Part shown: piece by piece, positions 1 to 64,000 of the stretch | How the letters are laid out: every line of letters begins with the position of its first letter | Position numbering within the stretch: position 1 is the stretch's first letter | DNA from: Streptomyces beijiangensis | Lineage (GTDB): Bacteria; Actinomycetota; Actinomycetes; Streptomycetales; Streptomycetaceae | Assembly (NCBI RefSeq): GCF_017315755.1 | Contig: NZ_JAFLRJ010000036.1 | Span: 1-64,000 of the forward strand | Direction: 5' to 3' | Length of the DNA: 64,000 nucleotides | Translations under genes and position numbers: made by a program | The notes under the pieces: generated by a model | What the model saw: the letters and a program-made list of their open reading frames with translations, nothing else | Database searches by the model: none | What the model was told of the DNA's origin: nothing

Positions 1-43
1 GGCACGGATCGTTCGGGGGTGCGGGGGAGCGCTGACCGGAGCG

Positions 44-3000
44 TCAGCGCGCGGAGGCGGCGCGTGCCTCGCCCAGCTCCTCGGACAGGCGCCGCAGCCC
101 TTCCCGCAGCTGCGGATCGCCGCTCGCGCCGACGACCAGCGTGCACTCCGACAGGGCGGACCGCGCCTCATCCAGCCGTCCATTGCGCAGGCGCACCTCG
201 GCGAGGGTGATCAGCGCGTAGGGGAGACACCAGGTCCGGCCGAGAGAGCGGGCGAGCCGGACCGCTGTCTCGACGAGGGCCGTGGCCCGCCGGTGCTCGC
301 CCAGGAGAAGTTCGGCGCCCGCCAGATTGCTCTGGTCGAAGGCCAGCACGGACGGGTCGCCGGTGCGCCGCGCGATGGTGACCGCGCGGCGCGCACAGTC
401 CCTCGCGGCCTCCGGCCGCCCGTCCTTGCGGGCGAGTTCGCCCACGACGGACAGGGCGCCGGACTGCAGTGCGGCGTCCCCGGTCTGCTCGGCGATGCTC
501 AGCGCCTGCTCGGCCACCGTGCGGCTCTCCCGGAGCTGCCCGGTCACCACGAGGCAGGCGGCGCGCACCGAGAACATCTGGGAGAGCAGCGGCAGTCGGA
601 GATCTTCCGGCAGACCTGCCGCCTCCTTCTGTACGGTTCCGAGCGCCGCCAGCGCCCCGGGCACGAGCCCGGCGCTGAAACGGAGGGAGGCGATGGCCAG
701 GTGCAGCGAGGCCCGTCCTTCACCGGCGCGGTCCGAGGATCCCCGTACCTCCGACGCACCGGAGAGGACCGCCAGGCCCTCCAGCGGTCGGCCCGCACGG
801 CCCAGAGTTTCACCGAGCGACACCGTCGCACGTAGTGCGCCCGCCTCCTCCCCGGCGGCGGTCAGCTCTCGCAGGGCCCGTCCGAGGACGGCCTCCGCCT
901 CGGTGTACCGGGCGCTGTGGCGCAGGACGATGCCCCACTCGAGCCGGGCGCCGGCCGCGAACGGGTCACCGGCGGCGTCGAGCCGGGCGACGAGGTCCTC
1001 GTAGTAGCCACAGGCGCTGTCATTGGCGTAGAGGGCGGCGGCGCGCCGCGCCGCACGGTGCAGATACTCGGGCGCCCGCACGTCGTCGGCGTGCGAGAGA
1101 TGGAAGGCGATGGTGTCCACCGCCTCCGGACGGGTGCGCAGCACCGCGTCGGCGAACGCACGGTGGAGGTGCCCGCGCGCGGCCGAGCTCAACTGCTCGG
1201 CGCAGGCGAGCCGGACCAGCGGATGCTTGAAGGCGTACCCCGCCGAGGGCCGTCCGCCCACCACCACTTCTCGCTCCTCGACGATGCCCGCCGCCAGCGC
1301 GGCATCCAGCGCCGCCACTACGGCGGGTCCGGCCATCGGAGGGTGCAGCCCGGCGGCAGCCACCGGTTCGAACTCGCTGAGAGACACCGCGCCGCGGTCC
1401 GCGACGGACAGCGCCGCCAGGGCGCGCCTGGCATCCGGCGGGAGGCGGTTGAGACGGCCGCCGACCACTCTGCGGATGTTCTCCGGCACGGCGATGGAGT
1501 CCGGTGTGCCACTGCCGCGTGGCCCGGTCGTGCGCTCCAGGTCCTCGTACGCGCCCGTGGTCAGCTCCAGCGCGAACAACGGGTTGCCCAGCGACAGTTC
1601 GAAGATCCGCGAGGCGACCCCGCGCGCCGCGGCCCTGCTGCTTCCGGTGGCCCGCGCGGCCAGACCGACGCAGTCGGCACGGCTGAGCCGCAGCAGGTCG
1701 ATCTCCACCGCCATCCGCTGGCCCACGAAGGTGTCGCGGACCTCGCCCCAGACGGAGCCGGGCGGCAGTGTCTCCTCCCGGCACGTGGCGATGAAGCGCC
1801 AGCGGCGCGGATGCGCGGTACGGACGAGATGGTGCAGCAGGGCCAGCGAACCGGGATCGGCGGTGTGCAGGTCGTCCAGGACGATCAGGACGGGCCGTAC
1901 CGCGGCCATGTCCGTGAGCAGCCCCGACACGGCACGGAACAGCCTGGCCCGCTCCTCCTCCGGACTCCCGGTGGCCACCGGTTCCGCGCCCAGGACGGGA
2001 AGCAGATACGCGAGACCGGGGTGTTCCGCGCCGATGACCGCCACCTCTTCGGCCGTGCAGCCCGCCAGGTGGCCGCCGAGGGCGTCGGCGAAGACTCCGT
2101 ACGGTGTATGCCCCTCCGCCTCGTGGCTCGTGCCCCACACCACCGACGCTCCGCGTCGTGCGGCGTCCCTGGCGGTCTCCTCGGCCAGCCGGGTCTTGCC
2201 GATGCCGGGCTCTCCGCGTACCAGGACGAGAGGCGACCCGTCGGTGTTCGTCGAGTGCGCGACCAGCAGTGCCAGCGGGTGCTCGCGCCCGAAGAGCGGC
2301 AGCGGGGAGTGGCGCCGTATCGCCGAGGGAAGCGGAGTGGGTCCGGGGACTGACACGGCCGGATGCCGTGGGGTGATGGACGCGAGTGCGGCCCGGTGCA
2401 GCTGCTCGAACGCGGCTCCCGGCCGTACCCCCAGCTCCTCCGAGAGCGCCTCCCGGCAGGCGTGGTACTGCTGGATGGCCTGCCGGGGGCGGCCCGTGTC
2501 GAGCAGCGTACGGGCGAGCAGGAGCTGGAGCGGCTCGTCGGTCGGGGAGCGGTCGACGGCGGAGCGCAGCATCCGGACCGCGTCGTCGGGACGCCCGGCC
2601 GCCAGCAGGCCGGCGGCGAGCGCGGGCGTGAGCCGGTCGTGCAGTGAGCGCAGGGTACGACGGTGTGTCTCGGCCCAGTCGGCGTAGCGGTCCTCCGGCA
2701 GCAACTCCTCTTCCAGCGCCGTCCGCGCAGCCTCCAGCGCGGGGAGGTCGCCCGAGGCGAGGGCTGCTCGGGCCGCCTCCTGTGTCTCATCCGTGTCGAC
2801 GCGCACGCGGCCGGGTGCAAGGCGCAGCATCTCGGCGTCCGCGAGCAGGTACGAGGAGGTTGCCCGGGGGGCGAGTTCCGGTTCGAGGGCGTGCCGTGCG
2901 GCGTGCAGGGTCACCCGCAGATTGCGCAGCGCTGCGTCCGTTCCGGCATCGGGCCACAGGACGTCCATGACCCGTTCCCGGTGGAGTGTCCGGCCCGGCG

Positions 3001-3154
3001 CCACGGCGAGCAGCTTCACCAGAGTCTTGGCGCTGCTCCGCCGCCAGGTCTGGGCCACGGGAACCGAATCCGCGCGCTCGACGCGGAAGCCGCCGAGGAG
3101 CTGAATCCGCAACGGGGCCGGCCCCGGTCTGTGGGGACTGGCTGATGCGGACAT
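44..3154 (-). CDS. SARP/AfsR-type regulator with AAA ATPase and TPR region
   Basis: Large transcriptional regulator of 1036 residues. Residues about 15-95 form an OmpR-like winged helix and about 100-250 a bacterial transcriptional activation (BTAD) domain. An ATPase part follows, with an intact P-loop GEPGIGKTRL near 312-321 and Walker B VLIVLDDLH. The last 300 residues look like TPR helices. This order matches AfsR-like SARPs and large LuxR-type STAND regulators, which activate secondary-metabolite or developmental genes; the target here is unknown. The ATG sits 7 nt after a TAGGCT box with no ribosome binding site, so the mRNA is probably leaderless. It diverges from the TrmB/LuxR-like gene across 130 bp. 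Confidence 0.9.
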   Translation of the reverse strand: MSASASPHRPGPAPLRIQLLGGFRVERADSVPVAQTWRRSSAKTLVKLLAVAPGRTLHRERVMDVLWPDAGTDAALRNLRVTLHAARHALEPELAPRATSSYLLADAEMLRLAPGRVRVDTDETQEAARAALASGDLPALEAARTALEEELLPEDRYADWAETHRRTLRSLHDRLTPALAAGLLAAGRPDDAVRMLRSAVDRSPTDEPLQLLLARTLLDTGRPRQAIQQYHACREALSEELGVRPGAAFEQLHRAALASITPRHPAVSVPGPTPLPSAIRRHSPLPLFGREHPLALLVAHSTNTDGSPLVLVRGEPGIGKTRLAEETARDAARRGASVVWGTSHEAEGHTPYGVFADALGGHLAGCTAEEVAVIGAEHPGLAYLLPVLGAEPVATGSPEEERARLFRAVSGLLTDMAAVRPVLIVLDDLHTADPGSLALLHHLVRTAHPRRWRFIATCREETLPPGSVWGEVRDTFVGQRMAVEIDLLRLSRADCVGLAARATGSSRAAARGVASRIFELSLGNPLFALELTTGAYEDLERTTGPRGSGTPDSIAVPENIRRVVGGRLNRLPPDARRALAALSVADRGAVSLSEFEPVAAAGLHPPMAGPAVVAALDAALAAGIVEEREVVVGGRPSAGYAFKHPLVRLACAEQLSSAARGHLHRAFADAVLRTRPEAVDTIAFHLSHADDVRAPEYLHRAARRAAALYANDSACGYYEDLVARLDAAGDPFAAGARLEWGIVLRHSARYTEAEAVLGRALRELTAAGEEAGALRATVSLGETLGRAGRPLEGLAVLSGASEVRGSSDRAGEGRASLHLAIASLRFSAGLVPGALAALGTVQKEAAGLPEDLRLPLLSQMFSVRAACLVVTGQLRESRTVAEQALSIAEQTGDAALQSGALSVVGELARKDGRPEAARDCARRAVTIARRTGDPSVLAFDQSNLAGAELLLGEHRRATALVETAVRLARSLGRTWCLPYALITLAEVRLRNGRLDEARSALSECTLVVGASGDPQLREGLRRLSEELGEARAASAR

Positions 3155-3167
3155 GACGTACAGCCTA
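3155..3167 (-). promoter_or_regulatory. -10 box of a probable leaderless promoter
   Basis: On the minus strand TAGGCT (3162-3167) is followed by 7 nt and then the ATG of the SARP gene at 3154. There is no Shine-Dalgarno sequence, so transcription probably starts at or next to the start codon. Confidence 0.5.
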
Positions 3168-3284
3168 ACCAGTGGGGAGTTACTGCCCCGTTACGGAGAG
3201 GCCGCGGGGCCGAAGATGGAGGTTCCCGGGACCGAAGTGGACGGTGAGGCTGGCGGTACATCCCGACGATCCTCAGGAGACGCC

Positions 3285-4346
3285 GTGCTCGAGGCCCTTG
3301 GACTGACGTGCGACGAGGCGGAGTTGTACCAGGCGCTGGTGCGGTCAGGACCCTGCTGGGCCGACCGGCTTCCCGACCTGCCCGGAGTCCCGTCCGTCCG
3401 TGCCGCCGTCGCGCTGGAAGGACTGGCGGCGAAAGGGCTGTTGAGCCGTACGACGGGCGACCGGGCCCGGCTGATCGCCTCGCCCCCGGACATCGTGGGC
3501 GAGGTGCTGCTGCTGCGCCGGATGCAGGAACTGCACACGGCGCGGGCCGCGATGGGACGGCTGGTGGACGAGTACCGCAGAATCCCGCGACCCGGGGACG
3601 GCCGGGTCGCCGTCGAGTTCACCCCGGACGCGGCGGTCGCGCAGCGGATCGACCAGATCCAGCGCACGGCACAGGACGAGGTGATGATCTTCGACATGCC
3701 GCCGTACGTCACCGCGGACGCCGACGGCACGGCCAAGGGCAACAGCTGCGAGATGGAGCAACTGGCCGCCGGGGTGCGGTACCGGACGGTGTACGACCGC
3801 CTCGCCATCGAGCAGTCGGGCGGCCTCGTGCGGATCGGCGGCTACATCGCGGCGGGCGAGGAGGCGCGTGCCGCGCACCGGCTTCCGTTGAAGATGATGA
3901 TCGTCGACCGTGCGGTGGCCATCGTGCCGGCGTCGGCCACCGCGGAGGGCCCCAACGACTCGGCGCTGATCCACCCCAGCCCGCTCCTCGACGCGCTCAT
4001 CGGCCTCTTCGAGCACACATGGGGCAGCGCACTGCCCCTCGATCCGACGGCGGACGGGAAGGACCGGGGCGGTCCCGAACTGGACGAGACGGAACTCCGG
4101 CTGCTCACGCTGCTGCTCAGCGGTCTGACCGATGAGGTGATCGCCCGTCAGCTGGGGGTGGGACGGCGCACCGTACTGCGCCGGGCGCGCGGACTCATGG
4201 ACCGGGCCGGAGTGGCGACCCGGATGCAACTGGGCTGGCATGCGGCCAGGCACGGCTGGATCGGTACGCAGCACAGGGAATCCGCCGCCTCGTGGGCGGG
4301 CGAGCGGCCCCCGGCGGACACGGCCAGGGCGGTGGGCGGCGCTTAG
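3285..4346 (+). CDS. TrmB/LuxR-type helix-turn-helix regulator
   Basis: Regulator of 353 residues. The N-terminal 60 residues resemble the TrmB-like winged helix. The middle (about 100-250) resembles the phospholipase-D-like sensor part found in such proteins. The C-terminus (about 275-345) is a LuxR-type HTH that includes LTDEVIARQLGVGRRTVLRR. This hybrid class is common and often orphan in Streptomyces. I chose GTG 3285 because AGGAG lies 5 nt upstream; the frame is open further back to 3153 but without a good RBS. It is divergent from the SARP gene, and its stop codon lies inside a strong terminator hairpin. No target can be named. Confidence 0.85.
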   Translation: MLEALGLTCDEAELYQALVRSGPCWADRLPDLPGVPSVRAAVALEGLAAKGLLSRTTGDRARLIASPPDIVGEVLLLRRMQELHTARAAMGRLVDEYRRIPRPGDGRVAVEFTPDAAVAQRIDQIQRTAQDEVMIFDMPPYVTADADGTAKGNSCEMEQLAAGVRYRTVYDRLAIEQSGGLVRIGGYIAAGEEARAAHRLPLKMMIVDRAVAIVPASATAEGPNDSALIHPSPLLDALIGLFEHTWGSALPLDPTADGKDRGGPELDETELRLLTLLLSGLTDEVIARQLGVGRRTVLRRARGLMDRAGVATRMQLGWHAARHGWIGTQHRESAASWAGERPPADTARAVGGA

Positions 4347-4370
4347 GTGTCGCTGTCACCTAAGCGCCGC
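4336..4370. terminator. Hairpin terminator with 14-bp perfect stem
   Basis: GCGGCGCTTAGGTG (4336-4349) pairs perfectly with 4357-4370 across a 7-nt loop. The left arm contains the stop codon of the TrmB/LuxR-like gene. There is no U tract, as is usual for streptomycete terminators. Confidence 0.75.
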
Positions 4371-4502
4371 ATCCGCCCCTTCTTCCCCTGCGGTGACCGC
4401 CGGTAGCGTCCAGGGCACGCAGTGGTGACCCGTACATGCCATGTCTTGCATGGGTGTGTCCGGCGTGCCCCGCGCCATGTCCCCCCGATCGAGGAGGAGC
4501 AC

Positions 4503-7500
4503 GTGCAGCACCCCCCACGAGGGAGAACCAGATCAGGACTGCTGGCCACCGCCGTAGTAGTCGCACTCGGCGCCTCGCTCACCAGCGTCGCCGGCGCGCA
4601 GGCGACGCAGGCCCCCACCGGGCTCGTCGACTCCGCGCAGCGAACGGCCAGTACCGCCACCATCACTCTCGTCACCGGTGACACCGTGACGGTGAACACC
4701 GCGCCCGACGGCCGGCAGTCCGTCGACGCCAACCCGGCGGCGGGCAGTGCCAAGACCTTCCGTACCGTCAGCGGTCCCGACGGAGACCTCTACGTCTATC
4801 CGTCGGACGTACTCGACGGTGTGGCGTCAGGGGCCCTGGACGCACGGTTGTTCAACGTCACCCAGCTGATCAAGGACGGGTACGCGGACAGCAAGTCGGA
4901 CGAGTTTCCGGTCATCGTCTCCTACGGCGACAAGCCGAACGCCGCCACGCTGACGAAGCGGGCCGACGCCCTGCCCGACAGCGACCGCGGCGCCGTCCTC
5001 GACCGGCTGGACATGGCCGGGGTCCAGGTCGGCAAGAAGAACGCCAAGTCCTTCTGGCAGCAGGTGAAACCGGTCAGCAAGGTGCCCAGGAACGGCAAGG
5101 CCGTCACGGCCCCGGGCAGCGCGGGAGTGACCAAGGTCTGGTACGACGGCAAGGCGAAGGTCAGCCTCGACCAGAGCGTCCCCCAGATCGGCGCGCCCGA
5201 GGCCTGGGCCAAGGGCTACGACGGCAAGGGCTCCAAGGTCGCCATCCTGGACACCGGCGTCGACCTCACCAACGCCGATGTGAAGGACCGGGTCACCGAG
5301 TCCCAGAGCTTCGTGCCGGGCGTACCGGTCACCGACGGCCACGGGCACGGCACCCACGTCGCCTCGACCATCGCGGGCAGCGGCGCCAACTCCGGCGGCA
5401 AGTACAAGGGCGTCGCCCCCGAAGCCGACCTGCTCATCGGCAAGGTGCTCGGCAACACCGGCAGCGGCGAGTACTCCTGGATCATGGCGGGCATGGAGTG
5501 GGCCGTCGGCGAGGGCGCCGATGTCGTCAGCATGAGCCTGGGCGGTCCCGCCACTCCGGGCGGTGACGCCATGACGCAGGCCGTGGACCGGCTCAGCGCA
5601 TCGAGCAGCACCCTGTTCGTCATCGCCGCAGGCAACGCCGGGCCCGGGGCGAGCTCCATCGGCAGCCCCGGAACGGCCGACTCCGCGCTCACCGTCGGCG
5701 CCGTCGACAAGTCCGACGTACTGGCGAGCTTCTCCAGCCGCGGCCCCCGCCTCGGCGACAACGCCATCAAGCCGGAGATCACCGCCCCCGGAGTGAACAT
5801 CGTGGCGGCCCGCGCGGCCGGTACGACCATGGGCACCCCGACCGGTGAGTTCTACACCTCAGCGAGCGGCACCTCGATGGCCACCCCGCACGTCGCGGGC
5901 GCCGCCGCGATCCTCGCCCAGCGGCACCCCGACTGGACCGGTCAGCACATCAAGGAGGCGCTGACCACCCACGCGAAGATCGCCCCGAACTCCTCCGTGT
6001 ACGAGCAGGGCGACGGCCGGGTGGACATTCCAGCGGCCCTCGACCCCGAGCTGGAGATCTCCGGAAGCAGCGACTTCGGGCTCGTCGAGTGGAGTGACAC
6101 CGGGTACGAGAAGGAGACCCGCAAGGTCACCCTGACCAACCCCACGGCCACAGCCGCCACCGTCGCACTCTCCGCCACCGCGGGGGACGCCCTTCCCGCC
6201 GGAGCGCTGTCGCTCTCGGACGGCAGCGTCACCGTCCCCGCAGGCGGCACCGCGGACGTCACGCTCACCCTCGACCCCAGTGACGTCGCCACCGGCGAGT
6301 ACAGCGGCTACCTCACGGCGACCACCGCCGAAGGGAAGAGCGCGCACACGGCCATCGGCTTCTCCAAGGAAGCAGAGCGACGCGGCCTGACCCTCGACTT
6401 CAAGGACCGGCTGGGCAACGCCCCCGGGGGTGCCAGCTTCACGGTCCTGGGCCTCGACAACAACTACTTCGCCCAGTTCAGCGCGGCCGGCGGTCACCAG
6501 GAACTGCGCCTGCCCGTCGGCAAGTACTCCGTCTCCGGTCTGCTCGTCACCTCGGCGAGCGGCAACGCCACCGTCGACCACTCCACCGACCTCTTCAGCG
6601 TCCCCGAGATCGACCTGACGACCAAGGACGCCGCGGAGACGGTCGACGGCACGACGGCGACCAACTTCGACATGCGGCTGCCGGACGAGACGCGTGCCCT
6701 GGAGGACTCGCAGCTCTCCTACCAGCTCACCCGGTACACCGAGAACCGCGCCCGGCGCGCCACGTACGGCATCGCGGGTCTCAGCAACTGGAGCCAGGAA
6801 CAGTTCGGCGCCATCCCCGCGGCCAAGCCCGCCACCGGTGAACTGCTGTCCTCCTTCTGGCAGTCCAAGCGCGAGCCGCTGATCCGTGCCACGGTCACCC
6901 GCCCGGAGACCTTCGCCCTCGCGGCCAAGACCTCCAGCTACCTCAAGCGGTTCTCCGGCACCTACAAGTACGACGTCGTCGACGCGGGCAGCGGCTCGGC
7001 CGCCGACCTCGCAGCGGTCGACGTCAAGGGCAAGGCAGCCCTGATCCATTTCGACACCCTCAAGAGCTCTCAGATCCGGGCCGTCGAGGCAGCGGGCGCC
7101 GAGGCGGTCGTCCTCGCCCCGAACAGCAAGGCGCCGCATTCCATCGTCGTCCTCGGCGTGAACGTTCCGTACTTCTCCACCACCTACGCCGACGGGCGCG
7201 CACTCGCCGCCGCCGTCGCCCAGGGCCGTACCTCCCTCTCGCTCAAGGGCGTGGAGGAGTCCGGCTACCAGTACTCGGGACAGTGGGACTTCTCCGGCAT
7301 CCCGGCGAACCTGCGGACCACCGCCCGCGCCAAGGACTTCGCCACCATCAAGAACTCCTTCCACACCGACGGCGCGGCCCGGATGGGATACGCGACCATC
7401 CACTCATGGGGCAGCTACCCCATGACGTCGCTGCGCTCGGGCCAGTTCGTCCAGCAGGGAGAGACCCGTGACGACTATGTGCGCGCAGGCAACAGCCTGA

Positions 7501-8303
7501 CGTACGAGCAGAACATCTGGGCGCGCACCGACTACGCGACCGCGATGGTCGAATCGGCCAAGGGCTACCTGCCCGGCGCGGTCTCCACCGAGGACTGGTG
7601 GGCGCCGGCCATGCACCCGGCCAACGTCACCCCGTACGCCTGCAACTTCTGCCGCACCGACGCCGGGACGGTGTTCGCCCCCCAGCTCGGCGGCGACTCG
7701 GACGCCGACCACTTCAGCAAGACCGGCCGGTCCCGGGTCTACACGTACTACCGGGACGGCCAGAAGATCACCGACACCACGAAGCTGATGGTGCCCGAGA
7801 AGGCGAGCTACCGCTTCGTGGACGACACCGCGAGGCTCGCCGACTACCCGGGGGTGAACCTCGGGACGAAGACCCACACCGAGTACAGCTTCTCCTCGGC
7901 GGCCCCGACGGCCATGTCCGTCAAGGACTGCAAGGTCTCCGTTCCCAAGGCGACGCTCTGCGAGGCGCTGCCGGTCGTCCTGCTCGACTACGGGATGAAG
8001 GCCGACATCACCAACAGGGTCGCGGCGGACAAGGCGTTCTCGTTCACCGTCGACGCCTCCCGCTCGAAGGCCTCGACCGCCTCCACCACGATGGCCGGCG
8101 CGAAGGTGTCCGTCAGTTACGACGACGGCGCCACCTGGCAGCCGGTCGCTGTCAGCCGCAAGGACGCCAACTCCTTCAAGGCCACCGTCCAGCACCCCGA
8201 ACTGTCCGCCACCAACGGGTTCGTGAGCCTGCGCACCGAGGTCTGGGACAGCGAGGGCAACCGCACCTCGCAGGACATCACCCGGGCCTACGCCCTGAAG
8301 TAA
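4503..8303 (+). CDS. Secreted S8 (subtilisin-like) serine peptidase with PA domain
   Basis: Exported protease of 1266 residues. It has a basic N-terminus and hydrophobic core (LLATAVVVALGASLTSVAGA), then the ITLVTGDTVTVN segment typical of large Streptomyces S8 proteases. The catalytic triad is visible: Asp250 (AILDTGVD), His282 (GHGHGTHVA) and Ser458 (SGTSMATPHVAG). A protease-associated-like insert lies near 840-880, after a beta-rich region. GTG 4503 follows GAGGAGG at a good distance; an upstream GTG at 4422 would add 27 residues that spoil the signal peptide. It probably degrades extracellular protein. The last 16 bp overlap the convergent SARP-like gene. A terminator precedes it, so it is likely its own transcript. 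Confidence 0.93.
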   Translation: MQHPPRGRTRSGLLATAVVVALGASLTSVAGAQATQAPTGLVDSAQRTASTATITLVTGDTVTVNTAPDGRQSVDANPAAGSAKTFRTVSGPDGDLYVYPSDVLDGVASGALDARLFNVTQLIKDGYADSKSDEFPVIVSYGDKPNAATLTKRADALPDSDRGAVLDRLDMAGVQVGKKNAKSFWQQVKPVSKVPRNGKAVTAPGSAGVTKVWYDGKAKVSLDQSVPQIGAPEAWAKGYDGKGSKVAILDTGVDLTNADVKDRVTESQSFVPGVPVTDGHGHGTHVASTIAGSGANSGGKYKGVAPEADLLIGKVLGNTGSGEYSWIMAGMEWAVGEGADVVSMSLGGPATPGGDAMTQAVDRLSASSSTLFVIAAGNAGPGASSIGSPGTADSALTVGAVDKSDVLASFSSRGPRLGDNAIKPEITAPGVNIVAARAAGTTMGTPTGEFYTSASGTSMATPHVAGAAAILAQRHPDWTGQHIKEALTTHAKIAPNSSVYEQGDGRVDIPAALDPELEISGSSDFGLVEWSDTGYEKETRKVTLTNPTATAATVALSATAGDALPAGALSLSDGSVTVPAGGTADVTLTLDPSDVATGEYSGYLTATTAEGKSAHTAIGFSKEAERRGLTLDFKDRLGNAPGGASFTVLGLDNNYFAQFSAAGGHQELRLPVGKYSVSGLLVTSASGNATVDHSTDLFSVPEIDLTTKDAAETVDGTTATNFDMRLPDETRALEDSQLSYQLTRYTENRARRATYGIAGLSNWSQEQFGAIPAAKPATGELLSSFWQSKREPLIRATVTRPETFALAAKTSSYLKRFSGTYKYDVVDAGSGSAADLAAVDVKGKAALIHFDTLKSSQIRAVEAAGAEAVVLAPNSKAPHSIVVLGVNVPYFSTTYADGRALAAAVAQGRTSLSLKGVEESGYQYSGQWDFSGIPANLRTTARAKDFATIKNSFHTDGAARMGYATIHSWGSYPMTSLRSGQFVQQGETRDDYVRAGNSLTYEQNIWARTDYATAMVESAKGYLPGAVSTEDWWAPAMHPANVTPYACNFCRTDAGTVFAPQLGGDSDADHFSKTGRSRVYTYYRDGQKITDTTKLMVPEKASYRFVDDTARLADYPGVNLGTKTHTEYSFSSAAPTAMSVKDCKVSVPKATLCEALPVVLLDYGMKADITNRVAADKAFSFTVDASRSKASTASTTMAGAKVSVSYDDGATWQPVAVSRKDANSFKATVQHPELSATNGFVSLRTEVWDSEGNRTSQDITRAYALK

Positions 8304-10099
8304 CCGCACAGCTGCACGTGTGCCGCGGCTGCCACCGACCACCCGTCGGCGGCAGCCGTCGGCGCCAGGGCCAGCCGCACGGCGTCGAGGGCCAGCGCGT
8401 ACACCGGTCCGCGCTCCGTGCGCACCCAGCCGGTCCGCACAGCACGATCGAGCCCGGAGAGGAGTGCGTGTCGAGTCGCCAAGGTCCCTGCAGCAGCCCG
8501 CAATTGAGGGTGCGTCAGCCCATCCGGAGTACGTGCGAGCAGCTCCAGCACCTGCCGCAACGCCGGCGGCTCCTCCCGCAGGCGCCGCAGCACCGTGCCG
8601 CGGCCCAGCGTGTCGCGCGCGAGCTCCAGCGCGAAGAGCGGATTGCCGCCGGAGAGCCGGTGGATCTCCCCGGCCGTGCGCGAAACGCCCTTCCGGAGCA
8701 GCGCCGGACCCACGAGCCGGGCGCACTCCGCCGGGCCGAGGCGCCCCAACTCGATCTTCCCTACGGGTCCCCACGCAAGGGCGTCCTGGACGACCGGAGT
8801 GCGGCCGGCGAGGACGAATCGCACGGGCCGGTGCGTACAGCGGCGCATCAGATGACGCAGGAGCGGCACCGTTCCGTGTGCGGAGCGGTCCACATCGTCC
8901 AGGAGCACCACCACGGGCCCTTCGTACGAGAGGTCCATGAGCAGCGCGGCGGCGTCGGCGAGCACCTCGGGAGCCCGGCCGTCCCCCGTACCGTGCAGCG
9001 TCGGCAGTGCTGCGGCCAGATCCGGACAGCCGGTCGCCACCGCGGAGCGCCGACGCCGCCCCGAGTGCCGAAGGAGGTCGTCGAAAGCGGAGAGCACCGG
9101 TGCGTACGGCACGGACCCGGACGCCGTGCGGCGTGCGTGCAGGACGACGGCACCCCGCGCCCGAAGCCGCAGGGCGGCCTCCTCCAGGGTGCGGCTCAGC
9201 CCGATGCCCGGTTCGCCGGTGACCGTGAACACTCTGGGGGGTGCACCCGCCCGCGGCACCGTGGTGAGCAGCGCCAACTCCCGTTCCCTGCCGACGAATT
9301 CCGACCGTTGGTTCTGTACGATCCGCCGGTCCCGGGGGGTCGCGACGGCTCGGGCGAACACCTCCCGCAGTGGCGGGTCCGGCGCGAGCCCACAGTCCTC
9401 GGCCAGCGCACGGCGGTGCAGATGGTAGAGCCGCGCCACCTCGCTGTCGTAGCCCAAGTCCAGGAGAATGCCCAGAAGTTCGCGGCAGACGTCGGCCGCA
9501 ACCGGGTCGGCGGCCAGTACTCGGCGGAGCGGTTCGACCGCCCGCTCGGTGCGGCCCGCTCTCCGGGCGGCGGCTGCGTACAGAAGGGCCGCCTCCCGGC
9601 GCAGGGCGCGCAGCTCCTGTCTGCGTTCCAGGAGAAGGGGTACGTCGTCGTCCGGCAGCAGCTCCGCCGTCAGCGATTCGGTGAGCTGCTCGAGCACGTC
9701 CGCCGACGCCGTCCGCTCGTGGAGCGCGGACCGGTGCTCCCACAGATCGACCCGGACCGCGTGGGGTGCGAGGGACAGGAATCCGGGGGCGCACGACACG
9801 ATGTACGAAGATCCGGCCCTCGGTCTCAACTCCGGCTCCAGCACCCGGCGTACCGCATGGAGGGCCACGCGCAGACTGCCTGCAGCAGCGGCGGCGGGCG
9901 CATCCGGCCACAACAGCGCACCGAGCCGGTCGCGGCGCACCCCCCGCTCCCCAGCCAGCGCCAACACCTTCAGGAGCCGACGGGCACCCGGGCGGGTCCA
10001 GCGCTCCTCGGGGATCGGTGCTCCGCCCCGGCGCACGAGGAGACCACCGATCAGCCGGATGTCCACCCGTTCGGCTCGTTCGGCCGTCGAAGACGTCAT
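8288..10099 (-). CDS. SARP-type regulator with degenerate ATPase P-loop
   Basis: 603-residue regulator: winged-helix and BTAD domains (about 10-250), then an ATPase-like domain. It is related to the SARP at the start of the window but stops without the TPR region. The P-loop near residues 293-301 reads GEPGIGLSR, with Leu in place of the catalytic Lys and Ser in place of Thr. The Walker B-like VVVLLDDVD is kept. It therefore probably does not hydrolyse ATP in the usual way and may bind DNA constitutively or respond through a partner. The 3' end overlaps the protease gene by 16 bp in convergent orientation. Confidence 0.85.
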   Translation of the reverse strand: MTSSTAERAERVDIRLIGGLLVRRGGAPIPEERWTRPGARRLLKVLALAGERGVRRDRLGALLWPDAPAAAAAGSLRVALHAVRRVLEPELRPRAGSSYIVSCAPGFLSLAPHAVRVDLWEHRSALHERTASADVLEQLTESLTAELLPDDDVPLLLERRQELRALRREAALLYAAAARRAGRTERAVEPLRRVLAADPVAADVCRELLGILLDLGYDSEVARLYHLHRRALAEDCGLAPDPPLREVFARAVATPRDRRIVQNQRSEFVGRERELALLTTVPRAGAPPRVFTVTGEPGIGLSRTLEEAALRLRARGAVVLHARRTASGSVPYAPVLSAFDDLLRHSGRRRRSAVATGCPDLAAALPTLHGTGDGRAPEVLADAAALLMDLSYEGPVVVLLDDVDRSAHGTVPLLRHLMRRCTHRPVRFVLAGRTPVVQDALAWGPVGKIELGRLGPAECARLVGPALLRKGVSRTAGEIHRLSGGNPLFALELARDTLGRGTVLRRLREEPPALRQVLELLARTPDGLTHPQLRAAAGTLATRHALLSGLDRAVRTGWVRTERGPVYALALDAVRLALAPTAAADGWSVAAAAHVQLCGYFRA

Positions 10100-10264
10100 G
10101 GGGGTACCTCCGCGCCGCCGGATCGTGCTGCCGGTCCTGCTGCGCGAGGAGGCTAGGCACCGGCTGTTACCGGGCCATTACCGCTTCGCCGGCGCTCACC
10201 GCGCTCCCCGGCCCCTTCGTCCGGATACTTGCCCCGTACGGATCGATCCGGCGGACGGAGAGAG

Positions 10265-11083
10265 ATGGCGGGGCAGGACATGGGTGAGCACGGAACGGAC
10301 CACGGGTATCTGCTCGACAACCAGCAGTCGGAAGCGGGCATCCGGTTCGGCGCACTGGCCGAGCTGTTCGATCCGGTGACGTTCCGGCACATCGACCGGA
10401 TCGGCATCACCAAGGGCATGCGGTGCTGGGAGGTCGGGGCCGGCGGTCCGTCCGTTCCCACGGGTCTTGCCGAGCGGGTCGGGACCGAGGGGAAGGTGGT
10501 CTGCACCGACATCGATGTGTCCTGGGCGCGGGACGCCGCATCCGATGTCGTCGAGGTCCTGCGCCACGACGTCGCGGCCGATCCTCCGCCGCCGGGCGGT
10601 TTCGACCTGGTGCACGCCCGGCTGGTCCTGGTGCATGTCGTCGAACGTGCCGAGGCGCTGCGCCGTATGGTCCAGGCGCTGCGACCCGGTGGTGTGCTGC
10701 TCCTGGAGGACGCCGATCCGGGGCTGCAGCCTCTGCTGTGCCCGGACGAGTCGGGCCCCGAGCAGCGGCTGGCCAACCGTCTCCGGTCCGGGTTCCGTGA
10801 ACTCATGGCGGCGCGCGGCGCCGATCTCTCGTACGGCCGGACACTGCCCCGGCTGCTGCGCGAAGCCGGTCTGGCCGACGTACGGGCGGATGCCTACTTC
10901 CCGATCACCTCGCCGGCCTGCACCGTCCTTGAGGCGGCGACCGTCCGGCAGATCCGTGGCCGGCTCGTGGCTGCGGGGATCGCGACCGACGAGGACATCG
11001 ACCTCCATCTGTCCCACGTCGCCACCGGACGGCTCGATCTGGCGACGGCCCCGATGATCTCCGCCTGGGGTCGCCGCCCGTAA
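10265..11083 (+). CDS. Class I SAM-dependent methyltransferase
   Basis: 272-residue methyltransferase. The glycine-rich SAM-binding motif CWEVGAGGPSVP lies near residue 50, followed by an acidic strand end (VVCTDID). A post-I region FDLVHARLVLVHV and the segment ALRPGGVLLLEDAD are typical of the methyltransferase-11/25 superfamily. The start at 10265 has GGAGAGAG immediately upstream; an upstream in-frame ATG (10229) has none. It is convergent with the NmrA-like gene. The substrate cannot be inferred. Confidence 0.85.
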   Translation: MAGQDMGEHGTDHGYLLDNQQSEAGIRFGALAELFDPVTFRHIDRIGITKGMRCWEVGAGGPSVPTGLAERVGTEGKVVCTDIDVSWARDAASDVVEVLRHDVAADPPPPGGFDLVHARLVLVHVVERAEALRRMVQALRPGGVLLLEDADPGLQPLLCPDESGPEQRLANRLRSGFRELMAARGADLSYGRTLPRLLREAGLADVRADAYFPITSPACTVLEAATVRQIRGRLVAAGIATDEDIDLHLSHVATGRLDLATAPMISAWGRRP

Positions 11084-11097
11084 CCGGGCACGGCCCG

Positions 11098-11970
11098 TCA
11101 GCGCACGCTGCTGCCGGACAGCTGCTTGCGCAGGACTGCTGCCATGGAGAGGGGCTCGCGGCCGAGCAGGGTGGCCAGCGTCGGGTCGACGGCGGCGAAC
11201 TCACCGGCGCGGCCGGCTGTGAAGACGCCGAGCAGTTGGTCCGCCGCCTGGGCGGGGACACCTCGGCCCACCAGCTCCCGGCAGAACGCGTCGTCGGGTG
11301 CGGTGGTCCTCGTGACGGTGCGGCCGGTGATCTCCGCGGCGATGCGGGCGATGTCGTCGAAGGTCAGCGCCTGCCCCGCCGTGAGCGGGGGAGTGGGGCC
11401 GTCGAAGCGGCCTTCGTCGGCCAGGACGGCGGCGGCCGCGTCGGCGAGGTCGGCATGGGCGGTCCAGCTCACCGGCCCGTCCGCGGGGAGCACGATGTCG
11501 CCCGACTCCACGCCATGGCCGGCGAACTGCACCGCGCTGGCGGCGTAGAAACCATTGCGCAGCGAGGTGAACGGCACGCCGGAGGCGCGCAGTGCCTCCT
11601 CGGTGGCGGCATGGTCGCGGCAGGGCTCGAAATGCGACGAGGCGCCGGCACCCATGTGGCTGGTGTAGAGGATGCGACGCGCGCCCGCCGCCGCGGCCGC
11701 GTCGATCGCGGCACGGTGCTGCCGCACGGCCTCCTCGCCCATCTTGTCGACGGAGACGATCAGCACCTGTGAGGCGCCCTCGAAGGCGTGGGCGAGGCTG
11801 TCGGCGTCGGTGAAGCTGCCCTGCCGCACTCGTATCCCCTGGTCGGCGAACGCCTGCGCCTTCTGCGGGTCGCGGACGCTGACGCCCACCCGGTCGGCAG
11901 GCACGCGGGTCAGCAGCCGTTCGACGATCTGGCGTCCGAGCAGCCCGGTGGCTCCGGTAACGATGATCAT
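11098..11970 (-). CDS. NmrA-like NAD(P)-dependent oxidoreductase (quinone reductase type)
   Basis: 290-residue atypical short-chain dehydrogenase. The N-terminus MIIVTGATGLLGRQIVERLL is a Rossmann GxxGxxG motif, and the segment around SGVPFTSLRNGFY matches the QOR2/YtfG-like NAD(P)H:quinone oxidoreductase branch. ATG 11970 has TGGAG six nt upstream; the reading frame runs further back into the TetR gene region, which is not coding. It is divergent from a TetR gene with a perfect palindrome between them. It is thus probably the repressor's target, induced by an electrophile or quinone (inference). Confidence 0.87.
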   Translation of the reverse strand: MIIVTGATGLLGRQIVERLLTRVPADRVGVSVRDPQKAQAFADQGIRVRQGSFTDADSLAHAFEGASQVLIVSVDKMGEEAVRQHRAAIDAAAAAGARRILYTSHMGAGASSHFEPCRDHAATEEALRASGVPFTSLRNGFYAASAVQFAGHGVESGDIVLPADGPVSWTAHADLADAAAAVLADEGRFDGPTPPLTAGQALTFDDIARIAAEITGRTVTRTTAPDDAFCRELVGRGVPAQAADQLLGVFTAGRAGEFAAVDPTLATLLGREPLSMAAVLRKQLSGSSVR

Positions 11971-12013
11971 ATTGCGCTCCAGTAAATCCAGTTCCAATGG
12001 AATCGCATTGAGC

Positions 12014-12026
12014 GTATCACTGATAC
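12014..12026. promoter_or_regulatory. Palindromic operator candidate for the TetR regulator
   Basis: GTATCACTGATAC is a perfect 6+1+6 inverted repeat, midway in the 91-bp gap between the divergent NmrA-like and TetR genes. Its form and placement are classic for TetR-family autorepression. A second small palindrome, TTCCAATGGAA, lies at 11992-12002. Confidence 0.6.
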
Positions 12027-12061
12027 TAACGACGGAAACGGAAGTGCTATATCGTCGATAC

Positions 12062-12808
12062 ATGCCACCGCGTTCACGTATCAGGGACGGCGCCGCAGCC
12101 GTCGAGTCCGACACCGCAGCCGTGGGTCGCGAGCAGGCCAGGCAACGCGTCATCGAGGCCGCGGCCGACCTGCTGGCGCGCGAGGGCCGCGACGCCGTCA
12201 CCACCCGCGCGGTCGCGGTCGCGGCGGGCGTGCAGGCGCCTGCCATCTACCGGCTGTTCGGGGACAAGGACGGGCTGCTCGAAGCGGTGGCCGAGCACGG
12301 CTTCGCCACGTTTCTCGCCGCCAAGCACGTCGACCCGGACCCGAAGGACCCCATCGAGGACCTGCGGGCCGGCTGGGACCTGGCGGTCGAGTTCGGTCTT
12401 GCCAACCCGGCGCTCTACACGCTGATGTACGGCGAGCCCACCAGGACCGCTTCGGCTGCCTTCAGGGCCGGGATGGAGGTCCTGAAGGGCCGTATCCGTC
12501 GGCTCGCCGCCGGCGGGTGGCTCCGCGTCGACGAGGAACTCGCGGCCATGCTCATCCACGCCACGGCACGCGGTGCGGTGCTCACCTGGCTCTCCCTGGC
12601 CGAAGACCGGCGCGACCCGGCCCTGTTGACCACGCTGCGGGAGTCCATGGTCACCACCGTGACCAACGAGGAACCGGCCGTACGGGACGCGGGCCCGGCC
12701 GGGGCCGCCCGCACGTTGCGCGCCATGCTGCCCGAGCAGACGATCCTCAGCGGCGCGGAGCAGGACCTGCTGAGGGAGTGGCTGGACCGCCTCGCCGCCG
12801 ACGGGTGA
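12062..12808 (+). CDS. TetR/AcrR-family transcriptional regulator
   Basis: 248-residue repressor. The N-terminal HTH is clear (AADLLAREGRDAVTTRAVAVA, then the recognition helix with AIYRLFGDKDGLL). It is followed by an all-helical ligand domain with a TetR_C-type tail. Start ATG 12062 directly follows the divergent control region. The neighbour on the other strand is an NmrA-like reductase, which suggests a repressor-enzyme pair sensing a small toxic molecule. Confidence 0.9.
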   Translation: MPPRSRIRDGAAAVESDTAAVGREQARQRVIEAAADLLAREGRDAVTTRAVAVAAGVQAPAIYRLFGDKDGLLEAVAEHGFATFLAAKHVDPDPKDPIEDLRAGWDLAVEFGLANPALYTLMYGEPTRTASAAFRAGMEVLKGRIRRLAAGGWLRVDEELAAMLIHATARGAVLTWLSLAEDRRDPALLTTLRESMVTTVTNEEPAVRDAGPAGAARTLRAMLPEQTILSGAEQDLLREWLDRLAADG

Positions 12809-12830
12809 GGCGCCTCGCCGTGAGGGCGGA

Positions 12831-13415
12831 TCAGGTGTGCGCCGGGGGGTGGAGATGGGTGCGCTGCCCGTCGTGATCGAGGATGATCAGGATCTCCGCC
12901 GGCCCGCCGAGCGCCTTGATGGCGTGCGGGATCATGGTGGAGAACTCGGCGGCCTCGCCGGTCTCGATCCGTATGGCACGCTCGCCGAGGATCAGGGTGA
13001 TGGTCCCCGACAGGACGGTGAACCAGTCCTTGCCGGGGTGGACTCCGAGCATGTCGGCCCCCGGGCCCTGCGCCTCGTCGGTGATACGCATCTTGGCGAC
13101 CGTGACAGCGGCCTGCCCGGATCCCCGGTTCAGCAGCCAGGTGGTCAGTCCGCGGTGCTCGTCGCGCTCGGGCCTGATCACCACGTCGTCGTCGTTCAGG
13201 GTCTCCACCAGCTGGTCGAGCGAAGTCCCCAGGGCCCGCGCCAGTGAGGTCAGCTGGTCGAGGCTGATGCGCCGGTGACCGGTCTCGATGCGGCTCAGGG
13301 TGGAAGGGCTCAGGAAGGCGCGCTCGGCGAGGCTGTCCAGTGACCAGCCGCGCGCCTGCCGCAGGCTCCTGATGCGCATGCGGACCGTGCTGTCCACGTC
13401 GCTTTCTTGCGTCAT
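12831..13415 (-). CDS. XRE-family regulator with C-terminal cupin
   Basis: 194 residues: an XRE HTH (about 10-70, RQARGWSLDSLAERAFLSPS, then TLSRIETG) followed by a small cupin barrel (about 110-190, containing HPGKDWFTVLSGT). This fusion is common in regulators that sense small molecules. ATG 13415 lies 7 nt after TAGGCT with no RBS, so it is probably leaderless. An inverted repeat overlaps the start codon and suggests self-control. It is divergent from a methyltransferase gene 48 bp away. Confidence 0.85.
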   Translation of the reverse strand: MTQESDVDSTVRMRIRSLRQARGWSLDSLAERAFLSPSTLSRIETGHRRISLDQLTSLARALGTSLDQLVETLNDDDVVIRPERDEHRGLTTWLLNRGSGQAAVTVAKMRITDEAQGPGADMLGVHPGKDWFTVLSGTITLILGERAIRIETGEAAEFSTMIPHAIKALGGPAEILIILDHDGQRTHLHPPAHT

Positions 13416-13428
13416 ACGCAAGAGCCTA
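13406..13428. promoter_or_regulatory. Inverted repeat and -10 box over the XRE-cupin start
   Basis: CTTGCG-TCATA-CGCAAG (13406-13422) is a perfect inverted repeat whose centre holds the start codon of the XRE-cupin gene. TAGGCT on the minus strand (13423-13428) is its likely -10 box. A further GCGCAA half-site sits just upstream (about 13437-13442). Binding here would block leaderless transcription. Confidence 0.5.
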
Positions 13429-13462
13429 CGCGGTGTGCGCAAAGCGGAGTTACCGTCGACCT

Positions 13463-14314
13463 ATGATCACCACCGGAACGAGCGCCTCCCACCCGCACCA
13501 GAGCCACGCCGGAGCCGATGCCGGCACTGTCGCGATGGCCGAACTCCTGGAGCTCGACGCCGAGGTTCTGCAGACCTGTCTGTCGGAGCTGACCGCCTGG
13601 CTGGGCGAACTGTCCGACCCGGAGCCCGCCCGCATCGTCGATCTCGGCAGCGGGACAGGAACAGGCACCATCGCCCTGGCGCGGCGTTTCGGGCAGGCCG
13701 GCGTAACGGCTGTGGATATCTCCCCCCAGATGCTTCACCGGCTGGCGAAGAAAGCGTCCACGCTGGGTCTCGCCGACCGGGTCCGGGGCGTCCAGGCGGA
13801 TCTGGACGAAGGCTGGCCCGCGCTCGGAACCAGCGATCTGGTCTGGGCGGCCGCCTCCCTGCACCACATGGCCGACCCCGACCGCGTACTGGCCGGAGCG
13901 TTCGATGCCCTGCGCCCGGGCGGTCTGCTGGCCGTCACCGAGATGGACTTCTTCCCCCGCTTCCTGCCCGACGACACCGGCATCGGCCGCCCTGGGCTGG
14001 AAGCCCGCGTCCACGCCACGCTGAACCCGGGTCCGGCCGTCGACTGGACGGATCATCTGACCCGGGCGGGATTCGTGATGGAAGCCAAGCGGCCCTTCGC
14101 CGTCGCCCTGACAACTCCCCTCCCGGCCGCCACGGCCCGCTACGCGCAGGCGTGTCTGCGGAAGCTGCGCTCGCACCTCGACGAGCAGTTGCCCGCCGAC
14201 GACCTGGCCGCACTCGACACGATCCTCGACAGCGACAGCCCGTACAGCGTCCTGAGGCGCGAGGACCTCACCGTCCGTACCACCAGGACCACTTGGGCTG
14301 CCCGCCGCCCCTGA
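13463..14314 (+). CDS. SAM-dependent methyltransferase
   Basis: 283-residue class I methyltransferase. SAM motif RIVDLGSGTGTGTIALA lies near residue 60, followed by VTAVDIS and the TSDLVWAAASLHHMADP and LRPGGLLAVTEMD segments. ATG 13463 follows TACCGT by 6 nt with no RBS, so it is probably leaderless. It is divergent from the XRE-cupin regulator and may be under its control. The substrate is unknown; the His-rich N-terminus (HPHQSH) is unremarkable. Confidence 0.85.
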   Translation: MITTGTSASHPHQSHAGADAGTVAMAELLELDAEVLQTCLSELTAWLGELSDPEPARIVDLGSGTGTGTIALARRFGQAGVTAVDISPQMLHRLAKKASTLGLADRVRGVQADLDEGWPALGTSDLVWAAASLHHMADPDRVLAGAFDALRPGGLLAVTEMDFFPRFLPDDTGIGRPGLEARVHATLNPGPAVDWTDHLTRAGFVMEAKRPFAVALTTPLPAATARYAQACLRKLRSHLDEQLPADDLAALDTILDSDSPYSVLRREDLTVRTTRTTWAARRP

Positions 14315-14401
14315 CCGATGAAGCGAGCACGCCACGGACCAAGGTCAGCCGGCCGGGGTCGAAGCTGCTCCCCGCACTCCGGGAGCTGTGAGGTCCGCTG
14401 A

Positions 14402-14896
14402 TCAGAAGTGCGTGGCGATGCCGAACGCCTCGCGCAGCCGCGCCATGTCACGCAGGTCGCGGTCCGCGGGCTCGTACCCCTGGTGGAAGTAGACCTGCTG
14501 CTCCGCGGAGATGCAGGGGACCGTCGTCCCCGCGACCGTCCCGGTGACGAAGCACTCGGCGGGGTACGGGAACGGACTGCCGGGGTCGAACGACTGCTGT
14601 ACGGCGGAGCCGTCCGGTGCGAAGGCCAGGGGATGCAGATCGATCTCCCGGCCTTCCGCGTGCGTGACGACGAACCGCACCGGGCGCTGATCGAGGGTCT
14701 CGGTGAATCCGGCCCCGGCAAGGGCGGCCAGCACGTCCCCCTCCTGCTCGCGCCGGTGCAGGAGATCGAGATCGCGGTGGTCCCGCCCCTGATCCCCGAC
14801 GAGGGCGTCGATGCCCCAGCCGCCTGCGATCCAGGTGTCGGCGCCGGCACCGCGCAGTACGGCGAGAACGGACAGGACGTCGTCGGCGGTCATCAT
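14402..14896 (-). CDS. Lincosamide-type (Lnu-like) nucleotidyltransferase
   Basis: 164-residue nucleotidyltransferase. WIAGGWGIDALVGDQGRDHR, followed closely by DLDLL, is the GG...D-x-D nucleotidyltransferase signature seen in the small LnuA/AadA-like enzymes, which adenylylate lincosamides or related antibiotics. The segment with REIDLHPLAF supplies the third acidic residue. The start is taken at ATG 14896, 7 nt after TAACCT (leaderless); ATG 14893 is equally possible. It stands alone between unrelated genes. Whether it acts on an antibiotic cannot be told from sequence. Confidence 0.75.
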   Translation of the reverse strand: MMTADDVLSVLAVLRGAGADTWIAGGWGIDALVGDQGRDHRDLDLLHRREQEGDVLAALAGAGFTETLDQRPVRFVVTHAEGREIDLHPLAFAPDGSAVQQSFDPGSPFPYPAECFVTGTVAGTTVPCISAEQQVYFHQGYEPADRDLRDMARLREAFGIATHF

Positions 14897-15002
14897 GACC
14901 GGCAGGTTAGCCCAGACCCGCGCTGACCTCCGGGGGTGCTGCTCGTTGAACACGGCGGCGGCACAACGCCGTTCATGCCTCGCCGGCACGGAGGGATCCC
15001 CG

Positions 15003-15842
15003 ATGGCATCAGCACAGTGGCAGCGACTCGTCGACCACGTCGTGGCCGTACCCGAGCAGATCTATGAGACGTGGACCAGCTCGGAGGGCTGGAACAACAT
15101 CACCAAGTTCGGCAAGGAGTACGGCGAGAACGGGGTGAGCTGGTGTGTGATCTTCAACTGGGACATGTACCACGACGTCGGCCTCGACGCGGTCGTACCG
15201 AAGGTCGACAACGTCGCTGTCTTCTCCGACTGGGCGAAGAAGCGCGGCAGTTGGTCCGCGTATCCGAGCATCGGGGCGTGGGTGAATCTCGGCAACGGCG
15301 CGCACACCGAGCTGGTGACCGGATTCGACGCCGACACGGTCTTCACCAAGGGCGGCAACAGCGTCCGGTCGGGAGCCGCGGACAATGGGCAGGGCAACGG
15401 CGTCTGGTCCCACTCCACCGCCCGGCGCAGCGCACGCGTCGTCGGCTACTTCGCCCCGCACTTCCCCGACGGAGTGTGCCCGCCGACGGCCGATCCGGCC
15501 GACCCGCGGGGCGGCGGGGCCGTCGCCTCCTGGCGGCACGCACCCGCATCGAAGCCCGCGGTCTCCCTGGCCCATGTGGTCCACGCGGCCCGTCACGATC
15601 CGCCCGCGGCCCAGGGACACACCAGCTTCAAGGGCGATGTCCTGCTCGTGGAGAAGGCGCTCAGCGCCGAGGGGCTCCTGCCCCACCAGTACGTCGACGG
15701 AAGCTTCGGCGCCAGGACCGTCGACGCCTACTCCGCATGGCAGCGCCGCTGCCACCTCGCGGGACCGGCCGCCGACGGCATCCCGGGCCAGGGGTCCCTG
15801 ACCCGGCTGGGCGCGCAGCACGGGTTCACCGTCACCACCTGA
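15003..15842 (+). CDS. CHAP-like amidase with C-terminal peptidoglycan-binding domain
   Basis: 279 residues. The N-terminal half has a Cys in WCVIFNWDMY near residue 47 and a His in GAHTELVTGF near 101, placed as in CHAP/NlpC-type cysteine amidases and phage lysins. Residues about 205-275 look like a peptidoglycan-binding domain (VEKALSAEGLLPHQYVDGSF, then a TVDAYSAWQRR helix). There is no obvious signal peptide, as in phage-type lysins. The start ATG 15003 has GGAGGGA upstream. It could be a domesticated phage lysin; no phage genes adjoin it. Confidence 0.75.
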   Translation: MASAQWQRLVDHVVAVPEQIYETWTSSEGWNNITKFGKEYGENGVSWCVIFNWDMYHDVGLDAVVPKVDNVAVFSDWAKKRGSWSAYPSIGAWVNLGNGAHTELVTGFDADTVFTKGGNSVRSGAADNGQGNGVWSHSTARRSARVVGYFAPHFPDGVCPPTADPADPRGGGAVASWRHAPASKPAVSLAHVVHAARHDPPAAQGHTSFKGDVLLVEKALSAEGLLPHQYVDGSFGARTVDAYSAWQRRCHLAGPAADGIPGQGSLTRLGAQHGFTVTT

Positions 15843-15867
15843 ACGCCTCGCGACGGTGACCGAAGGG

Positions 15868-16050
15868 CTACGCCGCCGCGGAGATCTCCGCCTTCAGCGC
15901 GTCGGTGTATCCCTTGCGCAGCCGCCGGTACTCCTCGCTCTCCGCAGAGCTCAACGACCGCCCGTACCGCGACCGCAGGAACTCGCGGATCGCCTCGTTC
16001 CACACGGCGCTCGGCCGCGGGAAAACAGGAGTGGGGGCAGGTGCAGGCAT
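15868..16050 (-). CDS. Small conserved-looking hypothetical protein
   Basis: 60 residues with a Pro-rich start (MPAPAPTPVFPRPS) and then a helical, charged body with REFLRSRYGRSLSSAESEEY. The ATG lies 7 nt after TAGCCT and has no RBS, fitting the leaderless pattern of neighbouring genes; this supports a real gene. No function recognised. Confidence 0.55.
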   Translation of the reverse strand: MPAPAPTPVFPRPSAVWNEAIREFLRSRYGRSLSSAESEEYRRLRKGYTDALKAEISAAA

Positions 16051-16133
16051 GAGGGCAGGCTAGCGGGTGGGATCGGCAGCCGTCTCCACCGCATGGCGGG
16101 AGAGGCGGTCCGCCGGCCGTCGGCGGGCGGTGC

Positions 16134-17009
16134 TCAGCCCCCGGCCGGACCCGCGTCCGGGCTGAGCGCACCGGAGCCGATCAGGAAGAACAGGACGATG
16201 CCGAGCACGATCCGGTAGACCACGAACGGCATGAAACTTTTCGACGAGATGTACTTCATGAACCACGCGATGACCACATATCCGACAGCGAAGGCGATGA
16301 GCGTCGCGAAGGCCGTCGGCCCCCAGGAGATGTGACCGCTCTCGCCGGCGTCCTTCAGCTCGAACACTCCTGATGCCAGCACGGCCGGGACTGCCAGCAG
16401 GAATGAGTAACGCGCCGCCGCCTCGCGGGTGTAGCCCATCAGCAGACCGCCGCTGATCGTCGCGCCGGACCGGGAGACCCCGGGGACCAGGGCCATCGCC
16501 TGGCAGACACCGAAGACGAGCCCGTCCTTGATGCTCAGCTCCCGGAGCGACTTGCGCTCCTTCACGGCGCGGTGCTTGCCGCCGGACTCGTCACGGGCCG
16601 CGAGACGGTCGGCGACGCCGAGGACGATGCCCATCACGATCAGCGTGACGGCGATGACGCGCAGATCGCGGAAACTGGTGTCGATCTGGTCCTTCAGTAC
16701 GACACCAAGCACACCGATCGGGATCGAGCCGATGATGACGAGCCAGCCCATCCGGGCGTCGTGGTCGCCGCGCAGGGAGCGGTCGGTGAGCGACCGGAAC
16801 CAGGCGGAGACGATCCTGGCGATGTCCTTGCGGAAGTAGATCAGGACGGCCGTCTCGGTGCCTATCTGGGTGATGGCCGTGAAGGCCGCTCCCGCGTCCG
16901 GCCAGTCGGCGAAGGCCGAGGCGAGGCGCAGATGCGCGCTGGAGGAGATGGGCAGGAATTCGGTCAGCCCCTGCACGAATCCGAGGACGAACGCTTCGAA
17001 CCAAGACAT
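16134..17009 (-). CDS. uppP: Undecaprenyl-diphosphatase UppP (BacA family)
   Basis: 291-residue membrane enzyme that dephosphorylates undecaprenyl pyrophosphate, recycling the lipid carrier of cell-wall synthesis and giving bacitracin tolerance. The family motifs are clear: QGLTEFLPISSSAHL near residue 13 and GVSRSGATI near 175. About eight membrane segments are visible. ATG 17009 gives the usual N-terminus MSWFEAFVLGFVQGLTE; an upstream ATG at 17036 is less likely. Confidence 0.95.
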   Translation of the reverse strand: MSWFEAFVLGFVQGLTEFLPISSSAHLRLASAFADWPDAGAAFTAITQIGTETAVLIYFRKDIARIVSAWFRSLTDRSLRGDHDARMGWLVIIGSIPIGVLGVVLKDQIDTSFRDLRVIAVTLIVMGIVLGVADRLAARDESGGKHRAVKERKSLRELSIKDGLVFGVCQAMALVPGVSRSGATISGGLLMGYTREAAARYSFLLAVPAVLASGVFELKDAGESGHISWGPTAFATLIAFAVGYVVIAWFMKYISSKSFMPFVVYRIVLGIVLFFLIGSGALSPDAGPAGG

Positions 17010-17114
17010 GGGTGTACGCCGTCCAAGGTGAATCAAATGGTGATCGGTCCGGGGCAGAGTAGCGTCCCAAAATGACCGGCATGCGACGGACCCCGGTTTT
17101 TCGGGCCGCTCCGG

Positions 17115-17822
17115 TCAGCGGTCGTGCAGCCGGTGGCGCCTGCGCCAGGCGACCGCCGCCGCGCTCAGGCCCGTCACCACGATGAAGCCCATGGCGATCA
17201 GGAACGCCGGCGAGGTCGGTGATGACGCCGTGCTGCCGGCGACGACGTACGCAGCTGTGTTCGGCAGCGAACCGACCCCGGTCGCCACCAGGAAAGCAGT
17301 CCAGCCCATCCGGGAGACCGCCGCGCAGTAATTGGCCGCGGCGAACGGGACCCCTGGGAAGAGCCGCAGTGCCAGCATCGAGCGGAAACCGTGCCGGCTC
17401 AGCTGCCCGTCCGCGGCCTTCAGCCAGCGGCCCCGGAGCAGCGGCCGCAGCGCCTCCTGCCCCAGCACCCGGCCGAGGCCGAAGGAGATCCCCGCGCCGA
17501 TGACCGTCCCGGCGATCGACGCGCCGAGGCCCGCCGCCGTACCGAAGAGCGCGCCGGCGGCCAGATTGAGCAGTGGTCGCGGTACGAACGCCGCGGTGCA
17601 CAGGCCGTACGCGACACCGAACAGGACCACCGCGGCGCCGCCGCCCAGCGCGGGCGGCAGATCGGAGGAGAGCAGCCGCTGCGGCTGGAGGAGGACCATG
17701 GCGGTCGCGGCCGCCAGCAGGATCAGTACGAGCAGGGAGAGCCGCGACCTGGGCGAGAGCAAGGCCCTGGAACAGCGCGCAGCGAAGCCGGGGGACGCCG
17801 GCCGGGTGGCGGTCTCGAGCAT
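17115..17822 (-). CDS. TVP38/TMEM64 (VTT-domain) membrane protein
   Basis: 235-residue integral membrane protein of the VTT/SNARE-associated (DedA-like) family. It has an N-terminal membrane segment (LVLILLAAATAMVLL) and the VTT core with GALFGTAAGLGASIAGTVIG and LRLFPGVPFAAANYCAAVSR. Such proteins are thought to move or scramble lipids, including the undecaprenyl carrier; the adjacent uppP gene fits that theme (inference). ATG 17822 is 6 nt after TACGCT with no RBS. Confidence 0.85.
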   Translation of the reverse strand: MLETATRPASPGFAARCSRALLSPRSRLSLLVLILLAAATAMVLLQPQRLLSSDLPPALGGGAAVVLFGVAYGLCTAAFVPRPLLNLAAGALFGTAAGLGASIAGTVIGAGISFGLGRVLGQEALRPLLRGRWLKAADGQLSRHGFRSMLALRLFPGVPFAAANYCAAVSRMGWTAFLVATGVGSLPNTAAYVVAGSTASSPTSPAFLIAMGFIVVTGLSAAAVAWRRRHRLHDR

Positions 17823-17828
17823 CCGGGG

Positions 17829-17864
17829 AGCGTAACCGACATCGGTGTGTGATCGCCGTAATGT
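17829..17864. promoter_or_regulatory. Back-to-back leaderless promoters
   Basis: The 49-bp gap holds two outward -10 boxes. Minus-strand TACGCT (17829-17834) lies 6 nt from the VTT gene ATG, and plus-strand TAATGT (17859-17864) lies 7 nt from the AlkD-like gene ATG. Neither gene has a Shine-Dalgarno sequence. Confidence 0.55.
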
Positions 17865-17871
17865 GGATCGT

Positions 17872-18573
17872 ATGACCATCACACCGGTGTCGCCGAGCGC
17901 GCTCGCCGACACCGTGCTGGCACGGCTCACCACGGAGTATCCGGCGGCGGCGAACCCCTACCGCGCCGCCGAGATGGTCGCGTACATGAAGGGCGTCGCC
18001 CCCTTCCTCGGCATCCGCTCGCCGGAGCGCCGCGCCCTGTCCCGTACGGTCCTCGAAGGCACTCCGCGACCCGGCGAGGCGGACTGCACGGCCATCGCCC
18101 TGCGCTGCTGGGAGCTCCCGGAGCGCGAGTACCACTATTTCGCCGTCGACTACCTGCGCCGCCATGTGAAGCGCTGCGGTTCCGGCTTCCTCCCCGTGGC
18201 CGGGCAGCTCGTCTCCACCTCCTCCTGGTGGGACACGGTCGACCATCTCGCCGCGCACGTCGTCGGCCCGCTCGTCGCCGCCGACCCGGGGCTGCGGACC
18301 GTCATGGACGAGTGGATCGAGGACGACGACCTCTGGGTCGCGCGGACCGCACTCCTCCACCAGCTGCGCTACCAGGACGCGACCGACACCGATCGGCTCT
18401 TCGGCTACTGCCTGCGCCGATCCGGGCACAGCGACTTCTTCATCCGCAAGGCCATCGGCTGGTGCCTGCGGGAGTACGGCAGGACGGACCCGGGCGCGGT
18501 GCGCGCGTTCGTCGCGGAGTCGGGGCCCCGGCTTTCCCCGCTGTCCGTGCGCGAAGCCCTCAAAAACCTCTGA
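17872..18573 (+). CDS. AlkD-like DNA alkylation repair protein
   Basis: 233-residue all-helical protein of the DNA_alkylation (HEAT-like, AlkD) family, which excises alkylated bases. Recognisable parts are [20 protein letters not shown], the [14 protein letters not shown] segment and [20 protein letters not shown] near the end. ATG 17872 follows TAATGT by 7 nt (leaderless). It is divergent from the VTT gene. Confidence 0.88.
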
Positions 18574-18644
18574 CCGCGACAACTCCCGTACGGCGAAAAA
18601 CCATTCGACGTGCCCCGGGTCCCGAGGGCATGATCAGCGACATG

Positions 18645-18776
18645 TACCGGTACGTCTTCCTCACAGCGCGGGCCGCAGTCGCGGCAGCGCCGAAGGCTGC
18701 CGATTTCGCAGACCCCGCTGCCGCAGTCGCAGCAGCAGCCACTGCGGCAGCGCCCTTCGGCGGCGCCCGAAGCTGA
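18645..18776 (+). CDS. Possible leader peptide ahead of tuf
   Basis: 43-residue frame [20 protein letters not shown] and on, strongly Ala-rich, ending 95 bp before tuf. It is the only frame in the roughly 300-bp tuf leader that starts with a plausible ATG and spans the hairpin. There is no clear RBS (GAGGG precedes an upstream in-frame ATG at 18630). It could equally be non-coding leader RNA. Confidence 0.25.
18717..18751 (+). promoter_or_regulatory. Hairpin in the tuf leader
   Basis: GCTGCCGCAGT (18717-18727) pairs perfectly with 18741-18751 around a 13-nt CAG-rich loop. It lies about 120 nt upstream of the tuf start and may be an attenuator or stability element. The rest of 18574-18871 shows no other gene apart from a GAGGAAG RBS before tuf. 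Confidence 0.4.
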
Positions 18777-18871
18777 CCCTTCCCGGATCGTCCGGCGGAC
18801 CCCGCAGGGGGAGGGTCGGCAAGGCCCGGGGGTCCCCATCACGCTTCGAGTTCCCGAGGAAGAAAACAGCC

Positions 18872-20071
18872 ATGCCCAAGACGGCATACGTGCGCACCAA
18901 GCCGCACCTGAACATCGGCACGATGGGCCATGTCGACCATGGCAAGACCACCCTGACCGCCGCCATCACCAAGGTCCTCAGCCGGACCGGCTCCGCCACC
19001 TTCGTCCCGTTCGACCGCATCGACCGGGCCCCGGAGGAGGCGCTGCGCGGCATCACCATCAACATCGCGCACGTCGAGTACGAGACCGACACCCGTCACT
19101 ACGCCCATGTCGACATGCCGGGCCACGCGGACTACGTCAAGAACATGGTCACCGGCGCGGCCCAGCTCGACGGGGCGATCCTCGTCGTCTCGGCGCTCGA
19201 CGGGATCATGCCGCAGACCGCGGAGCACGTGCTGCTCGCCCGCCAGGTGGGAGTCGACCACATCGTCGTCGCGCTGAACAAGGCCGACGCCGTCGACGAC
19301 GGCGAGGACACAGTGCTCACCGACCTGGTCGAGCTGGAGGTCCGCGAACTGCTCTCCGCGCACGGGTACGGCGGCGACGCGGTCCCGGTGGTACGGGTCT
19401 CCGGCCTCAAAGCCCTTGAGGGCGACCCGCGTTGGACGGCGTCGATCGAGGCGCTGCTCGACGCGGTCGACACGTACGTACCGATGCCGGAGCGCTATGT
19501 GGACGCGCCGTTCCTGCTCCCGGTGGAGAACGTGCTGACCATCACCGGTCGTGGCACGGTCGTCACCGGCGCCATCGAGCGCGGCACCGTACGGATCGGG
19601 GACCGCGTCGAGGTGCTCGGCGCGGCTGCGTCCTGGAAGGAGGGTTCGACGGTCGTCACCGGCCTGGAGACCTTCGGCAAGCCCATGGCCGAGGCCCAGG
19701 CGGGGGACAACGTGGCGCTGCTCCTGCGCGGACTGCCCCGTGACGCGGTACGCCGCGGCCATGTGGTGGCGACGCCCGGGAGTACCACGCCGACCAGGCG
19801 GTTCACCGCTCAGGTGTACGTCCTGTCGGCGCGCGAGGGGGGCCGGACCACGCCGGTCTCCACCGGCTACCGGCCGCAGTTCTACATCCGTACCGGCGAT
19901 GTCGTCGGGGATGTGGACCTCGGCGAAACGGCGGTCGCGCGCCCCGGCGACACGGTCACCATGACCGTCGAACTGGGCCACGACGTACCGCTGGAGCAGG
20001 GCCTCGGCTTCGCGATCCGTGAGGGCGGGCGCACGGTCGGCTCGGGCACGGTGACCGAAGTCCTCGGCTAG
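18872..20071 (+). CDS. tuf: Elongation factor Tu, divergent (Tuf3-like)
   Basis: 399-residue translational GTPase that carries aminoacyl-tRNA to the ribosome. G1 is GHVDHGKT (19-26), the switch I region contains [15 protein letters not shown]3 is DMPGHADY (from Asp81) and G4 is NKAD (136-139). The usual bacterial EF-Tu has DCPGH and NKCD, so this is a diverged copy like Streptomyces Tuf3, a second EF-Tu made under stress or stringent conditions rather than the major one. It stands alone, not in a str operon with fusA, which supports that. A GAGGAAG RBS precedes it and a 17-bp stem terminator follows. Confidence 0.93.
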
Positions 20072-20086
20072 ACCTTCAGTCTCCGG

Positions 20087-20124
20087 CCGGTGTCCGGCAT
20101 GCGGCAACGCATGCCGGACACCGG
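20087..20124 (+). terminator. 17-bp perfect hairpin with GCAA tetraloop
   Basis: Left arm 20087-20103 and right arm 20108-20124 are perfectly complementary, with a GCAA (GNRA) loop. It lies 15 bp after the tuf stop. No U tract follows. Confidence 0.85.
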
Positions 20125-20209
20125 CACGTTCCTAGCGACGTCGAGGTTGGGCTGGACCATTTTTTGGGGGCCGCGCGGTTGCATCCCCACAGACGAGGAG
20201 AACTCGCCC

Positions 20210-20490
20210 ATGAGGCGCGTTGCCCTGCCCCTTGCCGCCGTTGCGGCCGCGGCACTGACCGCAGCCTCGCTCTCCGCCGGAGGCGCGCACGCCGACGACG
20301 CTCCGACCGGGCTGATCGCCACCTACTCGGTCACCCAGAACTGGCAGCCTGACCGATGCCCGGGCCTGGGCCGAGGTCGGCGTCACCCCGATGCTGGGAC
20401 AGAACGACACGCCTTCCGAGGTGTTCGGTCTGACCGACGCCCAGCAGCTTCTCCCAGTTCTCCAAGATGTTCGCCGGCTTCACCGGCTGA
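20210..20490 (+). pseudogene. Decayed secreted GH18-type chitinase relic
   Basis: ATG 20210, with GACGAGGAG upstream, starts a clean signal peptide (MRRVALPLAAVAAAALTAAS... AHAD). GLIATYSVTQNW follows, like the start of a CBM2 carbohydrate-binding domain. The frame then shifts +1 into AWAEVGVTPMLGQNDTPSEV and FGLTDAQ, which resembles the VGVTPMIGxNDxxxEVF segment of GH18 chitinases. It shifts again into FSKMFAGFTG and a stop at 20488. A real chitinase would have hundreds of residues between these parts, so this looks like an internal deletion plus two frameshifts. Sequencing error alone would not restore length. The identity rests on motif memory. Confidence 0.55.
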
Positions 20491-20606
20491 CAGCCCGCGG
20501 AACAGAGCTGCCCCCCGCCGCGCGAGCCACGCCCCACCGGCTCGCGCGCTGCGCTGCCTCCGGCCCGCCACTCCCCGGCCGATCTCCGAGGTATTTTTAG
20601 GGGGAT

Positions 20607-21005
20607 ATGGAATTCATGATGGAGACTGCCATCGGAGCCCTCATGGCTTTCGGCGCAGTGAAGATTATTCTCGCGATGACGCGCCGCAGAGCGGCGGGGC
20701 GTGCCGCCGAGATGAAGCGAACGGGCGAGGTCAGCATTCCCTGCCGTATCTCCTGGACCGAGGGGATCGGGAAAAGAGCCTTCGTCTACGGAAAGATGAC
20801 GGTCTCCGGCGGCGCGGTGCTGTTCAGGAGGCGGTCCGCGCAGTCGGTCGAGATTCCTGCCGGGGGAACGATCAGCTCCGAGCCCAGCTGGCGGGCGGGA
20901 AATACCCTGATCTCCTATCGGTCTCCCGACGGGCAGGAGATCCGCATCCTGACGAGTTCGGCCGACACCGAAACGGTCTCACGCGCGATTGCCGCGCCCG
21001 GGTAA
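20607..21005 (+). CDS. Small membrane-anchored hypothetical protein
   Basis: 132 residues. One N-terminal membrane segment (ETAIGALMAFGAVKIILAM) is followed by basic residues (TRRRAAGR) and a beta-rich domain (VYGKMTVSGGAVLFRRR). The layout is like the small DUF2550-type membrane proteins, but I cannot confirm the family. AGGGGG lies just 2 nt before ATG 20607; ATG 20616 (11 nt) or 20619 may be the true start. The 116 bp before it hold only the tail of the chitinase relic. Confidence 0.6.
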   Translation: MEFMMETAIGALMAFGAVKIILAMTRRRAAGRAAEMKRTGEVSIPCRISWTEGIGKRAFVYGKMTVSGGAVLFRRRSAQSVEIPAGGTISSEPSWRAGNTLISYRSPDGQEIRILTSSADTETVSRAIAAPG

Positions 21006-21056
21006 GTGCAGCGGCCCGTCTTCCGCACGGCGCCGAGCGCGGGCCACACTGCGCTC

Positions 21057-21914
21057 ATGACGGATACAGCACTGGTACTGGGCGCCGGGGGACTCACCGG
21101 CGTCGGCTGGGAGATCGGCATCCTGTACGGCCTCGCCGAGGCCGGCACCGATCTCTCCACCGCGGACCTGGTGATCGGCTCCTCCGCAGGGGCGGTCGTC
21201 GGCGCGCAGCTCACCTCAGGGCTGCTCACGCTTTCCGAGCTGTACGAGCGCCAACTGGCCGATCCCCGGGGCGAGATCGTCTCCCACCTCGGGGCCGCCA
21301 CGCTCCTTCGTTTCGTACAGGCCGCGCTCACCTCCCGTACCCCTGAGGCGTACGCACAGAAGCTGGCCAGGATGCGGCCCGCGGCCGGCGGCCAGGACGA
21401 GGCCGCCCGGCGCGAGGTGATCGCCCGGCGGCTCGTCTCGCACGAATGGCCCGCGCGGCCGTTGCGGGTCACCGCCGTCGACGCGGTCACCGGTGAGCTC
21501 AGGGTCTTCGAGAAGGACAACGGTGTCCCCGTCGTGGACGCCGTCGCGGCCAGCTGCGCCGTCCCCGGTGTCTGGCCCGCCGTGACCGCCGAAGGGCGCA
21601 AGTGGATCGACGGGGGCGTGCACTCGTGCGCCAACGCCCAGCTGGCCGCCGGATACGCACGCGTCGTCGTCATCGCGCCCAACGCGGCAGGCGGCGGCGT
21701 GCTGGTCTCCCCGCGCCGGCAGGCCGCACGGCTCGCGGCCGAAGGGGCGCGGGTCGAGGTCATCACGCCTGACGCAGCGGCCAGGAAGGCCTTCGGGCGC
21801 AATGTGCTGGACCCCGCGCGCCGCGCACCGGCCGCCCGCGCGGGTCTTGCCCAGGCCTCCGCCCATGCCGAGGCGGTGGCCGCCCTCTGGACGGGCGGCA
21901 CAATGAAGGCGTGA
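21057..21914 (+). CDS. Patatin-like phospholipase
   Basis: 285-residue lipid acyl hydrolase. The oxyanion loop is LVLGAGGLTGVGWEIG, the nucleophile Ser lies in GSSAGAVVG (GxSxG) and the catalytic Asp in WIDGGVH (DGG). All three patatin motifs are intact. ATG 21057 gives the standard short N-terminus. It overlaps the spermidine-synthase-like gene by 4 nt, so the two are translationally coupled. Confidence 0.9.
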   Translation: MTDTALVLGAGGLTGVGWEIGILYGLAEAGTDLSTADLVIGSSAGAVVGAQLTSGLLTLSELYERQLADPRGEIVSHLGAATLLRFVQAALTSRTPEAYAQKLARMRPAAGGQDEAARREVIARRLVSHEWPARPLRVTAVDAVTGELRVFEKDNGVPVVDAVAASCAVPGVWPAVTAEGRKWIDGGVHSCANAQLAAGYARVVVIAPNAAGGGVLVSPRRQAARLAAEGARVEVITPDAAARKAFGRNVLDPARRAPAARAGLAQASAHAEAVAALWTGGTMKA

Positions 21915-22756
21915 GCGAACAGATACCGGTGACCAGGGACGTCGACTGGGGCACTGCCAAGCTGATGCCGGACGTGGACCGGGAGCGGGCGTGGCTGCTC
22001 ACCGTGGACGGTGCGCCGCAGTCCTATGTCGACCTGGACGATCCGACGCACCTGGAGTTCGAGTACGCCCGGCGGCTCGCCCACGTCGTGGACTGCGCGG
22101 CGGAGGAGGGCGATCCGCTGGATGTGACCCATCTCGGCGGGGGAGCGCTCACGCTGCCCCGCTATGTCGCGGCGACCCGGCAGGGTTCGCGGCAGGACGT
22201 GGTGGAGGCGGACCGCGGGCTTCTCGCGCTGGTCGCCGAGCATCTTCCCGTACGGGACGGATCCGGCATCGCCGTGCACGCCGACGATGCGCGGCACTGG
22301 ATCGAGGGGGCTCCCGCCGCAGGCGCCGATGTGCTGATCGCGGATGTCTTCGGCGGTTCACGGGTGCCCGCGCATCTCACCTCTTTCGAGTACGCGCAGG
22401 CGGCCGAGCGGGCCCTGAAACCCGGCGGGGTCTATGCCGCGAACCTCGCCGACGGCGCTCCCTTCACCTTCCTCCGCTCCCAGCTGGCCACCTTCCGGGC
22501 GGTGTTCGAGGAGATCGCGCTGATCGCCGAGCCCGCCGTACTGCGTGGCCGTCGCTTCGGCAATGCGGTCCTGGTCGCCTCGCACGCCGAGATCGACACG
22601 GCTCGACTGGCCCGCCGTACCGCATCCGACGCTTTTCCCGCGCGGGTCGAGCACGGAGCCTCGCTGGAGCGGTTCATCGGGAGCGCGCGGCCGGTGCGGG
22701 ACGCGGAGGCGGTCGCCTCACCCGAGCCGCCCGACAGCGCCTTCCGTATCGGCTGA
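21911..22756 (+). CDS. Spermidine synthase-like protein
   Basis: 281 residues of the spermine/spermidine synthase fold (DVTHLGGGALTLPRYVAATR, VVEADRGLL, GADVLIADVFGG). Actinobacterial members of this group often lack polyamine synthase activity and are unassigned methyltransferase-like proteins. It starts with GTG inside the stop of the patatin gene (GTGA overlap), so it is coupled to it. The last 39 bp overlap the convergent MFS gene. Confidence 0.82.
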   Translation: MSEQIPVTRDVDWGTAKLMPDVDRERAWLLTVDGAPQSYVDLDDPTHLEFEYARRLAHVVDCAAEEGDPLDVTHLGGGALTLPRYVAATRQGSRQDVVEADRGLLALVAEHLPVRDGSGIAVHADDARHWIEGAPAAGADVLIADVFGGSRVPAHLTSFEYAQAAERALKPGGVYAANLADGAPFTFLRSQLATFRAVFEEIALIAEPAVLRGRRFGNAVLVASHAEIDTARLARRTASDAFPARVEHGASLERFIGSARPVRDAEAVASPEPPDSAFRIG

Positions 22757-24124
22757 CTCGGCGGCCGGTGCCACGGCCGGTTCCACGTCCGGTCCCGCGG
22801 CAGGCTCCATGGGCGCGGAGTCAGCCGGAGTCCGGCGCTCCAGATTCCGTACGGCGGGAACGCACAGCACCGCCACGGTGAGCAGCAGGACCAGCCCGGA
22901 ACTTCCCCACAGCGCGGCCGACCGCCCGAAGGCGTTCTCGGCGGGCCCGGCCAGAGCGGTGGCCAGGGGAAGCATAGCGAGCGAACCGAGCCAGTCGTAG
23001 GCGGAGACGCGGGAGAACTTCTCCTCCGGGATCTCCTGGTGCAGCGCCGTCATCCAGGAGACGCCGAAGACCTCGATGGAGATCCCGGTCAGGAACATGA
23101 CCACCGTCAGCCCGGTGGCCGAAGCGGGCAGCGCGAGGGCCGCCGACGGCAGCGCGAGCGGGAGGACACAGAGCGTACCGGCGAACAGCAGCCGCTTCGG
23201 CTTCCAGCGCATCATCACCATCGCGCCCCCGACCGTTCCCGCGCCGAAGGCGGCGAGCGCCAGGCCCCACGGTCCTGGTCCTCCGAGGCTGTCCCGGGCG
23301 ACCAGCGGTCCGTACACCGCCTCGGCGGCGCCCACGACCGCGTTGACCACCGCGAACTGCACCACGACCGACCACAGCCACGGACGGCTGACGACCTCCT
23401 GCCAGCCCTCCCGGAGATCGGACAGCATGCCGCCGCCCGGCTTGCGCGCGGGGATGTGACCGACGTCGAGGAAGGCGCGCAGCGAGCCCGCCACCGCGAA
23501 GGCCGCCGCATCCACGGCCAGCACCCAGCCGGGGCCGATGGCGGCGATCAGTGCGCCGCCGATGGCCGCCCCGCCGATGCCCGCGCCCTGCATCGCCATC
23601 CGGTACAGGGCAAAGGCCCGGCCGGCCTGTTCGCCGCTGACGGTGGAGAGCAGCATGCCCTCGGACGCGGGCGAGAAGAAGGCCTGTCCGGTGCCGCAGA
23701 GCGCCGTGAGCAGCATCATCTGCCAGAGCTGGGGGTCGCCGGTCAGGACGAGTACGGCGAAGGCGGCCTGCGATACGCAATTGAGGGCGTTGGCGGCGAC
23801 CATCACCCGGTGGCGCGGCAGCCGGTCGGCGAGCGCTCCGCCGATGAGCAGGAAGAGGACGAGCGGCAGGGTGCGGGCCGCCGCCACCAGGCCCACGTCG
23901 CCGGCGTTGCCGCCCGATTCGAGGACCGCGAACGCGGACGCGATCAGCGCCCCGCCGGCGCCGAGGTTCGTCACGACTGCCGCGGAGGTCAGCAGCGTGT
24001 AGTTGCGGCCGGCCCATGCGGGGCGGTGTATTCGGCGGGGGCCGGCGGGTGTGGTCACCACGGGACTATGGCCGGTGAGGCGCTCGACTGCCAACTCGCT
24101 CACCGGCCGTGGAGGGATGGCCAA
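22718..24124 (-). CDS. MFS transporter
   Basis: 468 residues with about twelve membrane segments. The A-like loop (GGALADRLPRHRVMVAANAL) between TM2 and TM3 is typical of drug-efflux MFS proteins of the enterobactin exporter-like group. The C-terminal tail is Pro/Ala/Glu-rich. The TTG at 24124 has no RBS; GTG 24061 (starting MVTTPAGPRRIHRPAWAGRN) is an equally good start. It is divergent from a thioesterase-like gene and overlaps the previous gene by 39 bp at its 3' end. Confidence 0.85.
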   Translation of the reverse strand: MAIPPRPVSELAVERLTGHSPVVTTPAGPRRIHRPAWAGRNYTLLTSAAVVTNLGAGGALIASAFAVLESGGNAGDVGLVAAARTLPLVLFLLIGGALADRLPRHRVMVAANALNCVSQAAFAVLVLTGDPQLWQMMLLTALCGTGQAFFSPASEGMLLSTVSGEQAGRAFALYRMAMQGAGIGGAAIGGALIAAIGPGWVLAVDAAAFAVAGSLRAFLDVGHIPARKPGGGMLSDLREGWQEVVSRPWLWSVVVQFAVVNAVVGAAEAVYGPLVARDSLGGPGPWGLALAAFGAGTVGGAMVMMRWKPKRLLFAGTLCVLPLALPSAALALPASATGLTVVMFLTGISIEVFGVSWMTALHQEIPEEKFSRVSAYDWLGSLAMLPLATALAGPAENAFGRSAALWGSSGLVLLLTVAVLCVPAVRNLERRTPADSAPMEPAAGPDVEPAVAPAAESADTEGAVGRLG

Positions 24125-24155
24125 GTTAGGCTACTCATGGGTAACATGCCTGTCC

Positions 24156-24608
24156 ATGAGTGAAGATCAGATGTCTCTCGGCGAGTTGCTCGCCGCCACG
24201 GTCCCCATGGTCAAGACCCTCAACCTGGAGTACCTGGAGACCACCCCGGAGCGGGCCGTCCTCCGTCTGCCGGACCAGCCGGAGTACCACAACCACGTGG
24301 GCGGACCGCACGCCGGCGCGATGTTCACGCTCGCCGAGTCCGCGAGCGGCGCGATCGTGCTCGCCGCTTTCGGCGACCAGCTGAGCCGTGCCGTGCCGCT
24401 CCCCGTCACGGCCGACATCGCGTTCAAGAAGATCGCCAGGGGAGTGGTCACCGCGACCGCGACGCTGGGGCGGCCCGTCGCGGACGTGGTGGCGGAGCTG
24501 GACAAGGGGGAGCGTCCCGAATTCCCGGTCGCCGTCTCCATCCGGCGCGAGGACGGCGCGGTCACCGGCGAGGTCAATGTGGTCTGGACGCTGCGGCCCA
24601 ACGACTGA
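24156..24608 (+). CDS. DUF4442/hotdog-fold thioesterase-like protein
   Basis: 150 residues with a hotdog fold: NHVGGPHAGAMFTLAESASG is the long central helix region of PaaI/DUF4442-type thioesterases, and VTADIAFKKIARGVVTATAT is the following strand pair. The start at 24156 (MSEDQMSLGE) follows TAACAT by 8 nt and has no RBS. The acyl substrate is unknown. Confidence 0.8.
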   Translation: MSEDQMSLGELLAATVPMVKTLNLEYLETTPERAVLRLPDQPEYHNHVGGPHAGAMFTLAESASGAIVLAAFGDQLSRAVPLPVTADIAFKKIARGVVTATATLGRPVADVVAELDKGERPEFPVAVSIRREDGAVTGEVNVVWTLRPND

Positions 24609-24771
24609 GCCGACGACGCCGTGGTTCCACTCCGGGGCCTCTCGGTGCGGGTCCGCGGGCGCCTCAAGTCGGCGTACCGGCAAGGGATCCGCGCCCGGCG
24701 GCCGAGGCGGCCGTGTCGGTGTGACCAGGTAGGCTGCCCGGCAAGGACAGACCAATCGGGAGGATGCGGCC

Positions 24772-25425
24772 TTGCACGTCCAGGAATGGCTCGACAGCGT
24801 GCCTGCGGCCCTTGTCTATCTCCTGGTGGCGGTGGTGATCGGGGTGGAGAGCCTCGGCATTCCGCTCCCCGGCGAGATCGTCCTGGTCAGTTCCGCGCTG
24901 CTCGCCTCCCAACACGGGCACATCAACCCGGTGATCCTCGGTATCTGTGCCTCCGCAGGCGCGATCATCGGCGACTCGATCGGCTATGCCATCGGGCGCA
25001 AGGGCGGCAGACCGCTGCTCGCCTGGCTGGCGAAAAAGTTCCCCAAGCACTTCAGCGAGAGCAATGTCGGAATGGCGGAGCGCTCGTTCCAGAAGTGGGG
25101 CATGTGGGCGGTCTTCTTCGGCCGTTTCGTCGCCCTGCTGAGGATCTTCGCCGGGCCGCTCGCGGGCGTCCTGCACATGCCGTACTGGAAGTTCCTGATC
25201 GCCAATGTGATCGGCGGCATCCTCTGGGCGGGCGGCACGACGGCCGCCGTCTACTACGTGGGCGTGGTCGCCGAGTCGTGGTTCAAGAACTTCAGTTACG
25301 CGGGGCTGGGCATCGCCGTCGTGTTCGGCGCCGGCTCCATGCTCGTACTGAAGAACCGTGCCAAGAAGGCGCATACGCGCGCCCAGTCGGCGGACGCCGT
25401 GGAGACGGTGCCGGCCGCCGACTGA
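24772..25425 (+). CDS. DedA-family membrane protein
   Basis: 217-residue DedA/VTT protein. The family segment GIPLPGEIVLVSSALLAS is near residue 30, and FFGRFVALLRIFAGPLAGVL with conserved Arg residues is near 115. It has four to five membrane segments and a cytoplasmic basic tail. DedA proteins help recycle undecaprenyl phosphate. TTG 24772 is the best start, with GGGAGG about 8 nt upstream. Confidence 0.9.
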   Translation: MHVQEWLDSVPAALVYLLVAVVIGVESLGIPLPGEIVLVSSALLASQHGHINPVILGICASAGAIIGDSIGYAIGRKGGRPLLAWLAKKFPKHFSESNVGMAERSFQKWGMWAVFFGRFVALLRIFAGPLAGVLHMPYWKFLIANVIGGILWAGGTTAAVYYVGVVAESWFKNFSYAGLGIAVVFGAGSMLVLKNRAKKAHTRAQSADAVETVPAAD

Positions 25426-25450
25426 GGCGCGCCTGCGCCGGGCCGGAGGT

Positions 25451-25984
25451 TCAGGCCTCCTGCGTGTCCTGGGCCTCGTGCGCTTCGCGGTGCGCCTTCG
25501 CCAGACCCAGGTACATCGCGGCGTTGAGCCTGATCGTCTCGCGCTCCTCCTCGGTCAGCTCACGCTTGACCTTGGCGGGCACACCCGCGACCAGCGAACC
25601 GGGCGGGACCTGCATCCCCTGCGGTACGAGCGCCTGTGCGGCGACCAGCGAACCTGCGCCGATGCGTGCCCCGTTGAGGACCGTGGCGCCCATGCCGACC
25701 AGGACGTCGTCCTCGACCGTGCAGCCGTGCAGCACCGCGTTGTGGCCGACCGAGACCCGCTCGCCGACGGTCACCGGGAAGCCGAAGTCCACATGGACCG
25801 TGCAGTTGTCCTGGATGTTGCTGTCGGCGCCGATCACGATCGGACCGCAGTCGGCGCGGAGCACCGTGTGGTACCAGACGCTGGAGCCCGCCGCCATGGC
25901 CACTTCACCGATCAGCACGGAAGTGGGCGCGGCGAAGGCCCCCGGGTCGAGCTCCGGCTCCTTGCCGTTCAGGCGGGTCTTCAT
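25451..25984 (-). CDS. Gamma-carbonic anhydrase-like hexapeptide protein
   Basis: 177 residues of the left-handed beta-helix (hexapeptide) fold. The zinc-site region is present (RADCGPIVIGADSNIQDNC, followed by TVHVD, and VGHNAVLHGC), with His residues placed as in the YrdA/PaaY/Cam group. Many of these lack measured carbonic anhydrase activity. It is convergent with the DedA gene. Confidence 0.88.
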   Translation of the reverse strand: MKTRLNGKEPELDPGAFAAPTSVLIGEVAMAAGSSVWYHTVLRADCGPIVIGADSNIQDNCTVHVDFGFPVTVGERVSVGHNAVLHGCTVEDDVLVGMGATVLNGARIGAGSLVAAQALVPQGMQVPPGSLVAGVPAKVKRELTEEERETIRLNAAMYLGLAKAHREAHEAQDTQEA

Positions 25985-26063
25985 CTTCGTCTGCCTCTCG
26001 GTGGGGTGAAGATCACAGCGTACGGGTCAGGCCGGGTGCGCTACCCGTGAGTACCGTGTGCGG

Positions 26064-26780
26064 GTGCCGAAGAACAGAAACACGTTCTCATCGCTGACGT
26101 CCCGCGCACTTCATGCCGGCTGGCGCCGGGTGCAGCAGGCGGGCGCGGTGACCGCGGAGCGCCCGGGACGGCTGCGCTTCGGCCGCATCGGCGAGGGCAC
26201 CAGGCTGGCCTTCCCCCAGGGAACCGTCTTCGGCGAGCCCTGGATCGAACTGGGCGACCACTGCATCATCGGCGAGCAGGTCACGCTGACCGCGGGGATG
26301 ATGCCGGACCTCGATCTCGGGTCCGAGCCGATCCTCCGCCTCGGCAACGGGGTGGTGCTGGGCCGCGGCAGCCATGTCATCGCCGATACGAAGATCACCA
26401 TCGGCTCCGACACCTACTGCGGTCCGTACGTCTACATCACCTCCACCAACCACAGTTACGACGACCCGCACGAGCCGGTCGGCAAGCAGTGGCCGCGCAT
26501 GGAGCCGGTGGAGATCGGCCCCGGCTGCTGGCTCGGCACGGGCGCGGTGATCCTTCCCGGCGCCAGGCTCGGCCGCAATGTGGTGGTCGCCGCGGGTGCG
26601 GTCGTACGGGGCGAGGTGCCCGACCACTCGGTGGTGGCCGGGGCGCCCGCCCGCGTCGTACGGAGCTGGGACGAGGAGACGGGGTGGCTGCCTCCGTTGC
26701 GTACGCCCGCACCCGTACCGATCCCGGACGGCGTCACCTCCGAGCAGCTTCTCGCGCTGGCCGACCTGGAAGAGTCCTGA
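26064..26780 (+). CDS. Hexapeptide-repeat acyltransferase
   Basis: 238-residue LbH-fold acyltransferase of the maltose/galactoside acetyltransferase type. It contains YVYITSTNHSYDDP (catalytic His) and the classic C-terminal coil WLGTGAVILPGARLGRNVVV through VVAGAPARVVRSW. GTG 26064 lies 6 nt after TACCGT (leaderless); GTG 26058 is an alternative two codons longer. The acceptor sugar or lipid is unknown. Confidence 0.82.
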   Translation: MPKNRNTFSSLTSRALHAGWRRVQQAGAVTAERPGRLRFGRIGEGTRLAFPQGTVFGEPWIELGDHCIIGEQVTLTAGMMPDLDLGSEPILRLGNGVVLGRGSHVIADTKITIGSDTYCGPYVYITSTNHSYDDPHEPVGKQWPRMEPVEIGPGCWLGTGAVILPGARLGRNVVVAAGAVVRGEVPDHSVVAGAPARVVRSWDEETGWLPPLRTPAPVPIPDGVTSEQLLALADLEES

Positions 26781-26787
26781 CCGGCGG

Positions 26788-27654
26788 CTAGCCCGTCGCG
26801 AGCAACACCGTGCCGACCAGGGCGAGTCCTGCCCCCGCGGCCTGGACGGCGCGCAGCCGCTCCTTGAGGATTCCCCGGGCGGCGACCGCGGTGATCACCG
26901 GGTAGAGCGAGGCGAGTACGGCGGCGACAGTGACCGGGCCCGCGTGCGCGGCGACCGAGTAGGTGCCGTTCGCGGCGACGTCCGCGAGTCCGACGAAGGC
27001 CAGGGCGGGCAGCGAGGCCAGGATCAGCCGTGCGCCGCCGCCCTCGGGCAGGGCACGCGCACCGCGCTTCACCGAGGCGAACAGGGCGGTCGAGCCCACG
27101 GCGACGTTGGTGACGCGCTGGACGAAGAGGGCGAGGAAGAGTCCGGTGATGGTGGTGGACGCCTCGGCGATCAGCGACATCACCGCACCGAATCCGACGG
27201 CGGCGATCAGCGTGAGGGCGATGGCCTGGCGCTGTACGGGGGCCCCTCGCAGTTCGGGCCCGCCGGCCAGCATCACACCCGCCACGGCGACCGCGATCCC
27301 CGCGAACTGCAGGACGCCCGGCCGCTCACCGAGGACCAGACCGACGGCGACGGGGACGACGACGCCGAGCGATCCGAGCGGTGAGACCACGCCCATCGGC
27401 CCCAGCGCCAGGGCCTTGTAGAAGCTGAGCATCGCGACCGGACCGACCACACCGGCCGCCACCGCGAACCACAGCTGCGGGCCGAATTCGCTCCAGCCGC
27501 CGGTGGCGACGACCACCGCGCCGAGCACCACCACCGCGATCGACTGCGAGACGACGACGACCGTCAGCGCGGGGAATCGCCGGGTGAGCAGCCCGCCGCC
27601 GAAGTCGGCCAGCCCCCAGAGGAGGCTGGTGGCCAGGGCGAACAGTGCAGTCAT
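26788..27654 (-). CDS. EamA/DMT-superfamily transporter
   Basis: 288 residues with ten predicted membrane segments in two EamA repeats (MTALFALATSLLWGLADFGG, and later IAVAVAGVMLAGG and ILKERLRAVQAAGAGLALVG). It is probably an exporter of amino acids or metabolites. ATG 27654 is chosen over an upstream frame extension. It is divergent from an XRE-cupin regulator with an inverted repeat between them, suggesting regulator and target. Confidence 0.87.
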   Translation of the reverse strand: MTALFALATSLLWGLADFGGGLLTRRFPALTVVVVSQSIAVVVLGAVVVATGGWSEFGPQLWFAVAAGVVGPVAMLSFYKALALGPMGVVSPLGSLGVVVPVAVGLVLGERPGVLQFAGIAVAVAGVMLAGGPELRGAPVQRQAIALTLIAAVGFGAVMSLIAEASTTITGLFLALFVQRVTNVAVGSTALFASVKRGARALPEGGGARLILASLPALAFVGLADVAANGTYSVAAHAGPVTVAAVLASLYPVITAVAARGILKERLRAVQAAGAGLALVGTVLLATG

Positions 27655-27673
27655 GGGAGGGCCTCGCAGTACA

Positions 27674-27701
27674 GTGTGGTGAACCGTCAGGTGCACCACA
27701 C
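27674..27701. promoter_or_regulatory. Inverted repeat between EamA and XRE-cupin genes
   Basis: GTGTGGTG (27674-27681) and CACCACAC (27694-27701) form a perfect 8-bp inverted repeat with a 12-bp spacer, in the 94-bp divergent gap. It is a likely operator for the XRE-cupin protein. Confidence 0.5.
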
Positions 27702-27748
27702 CGTAGTGCAAGATACTGAACCCTGTCATTCAAAATAATGGACGGAAT

Positions 27749-28321
27749 GTGTCGGACCTCGACCAGCTCACGCAGTCGCTCGCCCGGAACCTCAAGCGCT
27801 GGCGAGGGGAGCGGGGCTTCACGCTGGACGCTCTCGCCGCCCGCTCGGGTGTCAGCCGGGGCATGATCATCCAGATCGAGCAGGCCCGTACCAACCCGAG
27901 CGTGGGCACCACGGTGAAGCTCGCCGACGCGCTCGGGGTCAGCATCACCACGCTCCTCGACTACGAACAGGGGCCGCAGGTCAGGGTCGTACCGCAGGAG
28001 CAGGCGGTAAGGATGTGGTGGACGGACGCGGGCAGTCACACCACCCTCCTCGTCGGTACGGAGGAGCGCGGACCGCTGGAGCTGTGGGACTGGCGTCTGG
28101 AATCCGGGGACGGCAGCGCGTCGGACCCGCACCCCAAGGGGACCATCGAACTGCTGCATGTCACGGCGGGCGAGCTCACTCTGGTCGTCGACGGGGTCTC
28201 CCACGCCGTACCGGCAGGGACCTCGGCGACCTTCGAGGGGAATGTCCCGCACGCGTACCGCAACGAGGGCACCGAACCGGTCGAAATGACGATGGCGGTC
28301 TCCATCCCACCCGTGGGCTGA
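27749..28321 (+). CDS. XRE-family regulator with cupin domain
   Basis: 190 residues: HTH (about 8-65, RGFTLDALAARSGVSRGMII) and cupin (about 115-185, DPHPKGTIELLHVTAGELTL). It is the same class as the one near 13 kb and related to regulators of EamA-type exporters. It starts with GTG 27749. It is divergent from the exporter gene. Confidence 0.88.
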   Translation: MSDLDQLTQSLARNLKRWRGERGFTLDALAARSGVSRGMIIQIEQARTNPSVGTTVKLADALGVSITTLLDYEQGPQVRVVPQEQAVRMWWTDAGSHTTLLVGTEERGPLELWDWRLESGDGSASDPHPKGTIELLHVTAGELTLVVDGVSHAVPAGTSATFEGNVPHAYRNEGTEPVEMTMAVSIPPVG

Positions 28322-28364
28322 GACGCCCAACCACCGCGCGGGCGGCGGCTGTTACGGTGCCGCC

Positions 28365-28919
28365 ATGCGTGCACCCCTCGGCGATTTCGACGACGCCGCC
28401 CCCGCCCTGGACCGCCTCGACAGGCTCGTGGCGCCGGTCGCAAACGCCGTGCGCACCTGGCGCGGTGACGTCCCGGCGGACCAGTTGATCCATGTCGACA
28501 CCGACCCGGAGATCGCCGACACCGCCGTATTCGTGGAGCACTACGGGCCCGAGCTCCTCGACGCCTCCGCGAACTGCGTGGTCGTCGCGGCCAAGCGCGG
28601 CGGCGAGACCTCGCTCGCCGCCTGCGTGGTGCTCTCCCGTACCCGGGTCGACGTCAATGGTGCCGTACGCAAACACCTCGGAGCCCGCAAGGCGTCGTTC
28701 GCCCCGATGGACATGGCGACCGGGGAGACCGGAATGGAGTACGGCGGCATCACCCCGATCGGACTGCCCGCCGGCTGGCCGGTGCTGGTCGACCCGGCCG
28801 TGGCCGACACCGAGTGGGTTCTGATCGGCAGCGGCAGCCGCCGCGGCAAACTGATCGTGCCGGGCAAGGCGTTGGCGGGGCTGCCGGGGGCGGTCGTCCT
28901 GGACGGTCTGGGAAACTGA
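28365..28919 (+). CDS. YbaK/EbsC-type aminoacyl-tRNA deacylase-like protein
   Basis: 184 residues of the YbaK/ProRS-editing fold (ANCVVVAAKRGGETSLAACV, VRKHLGARKASFAPMDMATG, YGGITPIGLPAGWPVLVD). Members hydrolyse mischarged tRNA. ATG 28365 is 6 nt after TACGGT, so leaderless. It has no operon partner. Confidence 0.88.
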   Translation: MRAPLGDFDDAAPALDRLDRLVAPVANAVRTWRGDVPADQLIHVDTDPEIADTAVFVEHYGPELLDASANCVVVAAKRGGETSLAACVVLSRTRVDVNGAVRKHLGARKASFAPMDMATGETGMEYGGITPIGLPAGWPVLVDPAVADTEWVLIGSGSRRGKLIVPGKALAGLPGAVVLDGLGN

Positions 28920-29025
28920 GGCCCTCGGATCTGTCAGAAGCAGTGCGCCGGGCAACCCGCGTGGAGAGAATGAGCTGCTCCATGTCCGTCCTGCGGATGC
29001 GGGGCTTGCGCTCGACCGACATGAT

Positions 29026-29065
29026 CGTGACTAAACGTGACTAGATATGACCAACCGTGACGAAC
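29026..29065 (+). repeat. Four tandem 10-bp repeats upstream of fxsA
   Basis: CGTGACTAAA, CGTGACTAGA, TATGACCAAC and CGTGACGAAC follow each other without gap (29026, 29036, 29046, 29056). They share the core TGAC once per turn of DNA helix and end 26 bp before the fxsA start. A TAGATA -10-like box lies inside (29042). They look like a cooperative regulator-binding array. The remainder of 28920-29025 shows no gene. Confidence 0.65.
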
Positions 29066-29091
29066 GGGATCCGTGGTCGTTAGGAGGGGCA

Positions 29092-29307
29092 ATGTCACTT
29101 CCGGAAAGGCGCAATATGAACACCGCTCTGGTATCCGCGGCCGACAGGCCCGCGCGCGTAGCTCCCCGGCAGGACGTGCCCCGGGTTTCTCTGACGAATC
29201 GTGGTGCCACGCGGACCGGTGGTGATCTTCCCGCATCCGTCGGCCGGCTGATGTCGACCGGTACGGGGACGACCCCGATCGTTGCGGCGTTCCAGTCCTC
29301 GGTCTGA
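29092..29307 (+). CDS. fxsA: FxSxx-COOH RiPP precursor peptide FxsA
   Basis: 71-residue peptide ending VAAFQSSV, that is F-x-S-x-x at the very C-terminus. This is the defining signature of the FxSxx-COOH family of ribosomal peptides modified by a radical SAM enzyme. The N-terminal part (about 60 residues, rich in R, T, S and G) is the leader. ATG 29092 follows an excellent AGGAGG at 4 nt. An in-frame ATG at 29116 is an alternative, and the frame is open back to 29047. The maturase gene begins 22 bp downstream. By analogy with related systems, the Phe ring is expected to be crosslinked to the Ser of the motif (inference). Confidence 0.88.
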   Translation: MSLPERRNMNTALVSAADRPARVAPRQDVPRVSLTNRGATRTGGDLPASVGRLMSTGTGTTPIVAAFQSSV

Positions 29308-29329
29308 CCGGCCGGACGTACTCCCCGCC

Positions 29330-31726
29330 ATGGACCGGCCTGCGCCGTCTCTGAGCCAGTTCGTCCTGAAGGTGCACAGCCGCTGTGATCTCGCCTGCGA
29401 TCACTGCTATGTGTACGAGCACGCGGACCAGAGCTGGCACGGCCGGCCCAAGGCACTCCCCGAACAGGTGATGGCGAGGACCGCGGACCGTATCGCGGAA
29501 CACGCGGCGGCCCACCGGCTCTCCGCGGTCCACGTCGTCCTGCACGGCGGCGAACCGCTCCTCGCGGGCCCCGACCGACTGCGCGGGGCCGCCGATGAGC
29601 TTCGTCGCGCGTTACGAGGAGTGTGCGCGCTGGATCTGCGGATCCACACGAACGGGGTTCTCCTCAGCGAACGCTTCTGTGACCTCTTCCTCGAGTACGG
29701 CATCAAGGTCGGTGTCTCCCTGGACGGCGACCGGGCGTCCAACGACCGCCACCGCCGCTATGCGGACGGACGCAGCAGCCACCCCCAGGTGCTGCGCGCG
29801 GTCGAACTCCTCAACCGCCCCGTCTACCGACCCCTGTTCGCCGGACTGCTCTGCACGATCGATGTCCAGAACGACCCGGCCGCCGTGTACGACGCGCTGG
29901 TCGCACTTGATCCGCCCCGGCTGGATTTCCTGCTGCCGCACGCGACCTGGGACAATCCGCCGCCCAGACCGGGCGCGTCGGCCACTCCGTACGCGGACTG
30001 GCTCGATGTCGTGTACCGGCGGTGGGACGACGGCGGCCGGGCGGTCCCGGTGCGGATCTTCGACTCCGTACTGCGCACCCTGCGCGGCGAGAGCAGCCTC
30101 ACCGAGTCGCTGGGTCTCGCGCCCGCGGACCTCGTCGTGATCGAGACCGACGGCACCTATGAGCAGGCCGACAGCCTGAAGACGGCGTACGACGGTGCTC
30201 CCGCCACCGGGATGGATGTCTTCACGCACTCGCTCGACGAGGTCATGGCCCACCCCGGGATGCTCGCCCGGCACCAGGGCGTCGAGCAGCTGAGCGAGGA
30301 GTGCCGTTCCTGCCCGGTGGTCAATTCCTGCGGAGGCGGCCTCTATGCCCACCGCTACCGCACCGGGACGGGATTCGACAATCCGTCGGTGTTCTGCCCC
30401 GATCTGATGGAGCTCATCGTGACCGTACGGGACAGGGAGGCCGTTGCCGGCCCCGCCGTGCCCCTCGCGGACCTGGACCTGCTGGCCGAGGGCTTCGGCG
30501 ACGCGGAGACGGTCGGACGCCTGGTGGCGGCCCAGCTCGACACCGACCGCGATCTGCTCGCGGCCGTACGGGACAGGGCCCCGATCGGTGACGAACTGGC
30601 CGACCGTGCCTGGGAGTTGCTGGTCGACCTGGATCGCAATGCACCCGAGGCGTTCGACGCCGCGATCTCCCATCCCTACACCAGGCCTTGGGGTCTTCGC
30701 GCCCTGAAGGAGCACTCGCCGGGCGAGGTGTCCCAAGGACTCGCGGAACTCGCCGCCGCCGCCGCGATGCGCGCCAGGCGCGGGGACACCGTGCAGGTGC
30801 CCCTGCGGGACGGGACGCTGAGGCTCCCGGGCCTTGGCTCGGTCACCCTCGCCGGCCATCAGGGACTGGCTGAAATCACCGCAGGGGCAGAGGAGTTCAC
30901 CGTCCGCGCCGGGCAGCGGACGCTGCGGGCCGGATGGGACGAAGGGGTCGACGGACTCAATCCGTACTGGAACCCGGTACGTCTCGTGCAGATGCCCGGC
31001 TGGACCGTAGCTCTGGAGGACACCGACCCACTGCGCGACAGCCACCAATGGCCGGTCTCCGGGCGCCTCACGGAGGGCGAGGCGAAGATCTGGGCGGAGG
31101 ACCTGACCGAGGCCTGGTCGCTGATCAGCAGCGAACTCCCGCGCTATGCACCCGGAGTGGCCGCCGGACTCCGGTCCATCACCCCGCTGTACGCGCCGGA
31201 CGGCAGCGATGTCAGTGCCGCTTCCCGGGAGGCGTTCGGCGCCATCGGGGCCGCCAGGCCCGCGACCCCCGCTCTGCTCGCGCTGCTGATCGTCCATGAG
31301 TTCCAGCACGTCAAACTGGGCGCGGTACTGGACCGCCTCGACCTCTACGACACGGGGGACCGCCGCACCTTCTACGCACCCTGGCGCCCCGACCCGCGAC
31401 CGCTGCCAGGGCTGCTCCAGGGAACGTACGCCCATATCGCGGTGACCGACTTCTGGCGCACCCGGCGGCGCACCGCCGAAGGGCGGGACTTCACCGCGGC
31501 GGAGGCGCACTTCGCGCGCTGGCGCCGGCAGACCGCCGATGCGGTGGAGGTGCTCGCCGGGTCGGGGGCGCTGACTCCGCTCGGGGAGCGGTTCGTGGCG
31601 AAGATGGGGGACACCGTGCACCAGTGGCTCCAGGAACCGGTGACGGCTGCCGCACAGGCGCGGGCCGAGCGGTCGTCCCAGGAGCACCGGCAGAGCTGGA
31701 ATCGGGCCAACTCCGGTACTGAATAG
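29330..31726 (+). CDS. fxsB: Radical SAM/SPASM maturase FxsB with HExxH extension
   Basis: 798-residue peptide-modifying enzyme. The radical SAM 4Fe-4S motif is CDLACDHC (Cys19, 23, 26). SPASM-type cysteines lie at 325, 328, 334 and 356 (CRSCPVVNSCGGGLY, FCPD). The C-terminal third is the HExxH putative peptide-modification domain with an intact HEFQH at 656-660, followed by GTYAHIAVTDFW. FxsB-type enzymes form cyclophane crosslinks in FxsA. This family is often annotated as having an inactivated metallohydrolase extension, yet here the motif is whole. ATG 29330 lies 22 bp after fxsA; no strong RBS is seen. Confidence 0.92.
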   Translation: MDRPAPSLSQFVLKVHSRCDLACDHCYVYEHADQSWHGRPKALPEQVMARTADRIAEHAAAHRLSAVHVVLHGGEPLLAGPDRLRGAADELRRALRGVCALDLRIHTNGVLLSERFCDLFLEYGIKVGVSLDGDRASNDRHRRYADGRSSHPQVLRAVELLNRPVYRPLFAGLLCTIDVQNDPAAVYDALVALDPPRLDFLLPHATWDNPPPRPGASATPYADWLDVVYRRWDDGGRAVPVRIFDSVLRTLRGESSLTESLGLAPADLVVIETDGTYEQADSLKTAYDGAPATGMDVFTHSLDEVMAHPGMLARHQGVEQLSEECRSCPVVNSCGGGLYAHRYRTGTGFDNPSVFCPDLMELIVTVRDREAVAGPAVPLADLDLLAEGFGDAETVGRLVAAQLDTDRDLLAAVRDRAPIGDELADRAWELLVDLDRNAPEAFDAAISHPYTRPWGLRALKEHSPGEVSQGLAELAAAAAMRARRGDTVQVPLRDGTLRLPGLGSVTLAGHQGLAEITAGAEEFTVRAGQRTLRAGWDEGVDGLNPYWNPVRLVQMPGWTVALEDTDPLRDSHQWPVSGRLTEGEAKIWAEDLTEAWSLISSELPRYAPGVAAGLRSITPLYAPDGSDVSAASREAFGAIGAARPATPALLALLIVHEFQHVKLGAVLDRLDLYDTGDRRTFYAPWRPDPRPLPGLLQGTYAHIAVTDFWRTRRRTAEGRDFTAAEAHFARWRRQTADAVEVLAGSGALTPLGERFVAKMGDTVHQWLQEPVTAAAQARAERSSQEHRQSWNRANSGTE

Positions 31727-31804
31727 GTTCGTTCCGTCTATTCCGGTGGAGAATTGCCGTTTCCTACACTGGGTTCCCAGCCACGCGGACCGGGGGAGAC
31801 GCCT

Positions 31805-33142
31805 GTGATCGGAGTTGCGGGGGCCCCGGGGGACGACCCGAGACCGTACTTCTTTCTCAGCTATGCGCATATACCGAAGAGTGATCCCAAGGACGCCAAC
31901 CCCAATGTCTGGGTGGAGAGGTTCTACCGGGATCTGTGCGAGCACCTGATGAACCTGACGTCGCTCCCCGACGGGGCGTCTCCCGGGTTCATGGACCGTC
32001 AGATGAAGCCGGGGGAGCCATGGCCGGTTGAGCTGTCCAAGGCCCTCGCGCATTGCCGGGTCTTCGTGCCCCTCTACGCGCCGCGCTATTTCCTCAGCGA
32101 GCAGTGCGGCCGGGAATGGTTCGCGTTTTCCCGTCGGGCCGCCCATTCCAGGGCGCTGAACAGCAACAACAGCTCGTCGGCGAGCGCAATCGTGCCCGCG
32201 CTCTGGGTGCCTGTGCCGGTGAAACAGCTGCCGCGACAGGCGGAGCGGCTGCAGTTCGCCAACGAGGAGTTCGGTGAGGACTACGCCGCCGAGGGCTTCT
32301 ACGGGCTGATCAAACTCCGCTATCTGCGCGACGAGTACGAGCGTGCCGTCTACCACCTGGCGAAGCGCATCAAGGAAGTCGCCGAGATGACCCAGATCGC
32401 GGACGGCGACGCCGAGCAGGACTATCACTCCGTACCCACCGGATTCGGCCCGCCGGGAGGGAAGCGCAGGATGGACATCTCCGTGCTCGCCTGTTCCCGG
32501 TCCGAACTGCCGACAGGGCGCAGCCCCGACTGCTACGGAGCCCATCCGCGCGAGTGGAACCCCTACCATCCGGAGTCGTCGCGCCCGCTCGCCGACCACG
32601 CGGCCGACCTGGTCCGCAACCTCGACTACCAGGTGAGCGTGGGGGAGTTCGAGGCCGATGCGGACCGCATGCTGCCCAAAGGGCCGCCGGTCACCCCAGG
32701 AATGCTCCTGCTCGACCACTGGGCGCTGAGCACTGCGCGCGGTGCGGAGCTGCTGGGGAAGCTGACCGCCGAGAACCGGCCGTGGATCAGCGTGATGGTC
32801 CCCTGGAACCGTGCGGATCCCGACGCCGCGCTCCAGGAGGACGCGATGCGCGCCACCATACAAACGGACCTGGCACCGAGACCCGGCGACGAAGGCGGCC
32901 ACTGCTCGCCGAGCGGCGGGGTGCCCACTCTGCAGGCGTTCAGCCAGGAACTTCCGGTCGCGGTGAAGGCGGCGGCCAGACACTACGACCGGCATGCACA
33001 GACCTATCCGCCCGACGGGGGCGGCGGTTCGAAGCCCCAGGTCCTGCCGTCGGGCGTGGGGTACGGCTCCGGAATTCCCGCCCGGGAGACGAAGAGCAAC
33101 GCTGAGAAAGCGGAGGGCTCATTACGTGATCGAGAACCGTGA
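31805..33142 (+). CDS. fxsC: TIR-like protein FxsC of the FxSxx system
   Basis: 445 residues. The N-terminus PRPYFFLSYAH is TIR-like (SYAH box), with FVPLYAPRYFLSEQCGREW further on as in TIR folds. The C-terminal half (from about 235, MDISVLACSRSELPTGRSPD) is a domain seen with the FxSxx system. GTG 31805 has GGGGGAGA upstream; TTG 31754 is possible but adds a weak N-terminus. Its end overlaps fxsT by 17 bp. The biochemical role is not established; it may be a nucleotide-handling or signalling partner. Confidence 0.82.
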   Translation: MIGVAGAPGDDPRPYFFLSYAHIPKSDPKDANPNVWVERFYRDLCEHLMNLTSLPDGASPGFMDRQMKPGEPWPVELSKALAHCRVFVPLYAPRYFLSEQCGREWFAFSRRAAHSRALNSNNSSSASAIVPALWVPVPVKQLPRQAERLQFANEEFGEDYAAEGFYGLIKLRYLRDEYERAVYHLAKRIKEVAEMTQIADGDAEQDYHSVPTGFGPPGGKRRMDISVLACSRSELPTGRSPDCYGAHPREWNPYHPESSRPLADHAADLVRNLDYQVSVGEFEADADRMLPKGPPVTPGMLLLDHWALSTARGAELLGKLTAENRPWISVMVPWNRADPDAALQEDAMRATIQTDLAPRPGDEGGHCSPSGGVPTLQAFSQELPVAVKAAARHYDRHAQTYPPDGGGGSKPQVLPSGVGYGSGIPARETKSNAEKAEGSLRDREP

Positions 33143-36100
33143 AGGGACCGTTGTCACCTTCTACTCCTACAAGGGCGGCACCGGCCGGACCATGGCACTC
33201 GCCAATGTCGCCTGGATCCTGGCGGCGAACGGACACCGGGTGCTTGCCGTCGACTGGGATCTGGAAGCGCCGGGACTGCACCGGTTCTTCCACCCTTTCC
33301 TCGATCTCTCCGATCTGGAGGGGACACCGGGGCTGATCAATCTGATCACCGAGTACCAGGAGGAGGCCCGGCGGCCTGCGGAGCGCGAGAGCGACTGGCA
33401 CCGCAGCTACGCCCGGGTGCGACCGCACGCCACTTCCCTGAAATGGAATTTCCCCAAGCCGGGAGGGCTCGACTTCCTGTCGGCCGGCCGGCGGAACCGC
33501 GACTATTCGTCGACCGTCGGGCGGATGGACTGGGACGACTTCTACGAACGGTTCGGCGGCGGCCAGTTCTTCGACGCCATGCGCGCCGACATGCGTACGC
33601 ATTACGACTACACCCTGATCGACAGCCGGACCGGCCTCAGCGACATCGCCGACATCTGCACGGTGCAGATGCCCCATGTCCTGGTGGTCTGCTTCACCCT
33701 CAGCGACCAGAGCATCGACGGCGCGTCCGCCGTGGCCCGTGACATCGAAGAGCGCTACCGGGACAACGGGATCCGGATTCTGCCCGTGCCGATGCGCATC
33801 GACGACGGCGAGAAGGAGAAGGCCGATGCCGGACGGGCGCTGGCGCGGGAGAGCTTCCCCGGCCTGCCCACCGGGCTGAGAGGCGAGGACCTCGCCACCT
33901 ACTGGGGATCGGTGGAGATCCCGTACCGGCCGTTCTACGCGTACGAGGAGATCCTGGCCACCTTCGGCGACGCACCGAACGTCTCCAGCTCCATGCTGAC
34001 CGCCTGCGAGCGGCTCACCTCGGTGCTCACCGGCGGACGCGTCAGCTCGCTGCCACCGATCGACGAGGCGGAGCGGCTCACCTATGTCTCGGCATACACG
34101 CGGCGGCGTCCCGTACCGCCGTCGAATGTGCTCCTCATTCATGGGGCGGAGGACCAGATGTGGGCCGACTGGCTGGCATCGACACTCACCAGGGCCGGAT
34201 TCCAAGTGGTCGCCACTGACATACGGACGGCCGGATCGCCCGGATTCGAGCCGAAGTTCGCGTCGGGCGGTACGTACCGGGTCCTGCCGGTCGTCTCCCC
34301 GGCATTCATCAACTCGCCCTGGGTGAAAGGGGTGTGGGACTACGTCGCCGACCTGCACCAGCTGCTGATCGTGAAGGTCAACGACGTACGCCTCGCCGTG
34401 CAGATGAGCACGCGCGGTGTCGTGGAACTGACGAGGCTGGAGGAGACCGAGGCGATCGCCGAACTGCTGGCGGCGCTGGACCGCGAGGAGACTGACGACC
34501 TCCCCACCGTCGCTCCGGCTGGACCGCGCTATCCCGGACTGGCGCCGATGGTGTGGAACGTACGACAGCGGCACGCGTCGTTCACCGGCCGGACGTCCGT
34601 ACTGGAACGCCTCCGCGACCAGATGCGCGGCGACCCGCGCTCCGCCCAGCGCTTCCCGCAGGTGCTCTACGGGCTCGGAGGGGTGGGCAAGACGCAGGTC
34701 GCACGGGAGTACGCACACCGGTTCCGCGCCGACTACGACCTGGTCTGGTGGATCGAGGCCGAACAGGCGGACCGGGTGCCTTCCTCGCTGGCGGAGCTGG
34801 CCGAGGCCATGGACCTGCGGGCGGGTGACGTCGTCGCCGAGGCGGCAGCGGCAGCGTTGCAGGCGCTGCGGAGCGGTTCGCCGTACGCCCGTTGGCTGTT
34901 GATCTTCGACAATGTGGAGGACCTCGACAAGCAGCTGGCGCTCTTCCCCGAGGAGACCGGACCAGTCTCCGGCAATGTTTACGGCCATATCCTCGCCACC
35001 TGCCGCAACAAGCCGGTCTCCCCCCGGGTCGAGCCGACGGAAGTGGACGTCTTCACACGCGGCGAGAGCGTGGAGCACCTCCGCAGGCGGGTGCGGAAGC
35101 TGGCTGTCCCGGACGCCGAGCGGGTCGCCGAGGCCGTCGGCGACCTTCCCCTGGCGGTGGAGGTCGCCGCGGCCTGGCTGGCGGAGACCGCCACTCCGGT
35201 GGACGCCTACGTCGAGCAGTTGAAGGAACAGAGCACCAGGGTCCTGTCGCTCGGGAAGCCCGAGGACTACGCGCAGCGGATCGGGGCGACCTGGAACATC
35301 TCCATCGACCGGCTCAGGGAAGAGTCGAAGGCGGCGGTCCGCCTCCTCGAATTGTGCTCATTCTTCTCCGCCGAACCGATCTCGATGCGGCTCATCGGCA
35401 GCGACGCGATGCTTGAATCCCTGCTGCCGTACGACCCGGATCTGCGGGAGCGGTACATGCTCGGGAAGGTCATCCAGGCCCTCAACCGCTTCGCCCTCGC
35501 CAAGGTGGACCCGGCCGACAGCAGTATCCAGGTGCACCGTCTGGTCCAGGCCGCGGTCCGTGCGAGTCTGTCGGCCGACGAGCAGGAGAAGGCCAGCCAC
35601 GAAGTGCATCTGATCCTTGCCGAGGCCCGACCCGCGGAAGGCGTGGACCGGGACAATCCGGTCAATGACCCGAAGAGCTGGCCGAGTTTCGAGCTGATCT
35701 GGCCGCATCTGGGTCCGTCCGGCATCGCGGACTGCGACGACGAGAAGGTCCGGCAGATCATGGTCGACCGGATCCGCTACCTGCTCAAGCGCGGCGAGCT
35801 GGAGAGCGCCCGGGTCCTGGGCACCCAGCTCAACACCATCTGGAGCCGGCAGCTGGGCGAGGACGATCTGCAGACCCTCAACATCCGCTTCGAGCTGGGC
35901 AACGCCCTGCGGGCGCAGGGCAAGTACGACGAGGCGCGCGTCCTGGACGAGGACACCCTGGCCCGGCAGATCCGGGTACTCCACGACGACCACCCGCACG
36001 ACGACCACCCCAGCATCCTGATCACCACGGGCTCCCTCGCCGCCGATCTGCGTGCGCTGGGCCGGTTCGAGGAGGCGCTGGGCAGGGACCTCGGGATTTA

Positions 36101-37082
36101 CCGCGGACTGCGTCAGATCTTCGGCGAGAACCATCCCCGGACCCTGATCGCGGCCAACAACCTCGCGATCGACTACCGGCTGAGCGGCGACAGCGAACTG
36201 GCGCGCAGGCTGGACGAGGAGACGGTGGAGCGCCGCAGCGCACTCCTGGGGGACGACCACCCCTTCACCCTCACCACAAAGGGGCATCTCGCCCGCGATC
36301 TGCGGGAGACCGGTGACTACCGGGCCTCGGTCCAGGTCCTGAGGGAGGTCGTGGCCGCCTTCGAGCGGGTCCTCAACGCGGATGTGCCCGAGGTGCTGCG
36401 TACCGCCAAGAGCCTTGCGGTATCGCTGCGCAAAGCCGGTCATCCGCACGACGCGAAAAGGCTCACCGAGGAGACGTACGGCCGCTACCGGGCGCGGTAC
36501 GGGACGAAGGTGCCCGACGCCCTGGCCTGCGGACTGAATCTGGCCGCCGACTTCTCCGCCGTCGGTGACAAGAAGGCGGCGCTCGACCTCGCGAACCAGG
36601 TCCTCGAGGGATACCGCGAAACCCTCGGCGACGACCATCCCTTCACCCTCGCCTGCCGGAACAACATCGCGATCTACCAGCGGGGGCTGGGAGCTGCCGC
36701 CGAAGCGGCCGAAGCCGGCGAATGGGTCCGGGAGGCGCTGGAGGACGCACTGGGCGCGCGCCATCCCTTCACACTGTGCGCCGCACTCAACCTCGCCAAC
36801 GCCTACGGCGACATGGGGGAGCTCGAAAACGCGGAGGCGTGGGAACTCGCCGCGCTGGAGGGACTGTTGGAGCGGTACGGGCCCACGCATCCGGACGTAC
36901 TCGCCTGCCAGTCCAACCTCGCCATCACTCTGCGGGCCTCCGGCCGCACCGAGGAGGCCCAGTTGCTGCGTACCGCGGTCCTGGAGCCCGCGGCCAGGCA
37001 GCTGGGAGTGGACCATCCGATCACCGAGGCGGCCCGGGCCTGGCGTCGGCTCAACCGGGACCTCGAACCGCAGCCGGTCTGA
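33126..37082 (+). CDS. fxsT: FxsT: ParA-like, TIR, NB-ARC and TPR multidomain protein
   Basis: 1318-residue cytoplasmic protein. Residues 1-330 resemble MinD/ParA ATPases, with a deviant P-loop YKGGTGRTMALANVAW (Arg where Lys is usual). About 334-450 is TIR-like (NVLLIHGAEDQMWADWLAST). An NB-ARC/STAND ATPase follows with P-loop GLGGVGKT near 517-524. From about 890 to the end there are tetratricopeptide repeats of the kinesin-light-chain type, each with DHPFTL-like turns. The architecture is that of signal-transducing STAND proteins. GTG 33126 has GGAGGG 8 nt upstream and overlaps fxsC, so expression is coupled. Its role may be regulatory or immunity (inference). Confidence 0.87.
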   Translation: MIENREGTVVTFYSYKGGTGRTMALANVAWILAANGHRVLAVDWDLEAPGLHRFFHPFLDLSDLEGTPGLINLITEYQEEARRPAERESDWHRSYARVRPHATSLKWNFPKPGGLDFLSAGRRNRDYSSTVGRMDWDDFYERFGGGQFFDAMRADMRTHYDYTLIDSRTGLSDIADICTVQMPHVLVVCFTLSDQSIDGASAVARDIEERYRDNGIRILPVPMRIDDGEKEKADAGRALARESFPGLPTGLRGEDLATYWGSVEIPYRPFYAYEEILATFGDAPNVSSSMLTACERLTSVLTGGRVSSLPPIDEAERLTYVSAYTRRRPVPPSNVLLIHGAEDQMWADWLASTLTRAGFQVVATDIRTAGSPGFEPKFASGGTYRVLPVVSPAFINSPWVKGVWDYVADLHQLLIVKVNDVRLAVQMSTRGVVELTRLEETEAIAELLAALDREETDDLPTVAPAGPRYPGLAPMVWNVRQRHASFTGRTSVLERLRDQMRGDPRSAQRFPQVLYGLGGVGKTQVAREYAHRFRADYDLVWWIEAEQADRVPSSLAELAEAMDLRAGDVVAEAAAAALQALRSGSPYARWLLIFDNVEDLDKQLALFPEETGPVSGNVYGHILATCRNKPVSPRVEPTEVDVFTRGESVEHLRRRVRKLAVPDAERVAEAVGDLPLAVEVAAAWLAETATPVDAYVEQLKEQSTRVLSLGKPEDYAQRIGATWNISIDRLREESKAAVRLLELCSFFSAEPISMRLIGSDAMLESLLPYDPDLRERYMLGKVIQALNRFALAKVDPADSSIQVHRLVQAAVRASLSADEQEKASHEVHLILAEARPAEGVDRDNPVNDPKSWPSFELIWPHLGPSGIADCDDEKVRQIMVDRIRYLLKRGELESARVLGTQLNTIWSRQLGEDDLQTLNIRFELGNALRAQGKYDEARVLDEDTLARQIRVLHDDHPHDDHPSILITTGSLAADLRALGRFEEALGRDLGIYRGLRQIFGENHPRTLIAANNLAIDYRLSGDSELARRLDEETVERRSALLGDDHPFTLTTKGHLARDLRETGDYRASVQVLREVVAAFERVLNADVPEVLRTAKSLAVSLRKAGHPHDAKRLTEETYGRYRARYGTKVPDALACGLNLAADFSAVGDKKAALDLANQVLEGYRETLGDDHPFTLACRNNIAIYQRGLGAAAEAAEAGEWVREALEDALGARHPFTLCAALNLANAYGDMGELENAEAWELAALEGLLERYGPTHPDVLACQSNLAITLRASGRTEEAQLLRTAVLEPAARQLGVDHPITEAARAWRRLNRDLEPQPV

Positions 37083-37106
37083 GGTCCTGAACGCGGTACG
37101 GGCGGC

Positions 37107-37970
37107 TCACCGGGTGGCCCAGCTCAGTACGCGGGCGAGGACCCGCAGAGCCCCGAAGTGCGCCGCCCCGCGCTCGACCACCAGTTCGGCGCGGGGGATC
37201 CGCTCGGCCAGCCAGCGGGTGTGGGCCACCGGGGCGAAGACGTCGTCCTCACCGTGCCAGAGCAGCACCGGCGCGCTGATGTCCTGGGGGCGGAACTCCC
37301 AGTCGTTGGCGAAGGCCATGACGTCGTCGACCCAGCCGTCGGCCGAACTCCGCAGCGCCTCGGCGAAGTTGCGCACCAGCATGGCCCGTATCCCGGTGTC
37401 CGAGACGATGCCCCGGTCGGAGTCGGAGAGGTCGCGGTGCATATCGGCGACCGAACCCGCCGGATCCGATCTGATCCCCACTGACCTGAACTCCAGCGCC
37501 GCGGTCAACTGGCGGTGCCCGGCAGCCGCGTTGACGTACTCACGGACATTGGCCGCAGTCATGCCGTCGAACCAGTCGAGGCCCCGCGCATCGCGCGGCG
37601 CGAGTCCCACGAGGGATGCCGCACGCACGGCACGGCGCGGCAGCAGTGCGGCGCAGGCGAGTGCGTGCGGGGCGCCGCCGGAGCGGCCGACGACGGCGAA
37701 CTCGGCCAGGTCCAGGGCGTCGGCGATGGTCTCCACATCCGCGGCCGCATGAGCCACCGGTCGCCCCGGCAGCCGGTCCGAATCGCCGTATCCAGGACGG
37801 TCGAAGGTGATCAGATGCACCCCGAGCCGGTAGAGCACCGCGCTGCGCGGCGCCGGTCCCAGCCTGCTGCCAGGGGTCCCGTGCAGCAGAAAGACGGGCC
37901 TGCCCCGTAGATTTCCGTGGTGCTCGACCGCCAGCTTCCGGCCGTCCTTGGTACGTATCACCTGCCCCAC
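37107..37970 (-). CDS. Alpha/beta hydrolase
   Basis: 287-residue alpha/beta hydrolase. The oxyanion HGTPGSR follows strand 3, the nucleophile is in VVGRSGGAPHALA (GxSxG), and the acid and His regions are LLWHGEDDVFAP and GAAHFGAL. GTG 37970 has GGGGGAGG about 7 nt upstream. It is convergent with fxsT. The substrate is unknown. Confidence 0.88.
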   Translation of the reverse strand: MGQVIRTKDGRKLAVEHHGNLRGRPVFLLHGTPGSRLGPAPRSAVLYRLGVHLITFDRPGYGDSDRLPGRPVAHAAADVETIADALDLAEFAVVGRSGGAPHALACAALLPRRAVRAASLVGLAPRDARGLDWFDGMTAANVREYVNAAAGHRQLTAALEFRSVGIRSDPAGSVADMHRDLSDSDRGIVSDTGIRAMLVRNFAEALRSSADGWVDDVMAFANDWEFRPQDISAPVLLWHGEDDVFAPVAHTRWLAERIPRAELVVERGAAHFGALRVLARVLSWATR

Positions 37971-38061
37971 GTCGTGCCTCCCCCCGTAAGTCCCGGTACG
38001 CGGCAAGTATGGGCATGGGCCGGGGGGTTGGTACATACCCGCACAAGGCGAATGCGCCCCT

Positions 38062-38868
38062 TCAGTACGGGCGGTTGGCCGGAAGCCACTGCCGGGCGAA
38101 GTCCACGGCATCGGTGGCGCGGAACAGTCGGCAGGACGCGGCGCCGACGGGTCCTGAGCACAGGTTCCGGCTTCCGTACGTGCGCTCGAAGGCGTCCCCG
38201 AGGGAGGCGAAGTCGCTGTCGTCCAGGGCGACATCCTCGTAACTCCACCACGTACGCCCGCCCGGCGCGGAGACCACGCAGCGGTAGGTGCGGCGAGGTG
38301 GCGCCGGCACCCGGTACTCGCCGAGGTGGAATGCGGTGCAGCTGGCGAACCCGGTCCCCAGGAGCAGGACGCGGGCGCCGGCGGCGTAGAGGCGGGCCAG
38401 CGGGGAGTCCTCGCCGAGATGGCAGTCGGGGCGGTGCCCGGCCAGGAGCTGCCGGGCCTGCGGGCCCAGTGCGGCGAACGAGGTCTGTGGATGGCCGCTG
38501 CGCACGGCGCCCGGGGTCAGTCGTACTGTCTCCGCCAGGATCCCCAGCGACGGCGAAGCGGGGGTGGCCGCCCGGTCGAAGGGCGGCATGCTCGCTCGTA
38601 CGACAGCCGCGGCCTCGGTCCCGAGGTCCCGTACCCGTGCGCGATAGCCCGGCGAACTGTCGGAGTTCTCCGGGGTGAAGGCGGGCACCACCAGCGTCCC
38701 CTCCGCCCCGAGCGCCCGCCGCAGGGCGCGGACGACGGACTCCGCGCCACCGTCCACCGCGCCGACCGCACGAAGTGAGGCGTGCACCATCAGTACGTCG
38801 CCGGGCTTCACGCCCAACTCGGCCAGCTGGTCGGTCAGTTGCTGTTCGCTGTGGCACGGTCGCTGCAT
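38062..38868 (-). CDS. AAC(3)-family aminoglycoside N-acetyltransferase-like protein
   Basis: 268 residues. The AAC(3) signatures are present: VLMVHASLRAVGAVDGGAES, PPFDRAATPASPSLGILAET, HPQTSFAALG and LLLGTGFASCTAFHLGEYR. Such enzymes acetylate the 3-amino group of 2-deoxystreptamine antibiotics, though many actinobacterial chromosomal members have other or unknown substrates. ATG 38868 follows GACAAT by 6 nt (probable leaderless). Confidence 0.85.
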   Translation of the reverse strand: MQRPCHSEQQLTDQLAELGVKPGDVLMVHASLRAVGAVDGGAESVVRALRRALGAEGTLVVPAFTPENSDSSPGYRARVRDLGTEAAAVVRASMPPFDRAATPASPSLGILAETVRLTPGAVRSGHPQTSFAALGPQARQLLAGHRPDCHLGEDSPLARLYAAGARVLLLGTGFASCTAFHLGEYRVPAPPRRTYRCVVSAPGGRTWWSYEDVALDDSDFASLGDAFERTYGSRNLCSGPVGAASCRLFRATDAVDFARQWLPANRPY

Positions 38869-38887
38869 GGGGCCATTGTCGGCCAGG

Positions 38888-39292
38888 TCAGCCCAGGCGC
38901 GGGATCTCGATCGCGGGGCAGCGGTCCATGACCATGTCGAGTCCGGCGGCACGGGTGCGGTCGTACGCATCCTGGTCCACGACCCCGAGCTGGAACCAGA
39001 CGGCCTTCGCGCCGACGGCGACGGCCTCGTCGGCAACCTTCCCCGCGAGGGCGCTGTTCACGAAGACATCCACCACGTCGACGGGGAACGGAACGTCCTG
39101 CAGGGTGGGGTACCCCTGCTCCCCATGGACCGTCTCGGCCTTCGGGTGCACGGGGACGACTCGCTTGCCGTAGCGCTGCAGGACGTCCGCGACCCTGTAC
39201 GCGGCGCGCTCCTTGTTCGACGACAGGCCGACGACGGCCCAGGTGTCGCCGGACTCCGCGAGGATCCTGCGGATCGTGTCCTGGTCCTGCAT
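38888..39292 (-). CDS. CoA-binding (YccU-type) protein
   Basis: 134 residues forming a CoA-binding Rossmann fold (WAVVGLSSNKERAAYRVADV, VVPVHPKAETVHGEQGYPTL, VDVVDVFVNS, AVWFQLGVVD). It is related to the N-terminus of succinyl-CoA ligase alpha chains but stands alone, as in YccU. Its function is not defined. It lies upstream of, and on the same strand as, the AAC(3)-like gene with a 19-bp gap, so they may be cotranscribed. Confidence 0.88.
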   Translation of the reverse strand: MQDQDTIRRILAESGDTWAVVGLSSNKERAAYRVADVLQRYGKRVVPVHPKAETVHGEQGYPTLQDVPFPVDVVDVFVNSALAGKVADEAVAVGAKAVWFQLGVVDQDAYDRTRAAGLDMVMDRCPAIEIPRLG

Positions 39293-39403
39293 GTCCTTCT
39301 CCTCCGGCCCGGGGGGTCTTCCTGATCACGTAACTCTCCGGAGCCCCCGGTGATTCCCCGGCGGCCTGTCCGGGGTCCGCCGCACGGCGCATAGGCTGAC
39401 GGG

Positions 39404-40030
39404 ATGCAGGAGCAGTACCTGACCCTCGCCCGCGAGGGCGTGCACGAGACCGAGATCAACCGGTCGCGCTTCCTCTGCGCGCTCGCCCCCGCGGCGACGG
39501 AGCAGGAGGCGCAGGAGTTCGTCGCCCGGATCCGCAAGGAGCACCCGACCGCGTCGCACAACTGCTTCGCGTACGTCATCGGCGCCGACGCCTCCGTGCA
39601 GAAGGCGAGCGACGACGGCGAACCCGGCGGCACGGCCGGTGTCCCGATGCTGCAGATGCTGATGCGGCGCGAGGTGCGGTACGCCGTCGCGGTCGTCACC
39701 CGGTACTACGGCGGGGTGAAGCTGGGCGCGGGCGGGCTGATCAGGGCGTACGGAGGGGCCGTCGGTGAAGCGCTCGACGCGGTCGGCACGATCACCCGCC
39801 GGCGCTTCCGGCTGGTCACCGTCACCGTCGACCACCAGCGGGCAGGGAAGCTGGAGAACGATCTCCGGGCCACCGGGCGGTCCGTGCGCGATGTGCGCTA
39901 CACGGAGAACGTGACGATCGAGATCGGGCTGCCGGACGCCGATGTGGAGTCTTTCCGCGGCTGGCTCGCCGACAGCACTGCGGGCGCGGCGGTGCTGGAG
40001 CTGGGCGGGGAGGCGTACGGCGACGCCTGA
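39404..40030 (+). CDS. YigZ/IMPACT-family protein
   Basis: 208 residues. The UPF0029 signature VVTRYYGGVKLGAGGLIRAY is intact, after SHNCFAYVIG and SDDGEPGGTAGVPML. It is related to eukaryotic IMPACT, a ribosome/translation-linked factor; the bacterial role is unclear. ATG 39404 lies 6 nt after TAGGCT with no RBS (leaderless). Confidence 0.92.
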   Translation: MQEQYLTLAREGVHETEINRSRFLCALAPAATEQEAQEFVARIRKEHPTASHNCFAYVIGADASVQKASDDGEPGGTAGVPMLQMLMRREVRYAVAVVTRYYGGVKLGAGGLIRAYGGAVGEALDAVGTITRRRFRLVTVTVDHQRAGKLENDLRATGRSVRDVRYTENVTIEIGLPDADVESFRGWLADSTAGAAVLELGGEAYGDA

Positions 40031-40101
40031 GTGTCTCCGGAAAGCACGGATACGGGGGTAACCGCCCGTGATGTCAGACCACCCGGTTAACCTCGGGGAT
40101 C

Positions 40102-41268
40102 ATGAGGCTCCTGCACACGTCCGACTGGCACCTGGGACGGTCCTTCCACCGGGTCGGGCTTCTCGACGCGCAGGCCGCGTACCTCGACCACCTGGTGGCG
40201 ACGGTGCGCGAGCGCGACGTGGACGCGGTGCTGGTGGCCGGGGACGTCTACGACCGGGCGGTGCCTCCGCTCGCCGCCGTCGAGCTCTTCGACCGGGCGC
40301 TGCACCGGCTCGCCGACGCCGGTGTGCAGACGGTCATGATCTCCGGGAACCACGACTCGGCGCGCAGGCTCGGTGTCGGCGCGGGGCTCATGGGGCGTGC
40401 GGGCATCCATCTGCGGACCGACCCGGCCGGCTGCGCCACCCCGGTGGTGCTCTCCGACACGCATGGTGACGTGGCCTTCTACGGGCTGCCCTATCTCGAG
40501 CCCGCGCTGGTGCGCGACGAGCTCAAGGCGGAGATGGCCGGGCACGAGGCCGTTCTCGCGGCAGCCATGCGGCGGGTACGGACCGATCTCGCGGGCCGGG
40601 CCGCGGGCACACGGTCCGTCGTCCTCGCCCACGCCTTCGTCGCGGGCGGCGAACCGAGCGACAGTGAGCGCGACATCACCGTCGGCGGGGTGGCCGCCGT
40701 CCCCTCCGGGGTCTTCGACGGCATCGACTATGTCGCGCTGGGGCATCTGCACGGCTGCCAGACGGTCACCGAGCGCGTCCGCTACTCAGGCTCGCCGCTC
40801 GCCTACTCCTTCTCCGAGGTCGACCACCGCAAGACGATGTGGCTCATCGACCTCGGCCCCGGCGGGGAGATCGGAGCCGAGCGTCTCGACTGCCCGGTTC
40901 CGCGCGGGCTCGCCCGGATCAGGGGCAGGCTCGACGAGCTCCTGGACGATCCCGCTCTCGTACGTCATGAGGAGTCGTGGGTTGAGGCGACGCTCACCGA
41001 CCCGGTGCGGCCGCCCGAGCCCATGGCGCAACTGGCCGGGCGCTTCCCGCACGTACTGAGTCTCCTCTTCGAGCCCGACCGGGCCCCGGAGGATCCCCTC
41101 GCTTCGTACGCCCAGCGGCTGAAGGGGCGAAGCGACCAGCAGATCGCCGAGGACTTCGTGGCGCATGTGCGCGGCGGCGCCGGGCCCGACGAACGGGAGC
41201 GGACCGTGCTCGTCGGCGCCTTCGACGACGTCCGTGTGGACGACGGGGTGAAGGAAGTGGCCCGATGA
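40102..41268 (+). CDS. sbcD: Exonuclease SbcD
   Basis: 388-residue nuclease subunit of the SbcCD (Mre11-Rad50-like) complex, which opens hairpins and processes DNA ends. Metallophosphatase motifs are all present: TSDWHLGR, AGDVYDRA, SGNHDSARR and GHLHG. A SbcD C-terminal domain follows. It overlaps sbcC by 4 nt, as usual for this pair. A TTAACCT -10-like box lies 8 nt before the ATG. Confidence 0.96.
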   Translation: MRLLHTSDWHLGRSFHRVGLLDAQAAYLDHLVATVRERDVDAVLVAGDVYDRAVPPLAAVELFDRALHRLADAGVQTVMISGNHDSARRLGVGAGLMGRAGIHLRTDPAGCATPVVLSDTHGDVAFYGLPYLEPALVRDELKAEMAGHEAVLAAAMRRVRTDLAGRAAGTRSVVLAHAFVAGGEPSDSERDITVGGVAAVPSGVFDGIDYVALGHLHGCQTVTERVRYSGSPLAYSFSEVDHRKTMWLIDLGPGGEIGAERLDCPVPRGLARIRGRLDELLDDPALVRHEESWVEATLTDPVRPPEPMAQLAGRFPHVLSLLFEPDRAPEDPLASYAQRLKGRSDQQIAEDFVAHVRGGAGPDERERTVLVGAFDDVRVDDGVKEVAR

Positions 41269-44200
41269 GACTGCACTCGCTGCACATCAGCGCTTTCGGC
41301 CCCTTCGCCGCGCCCCAGGTCGTCGACTTCGACGCACTGTCCTCCGCCGGACTCTTCCTGCTGCACGGGCCCACCGGCGCGGGCAAGACCTCCGTCCTCG
41401 ACGCCGTCTGCTTCGCGCTGTACGGCGCGGTGCCGGGCGCCAGGCAGAGCCCCGGTGCCACGCTGCGCAGCGACCACGCCGCGGACGCGCAGCTGACCGA
41501 GATCCGCCTCGAACTGACCGTGGCAGGAAGGCGGTTGGAGATCACCCGGCAGCCCGCACAGCCGAGGCCCAAAAAGCGCGGAACCGGATATGTGACGGAG
41601 AAGGCCCAGAGCGGGCTCCGTGAGTACGACCCGCAAGCCGGGGCCTGGAAGGCGCTGAGCCGCTCCCACCAGGAGATCGGCGAGGAGATCAGCCAGCTCG
41701 TGGGGATGAGCAGGGAGCAGTTCTGCCAGGTGGTGCTGTTGCCGCAGGGAGACTTCGCACGCTTCCTGCGTGCTGACGCCGAGGCGCGCGGCAAGCTCCT
41801 CGGGCGGCTCTTCGACACCCGGCGCTTCGCCGCGGTCGAGGAGCGCCTTGCCGAGCTGCGGCGCGCGGCCGAGCAGCAGGTACGCGCCGGTGACGAGCGG
41901 CTCCTGACCTTGGCGCACCGGATGGCCGAGGCCGCGGGCAGGGCGGCGGCGGAGTGGCCGCTGCCCGACGCGCAGCCGGGCGACCCCGGCCTCGCCGAGT
42001 CCGTACTGGAATGGGCCGCGATCGCCCGCAGCGGCGCGCGCGAACGCCTCGACATCGCCTCGGGGGCCGTGCAGGCGGCCGAGAGCAGGCAGGCCGCCGC
42101 CCGGCTCGCGCTGGATGCCGAGCGTGAGCTGGCCAGGCTCCAGCAGCGGTACGCGGACACGCAGAGGCGCGCCGGTGAGCTGGCGGCCCGCCGCCCCGAG
42201 TACGAGCAGGTACGGGCACGCCTGGACCGGGCCAGGAAGGCGGAGCGGGTGGCGCCCGCACTCTCCCTCCGCGAGCAGGCCGAGGGCGCTCACGGCGCGG
42301 CGAGCAACGGCCGCGAAAGATCCCGCGCCCAGCTTCCCTCCGCCCTCCACGACGCCGGTGCGGAACAACTCTCCGCGCTGGGAAGGACGTTGCGGCAGGA
42401 GCTGGGCGGCCTGGAGGCCGCCTGCAGGGACGAAAGGCGCAGCGCGGAGATCACCGCAGACCTGGCGGCGCTGGAGCGCGAGGCGCGCGGCGACGACGAA
42501 CTGATCCAGGAGTCGGCCGGCTGGCTCTCGGGCTGGGACACCGAGCGCAGCCGTCTGCAGGACCGTATCGAAGCCGCGCGGGAAGCCGGGACGCTCGCCG
42601 AACAGCTCGCCGGACAGCTGGAACCGGCCCGCGGCAGGCTGGAGGCGGCGCGCGAGCGCGACCGGCTGGAGAGCGGGGCCGCCACAGCCGAGGACGCGCT
42701 GCGCGCCGCCCGCGAGCGGGCGAGTGCGGCGCACGAGTCCTGGCTCGGCCTCAGGGAGCGCAGACTGCTGGGCATCGCCGCCGAACTGGCGGCCGGTCTG
42801 CGCGACGGCGAACCGTGCACGGTCTGCGGGGCGACCGCGCACCCGTCCCCGGCGCAGGCCGGTGCGGGCCATGTGGACCGGACGGCGGAAGAAGAGGCGT
42901 ACGCCCGCCACACCCGCGCCGAGGAGGCCCGCGCCGAGGAGGAGCGCAGGCTCGCAGGGGTACGGGAAGCCGTGGCCGTGGCCCGCGGCGAGGCGGGCAC
43001 CGCCACCGTCGCCGAACTGGCCGGGCTCACCGGCCGGTTGCAGCAGGAGTACAACGAAGCGCACACCGTCGCGGCAGGGACGCACGCGGCCCGCGAAGCA
43101 CTCGACCGCGCCGAGCGCGAGCACGCGCGACGCGTCGCCGCACAACAGCAGGCCGAACTCCGAGCCTCCGGACGGACCTCACGGCGCGAGACCCTCGAAG
43201 GCGAACGGGGTGCGCTGGAGAAGGACTTGACCCGTGCGCGGGGGGACGCCGGCAGCGTGGCCGAGCACGCCGCCCTCCTGGAGCGCCGGGTACGGCTGCT
43301 CGAAGCGGCGGTCGATGCGGTACGCGCGGTGGAGACGACCGCCCAGCAGCTGAAGGAGGCCGACGACCGCCTCGCCGACGCGGCGTTCCGGGCCGGCTTC
43401 GACACCCCGCAGGCAGCCGCCGCCGAGCTGCTCCCCGAGGACGGGCACCGTCGTCTGCAGCACCAGGCGGACGCCTGGCAGGCCGAGGAGGCGGCGGTCG
43501 CCGACCGGCTCGCCGAAGAGGACGCGGCACGGGCGGCAGAGCTCCCGCAGGCGAACCCCGACACCGCACGGGCCGCCTTCGACCGGGCGGAGCGCAGCGT
43601 GCGCGAGTCGGGGTCGGCCCTGGATGCGGCCCGCGAGCGCGGCAGCGCACTCGCCAGGCTCTCCCGGCAGGCCGCCGAGGAGCTGAGGAGCCTCGGGCCA
43701 CGGCGCGAGGAGTACGACCGGGTGGCCCGGCTGGCGGGTCTCACGGCGGGCACCTCCACGGACAACGAACGCAGGATGCGCCTGGAGTCGTACGTCCTCG
43801 CGGCCCGCCTCGAGCAGGTCGCCGCAGCAGCCACCGTACGGCTGCAGCGCATGTCGTCGGGCCGCTACACCCTGGTGCACTCCGACGCCAGAGCGGGCGG
43901 CCGCAGCCGCTCCGGCCTCGGTCTGCATGTCGTCGACGCCTGGACCGGGCGCGAGCGGGACACCGCGACACTCTCGGGCGGTGAGACGTTCTTCGCCTCG
44001 CTCGCCCTGGCCCTGGGCCTGGCCGACGTGGTCACCGACGAGGCCGGCGGCATCCGTCTCGACACCCTCTTCATCGATGAGGGCTTCGGCAGCCTCGACG
44101 AGCAGACGCTGGACGAGGTCCTTGATGTACTGGACTCGCTGCGCGAGCGGGACCGCAGCGTCGGCATCGTCAGCCATGTCGCTGACCTGCGCCGTCGTAT

Positions 44201-44270
44201 CCCCGCGCAGCTGGAAGTGATCAAGAACCGGGCGGGATCGATCGTGTCCCAGCAGGGAGCCCGCGACTGA
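41265..44270 (+). CDS. sbcC: Exonuclease SbcC with island-supplied C-terminus
   Basis: 1001-residue SMC-like ATPase partner of SbcD. The N-terminal P-loop is HGPTGAGKTSVLDAVCF, long coiled coils flank a zinc hook CTVCG near residue 522, and the C-terminal half-site carries TLSGGETFFASLALALGLAD and Walker B TLFIDEGFGSLDEQT. It starts in the sbcD stop (ATGA). The final 64 codons, from 44079 on, come from the integrated island: the same sequence recurs at 61469 followed by a different ending (AAGLSG). The protein is thus a hybrid but keeps all motifs, so it is likely functional. Confidence 0.95.
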   Translation: MRLHSLHISAFGPFAAPQVVDFDALSSAGLFLLHGPTGAGKTSVLDAVCFALYGAVPGARQSPGATLRSDHAADAQLTEIRLELTVAGRRLEITRQPAQPRPKKRGTGYVTEKAQSGLREYDPQAGAWKALSRSHQEIGEEISQLVGMSREQFCQVVLLPQGDFARFLRADAEARGKLLGRLFDTRRFAAVEERLAELRRAAEQQVRAGDERLLTLAHRMAEAAGRAAAEWPLPDAQPGDPGLAESVLEWAAIARSGARERLDIASGAVQAAESRQAAARLALDAERELARLQQRYADTQRRAGELAARRPEYEQVRARLDRARKAERVAPALSLREQAEGAHGAASNGRERSRAQLPSALHDAGAEQLSALGRTLRQELGGLEAACRDERRSAEITADLAALEREARGDDELIQESAGWLSGWDTERSRLQDRIEAAREAGTLAEQLAGQLEPARGRLEAARERDRLESGAATAEDALRAARERASAAHESWLGLRERRLLGIAAELAAGLRDGEPCTVCGATAHPSPAQAGAGHVDRTAEEEAYARHTRAEEARAEEERRLAGVREAVAVARGEAGTATVAELAGLTGRLQQEYNEAHTVAAGTHAAREALDRAEREHARRVAAQQQAELRASGRTSRRETLEGERGALEKDLTRARGDAGSVAEHAALLERRVRLLEAAVDAVRAVETTAQQLKEADDRLADAAFRAGFDTPQAAAAELLPEDGHRRLQHQADAWQAEEAAVADRLAEEDAARAAELPQANPDTARAAFDRAERSVRESGSALDAARERGSALARLSRQAAEELRSLGPRREEYDRVARLAGLTAGTSTDNERRMRLESYVLAARLEQVAAAATVRLQRMSSGRYTLVHSDARAGGRSRSGLGLHVVDAWTGRERDTATLSGGETFFASLALALGLADVVTDEAGGIRLDTLFIDEGFGSLDEQTLDEVLDVLDSLRERDRSVGIVSHVADLRRRIPAQLEVIKNRAGSIVSQQGARD
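44079..44173 (+). repeat. Left copy of 95-bp direct repeat (att site of sbcC island)
   Basis: Identical base for base to 61469-61563. Weaker similarity extends on both sides (from 44065 to about 44225). To its left is uninterrupted sbcC; to its right is an sbcC end with silent differences from the displaced copy. This is the pattern left by site-specific integration into a gene 3' end. Confidence 0.85.
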
Positions 44271-44718
44271 CCCGCCAGTGCGTGGCGGTCATCGCAATGG
44301 AATCTTGCCCTACTTTGCCCGCTCTGACCTGGACCGTCTTCGCCCTGCTGTCCCCCGCTTGTCCCCCAGACTGTCCCCCGGGCCTACATGCGGTCGCGGT
44401 CGAATCGATGGCCTGTCCGTCCCTGCAGGTAGCGGGCCCGGCTGAATCGAGTGACTACCGCTCTAAGTTCGCGGACTTGCTGAGCCTGGGGGCGATGCTC
44501 ATGCGCTTTGAGGACTGCCTGTTCCGTCGGGCACGGTTTCCACAGCGACTCATCTCGGTCGTCAGAGCCCACCTGGAGGCATCGCCGTACTGGGCACGCC
44601 GACGGCGCCTCGTAATGCCCCGGCTTTGCCTGTGCCCCTTAGTGAGACGTTCGTGATCCGTGGCGACGGTACGGTCCGGCATCAGTGACGGTTGCCGAAG
44701 TCCGGGTAAGTGGTCCAC
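44271..44718. other. Left end of island, no gene recognised
   Basis: 448 bp between the sbcC stop and the IS3 relic. Three TGTCCCCC units lie at 44349-44379 (spaced 11 and 12 bp), and a single TTGTCCCCCGC occurs near the right end at 61347; they may be arm-type binding sites of a former integrase. Short frames on both strands carry no recognisable domain. Confidence 0.4.
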
Positions 44719-44838
44719 CGCCGGCTCCGCTTGGCGACACCGGTAGAACCCCGACCGGGACACCCGGAAAATCCTGCACAGCCGCTGTATGCCGTACTCC
44801 ATGTGGTGATCGGAGATGAACCGCCAGCGGCTGTTCAT
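44719..44838 (-). pseudogene. IS3-family transposase OrfB, N-terminal remnant
   Basis: From ATG 44838 about 40 codons (MNSRWRFISDHHMEYGIQRL, then RIFRVSRSGFYR) match the start of IS3-family OrfB. The similarity then stops, so the DDE core and the left end of the element are missing. Before the IS1182 insertion this ATG overlapped the OrfA stop by 4 nt, the usual IS3 frameshift arrangement. Confidence 0.75.
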
Positions 44839-44850
44839 CGACTCATCTCC

Positions 44851-46717
44851 GATCCTGGTGGTCAATTCAGGGGATCGGTAAGTGAGCGTCAGGCTGTGGG
44901 TGGAGCCTGGGTTTTGCGGCAGTCTTGTGGTGTCTGTCCGCAGGATGGAGATGTGGTGTCGGTGCAGCCGCAGTCCTGGCCCGTTCCGGACCCGCAGATC
45001 GCGGCGGCGATCCGGACGATGTACTCAGGCCGGCGGGAGGTCCCGTTGGCGGTGCGGGTCCGTGACCGGTTCGGTGAGCTGTTCGCCGACGGCGAGTTCT
45101 CGGCTGCGTTCGGGCAGCGTGGCAGGCCCGGATGGTCGCCGGGCCGCCTCGCGCTGGTCACGGTGCTGCAGAAGGCGGAGAACCTCACCGACCGGCAGGC
45201 CGCCGAGGCAGTACGGACGGACCTGTCGTGGAAATACGCGCTCGGACTGGATCTTCAGGATCCAGGGTTCGACCACAGCGTGCTCTCGGAGTTCCGCTCC
45301 CGGGTGGTCACGCACGCTCTGGAGGAGAAGGTCCTGGACCTGCTGCTGGCCCAACTGGTCCAGCAGGGGCTTCTGGCGAGCGGAGGCAAGCAACGCACCG
45401 ACTCCACCCACGTGATCTCCGCGGTACGGGACCTGAGCTAGCTGGACCTGGCCGGTGAGGCCGTCCGCGCCGCACTTGAGGCGCTGGCCTGTGCGGCACC
45501 GCGCTGGGTGGAACAGGCAATCGACGTGCCCTCCTGGAGTCGGCGCTACAGCGACCGGATCCCGGGCTGGCACGCACCAACCTCCAAGGCCAAACGCAAC
45601 CGCCTCGCTCTCGACTTCGGCCGGGACGGCTTCGCCCTGCTCACCGCGGTATATGCGCCGCAGTCCCCGCCATGGCTGCGGGAGCTGCCGGCCGTCCAGG
45701 TCCTGCGGCGTGTGCTGGTCCAGATTTACACCCGCACCGTGTCGGGCAGCGGACGGGAGGCGGTCAAGCGGCGGGAGGCGGAAGCGGACGGTCTCCCGCC
45801 CGGCCAACAGCGCCTGACCTCGCCGTATGACACCGATGCCCGCCGCAGCGTGAAGGGCGGCCTGTTGTGGAACGGCTTCAAGATCCATATCAGCGAGACC
45901 TGCCAGGCCCCCGAATCGGCCGCGCCCGGCAACAACGCCGACGCGAGATCAGGACGGCCACCGCGCTCCCCGTGGCCGAACCTGGTCACGAACGTCATCA
46001 CGACCGACGCCACCGTCCACGACAGCGCCATGCTCGACCCTATCCACCAGGCCCTCCAGCGCCGCGGACTGTTGCCCGGGGAGCACTACCTGGACAGCGG
46101 ATACGCCTCGGCCGAGTTGATCGTGGGCTCCCTGAAGAAGTTCGGCGTCGCGCTCATCACCCCGATGTTGCGCGACCTGTCCCGCCAGGCCAGGGCCAAC
46201 GAGGGCTTCGCCACCCACGACTTCCGTATCGACTGGCAGATGCAGCAGGCCGTCTGCCCGACCGGGCAGACCAGCACCACCTGGAGCCCCTGCCACCAGG
46301 CCGGCGTGGCCACGACGGTGGTCACCTTCTCCACCAGAGACTGCGGCCCCTGCCCGCAGCGACCCCAGTGCACCACCTCCCAACTCGGGCGCCGTCAACT
46401 CACCCTGCAGCCCCAGGAGATGCACGAAGCCCTGCGCGATGCCCGCGCCCGGCAGAAGACCGAGGAATGGAAACACGACTACGCACTGCGCGCCGGGGTC
46501 GAGGGGACCATGCACCAAGCCACCGCCGTCACCGGTATCCGACGTGCCCGCTACCACGGCCTGCGGAAGACCCACCTCGACCACATCTACAGCGCGGTCG
46601 CACTGAACCTGATCCGGCTCGACACCTGGTGGAACGGCAATCCCCTCGACCGCACCCGCACCAGCCACCTCGCCCGACTCGAACTCGCCCTCACCGCCTG
46701 AATTGACCACCAGGATC
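44851..46717 (+). mobile_element. IS1182-family insertion sequence
   Basis: 1867 bp with perfect 21-bp terminal inverted repeats at 44851-44871 and 46697-46717 (ends GATCCTGGTGG...). It is flanked by 6-bp target duplications ATCTCC at 44845-44850 and 46718-46723. It is inserted exactly in the orfA/orfB junction of an IS3-type element. Rejoining the flanks restores an IS3 reading frame, so the boundaries are secure. Confidence 0.85.
44953..46701 (+). pseudogene. IS1182-type transposase broken by one amber codon
   Basis: The frame runs from GTG 44953 with the N-terminal DUF772-type domain (RDRFGELFADGEFSAAFGQR, TDSTHVISAVRDLS). It hits TAG at 45439-45441 and continues open for 420 codons with the DDE part ([41 protein letters not shown]). 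There is no other lesion. The two halves are in the same frame, so a single substitution would restore a product of about 580 residues. Confidence 0.85.
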
Positions 46718-46998
46718 ATCTCCTTCGCAAAATACTGGGCGGCCTTGCGAAGGATTTCCTTCTCCAGCTCCAGATCGCGAACCTGCTTCCGCAGCCGCTT
46801 CAGCTCCGCACGCTCGTCCGGCGTCATCGCTTCACCGGCCCCGCCGCCCATAGCGCCGCGGGCCTGCAGGACCCACTTGCGCAGGGACTCGGTGTTGATC
46901 CCGAGCTCCTTGGCCACCGAGTTGATGGACCGGCCACTGGACATGACCAGCCCGACCGCATCCCGCTTGAACTCTTCCGAATACCGGGTGACAGCCAC
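46718..46998 (-). pseudogene. IS3-family OrfA, interrupted at its 3' end
   Basis: GTG 46998 with AGGAGG 8 nt upstream encodes a small HTH_Tnp_1 protein ([38 protein letters not shown]), then the leucine-zipper part with [19 protein letters not shown]. It is cut by the IS1182 element just before its last codons. OrfB begins on the far side of that insertion. Confidence 0.85.
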
Positions 46999-47027
46999 CT
47001 GGACACCTCCTCGTCGGATCCCACGAT

Positions 47028-47050
47028 CCGACCTTCAAGGACTGTCCACA
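47028..47050 (-). repeat. Terminal end of the IS3-type element
   Basis: Read on the minus strand this is TGTGGACAGTCCTTGAAGG and on, 30 bp before OrfA, beginning with the TG typical of IS3-family ends. The matching opposite end was not found, so the element is truncated on the other side. Confidence 0.55.
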
Positions 47051-47792
47051 TTTCGGGGCAAACCCCACCTCCACACTCGCCCCCTGACGACAACGTCCAA
47101 GACCCGAGCAGACTACGAGACCTGGGCCGTGGTGCACATTTCGCCGTACTTGATGGTGCAGTCAGAGGAGTACGCCGACGCCAGGGACCTGACCGGCTAC
47201 CACTCGACGGACGCCATCGGCTCTGCCGGGTTGGGCATCACACGTTCCTGCGGACACGCCAGCCTTGGGCTCACCGGTTTCACCGCTTATTCCGAGATCC
47301 ATCCGCGGCCTTCGCGCTTTCTCTGAATAGGGCAGGGCCACCGCCAGGCGGCTCTACCGGGCTGGGGTTCGCTTCATGGTCGACGGGTAAACGTTCGACG
47401 CAGAAGGATGGGGCGCCGGCCGACGTCGAATTACCGCCATTGCGTTCCAGCGATAGTCGCTCGATTTTCAGTCGCTTGTGCGGAGTTCGAGGGAAATCCG
47501 CGTTGCTGAAGAGAGGATCGCGGAGGCGTACACGACAGGAAATGGGAAATGTGACGGCTGAATCCAGAGACAGGTTGCCGCTGCCCCGACGCAAGTGGCA
47601 GAGGCGATGGTGGTTATTCCCGTGGCGGCCACGGGTCCGCCTCCTTTCCGGAGGGGGTATCAGTCCACTGGTGCGGTGGGAGCCGGAACAGCCGAGCGGT
47701 GGTGACGAGCCGCGCCGACCAGCACGGACACCGCCTCCGCGAGGCGCCCCACGGGACAAGGGATGTGTGCCTGCGCAGGTCACGCCGGCCTT
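47051..47792. other. Stretch without a recognised gene
   Basis: 742 bp between the IS3 end and the membrane-protein gene. Frames are short or of the arginine/proline-rich kind produced by chance in GC-rich DNA. A plus-strand frame with MGNVTAESRDRLPLPRRKWQ (from about 47542) lacks an RBS and a recognisable domain. Probably decayed island DNA. Confidence 0.4.
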
Positions 47793-48212
47793 CTACGCCC
47801 CCTCAGAAGATCTGCACCCGATCGAGAAGGCGAAGAAGATTCCGCTCACGACAATGAGTGCGACCGCCAATACCGAACTGCTATGAAACACGTCTGTCCA
47901 TGCTGCGCTGTGGTCCGCTTGCGCTTGTGCGCGCAGTGCCATCCATACGAACGGAACAGCGAGCCACGCTGTCGCTGCCGCGCAGACACGGACGGCGGGT
48001 CGCAGTCTGCTAGTGCTGGAGGTGTTCCGGAAAATGAGGAGCGCCAGCGTCGCATGGACGGCGAAGTAGAACCAGAACGCAGGAAACGCGAGCCACCCGA
48101 GGCCGGACAGCCACCAGATGAGGGGCACCCCTCCCAGGATGGCAGCGAGTGCGGCGATACCCCAGAGCACCGCCGTGATGCGTAGTGCGGTGCGCAACAG
48201 GCCAATAGTCAT
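47793..48212 (-). CDS. Small four-helix membrane protein, unknown
   Basis: 139 residues with four hydrophobic segments (LRITAVLWGIAALAAILGG, LAFPAFWFYFAVHATLALLI, VRVCAAATAWLAVPFVWMAL, VLAVALIVVSGIFFAFSI). Start ATG 48212 has AAGGA 8 nt upstream; an ATG seven codons earlier lacks one. It is separated from the golvesin gene by a strong terminator. No family recognised. Confidence 0.65.
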   Translation of the reverse strand: MTIGLLRTALRITAVLWGIAALAAILGGVPLIWWLSGLGWLAFPAFWFYFAVHATLALLIFRNTSSTSRLRPAVRVCAAATAWLAVPFVWMALRAQAQADHSAAWTDVFHSSSVLAVALIVVSGIFFAFSIGCRSSEGA

Positions 48213-48236
48213 AAATGTGTCCTTGTGGTGCAAGAC

Positions 48237-48281
48237 GGCCTCTGGTGCCGACGCTGCTGTGCGGCGTCGGCACCAGAGGCC
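48237..48281. terminator. 18-bp perfect stem terminator
   Basis: Arms 48237-48254 and 48264-48281 are perfectly complementary, with a 9-nt loop. It lies 6 bp beyond the stop of the large golvesin-domain gene and ends that operon. Confidence 0.85.
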
Positions 48282-48287
48282 AGACGG

Positions 48288-51200
48288 CTAGTCGCCGTCG
48301 GGACCGGTGGTCATGTGAGTGGTCTTATCGTCACAATAGATCACTCGGGTGGGCGTCTCGTTCGTCGACGAGAGCGGTGGAACGGAGATGTTCCAGGGGT
48401 TTCCGCCGTTCCCACGTACCGCAATGTCACACTTTCCGTACGGATTGCCCGCATCGGATGTGATCCCGGGGATATTGGTGAAGTTGGAGAAGCTGCCGCG
48501 CTGTACCGGGCCGCTGGTCGACTTCCCCGTTTGGTCGATCATCGCGCCGTTGTGGTAGAGGTACAGGTCAGGCATGTATCCCTGGTACACGAGCCCGTAG
48601 GCAGGGCTGTTGTCGGCGTCGGGCACTGCCTGGGTGGACTTCACACTGCCATCGGCGCAGAAAGCGACGGACACGTTCTGCCAGATCGGCGGGGCCGCGT
48701 ACAACAGAGAGCCCGAGGCGCTGTTGACGTCGAACTCTCGGAAGAACATGTTATAGAAATCACCTGCAGTGTCGGCGACTTCCTGTGGTGCCTTGCCCGC
48801 GTCGACGGCCTTCTGAAGTTGGTCGACCCAGGCCTTGAAATTCTTGTCCGTGGTCGGGGCGCCGCCGAGCGGACGGTAGCCGTCGACACCGCCTCCGATG
48901 GACTTGGTGTTCAAGCACTGCCCGGAACTGTCGATGGTCGGGGTGCTGTAGTGCGGCAGGTAAGCACGCGCGCGCGTGAAGCCGGTCTGGAGTGGGTTGT
49001 CGACGTGAGTCGCACTGCCGGTGACCGTGTTGGCGTCGAGTTCGTCGAACGAGAGGTCGGGCATGGAGACCCCGGCGCTGCCGTAGTCGGCGACGGTGCC
49101 CTTGACGAACGAGACGACGAACGGGGCGATCTTGGTGTTTCCGACACGCCAGTTGACGTCGTAGTCCTGAGTTCCGGGAATGATCTTCCCGTCGTCTCCG
49201 GCGATGAAGTTGACGTTGATGTGCGTCTTATTCTTGTAGTCGAGATCGGAGGCGAACGCGGTGTCGGGCGCAGTGGAAGCACTGGGAACGGGGTTGTCGA
49301 ACCCCATCCACCGTGTGATCGACTTCGATCCGCTCGTGGCGGTGCCAGCCTCGGTGATCTGCTGCGACCAGGCCTGCATGGCCGCCTCGCTCTGCGCTCC
49401 CACGCACCCGGTGCTGAGCGTACTGCTGCAGGCAGGAAACTCGGTGAGTCCCTTCACCCTCGGCTTGCTGGCGTCGTACCAGGGTGCTCCGCCAGCGGTC
49501 TTGTTGCGGGCCCAGTCGTACAGCGTCTGCCGCGTGCGGATGGGGCTGTTGATGGTGCTGGGCGTGTTGGTGTCGAGGTTCTGATTGGGATCGATCGCTG
49601 ACACGGCATCGAACGTGTGGTGCACCTCATGGCCCGCGAACGGGACGAAGGCGAGTGCGTCGTAGGCAACGGCGCTGTCTCCGGAGGTCGCGTCGTCGGT
49701 GACGTTGCTCAGGGTGACCTTGGCGTTGGCTCCGAGTTGGAAGTATCCGACGGTGACCCAGCCGTTGCTGGCCTTGGTCTGGTCTACGACGCGCTCGTAG
49801 ACCTTGCCGGACTTCGTGGTGACCTCGTAGTGGGCGGACTTGGTGGTGTTGCCCAGGTAGGGGATGTAGGCCTGAACCTTGTAGACGTGGTCGCTCAGCT
49901 TCGAGGACCAGGCGCCGGTGGTGGTCAGCAGGTTGTCCCAGTTATTGGGCTGCCGGCCGTGGGAGAAGTAGTAGTGGCCGCCGAAGCCTCCGCCGATCTG
50001 GTGGAGGTCCTCCTTGGCCTCGTAGTGGTTCTCCTCGTCAGCAGCGAAGGAGAAGCCGAAGTTCCCCCCGCTGCTCCATCCCTTGGTCGAGCACCGGACG
50101 GACGGCACTGAGTCAGGGAGTTCGTCGACGAGAGTGGATCCGCTGGGCAGGGTCGAGGCATCACACGGGCCGGGGTTGGGATTGGCGCTTCCGGGTTCGC
50201 TGCGGACCGTCTTGTACGTCATGTACTCGTTGCCGCATTGGTTGGCGGTGCAGTCCTTCCACTTGGTGTCCTGGTTGTACCAGTGGGGGGTGTAGCAGGC
50301 CACGTCGTGACAGACCGGCGGTGCGAGCGGGTCGCATGAGTTGCTGGTGTCGCAGAACGCGCTCAGCGGAGGCCTGATCGCACTGGTGCGGTCGGTGGCG
50401 ACACTCCACCAGGCGGCGGAGTAGCCATGGGTGTTGCCGCTGTTCTTCACACCGTTGTCGTCGTAGGAGCGTCCGGTGTCGAGGGGGAAGGCACCCCAGC
50501 CCATCACCTTCTCCTCGTACGGCCAGTTCTGCGGCTTGGCCGCGTCGGCGTAGTGGTTGTTGTCGAGGAAGGCGAGGCGGTCGGCCGGGTACTTGGGGTT
50601 GGCCGGGTTGTTGCCCCAGCCGAGGCCCCAGCGGCCGGACGGGTCGCTGCCAGGAAGGTTGAAGCCGGCGTTGTAGTTCCAGACCGCGGCGAACCAGTTC
50701 TCCGGCCGGGACGGATCGTCGTTGTTGACCTTGATCGTGGAACCGGCGGCGTGGAGCTCGTTCCACTTCTTGGCGAGGATCTGCGCCGAGTACGAGATGC
50801 CGGTGGCGTAGTCGAGGGCGACAGCCCGCTGCTGATCCGCGGGCAGGATCTTCTCGTTGGGCTTGGGGTGGCCGGCCTTGCGCATGCCGTCGGTGGCCTG
50901 GCCGATGCCATAGCCGCAGTCGGCCTTGTCCCAGTTGATCTTCCAGATGCGGTTCGGGTCGTAGCCGTCGGTGCCGGCGTAGATGTTGGTGCCGTAGTAG
51001 TTGCCGATGAGCGGATTGCCGTACTCGCCCGGCTCCGCATGTGAGGAGGCCTGCCACAGGTTGGACTCCTGGGCGAGGACTCCGAGCATCACCTGCGCCG
51101 GGATGTTACCGCCGGTGGTCAGGCCGACCTGGGGGAACATTCCCTGGGGCGACCAGGCGGGCAGCCCCGAGTGGCGCCAGTCGGCGGGCCGGCTGGCATT

Positions 51201-52625
51201 GGCGGAGGTCAGCAGTCCCCTGACGGCCATGTCGGCGGCCCATTCAACCTGGTTGGGGGTCGGCTGGTACACCTGAGTGTTCGGGTCGTTGCGCGGAACC
51301 GCGCAGTAGCCGTCCTGGTCGACCGGGTCCGACGACGACTCGCTCGATGCCAGCATGGCGCGGGAAGATTTCTCCGCGGCGCTCTTGCCAGTTGCGCTCG
51401 CACCGCCGACGACGTAGGGGAGGATCGGGGAGGGCTTCACACCGTCCGCCTCATGCGCCGAGGAGGCCTTAGGCGAGACGGCGAAGGACAGGTCCTTGCC
51501 TGTGGCGGTGGCGGTCGCCTTGATGTCGACGGTCTCCGGCGCGGCGGTCTGGGCACGCTGCAGCGGGTTGGCGACCTTGTCGGCGAGGTGACGCGGAGTG
51601 GACCGGGTGATGGCCAGCCCGCCCTTGGTCGAGAGGTCGGCCTGCGCCGGCGCGTCGATCCGGCGCACCGTCTTCGGCAGCGCCCCCGTCACCTTGGCGT
51701 TGCCGGACAGCAGCACCTGACCGTGGGCCCCCTGCGACAGCCCGACGTCGCCCAGCTTGCCGGTGCCGAGGGTGGACACCTTCCTGCCACTGAGGTGCTT
51801 GACCGCGACCGTGGTGGCGGAAGGGTCGATGAAGGTGACGTCACCGCTGCTGTCGGGGCGCAGACGCAGGGCGTTGCCGTGGGTATGAGCCGCCACGGTC
51901 GTGTGCCCCTTGCGGTCCAGGCGGAGCAGTCGCCGCTCGTCGGAGGCGACGATGGTGCTGCCCACCGGCACGGCCGAAGTGGCCTGGCCTTGCAGGGAGT
52001 TGGTGGCGATGACCTTGCCAGTGACGGCGTCAACGGTCTGCAGTTGGGTCTGGTCGCCCTTGGCGGTGCTGGAGGCCTGGGTGATGACCGCCGTCTCGGC
52101 GCTGCCGCATCCGGGGTCGAAGTAGGCCAGGCTGGCATTGACCGCGACCTTGGTGACCGCGCCGGTGTCGAGGTCGACGACGGCGGTGAAGGCTCCCCGG
52201 TCATACAGGTCTGCGTTGTTGGTGAAGGACCGGGGCGCGTACGCGACGACGGCGCGCTTGCCGGAACCCGTAACGCAGGCGTTGCCGACCCACTGGTCGG
52301 CCGAGAGGCCAGGCTCGGCCAGGGTCGCCACGGTCCGCCAGTGGTAGGCGTCCTTCGCGTCGGCGACCAGGATATGGAGGCCGGTGGCGTCACCGGCGGT
52401 GCTCCACGCCCGGTCGCCCGACGCCGTCCCGTCCTTGCCGAGCAGCTCGGTCCGCTTGGCAACGGGTATCCCGGCCGGATCCGGCTTCGCCGCGCTGGTG
52501 TTGGCGGTGGGTGGTTTCGCCGGGGCCGGGGTGCCGGCCCAGGCGGAAGCCTGGACCAAGCCGGTCAGGGTTGCCCCAGCAGCCAGCGCCGCCAGCGGGG
52601 CTCTCGCTCTCTTGCGGAATCTCAA
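48288..52625 (-). CDS. Giant secreted protein with lytic-transglycosylase-like and golvesin/Xly domains
   Basis: 1445-residue exported protein. TTG 52625 has GAGGAG 5 nt away and gives an ideal signal peptide (MRFRKRARAPLAALAAGATL... ASAWA). An upstream ATG at 52670 sits in a hairpin loop and would spoil it. Residues 60-330 look like repeat blades. Near 510-660 AQESNLWQASS and YGIGQATDGM resemble a transglycosylase fold with the catalytic-type Glu. Near 905-1000 VYKVQAYIPYLGNTTKSAHY is a golvesin C-terminal/Xly CBD-like domain. Aromatic, Asn-rich segments suggest cell-wall or glycan binding. It lies 194 bp downstream of the ABC operon, on the same strand. Confidence 0.85.
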   Translation of the reverse strand: MRFRKRARAPLAALAAGATLTGLVQASAWAGTPAPAKPPTANTSAAKPDPAGIPVAKRTELLGKDGTASGDRAWSTAGDATGLHILVADAKDAYHWRTVATLAEPGLSADQWVGNACVTGSGKRAVVAYAPRSFTNNADLYDRGAFTAVVDLDTGAVTKVAVNASLAYFDPGCGSAETAVITQASSTAKGDQTQLQTVDAVTGKVIATNSLQGQATSAVPVGSTIVASDERRLLRLDRKGHTTVAAHTHGNALRLRPDSSGDVTFIDPSATTVAVKHLSGRKVSTLGTGKLGDVGLSQGAHGQVLLSGNAKVTGALPKTVRRIDAPAQADLSTKGGLAITRSTPRHLADKVANPLQRAQTAAPETVDIKATATATGKDLSFAVSPKASSAHEADGVKPSPILPYVVGGASATGKSAAEKSSRAMLASSESSSDPVDQDGYCAVPRNDPNTQVYQPTPNQVEWAADMAVRGLLTSANASRPADWRHSGLPAWSPQGMFPQVGLTTGGNIPAQVMLGVLAQESNLWQASSHAEPGEYGNPLIGNYYGTNIYAGTDGYDPNRIWKINWDKADCGYGIGQATDGMRKAGHPKPNEKILPADQQRAVALDYATGISYSAQILAKKWNELHAAGSTIKVNNDDPSRPENWFAAVWNYNAGFNLPGSDPSGRWGLGWGNNPANPKYPADRLAFLDNNHYADAAKPQNWPYEEKVMGWGAFPLDTGRSYDDNGVKNSGNTHGYSAAWWSVATDRTSAIRPPLSAFCDTSNSCDPLAPPVCHDVACYTPHWYNQDTKWKDCTANQCGNEYMTYKTVRSEPGSANPNPGPCDASTLPSGSTLVDELPDSVPSVRCSTKGWSSGGNFGFSFAADEENHYEAKEDLHQIGGGFGGHYYFSHGRQPNNWDNLLTTTGAWSSKLSDHVYKVQAYIPYLGNTTKSAHYEVTTKSGKVYERVVDQTKASNGWVTVGYFQLGANAKVTLSNVTDDATSGDSAVAYDALAFVPFAGHEVHHTFDAVSAIDPNQNLDTNTPSTINSPIRTRQTLYDWARNKTAGGAPWYDASKPRVKGLTEFPACSSTLSTGCVGAQSEAAMQAWSQQITEAGTATSGSKSITRWMGFDNPVPSASTAPDTAFASDLDYKNKTHINVNFIAGDDGKIIPGTQDYDVNWRVGNTKIAPFVVSFVKGTVADYGSAGVSMPDLSFDELDANTVTGSATHVDNPLQTGFTRARAYLPHYSTPTIDSSGQCLNTKSIGGGVDGYRPLGGAPTTDKNFKAWVDQLQKAVDAGKAPQEVADTAGDFYNMFFREFDVNSASGSLLYAAPPIWQNVSVAFCADGSVKSTQAVPDADNSPAYGLVYQGYMPDLYLYHNGAMIDQTGKSTSGPVQRGSFSNFTNIPGITSDAGNPYGKCDIAVRGNGGNPWNISVPPLSSTNETPTRVIYCDDKTTHMTTGPDGD

Positions 52626-52651
52626 CGAATCTCCTCTGGGAAGATCCCGTG

Positions 52652-52691
52652 CCATATCGGCGCGGGACATACCGCTCCCGCGCCGATATGG
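52652..52691. promoter_or_regulatory. 16-bp perfect inverted repeat just upstream of the golvesin gene
   Basis: Arms 52652-52667 and 52676-52691 with an 8-nt loop, 27 bp before the TTG start. It could be a terminator for the operon upstream, an operator, or a 5'-UTR stabiliser. Confidence 0.55.
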
Positions 52692-52818
52692 CGCGGGAGC
52701 GGAAGTTCAAATGAATGCGGTTGACCGTGGACGAGCGGCTAGCCAGCGTCCGGGCAGACGGGCCGTGACTTGAACTGCGCTGGACGTGTCGCGAGCGGGA
52801 ATCGTCAGCCCGTCTAGT

Positions 52819-54075
52819 TCAGCGGCGGAGCGCCTCAGCCGGTGTGATCCGCGAGGCTCTCCATGCCGGATACAGGCCCGCCAGCAGCCCGGTTGCCAGG
52901 CCAATCGCTGGCGCTACGGCGAGGGTCATCGGATCGACGACGGGCGTCCACTCGCGGACTGCCGAGACACAGACCACGGTTGCGGTGCCGATCGAGGTAC
53001 CCATCAGGCCACCGATGAGTCCCAACGCTGCGGACTCGGTCAGGAACTGGAGAGTAATGTGGCGGCCGCGTGCGCCGAGTGCTCGCCGTAGACCGATCTC
53101 TCCGGTGCGCTCCATGACGGCGACGAGGGTGGTGTTGGCGATACCGACGGCGCCGATCACCAGGCAGACCGCCGCGAGGATGAGAAACAGCTGACTGAGG
53201 TCACTGCCTACCGCCGTTCGCAGCGACTTGGGGTCGGGTGGCGGGACGGCGTTGAAGTACTCGGGATGTTCTGGGCGCAGGGCAACCGCAGCCTCGTGGG
53301 CAACCTGTGATGCGGCACCAAGTTGGGTGGAGATCAGCATCTGTGCACGTGAGTCCGTCGGGGGCCCCCAGATGCGCTCTGCTGTGGCACGGGGAACCAC
53401 GATCGACATCAGCAACTCCGGTTTGCGGTCCACGTCCTTGACGATGCCGATCACAGTGAATGGAACATCGCCGATAAAGATGGCCGGGTTGGTACGCAGA
53501 GTGGTGATGCCCAGTCGGGCGGCGGTGGCCGCGCCCAGGACAGCGACTTGCTGGTGGTGCTGCTCGTGAAATTCGCTGAAGGAACGGCCTTGAGCGAACC
53601 GGGAGTTCGCTGCAGCCAGCACCCCGGGGGAGGCAGCGATCACCTGAGTCTGAGCATCGGCCCCATTGGTAATCCCGAGCGGAGCAGACCGGACTGGTTC
53701 CTCGGGTCCGAGCCGGACCCTCCAATAGACGCCGGCAGCATCGACTCCGTTGAGATGGCCAATCCGTGCATCCGCATCCTTTGGGAAGGCCAGGTGCACC
53801 CGCGCGGAATCCTGTCCGCCGGTGTCCTGCACATTGACCTCGGTCGCGGTGAGCTTGTTGAAACGGGTGTCGATCTGGGAGGCCGCGGTCCCGGTGAGCC
53901 CAAGGACCGCGATGAACGCTCCTACGCCCAGCACGGTACCCAGCGCGGTCAGGATGGATCGGGCCGGGCGCTGGAGGATTCCCGCTATCGCCTCAGCGAG
54001 CAGGTCCCTCAGCGCAAGACGGGAGCGGCTAATCGCGTAGGTCTCGGCGTGGCGCCGACGGTGTGCTCTTTTCAC
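52819..54075 (-). CDS. MacB/FtsX-type ABC transporter permease
   Basis: 418 residues: one N-terminal membrane segment (ILTALGTVLGVGAFIAVLGL), a large extracytoplasmic MacB-PCD-like domain (about 60-280), then three C-terminal membrane segments with the family motif GEIGLRRALGARGRHITLQF. The end is RASRITPAEALRR, typical of FtsX permeases. GTG 54075 overlaps the ATPase stop by 4 nt. It likely acts with the adjacent ATPase and adaptor as a mechanotransmission-type exporter or extractor. Confidence 0.9.
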   Translation of the reverse strand: MKRAHRRRHAETYAISRSRLALRDLLAEAIAGILQRPARSILTALGTVLGVGAFIAVLGLTGTAASQIDTRFNKLTATEVNVQDTGGQDSARVHLAFPKDADARIGHLNGVDAAGVYWRVRLGPEEPVRSAPLGITNGADAQTQVIAASPGVLAAANSRFAQGRSFSEFHEQHHQQVAVLGAATAARLGITTLRTNPAIFIGDVPFTVIGIVKDVDRKPELLMSIVVPRATAERIWGPPTDSRAQMLISTQLGAASQVAHEAAVALRPEHPEYFNAVPPPDPKSLRTAVGSDLSQLFLILAAVCLVIGAVGIANTTLVAVMERTGEIGLRRALGARGRHITLQFLTESAALGLIGGLMGTSIGTATVVCVSAVREWTPVVDPMTLAVAPAIGLATGLLAGLYPAWRASRITPAEALRR

Positions 54076-54785
54076 GCGATCACCTGATGAGGGATCTGCT
54101 CCGTCAGCAGTCCGTCGTGGATGGTCACAGTGCGCTGCCCCTGTGCCGCGACGTGGGCGTCGTGAGTGATGACAACGATGGTCATGCCGTCCTGGTGGAG
54201 GCCGTGAAGGAGGTCCAGCACCGAAGAGGCCGTCCGTGAGTCGAGATTGCCGGTCGGTTCGTCGCACAGCAGGAGCGAAGGATCGGCGACCAGTGCCCGC
54301 GCGATCGCTACGCGTTGGCGCTCACCGCCGGAGAGTTGAGTCGGTAGCGAATGAAGACGGTGTGCAAGACCAACCCTCCGCAGCACAGTCTCCGCCCGGA
54401 CACGTCGTTCACGACGGGGCAGTCGCTGGTAAAGCATGGCGAGCTCGACGTTTTCAAGGGCGCTGCGATGCGTCAGAAGATGAAACGACTGAAAGACGAA
54501 GCCGATCCGTTCACTGCGAAGGGCGGCACGGTTCGCCTCACTCACGGCACCGGTATCGATGCCGTCCAAGAGATACGTTCCATGTGTCGGCGCATCGAGG
54601 AGGCCGACAATGTTCAGGAGTGTCGATTTCCCGGATCCGGACGGCCCTACCACGGTGACGAACTCGCCTTGGCCGATCCGTAGGTCACACGGCTGGAGCG
54701 CCGCGACGGTGGGAGGTCCGGGGTAGGTGAGGCCGACCGCGTTGAAGTCGACGACAGGTTCTCCGACCTGGAATGCCCTGGTCAT
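54072..54785 (-). CDS. MacB/LolD-type ABC transporter ATPase
   Basis: 237 residues: Walker A VGPSGSGKST, Q-loop FVFQSFHLL, signature LSGGERQR, Walker B LLLCDEPTGNLD, and the H-loop His in ITHD. The closest class is the LolD/MacB ATPases that partner with FtsX-like permeases. It overlaps neighbours on both sides by 4 nt within a four-gene operon. Confidence 0.94.
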   Translation of the reverse strand: MTRAFQVGEPVVDFNAVGLTYPGPPTVAALQPCDLRIGQGEFVTVVGPSGSGKSTLLNIVGLLDAPTHGTYLLDGIDTGAVSEANRAALRSERIGFVFQSFHLLTHRSALENVELAMLYQRLPRRERRVRAETVLRRVGLAHRLHSLPTQLSGGERQRVAIARALVADPSLLLCDEPTGNLDSRTASSVLDLLHGLHQDGMTIVVITHDAHVAAQGQRTVTIHDGLLTEQIPHQVIA

Positions 54786-56065
54786 GACTGCCCAGCGGTG
54801 ACGGGTGCTTGGACGCCCACCACGACCTGGTCGCCCTGGGCGATGTGATCCGAGCCTTCGGGGGTGATCTGCACGTAACCGTCTCCGGTCATCCCGACCC
54901 GAACAGCAACGCGGCGCTCCTGATTGTCCGCTCGTACCGTCACGGTCGTCAGTCCGTCAGCGCCGGCTGAAATCGCCGAGGTGGGTACAGCCAGTACTTT
55001 GTCCTGCGACGATGCGGCGACGATGGTCAGACGTACATCTGCACCGTTGAAGTCTGCAGAGAGCGCCTTGGACGGCTTGATCCGCACGGCATAGGTTTCG
55101 CCGCTCTGCTCAGAGTCCCCTTCGTGAGCCTTGGTAGGGGACTTGGCGACCGAGATGACCGTTCCTGTGGCCTGCTTTCCCGTCACCTCGGACAGGACTT
55201 GCACACTCTGCCCGGCACGGATCAAGTCTTTCTCATATGACGCGACGGAACCGTCGATCATGAGGGTGCCCGACGTGACCGACAGCAGGGTTCCATTCGC
55301 GTCGCCTCCCACCTTGGCCCCCACTGTGTCGACGCGCGCCAAGCTTGAGCGTACGAACGTCACCTCCGACATGGGCACGCCAGACCCCTGCTTGGCTGTT
55401 CTCTGTGCTGCGTCGTCTGTGGTTTGCGGCTTCTGCGATACCTCTGATGTGGCGGGGGCATAGCCGATTGCCCGGTAGTAGCGGGTCACCGCGTGTTCGG
55501 TCCCCGGGCCGAACACGCCCACGGTGTCCCCACTCGAGGCGTATCCGATGCGGGAGAGTGCACGCTGTAGTTGCGTGACGTCCTCCCCGCTCATGCCGGG
55601 CATCAGATCGCGGTAGGCCGGAAGATCGCCCTGCAGGATGAACATCGGGCGCCCCGAGACTTCCAACAGCACCTGCCCGGGGCTGAGAGTCCCCCCCGGG
55701 GCGATCTTCACTTTGGTGACGACGGACCGGCCCACGTCCTTGGCCGATCCCGTGCTGGCGATGTCAGTGCGCTGCGAGGCCGTCACAGTGCCGCGGGTCA
55801 CCACAGACTGTGCAAGCACCTTGCGTACCACCGGTGCTGTCAACACATCGGGCTGTGGTGCCGCAGAATCCGCAGCAGCCTGTGCCGGCGACTTGATGAG
55901 CATCGCAGCACCAGCACCAGCACCCGTACACAGCAGGCATCCGACTATCACCGCCAGTAGGGCACGTCGTCGTCGGACGAGTCCGCGTGCTCGAGTCGGT
56001 TCACAGGCCGACGCCGCGATCGAGGAATCCGTTTCGTTCCTGGTGTCGACGTCGTTCCGTGTCAC
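54782..56065 (-). CDS. Membrane-fusion/adaptor-like protein with peptidoglycan-binding domain
   Basis: 427 residues. Membrane segment LLAVIVGCLLCTGAGAGAAM near 36-56. It is followed by a HlyD-like barrel interrupted by a peptidoglycan-binding domain (about 148-205, MSGEDVTQLQRALSRIGYAS), then barrel strands with AVPTSAISAGADGLTTVTVR. This layout is found in Gram-positive adaptors of MacAB-like transporters. GTG 56065 overlaps the lipoprotein stop by 4 nt. Confidence 0.88.
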   Translation of the reverse strand: MTRNDVDTRNETDSSIAASACEPTRARGLVRRRRALLAVIVGCLLCTGAGAGAAMLIKSPAQAAADSAAPQPDVLTAPVVRKVLAQSVVTRGTVTASQRTDIASTGSAKDVGRSVVTKVKIAPGGTLSPGQVLLEVSGRPMFILQGDLPAYRDLMPGMSGEDVTQLQRALSRIGYASSGDTVGVFGPGTEHAVTRYYRAIGYAPATSEVSQKPQTTDDAAQRTAKQGSGVPMSEVTFVRSSLARVDTVGAKVGGDANGTLLSVTSGTLMIDGSVASYEKDLIRAGQSVQVLSEVTGKQATGTVISVAKSPTKAHEGDSEQSGETYAVRIKPSKALSADFNGADVRLTIVAASSQDKVLAVPTSAISAGADGLTTVTVRADNQERRVAVRVGMTGDGYVQITPEGSDHIAQGDQVVVGVQAPVTAGQS

Positions 56066-56985
56066 CGTGTCCCCGCAATAACACTGGCTGCCTTCTTCAC
56101 TGCGGCGTCGAGGGCCTTGGACTCGTGGTCCAATAGTTCGGCCTTATTCTCAATTGCCTTGTTCTGGAGGGTTGTCTCGGCGTCGAACCAGATCTTCGCA
56201 ACATTTGTCTTGTTGCGACAGTCGATGTCAGTGGTAGCTGTTGCGATCTCCAGAGCTGTCACGTCCGGCGAACCGAAACGCGGGTCATCGCTGGCGTCAA
56301 GAGGTGCGGCGTAGTTATACCCACTCGCCTTCATGCACGCAGACCATGCCCCGAAGGCTTTCACCACATGAGCATCCGCCTTAGATTTCACGAATGCTTC
56401 TGCGCTTATTTCTTGGGCTGTGTTCGTTTGGACGGCCTGAGCGCCTATCCGCCTATCCGCCTGCCCCATACAGCCGCCTTCGGGAACCTTCTTCCCGTTT
56501 ACGGCCTTGACGCCACTGCCGTCCAGTGTTTGGGAATCCGCGCCCCCCGTCAAGTTGTCAACGGCCCCTGCATTGATTGCATTGTCGTAAGCGGCTTGGT
56601 CATTGGCATCCGGCTTATACCCCCGAACCTTCGCCAAAGCCAGATCGTGGATTCCGTACCGCCAGTCGACGAGAGTCTTCCCGCCGATCTTGGGGAGGTC
56701 TGGGGCCGGAGCCCAGGTGAAACCAAAACCCTTCATGCAATCGCCGATGAGCTGCTTCCTGGCCTGAGAAATCTGCGCCTTCGCGCTATCGGAAGGAAGG
56801 TAGCCTTGGATGGGAAGGGTCCAAGTGGACGGGTCTTTCTCATCGAACGGAACCGCCGGGGAGGGCAATATTCTTGTCGGCTTAGTGCTGGATTCTGTGT
56901 CCGACCCCGCGCATCCTGTCACGACCGCAAGGGTTGCCACAGAAAGCGAAACCGCAAGCATGTGATTCTTCAAACGATAGTTCAT
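56062..56985 (-). CDS. Secreted lipoprotein, first gene of the ABC operon
   Basis: 307 residues with a lipoprotein signal: basic start, hydrophobic core SLSVATLAVV and lipobox VTGC (Cys25 lipidated). The mature part is mixed alpha/beta with two Cys pairs and no recognised domain. ATG 56985 has GGAAG upstream; a TTG one codon before is possible. It is the lead gene of four coupled genes, and probably the substrate-binding or accessory subunit of the transporter. Base composition is lower in GC than the flanking chromosome. Confidence 0.8.
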   Translation of the reverse strand: MNYRLKNHMLAVSLSVATLAVVTGCAGSDTESSTKPTRILPSPAVPFDEKDPSTWTLPIQGYLPSDSAKAQISQARKQLIGDCMKGFGFTWAPAPDLPKIGGKTLVDWRYGIHDLALAKVRGYKPDANDQAAYDNAINAGAVDNLTGGADSQTLDGSGVKAVNGKKVPEGGCMGQADRRIGAQAVQTNTAQEISAEAFVKSKADAHVVKAFGAWSACMKASGYNYAAPLDASDDPRFGSPDVTALEIATATTDIDCRNKTNVAKIWFDAETTLQNKAIENKAELLDHESKALDAAVKKAASVIAGTR

Positions 56986-57282
56986 CAATTCTTCCAGCTA
57001 TCTGTCTGGGTGCATTCCTTTCAAGTTGAAGGATTGGCACACTCGGATGGGCTTCGTGATTTGGTTATGGGTAGATGAAATGAGGATGAGGTGGGCCCGG
57101 CCTTGTTGATTGGTGTCGTGGAACGAAACAACCGTGCCCACCCAACCCTCAGAGGTGCCCCTTCTTGCGAAACGAAGATTCCGTCACCAATCCGGGATCT
57201 TCTCGCTAACACGCAACTACGTCCAGACGAGGGATCGCCACGTTTCCCTGAGGCTGGTCAGCGGTGCGCGACTTGTGTCGCT
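56986..57282. other. Gap between the ABC operon and the I36-like gene
   Basis: 297 bp of lower-GC DNA carrying the promoter region of the lipoprotein operon. Frames on either strand are short and without a recognised domain; a plus-strand frame (57110-57379) overlaps the next gene and has no RBS. Confidence 0.4.
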
Positions 57283-57750
57283 TTACAGCGACGACCAGTT
57301 GAAGGAAGCATTTTGGTTGTACGCCTGCGAGAGATTCCGTGAGCTGTTAGGGGTGGCCCAGTCGGAGCTTCCCTTATAGCCCGAGTTGTAATACGTGACT
57401 GCGTAGTACGTGGAGTGCTTGTTCCTCACCGAGGCTGCATTGTTCTTGATGCCCTGATTGTTTCCGGAGCCGCCGTGGCAGAAGAGCAATGGCTGAGTGC
57501 CGGCCTGAGGAGAGCCCCCGACCCGCTCGTCTGCGAAGTCGTATACGGGATATCCGACGTTACGGTAGGCGCCACCGTAGTTCGAATTGAAATAGATGGC
57601 GTACTTGAACACCGAAGCAGACTGCGACTTCATACATGCATCGGGGCTCTCCTGGTTCTCTTCCCCTGTGGAAGCGTGCGCGGGAGTAATGATCGACATC
57701 CCGAGGCCAATCGCTGTGGCCGTAACGGCCAGAGTCTTCTTCAGGTTCAT
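57283..57750 (-). CDS. Secreted peptidase-inhibitor I36-like protein
   Basis: 155 residues. ATG 57750 follows GAGGAG at 5 nt and begins a signal peptide (MNLKKTLAVTATAIGLGM... HASTG). The mature part is a beta/gamma-crystallin-like module: SNYGGAYRNVGYPVYDF, GIKNNAASVRNKHSTYYAVT, YYNSGYKGSSDW and QNASFNW, the pattern of the I36 (SMI-like) inhibitor family. One Cys pair is likely (CMKSQ, LFCHG). It precedes the lipoprotein-ABC operon on the same strand and may be its substrate (inference). Confidence 0.75.
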   Translation of the reverse strand: MNLKKTLAVTATAIGLGMSIITPAHASTGEENQESPDACMKSQSASVFKYAIYFNSNYGGAYRNVGYPVYDFADERVGGSPQAGTQPLLFCHGGSGNNQGIKNNAASVRNKHSTYYAVTYYNSGYKGSSDWATPNSSRNLSQAYNQNASFNWSSL

Positions 57751-58753
57751 GATTCTCCTCATTGCAAAGAATTGAGGGGAATAGTGGACAGGCCGCTGCC
57801 GTACGCACGAAACGCACAGACGGCACGGATGTCCTGCTGATTACTGCAGCTTGTGATCAGGGTGCAGGAGCGACGCTGAAAGCGGACCACAATTCAGTGA
57901 CCCAGCCCTGCTGTACTCGCTATCTCCAGATCCCGAAGCAGACAGCTCGACACGCTGTACAGCATTCCCCTCCCGGTTGCGCGTCGATTCATCTGTCGCG
58001 AGACGGAGCTGCGGCCTGTGTGCCACATGAGCACCCCCTCGACGACTCGGTCATTAGATCATCACAATTTCTCCATGAAATGGACATTTGGGCTTGTACT
58101 CGACTGTCACAAATTCATCTCGCCCCGTTTCGCGATGCCGCATGCTCGGTGCATGCATGAAGGCGTCACATTGGCGTCCGCGAATGCCAACTAGCCTCCA
58201 TTACCCATTAGTTGGAGAGGTGCTGGATTCCGCTAAGGCCGTACCGCGTCGACCCCTCCGCCTATGTGTTTCTTGGCCAAGAATTTACAGTCCTTGGGTG
58301 GAACGCGGGGTGGTGCTTTACGTAAGGGATGGGCTGCGGTGCATGGGTGGCCCGCAATTCCCCTGTGCAGGGTGACTGATCCGTCAGTCAACTGCGGTTG
58401 CCTCAGGCTGCATTCGACCACGCGCTCCGAAATCAGGACGGCGTGCAGGTCAAGGCTTTTGCAAAGTCTTTTGATCTTGGAACGTCGCAGGTCGGTCGAT
58501 CTTGAGTAGATCGAGCGGGCGGGTGAAGAGTTTGTAGGAATCTATCGGAGGACGGCGAAGACGTTGGGGTATCAGGGGTCCGCGTGCCGTCGAAGTTTGG
58601 TCGCCGTCTGGTTCGTGCCATCGGACTGTGGCTGCCCCGACTGGGAACTCCCAATGACCGTCACCCGATTGCTGCTTGTGCCGTGTCGTCGAGGCAGCCG
58701 AGGCAGTTGCTGACCACGTCCACGCTCACTTCGACGTACCAGGAGCCCTCCGC
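57751..58753. other. Low-GC stretch with no recognised gene
   Basis: About 1 kb holding the promoter region of the I36-like gene and that of the PGRS-like gene. It is clearly less GC-rich than the chromosome. Open frames are short and without RBS. Parts may be eroded mobile DNA, but no terminal repeats were seen. Confidence 0.4.
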
Positions 58754-59461
58754 GTGCCTCTCACCTCGCTCATCCCTGCCCCAGCTCTGCGCACTTTGCT
58801 TGCCGCAGTGATGCTCACCGCGGCACCGGTCGCGGTCCTGGCCGTGGGCGCCACCCCGTCGTTCGCTGACTGCTCCGGAACCCAAGGTGCCGACGGTGCC
58901 AACGGCACACCGTCCCACCCGAACGGGAGCCCCGGCGCCGACGGCGGCAACGGTGCGCCCGGTTGCACCGGCGGGGCCGGAGGAAACGGCGGCCAGGGCT
59001 ACGGCGGCGGAACAGGCGGGGCCGGAGGAGACGGCGGGATCGGCGGCAGCGGAGCCACCGGCCTAGGCGGAGCCGGCGGAAACGGCGGCACCTCAGGGAC
59101 CATGGGTGGGGCAGGCGGCGTGGGCGGCAATGGCGGAGCTGGCGGCGTAGGGAGTCCCGGCGGCAGCAGTGGTGCGGCAGGCGGGACCGGCGGGCGCGGC
59201 GGCGCAGCCATCGGCGCCGACACCGGTGGAGTCGGCGGCAACGGCGGGGCGGGCGGCAACGCCAGCGGCAACGACAGCACTGGTGGAGCGGGCGGGCGCG
59301 GCGGCGCCGGTGGCGACGGCCCCCAAGGCACAGGTGGTGCGGGCGGAGGCGGCGGCAACGGCGGGGCGGCCACCGGCAGCGGCACGATCGGCCCGTGTGG
59401 GCCCGGCGGTGACAGTGGAGTCGGCCTGGCCAACGGCGCCCCCGGCACCGACAACTGCTGA
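58754..59461 (+). CDS. Secreted PGRS-like glycine-rich repeat protein
   Basis: 235 residues. GTG 58754 has AGGAG 8 nt away and a signal peptide (LRTLLAAVMLTAAPVAVLAV... PSFADC). Then come about 175 residues of GGAGGNGG-type triplets, as in the PGRS part of mycobacterial PE-PGRS proteins but without a PE domain. Cys residues cap each end (ADCSGTQ, APGCTGG, and GPCGPGG and DNC at the C-terminus). PGRS modules form glycine-rich polyproline-II-like helices. It is likely a cell-surface or matrix protein; the function is unknown. Confidence 0.75.
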   Translation: MPLTSLIPAPALRTLLAAVMLTAAPVAVLAVGATPSFADCSGTQGADGANGTPSHPNGSPGADGGNGAPGCTGGAGGNGGQGYGGGTGGAGGDGGIGGSGATGLGGAGGNGGTSGTMGGAGGVGGNGGAGGVGSPGGSSGAAGGTGGRGGAAIGADTGGVGGNGGAGGNASGNDSTGGAGGRGGAGGDGPQGTGGAGGGGGNGGAATGSGTIGPCGPGGDSGVGLANGAPGTDNC

Positions 59462-59537
59462 CACCACCACTCCCAGCGCATCGGGTCGCGGCCGGATCGT
59501 CCCACCGCAGGTTAAGCGCCCTGGCAGTAAGCCCTGC

Positions 59538-59768
59538 TCAACGTTCGGTGGCATCCACGCAAGGTTCGTTGGCACAGGACAGTCGGCCCAGCGCCGCGAA
59601 TGCCTGACGAGCCTTGTGTCGTGCGATCTCCTTAACCGAAACCGTCTGGATCTCATCCAGGTCCAGAGGCACCTGCTCAATCTCGATGCCCCAGGGCATC
59701 AAGTGCTCTTGCGCGGCGGCGAACTTGCCGAGATTGCCCGTACAGAACGCAATCTTCGAACAAGACAT
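59538..59768 (-). pseudogene. Truncated ITPase/XTP diphosphatase (Ham1/RdgB-like)
   Basis: ATG 59768 with an excellent GAGGAGG 9 nt upstream. The first about 61 residues (KIAFCTGNLGKFAAAQEHLM, VPLDLDEIQTVSVKEIARHK, ARQAF) match the N-terminus of non-canonical purine NTP pyrophosphatases, including TGN and the LDLDEIQ motif. Similarity ends at FAALGR, and a short unrelated tail stops at 59538. The catalytic rest is missing, so the product is unlikely to be active. Confidence 0.75.
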
Positions 59769-59870
59769 CAAATTCCAACCTCCTCTTGCCGAGCAGGATG
59801 TGGCCCGCACTGATCTTGCCGCCGAGAGGAGGACGTCCGTCATGAATACAGAGAAGGAGGCCCGCCTCCC

Positions 59871-61307
59871 GAGACTGTCCTGAACTTCGTGTATGCCCCG
59901 GTGTGACCCGTCTGGCATGAGACGTGGTCTCTGCCGGGAAGGATCACCGTGGGTATCAAGGACGAACGCCCGCGCGAGAGCGCGAACATCGTAAACACGG
60001 GGGCCGAGTTGGCACGAGCATCCGAGCGCGACCGGGAGCTGGCGGGCGAGTTGGTGGCCCGAGCCCGGCGTGAGGGACTGAATCTGGTCGGGGACAACGG
60101 GCTGTTCAAGGGACTGGTGAAGCTGGTCCTGGAGGGCGCGTTGGAAGCGGAGATGACTGATCACCTCGGCTACGAGAAGGGCGATCCGGCCGGCGCGGGG
60201 ACAGGCAACTCCCGGAACGGAACGTCCCGCAAGCGGGTGCTGACCGATGTCGGCGCGGTCGATATCGAGGTCCCCCGCGACCGGCGGGGCAGCTTCGACC
60301 CGCAGATTGTGCCCAAGCACGCACGGCGGGCCGAGGGCTTCGACGAGGCCATCGTCTCGCTGTACGCCAAGGGCCTGACCACTGGAGAGATCTAGGCCCA
60401 TCTCGCGGAGATCTACGACGTCGATGTCTCGCGGGACTTGATCTCGCGGGCCACCGACAAGGTCTCCGAGGAACTCGACGCCTGGCGCAACCGCCCGCTG
60501 GACCGCGTCTACGCCGTGATCATGATCGATGCGATCGTCCTGAAAATCCGCGACGGAGCGGTCGCCAACCGGCCTGTCTATATCGCGGTGGGGATCAATC
60601 TCGAGGGTGAGCGTGACGTGCTGGGCATGTGGGTAGGTTCCGGCGGCGAGGGTGCCAAGACCTGGATGACGTGGCTGGCGGAACTCAGGAACCGCGGCGT
60701 CGAGGACGTACTGATTGCCTGCTGTGACGGGCTGAAGGGCCTGCCGGACTCCATCCAGAACATCTGGCCGCTCGTCGACGTCCACCTCTGCGTGGTTCAC
60801 ATGGTCCGCGCAAGCCTCAAATACGCCTTGACGAAGCACTGGTCGCAGATCGCCAAGGAACTCCGCCAGGTCTACACCGCCGCCAACGCGGACGCCGCCG
60901 AGGCCCGGTTCGCGGAGTTCGAGGAGCTCTGGGGCGCCCGCTACCCGGCCCTGATCGGGGTCTGGCGGCGCAGCTGGGAGCACTTCGTGATGTTCCTGAG
61001 GTTCCCACCGGAGATCCGCAAGATCGTCTACACCACCAACATCATCGAGTCCCTCAACTCCCGCTTCCGCCAGGCCACTCGCCGCGGGCACTTCCCCAGC
61101 GAGGAGGCCGCCCTCAAGGTCCTCTACCTCGTGATCCGCGACCGACAGCCCAACCGCCGCAACCCGACGGGGCGCACCTACAACTGGAAGGAAGCCATCA
61201 ACGTCCTCGCCGGCTTCTACGGCGACCGCGTCATTGACAACCAGTAACACCGAACTAAACCCAAATAACGTCATCACCAGGGCTTACACGGAAAACAAGA
61301 CACTCTC
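59871..61307 (+). mobile_element. IS256-family insertion sequence
   Basis: About 1437 bp with imperfect 33-bp terminal inverted repeats at 59871-59903 and 61275-61307 (GAGACTGTCCTGAAC... and GAGAGTGTCTTGTTT... on the other strand). The 8-bp flanks do not match, so the target duplication is lost or the ends have been rearranged. Confidence 0.8.
59949..61247 (+). pseudogene. IS256-type transposase broken by one amber codon
   Basis: GTG 59949 opens a mutator-type transposase (MTDHLGYEKGDPAG, RNGTSRKRVLTDVGAVDIEV). TAG occurs at 60393-60395, where the family has Gln in GEIQAHL, a CAG to TAG change. The same frame then continues 284 codons with the DDE core (VIMIDAIVLKIRDG, CCDGLKGLPDSIQ) and FVMFLRFPPEIRKIVYTTNI. 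One base change would restore a 432-residue enzyme. Confidence 0.9.
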
Positions 61308-61358
61308 CAACCTTGGAGAGGCAGCGCCGGACGCGGCCTGAGCGTGTTGTCCCCCGCT

Positions 61359-61404
61359 CACGGAAAGGGCCCCTCGGAGATCACTCCGAGGGGCCCTTTC
61401 CGTG
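61359..61404. terminator. 21-bp perfect stem terminator near right island end
   Basis: Arms 61359-61379 and 61384-61404 are perfectly complementary with a 4-nt ATCA loop. It lies between the IS256 element and the displaced sbcC end. It is the strongest hairpin in the window. Confidence 0.88.
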
Positions 61405-61454
61405 CTATTTCCCCAGGTCAGAGGCTTGGGGTCGTCAGGGTCGAAGTTGTGGTT

Positions 61455-61666
61455 CCCTCTTCATCGACGAGGGCTTCGGCAGCCTCGACGAGCAGACGCT
61501 GGACGAGGTCCTTGATGTACTGGACTCGCTGCGCGAGCGGGACCGCAGCGTCGGCATCGTCAGTCACGTCGCCGATCTGCGCCGTCGTATCCCGGCCCAG
61601 CTGGAGATCGTCAAGGAGCGCGACGGATCGGCGGTGCGGCTGCGCGCCGCGGGGCTCAGCGGCTGA
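61455..61666 (+). pseudogene. sbcC: Displaced native 3' end of sbcC
   Basis: Encodes LFIDEGFGSLDEQTLDEVLD through HVADLRRRIPAQLEIVKERD, ending AAGLSG-stop: the Walker B and D-loop end of SbcC with no start or upstream part. It matches sbcC from 44065 on. It is the original chromosomal gene end pushed away by the island; without the insertion SbcC would have been 1003 residues. It overlaps the stop of the convergent AsnC gene by 11 bp, the native arrangement. Confidence 0.9.
61469..61563 (+). repeat. Right copy of 95-bp direct repeat (att site)
   Basis: Identical to 44079-44173. The base just left of the repeat (61468, C against T at 44078) and the base just right (61564, T against C at 44174) differ, so the strand exchange must lie within these 95 bp. 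Confidence 0.85.
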
Positions 61667-62102
61667 TCGGGCGGCGCGGCAGCGGCGAGGAGTACACGAC
61701 GCTGGTGGTGACCGCGCCGAGCGTGGCGATCCGGCCCGACACCTCCTCCAGATGCCCCATGGAGCGGGCCGCGACCTTGATGACGAAGCAGTCGTCGCCG
61801 GTCACATGGTGCGCCTCCAGGATCTCCGGAGTGACCGCCACCAGGTCGTGGAACGGCTTGTAGTTGCCGTTCGGGTAGCGCAGCCGCACATACGCGAGGA
61901 TCGGCAGCCCGAGCCGCTCCGGGTCGACCACGGCCGCGTAACCCGAGATGATCCCGGACTCCTCCAGCCGCCGGACCCGCTCGGTCACGGCGCTCGCGGA
62001 CATGGAGACGGCCCGCGCCAGCTCGGCGAAACCGGCCCGTCCCTCGCGCTGCAGGACATCGAGAATGCGCCAGTCGGTGGCGTCCGGGGAATACTCGGTC
62101 AT
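61656..62102 (-). CDS. AsnC/Lrp-family transcriptional regulator
   Basis: 148 residues: an AsnC-type winged HTH (about 5-60, DATDWRILDVLQREGRAGFA, SASAVTERVRRLEESGII) and a RAM ligand domain (about 65-140). It probably senses an amino acid. ATG 62102 is chosen over an ATG three codons upstream. It is divergent from the rhodanese gene, whose expression it may control. Confidence 0.9.
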   Translation of the reverse strand: MTEYSPDATDWRILDVLQREGRAGFAELARAVSMSASAVTERVRRLEESGIISGYAAVVDPERLGLPILAYVRLRYPNGNYKPFHDLVAVTPEILEAHHVTGDDCFVIKVAARSMGHLEEVSGRIATLGAVTTSVVYSSPLPRRPISR

Positions 62103-62196
62103 GCTCCACATTCAAGCGCCGAATCACCGGCCGATCAAGGGAAGTGCCGGGGAATCTCACTTCCTGGGGTGGTCGCCGCGCCGTAGATTTTTGGGC

Positions 62197-62682
62197 ATGA
62201 CCTCACAGCTCACCGCACCCGCCAACGCCGTTCTCCGAGTGCCGCCGGCGTCTCCCGCGGCGGCCGCCGCCTACTTCTCGGCCAGCCTGGCCTTCCACGC
62301 GGATGTCTCCGACGTCGCCGCCGCGCTCGCCGCCGACGGTGACCCGGGCTTCGTCGTCGTCGACTCGCGCTCCACCGCCTCCTGGGACCAGGGGCACGTC
62401 CCCGGTGCGGTGCACCTGCCGACCGCGCTGATCGCCGAGCAGGCCGGGAAGCTCCTCGACACGTCGGTGCCGGTCGTCACGTACTGCTGGGGCCCCGGCT
62501 GCAACGGCGGCACCCGCGCCGCGCTCGCCCTCGCCGGATTCGGCTTCCAGGTCAAGGAGATGCTGGGCGGATTCGAGTACTGGGTGCGCGAGGGCTTCGA
62601 GTTCGAGACCTGGGAGGGCAGGGAGAAGCGCGACGCCGACCCGCTGACCGCCCCCGTCGACTCGGACGACTGCGGCTGCTGA
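62197..62682 (+). CDS. Rhodanese-domain sulfurtransferase
   Basis: 161-residue single rhodanese domain. The CH2A-type segment is VVVDSRSTASWDQGHVPGAV, and the active-site loop YCWGPGCNGGTRAA supplies the persulfide Cys. The C-terminus ends DDCGC, an unusual Cys-rich tail. ATG 62197 lies 7 nt after TAGATT with no RBS (leaderless). It is divergent from an AsnC regulator. Confidence 0.9.
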   Translation: MTSQLTAPANAVLRVPPASPAAAAAYFSASLAFHADVSDVAAALAADGDPGFVVVDSRSTASWDQGHVPGAVHLPTALIAEQAGKLLDTSVPVVTYCWGPGCNGGTRAALALAGFGFQVKEMLGGFEYWVREGFEFETWEGREKRDADPLTAPVDSDDCGC

Positions 62683-62740
62683 CCACAGCACGGGGGCCGG
62701 GTCCCGGCGATGTGCCAGGACCCGGCCCCCGTAACCCGTG

Positions 62741-64000
62741 CTAGAGCTTCGACAGCTCGTCCACCAGGTCGTCCAGACCCAGCGAACCCTGCGAAAGCGC
62801 CGCCATGTGCCAGGCCTTGGCGTCGAAGGAATCGCCGTGCGCCTTACGGGCGTTCTCGCGGCCGAGCAGCCACGCCCGCTCGCCCAGCTTGTAGCCGATC
62901 GCCTGCGCGGGCATCGACAGATAGCGGGTGAGCTCGCTCTCCACGAAGTCCGCGGGACGGCCGCTGTGGCTGCCGAAGAACTCCTGGGCCAGCTCCGGCG
63001 TCCAGCGCTCACCCGGGTGGAAGGGCGAGTCCGCCGGGATCTCCAGCTCCAGGTGCATGCCGATGTCGACGATCACCCGGCAGGCGCGCATCATCTGCGC
63101 GTCCAGGTAGCCGAGCCTGCGCTCCGCGTCGGGCAGGAAGCCCAGCTCGTCCATCAGCCGCTCCGCGTACAGCGCCCAGCCCTCGGCATTGGCGCTGACG
63201 ATGCCGACGGTCGCCTGGTAGCGGGAGAGCTGGTCGGCGACGTGCGCCCACTGCGCCAGCTGCAGGTGGTGGCCGGGGACGCCCTCGTGGTACCAGGTGG
63301 AGACCAGGTCGTAGACCGGGAAACGCGTCTCGCCCATCGTCGGCAGCCAGGTGCGGCCCGGGCGGGAGAAGTCCTCCGACGGAGGCGAGTAGTACGGGGC
63401 CGCCGCGCCGCCCGGCGGGGCGATGCACGACTCCACCTTCCGCACCCGCTCGGCGAGTTCGAAGTGGGTGCCGTCGAGCGCGTCCATCGCCTCGGTCATC
63501 AGCGACTGCAGCCAGGCCTGGACCTCGTCGACGCCCTCGATGTGGGTACCGTGCACATCGAGATGCGCCAGGGCCTCCCAGGGGCCGGCGCCGGGAAGGA
63601 TCTTCTCCGCCTCGGTCTTCATCTCGGCCAGCAGACGGTGGTACTCCGACCAGCCGTAGGCGTACGCCTCGTCCAGGTCGAGGTCGGTGCCGTTGAAGTA
63701 GCGCGACCAGCGGGCGTACCGCTCGCGGCCCACCGTGTCGGGGGCGTCCGCGACGGCGGGCGCGTACACGTCGCGCATCCAGTCGCGCAGTGCCACGACC
63801 GCCTCGGTGGCGGAGCGGCCCACGGTGTCCAGTTCCTTGCGCAGCGAGTCGGGACCGGTCGCCGCGAAGTCCTCGAACCAGCCGCGGTCCTCACCCGCCC
63901 ACTCGGTGAGCTGCCCGACGAAGGTCGCGGTCGGGCGCGGACCGCCGAGGAGCCCGCGCTCCAGGCCCAGCGCGAGCGACTGACGGTAACCCTCCAGCGC
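62741..64000 (-). CDS. DUF885-family protein (metallopeptidase-like), 5' end outside window
   Basis: C-terminal 419 residues are visible, and the frame stays open through 64000, so the start lies beyond the edge (a GTG at 63823 is internal). The zinc-peptidase-like motif YHEGVPGHHLQ is present, as are ANAEGWALYAERLMDELG and PAQAIGYKLGERAW, all typical of DUF885. Such proteins are predicted carboxypeptidase-like enzymes with few tested members. Confidence 0.9.
   Translation of the reverse strand, partial: ALEGYRQSLALGLERGLLGGPRPTATFVGQLTEWAGEDRGWFEDFAATGPDSLRKELDTVGRSATEAVVALRDWMRDVYAPAVADAPDTVGRERYARWSRYFNGTDLDLDEAYAYGWSEYHRLLAEMKTEAEKILPGAGPWEALAHLDVHGTHIEGVDEVQAWLQSLMTEAMDALDGTHFELAERVRKVESCIAPPGGAAAPYYSPPSEDFSRPGRTWLPTMGETRFPVYDLVSTWYHEGVPGHHLQLAQWAHVADQLSRYQATVGIVSANAEGWALYAERLMDELGFLPDAERRLGYLDAQMMRACRVIVDIGMHLELEIPADSPFHPGERWTPELAQEFFGSHSGRPADFVESELTRYLSMPAQAIGYKLGERAWLLGRENARKAHGDSFDAKAWHMAALSQGSLGLDDLVDELSKL

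Follow-up and report, generated by a model that had tools for sequence, protein, structure and literature searches.

The closest described counterparts of the gene reported here are found among mycobacterial PE_PGRS proteins and among springtail antifreeze proteins (AFPs). For PGRS domains a PPII/PGII fold has been proposed in two reports (PMC10216338, PMC13243192), one of which also describes the loss of PPII structure in simulation when a PGRS segment is scrambled (PMC13243192). The springtail and snow flea AFPs are described as having a signal peptide, G-X-X/GGX repeats, an antiparallel PPII bundle and disulfides (PMC10235112, PMC8409303), and PPII bundles as a class are said there to serve unrelated functions (PMC8409303).

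The gene examined here lies on contig NZ_JAFLRJ010000036.1 of the Streptomyces beijiangensis assembly GCF_017315755.1, of which the first 64,000 nucleotides (the window) were analysed; all positions given below refer to this stretch. Our favoured reading, which we hold with moderate confidence, is that its product is a helical bundle of the polyglycine-II (PPII) kind, which is clasped by disulfides outside the cell and serves there as a binding or matrix element.

The gene and its predicted product

The Gly-rich coding sequence occupies positions 58754-59461 of the plus strand (235 aa), from a GTG start at 58754 to a stop codon that ends at 59461. An in-frame TTG at 58676 was printed in the ORF list as an alternative start; the GTG is favoured because an AGGAG that reads as ribosome-binding-like (58741..58745, plus strand) lies 8 nt upstream of it. 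The closest relative, L020 (also recorded as L038) on contig 6 (46,997 bases) of the genome G506, is identical to the window protein at 152 of 234 aligned residues and keeps the four Cys. The differences between the two genes number 55, 49 and 101 at codon positions 1, 2 and 3, with dN 0.27 and dS 0.70 by the Nei-Gojobori method (dN/dS ~0.38). Since the frame, on whose conservation in relatives the first-pass annotation had staked its reading, is conserved in this sole close relative found, and since change falls mostly at third codon positions, it is by sequence comparison a real gene under purifying selection.

The long frames seen on the opposite strand and in the other plus-strand phases probably arise from GGN codons. 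Scoring of frames by GC3 minus GC2 was set aside for this gene; it picks other frames inside Gly-rich genes, where it misleads because GG codons raise position 2. A promoter and terminator consensus scan of 58300-59700 returned nothing, 0 of 29 upstream regions matched BldN-, WhiG- or sigma-70-like promoter patterns, and neither an Rfam match at 56-62 kb nor a tRNA in the 64-kb window was found.

The predicted protein begins with a signal peptide of 38 aa (58754..58867, plus strand), for which the cleavage site PSFA|DC was read by eye and across which L020 aligns. The mature part of 197 residues starts with DCSGTQGADGANG... directly after PSFA. It comprises an N-terminal cap (58868..58966) with Cys40 (58871-58873) and Cys71 (58964-58966), a GGX-repeat body (58967..59395) and a C-terminal cap (59396..59458) with Cys215 and the last residue, Cys235, all on the plus strand. 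Segments of the body run for ~3-5 triplets and are separated by short polar loops (SGATGL, AIGADT, ASGNDST and GPQGT among them); in our reading the whole mature protein would hold ~11-12 putative PGII helices or segments. No cell-wall anchor was seen by eye.

Glycine accounts for 96 of the 197 mature residues (49%), followed by 24 Ala, 14 Thr, 12 Ser and 12 Asn, with 4 Cys, 9 Pro and 11 large hydrophobics. The description of PGRS-like GGX repeats behind a plain signal peptide is borne out by the spacing of the glycines: the mature part contains 73 GxxG pairs, against 45.9 +/- 3.5 and a maximum of 58 in 5000 composition shuffles, and 33 GG-nonG triplets, and the longest run of Gly in a single phase extends over 27 triplets (mean 6.6, maximum 16 in shuffles).

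Glycine at every third residue is also a mark of collagen-like repeats, and a phmmer search of PDB sequences gave the lowest E-value to the chain of a collagen-like fibril (8zxl_X, 4.1e-7), followed by snow flea AFP (2pne, 0.013) and a collagen IX chain (0.059). That the window protein is a collagen-like or RTX calcium-binding repeat protein is nevertheless extremely improbable, considering that the repeats are dominated by GGX and poor in Pro, that no stretch of the 8zxl_X match passed alone and that a pattern search returned no GGxGxDxUx nonapeptide of the RTX kind.

Island setting and relatives

The gene is situated in a 17.4-kb stretch, mostly of lower GC, between two copies of a 176-nt sequence. 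The left copy (44065..44240) is the 3' part of an intact gene at 41265-44270, which from its sequence we take to be sbcC; the right copy (61455..61630) is a stranded sbcC 3' end, identical at 160 of 176 bases (91%). In 10 of 40 sampled relatives (e.g. G006, G020, G005) the sbcC end and the sequence that follows, up to ~62.7 kb, match as one piece; among the others, the match was incomplete in a number of genomes, and a few (G007, G012) had the two parts at separate places. Because the sbcC 3' end is duplicated and the order is uninterrupted in these 10 relatives, the stretch is well supported as an island, in agreement with the first-pass annotation, which had placed the gene on one.

Besides the Gly-rich gene the island contains a DDE transposase region, a Golvesin_C protein, an ABC exporter with adaptor, a 159-aa protein and a Mutator-family transposase. 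The 1460-aa Golvesin_C protein, the exporter (MacB/FtsX, ABC and PG-binding adaptor) and a 308-aa lipoprotein-like protein are encoded on the minus strand at 48288-56988. The 159-aa protein (57283-57762, minus strand), which is divergent from the Gly-rich gene, looks secreted and has a sub-threshold match to peptidase inhibitor I36. Just upstream of the Gly-rich gene, a short segment at 58440-58570 matches six plasmid records, in three of which it carries the annotation ISAs1 transposase; judged from these matches the segment is probably an IS remnant. The frame of the Mutator-family transposase (59949-61247) has one in-frame stop.

The window protein matched 0 families of Pfam and NCBIfam at E<=10, a search in which the HMMER filters drop most matches above ~0.1; none of 13 members of the alignment A3 matched Pfam, and L020, one type-B and one type-A protein (types described below) gave no NCBIfam match at E 0.01. 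PE_PGRS membership was ruled out, as there is no PE domain by Pfam or NCBIfam and no GRPLI string or near-pattern. Titles and abstract openings, mostly from outside the subscription journals, yielded no report of secreted PGRS-like Streptomyces proteins. The window protein points to a new family, for which neither the Pfam nor the NCBIfam copy searched has a matching model, in a fold class that is already known.

All counts of relatives given here are lower bounds, with 5-14 candidates scored per genome in the large samples. The window type was found in at least 2 of the 394 genomes sampled from the family, Streptomycetaceae: its own and G506. The window genome had no match except the window gene itself (one copy), and in the phylum sample its own genome alone matched (1 of 396, a lower bound with 7 candidates scored per genome). 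Scans of genome contigs with the window protein and then with the alignment A2 returned no relative, nor did tblastn with the window protein in plasmids and phages; the weakness of searches with the window protein alone is likely due to low-complexity filtering.

Two further types were recognised in searches that used alignments as queries. Type A (~200 aa), with a signal peptide, a GGX body and a C-terminal Cys pair (SPVCPGKPGGNG...TTLPC in most members), was present in at least 14 of 394 sampled family genomes and five genera, at 18 loci that include two identical ones (G255) and one cut by a contig end (G282); G046 of the genus sample also carries it. Type B (~308 aa) has a signal peptide, a GGX body and four Cys, and its N-cap resembles the one in the window protein; the order sample yielded it in at least 6 of 391 genomes and the genus sample, which overlaps with it, in at least 5 of 392. 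The N-cap common to the window protein, L020 and type B follows the motif C-x(1-2)-GT-x-G-x2-GA-x-G-x3-HP-x-G-x-PG-x2-GG-x(5,7)-C-x-GG. At five loci a type-A gene lies next to a type-B gene, on the same strand in four (L010, L011, L012, L030) and convergent in L017. Type-B genes lie near chromosome ends in G170 (at 92, 116 and 7347 kb of a 7520-kb contig) and in G1069 (at 10 kb), and away from them in G109 and G1035. One type-A gene is found at 137.6 kb of a linear plasmid of Streptomyces sp. NBC_01471 (NZ_CP109451.1, 554,737 bases), where the annotation lists the product, WP_331760148.1, as a 'hypothetical protein'.

An A/T-rich box (GCCAAAATTTG ... CATTTGATCA-like) precedes many of the 17 aligned type-A starts (L003, L005-L017, L024-L026) by ~90-150 bases and may be a promoter or regulator site that they share; by eye the box is absent upstream of the window gene and L020.

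Several candidates were dropped as relatives: G004 (L004), which has a GAT collagen-like repeat; G221 and G469 (L021, L022), with other repeats; G308 (L023), where the Gly-rich filter gave no frame; L056-L059 (E 5e-5 to 7.5e-4), in which no Gly-rich frame was found; and the viral locus L079, a collagen-like protein. A looser PGRS-like likeness, for which no homology with the window family is claimed, was seen in consecutive secreted Gly-rich proteins with more hydrophobic loops on megaplasmids of Streptomyces NBC_01136 and NBC_01450 (L082 at 3834-5802, and L083), one of them having four close pairs of Cys (8 residues), and in another secreted Gly-rich protein on a Methylobacterium plasmid. The view that such repeats are chiefly mycobacterial is therefore not supported: secreted Gly-rich proteins of type A or the window type occur in the Streptomycetaceae genomes counted above, with looser ones on these plasmids, and the repeat type is not limited to PE-bearing mycobacterial proteins. 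The first-pass annotation had proposed a search for PGRS-like proteins that carry a signal peptide and lack a PE domain, and type A, type B and L020 are what such a search found in Streptomycetaceae.

A single close relative was found, which we count against the favoured reading, for the gene could be uncommon, or cargo that is readily lost. A selfish or neutral passenger among IS elements, without current role in the strain, would fit a single-copy gene surrounded by IS remnants, and two type-B frames depart from the Gly-rich family pattern, one after ~115 residues (L033, contig C20 of G426) and the other near the C-terminus (L053, contig C1 of G082). We regard neutral cargo as quite unlikely, however, given that the window gene is intact, has a good start site and has diverged from L020 with the low dN/dS reported above. 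A functional extracellular bundle remains the reading we prefer.

In some relatives the Gly-rich gene has a secreted-looking neighbour with a weak match to the right-handed beta-helix model PF13229 (E 1.2e-4; 22.2 bits against a cut-off of 25.9). The two genes are 43-946 bp apart in G506, G023, G046 and G031, the beta-helix gene of G031 being a fragment. Among 14 Gly-rich-bearing genomes searched, 5 contained the beta-helix gene, at 8 loci, of which 4 adjoin a Gly-rich gene, a biased estimate given that 4 of the 14 genomes entered the search on account of a pairing noticed beforehand. By the Gly-rich filter, no Gly-rich gene was present in the 20-kb surroundings of the other four beta-helix loci, and at E<=1e-5 nothing in the window genome matched the beta-helix protein.

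Cysteine pairs and predicted fold

Numbered from the mature N-terminus, the Cys residues stand at positions 2, 33, 177 and 197 in the window protein, at 2, 33, 177 and 203 in L020, and at 1, 35, 235 and 267 or 270 in two type-B proteins; all four are present in 9 of 9 type-B proteins of the alignment A3. The type-A member P0002 has only the C-terminal pair (137, 169). The repeats had been described as capped by Cys at both ends: Cys does occur near each end, though as two pairs and not as one residue per end. The two C-terminal Cys of type A would bond to each other, since a type-A monomer holds just that pair, and the existence of proteins with the C-terminal pair only argues for two local clasps, not end-to-end closure, in the window protein. 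By this analogy its disulfides are most likely Cys40-Cys71 and Cys215-Cys235. In snow flea AFP the disulfide pairing is Cys1-Cys28.

The fold was predicted by AF2 from a 13-row alignment (mean pLDDT 54.5, pTM 0.45). Block means of pLDDT were 64-77 over residues 41-100, with 72-77 over 41-80; most residues after 136 were below 50, and 83 of the last 100 residues fell in segments below 50. A 2-row alignment of the two closest sequences gave a pLDDT of 41.6, low over residues 29-235. Foldseek returned four PDB matches at E<=10, all of them springtail or snow flea AFPs (best E 3.8e-3, none <0.001; TM-scores 0.12-0.45). VIA-align, applied only to Foldseek's four chains, so that folds missed by Foldseek would stay hidden, placed residues 39-156 of the model (block pLDDT 45-77) on 7jjv_B with Z 16.4, 1.8 A over 107 aligned residues and 49% identity, and superposed 71 residues on 2pne with Z 9.9 and 1.1 A. 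Snow flea AFP may have been in the AF2 training set, and the AFP match may be partly memory.

A disordered, elastic and flexible matrix filler in the manner of glycine-rich silk or plant cell-wall proteins, its chains cross-linked by Cys, would account for a composition of half Gly and for the low AF2 confidence over the C-terminal half and, in the 2-row run, over residues 29-235. We think this unlikely: the Gly register of three residues with short breaks, the similar internal spacing of the Cys pairs in three types and the match of the model to solved PPII bundles all speak for an ordered protein, and scrambling a PGRS segment abolishes PPII in simulation, so that residue order matters, as reported (PMC13243192).

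In a direct alignment of the window protein with snow flea AFP, 48 of 79 positions were identical (13 of 44 without Gly-Gly columns), and the first mature Cys and the PGC motif lined up. For the whole sequence this score was reached by 1 of 2000 shuffles with Gly fixed (4 of 2000 in an earlier run), by 20 of 2000 with Gly and Cys fixed and by 154 of 2000 with Gly, Cys and Pro fixed; for mature residues 1-90 the corresponding counts were 1, 11 and 72 of 2000. Gly-fixed shuffles reached the snow flea AFP score in 127 of 2000 cases for L020 and in 320 of 2000 for the N-terminus of type B. Judged from these shuffles, the likeness to snow flea AFP comes mainly from the placement of Gly, Cys and Pro. 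Descent from a springtail AFP was not accepted, seeing that 154 of 2000 shuffles score as high once these three residues are fixed.

The same comparison bears on the suggestion that the window protein binds ice as a bacterial counterpart of the springtail proteins. Its nearest solved structures by fold are springtail AFPs, the first Cys and the PGC motif are in register, and few shuffles of residues 1-90 equal the score with Gly, or Gly and Cys, fixed. With Pro also fixed many more do so. Moreover, Asp and Arg are among the outward residues in several segments, so that an ice-binding face made up of small residues alone is not obvious, and PPII bundles are described as having unrelated functions (PMC8409303). 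Ice binding is accordingly a very unlikely role. We consider instead that the window protein probably belongs to the springtail AFP fold class and arrived at it independently, an assignment that the model would support for residues 39-156 and that is extrapolated to the rest.

Proposed role and comparison with known systems

Under the favoured reading of a clasped extracellular bundle, the protein would be exported via the Sec route and its signal peptide removed before Asp39/Cys40. Outside the cell two local disulfides would clasp the ends of the bundle, Cys40-Cys71 in the N-cap and Cys215-Cys235 in the C-cap. The bundle itself is envisaged as flat, with two layers of antiparallel PPII helices in which every third residue would be an inward Gly and the other side chains would point outward. 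Such a bundle would amount to a rigid plate that presents polar loops and two outward faces. Its most likely use to the mycelium is in binding or as part of the matrix outside the cells, and certain relatives perhaps combine it with the secreted beta-helix protein encoded next door. We infer the extracellular location and the function as a surface, matrix or binding plate; the surface or matrix role put forward in the first-pass annotation is plausible.

A wider and decidedly tentative proposal, which we think doubtful, is that Streptomycetaceae possess an unrecognised kit of Sec-secreted, disulfide-clasped PGII plates of three types, which islands, plasmids and chromosome arms would disseminate and which would assemble outside the mycelium, certain strains adding a beta-helix partner that is also secreted. 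If this were true, PGRS-like domains would be a general actinobacterial extracellular material, and mycobacterial PE_PGRS one specialised branch of it or a parallel invention. PGRS domains are difficult to study in mycobacteria, and a small, Sec-secreted, probably disulfide-clasped version from soil would be handy for questions of structure and binding.

In comparison with known systems, the window protein shares with mycobacterial PE_PGRS the GGX (GGAGGNGG-type) repeats, the proposed fold (PGII sandwich) and export. It differs in having a Sec-type signal peptide where the PE domain stands, PE_PGRS being exported by Type VII (ESX) secretion, in having Cys pairs, and in its few large hydrophobics, so that there is no obvious hydrophobic sail foot. 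With the springtail and snow flea AFPs (2pne, 3bog, 7jjv) it has in common a signal peptide, G-X-X/GGX repeats in short looped segments, a predicted bundle and probable disulfides, whereas it is bacterial, resembles them in sequence mostly through Gly, Cys and Pro placement and finds no support for ice binding. Types A and B differ from it in length (~200 and 308 aa) and in cap details. Obg, gp38 of phage S16 and acetophenone carboxylase contain, by published description (PMC13243192, PMC8409303), Gly-rich PPII bundles of the same fold class; these bundles are domains of larger proteins, unlike the window protein.
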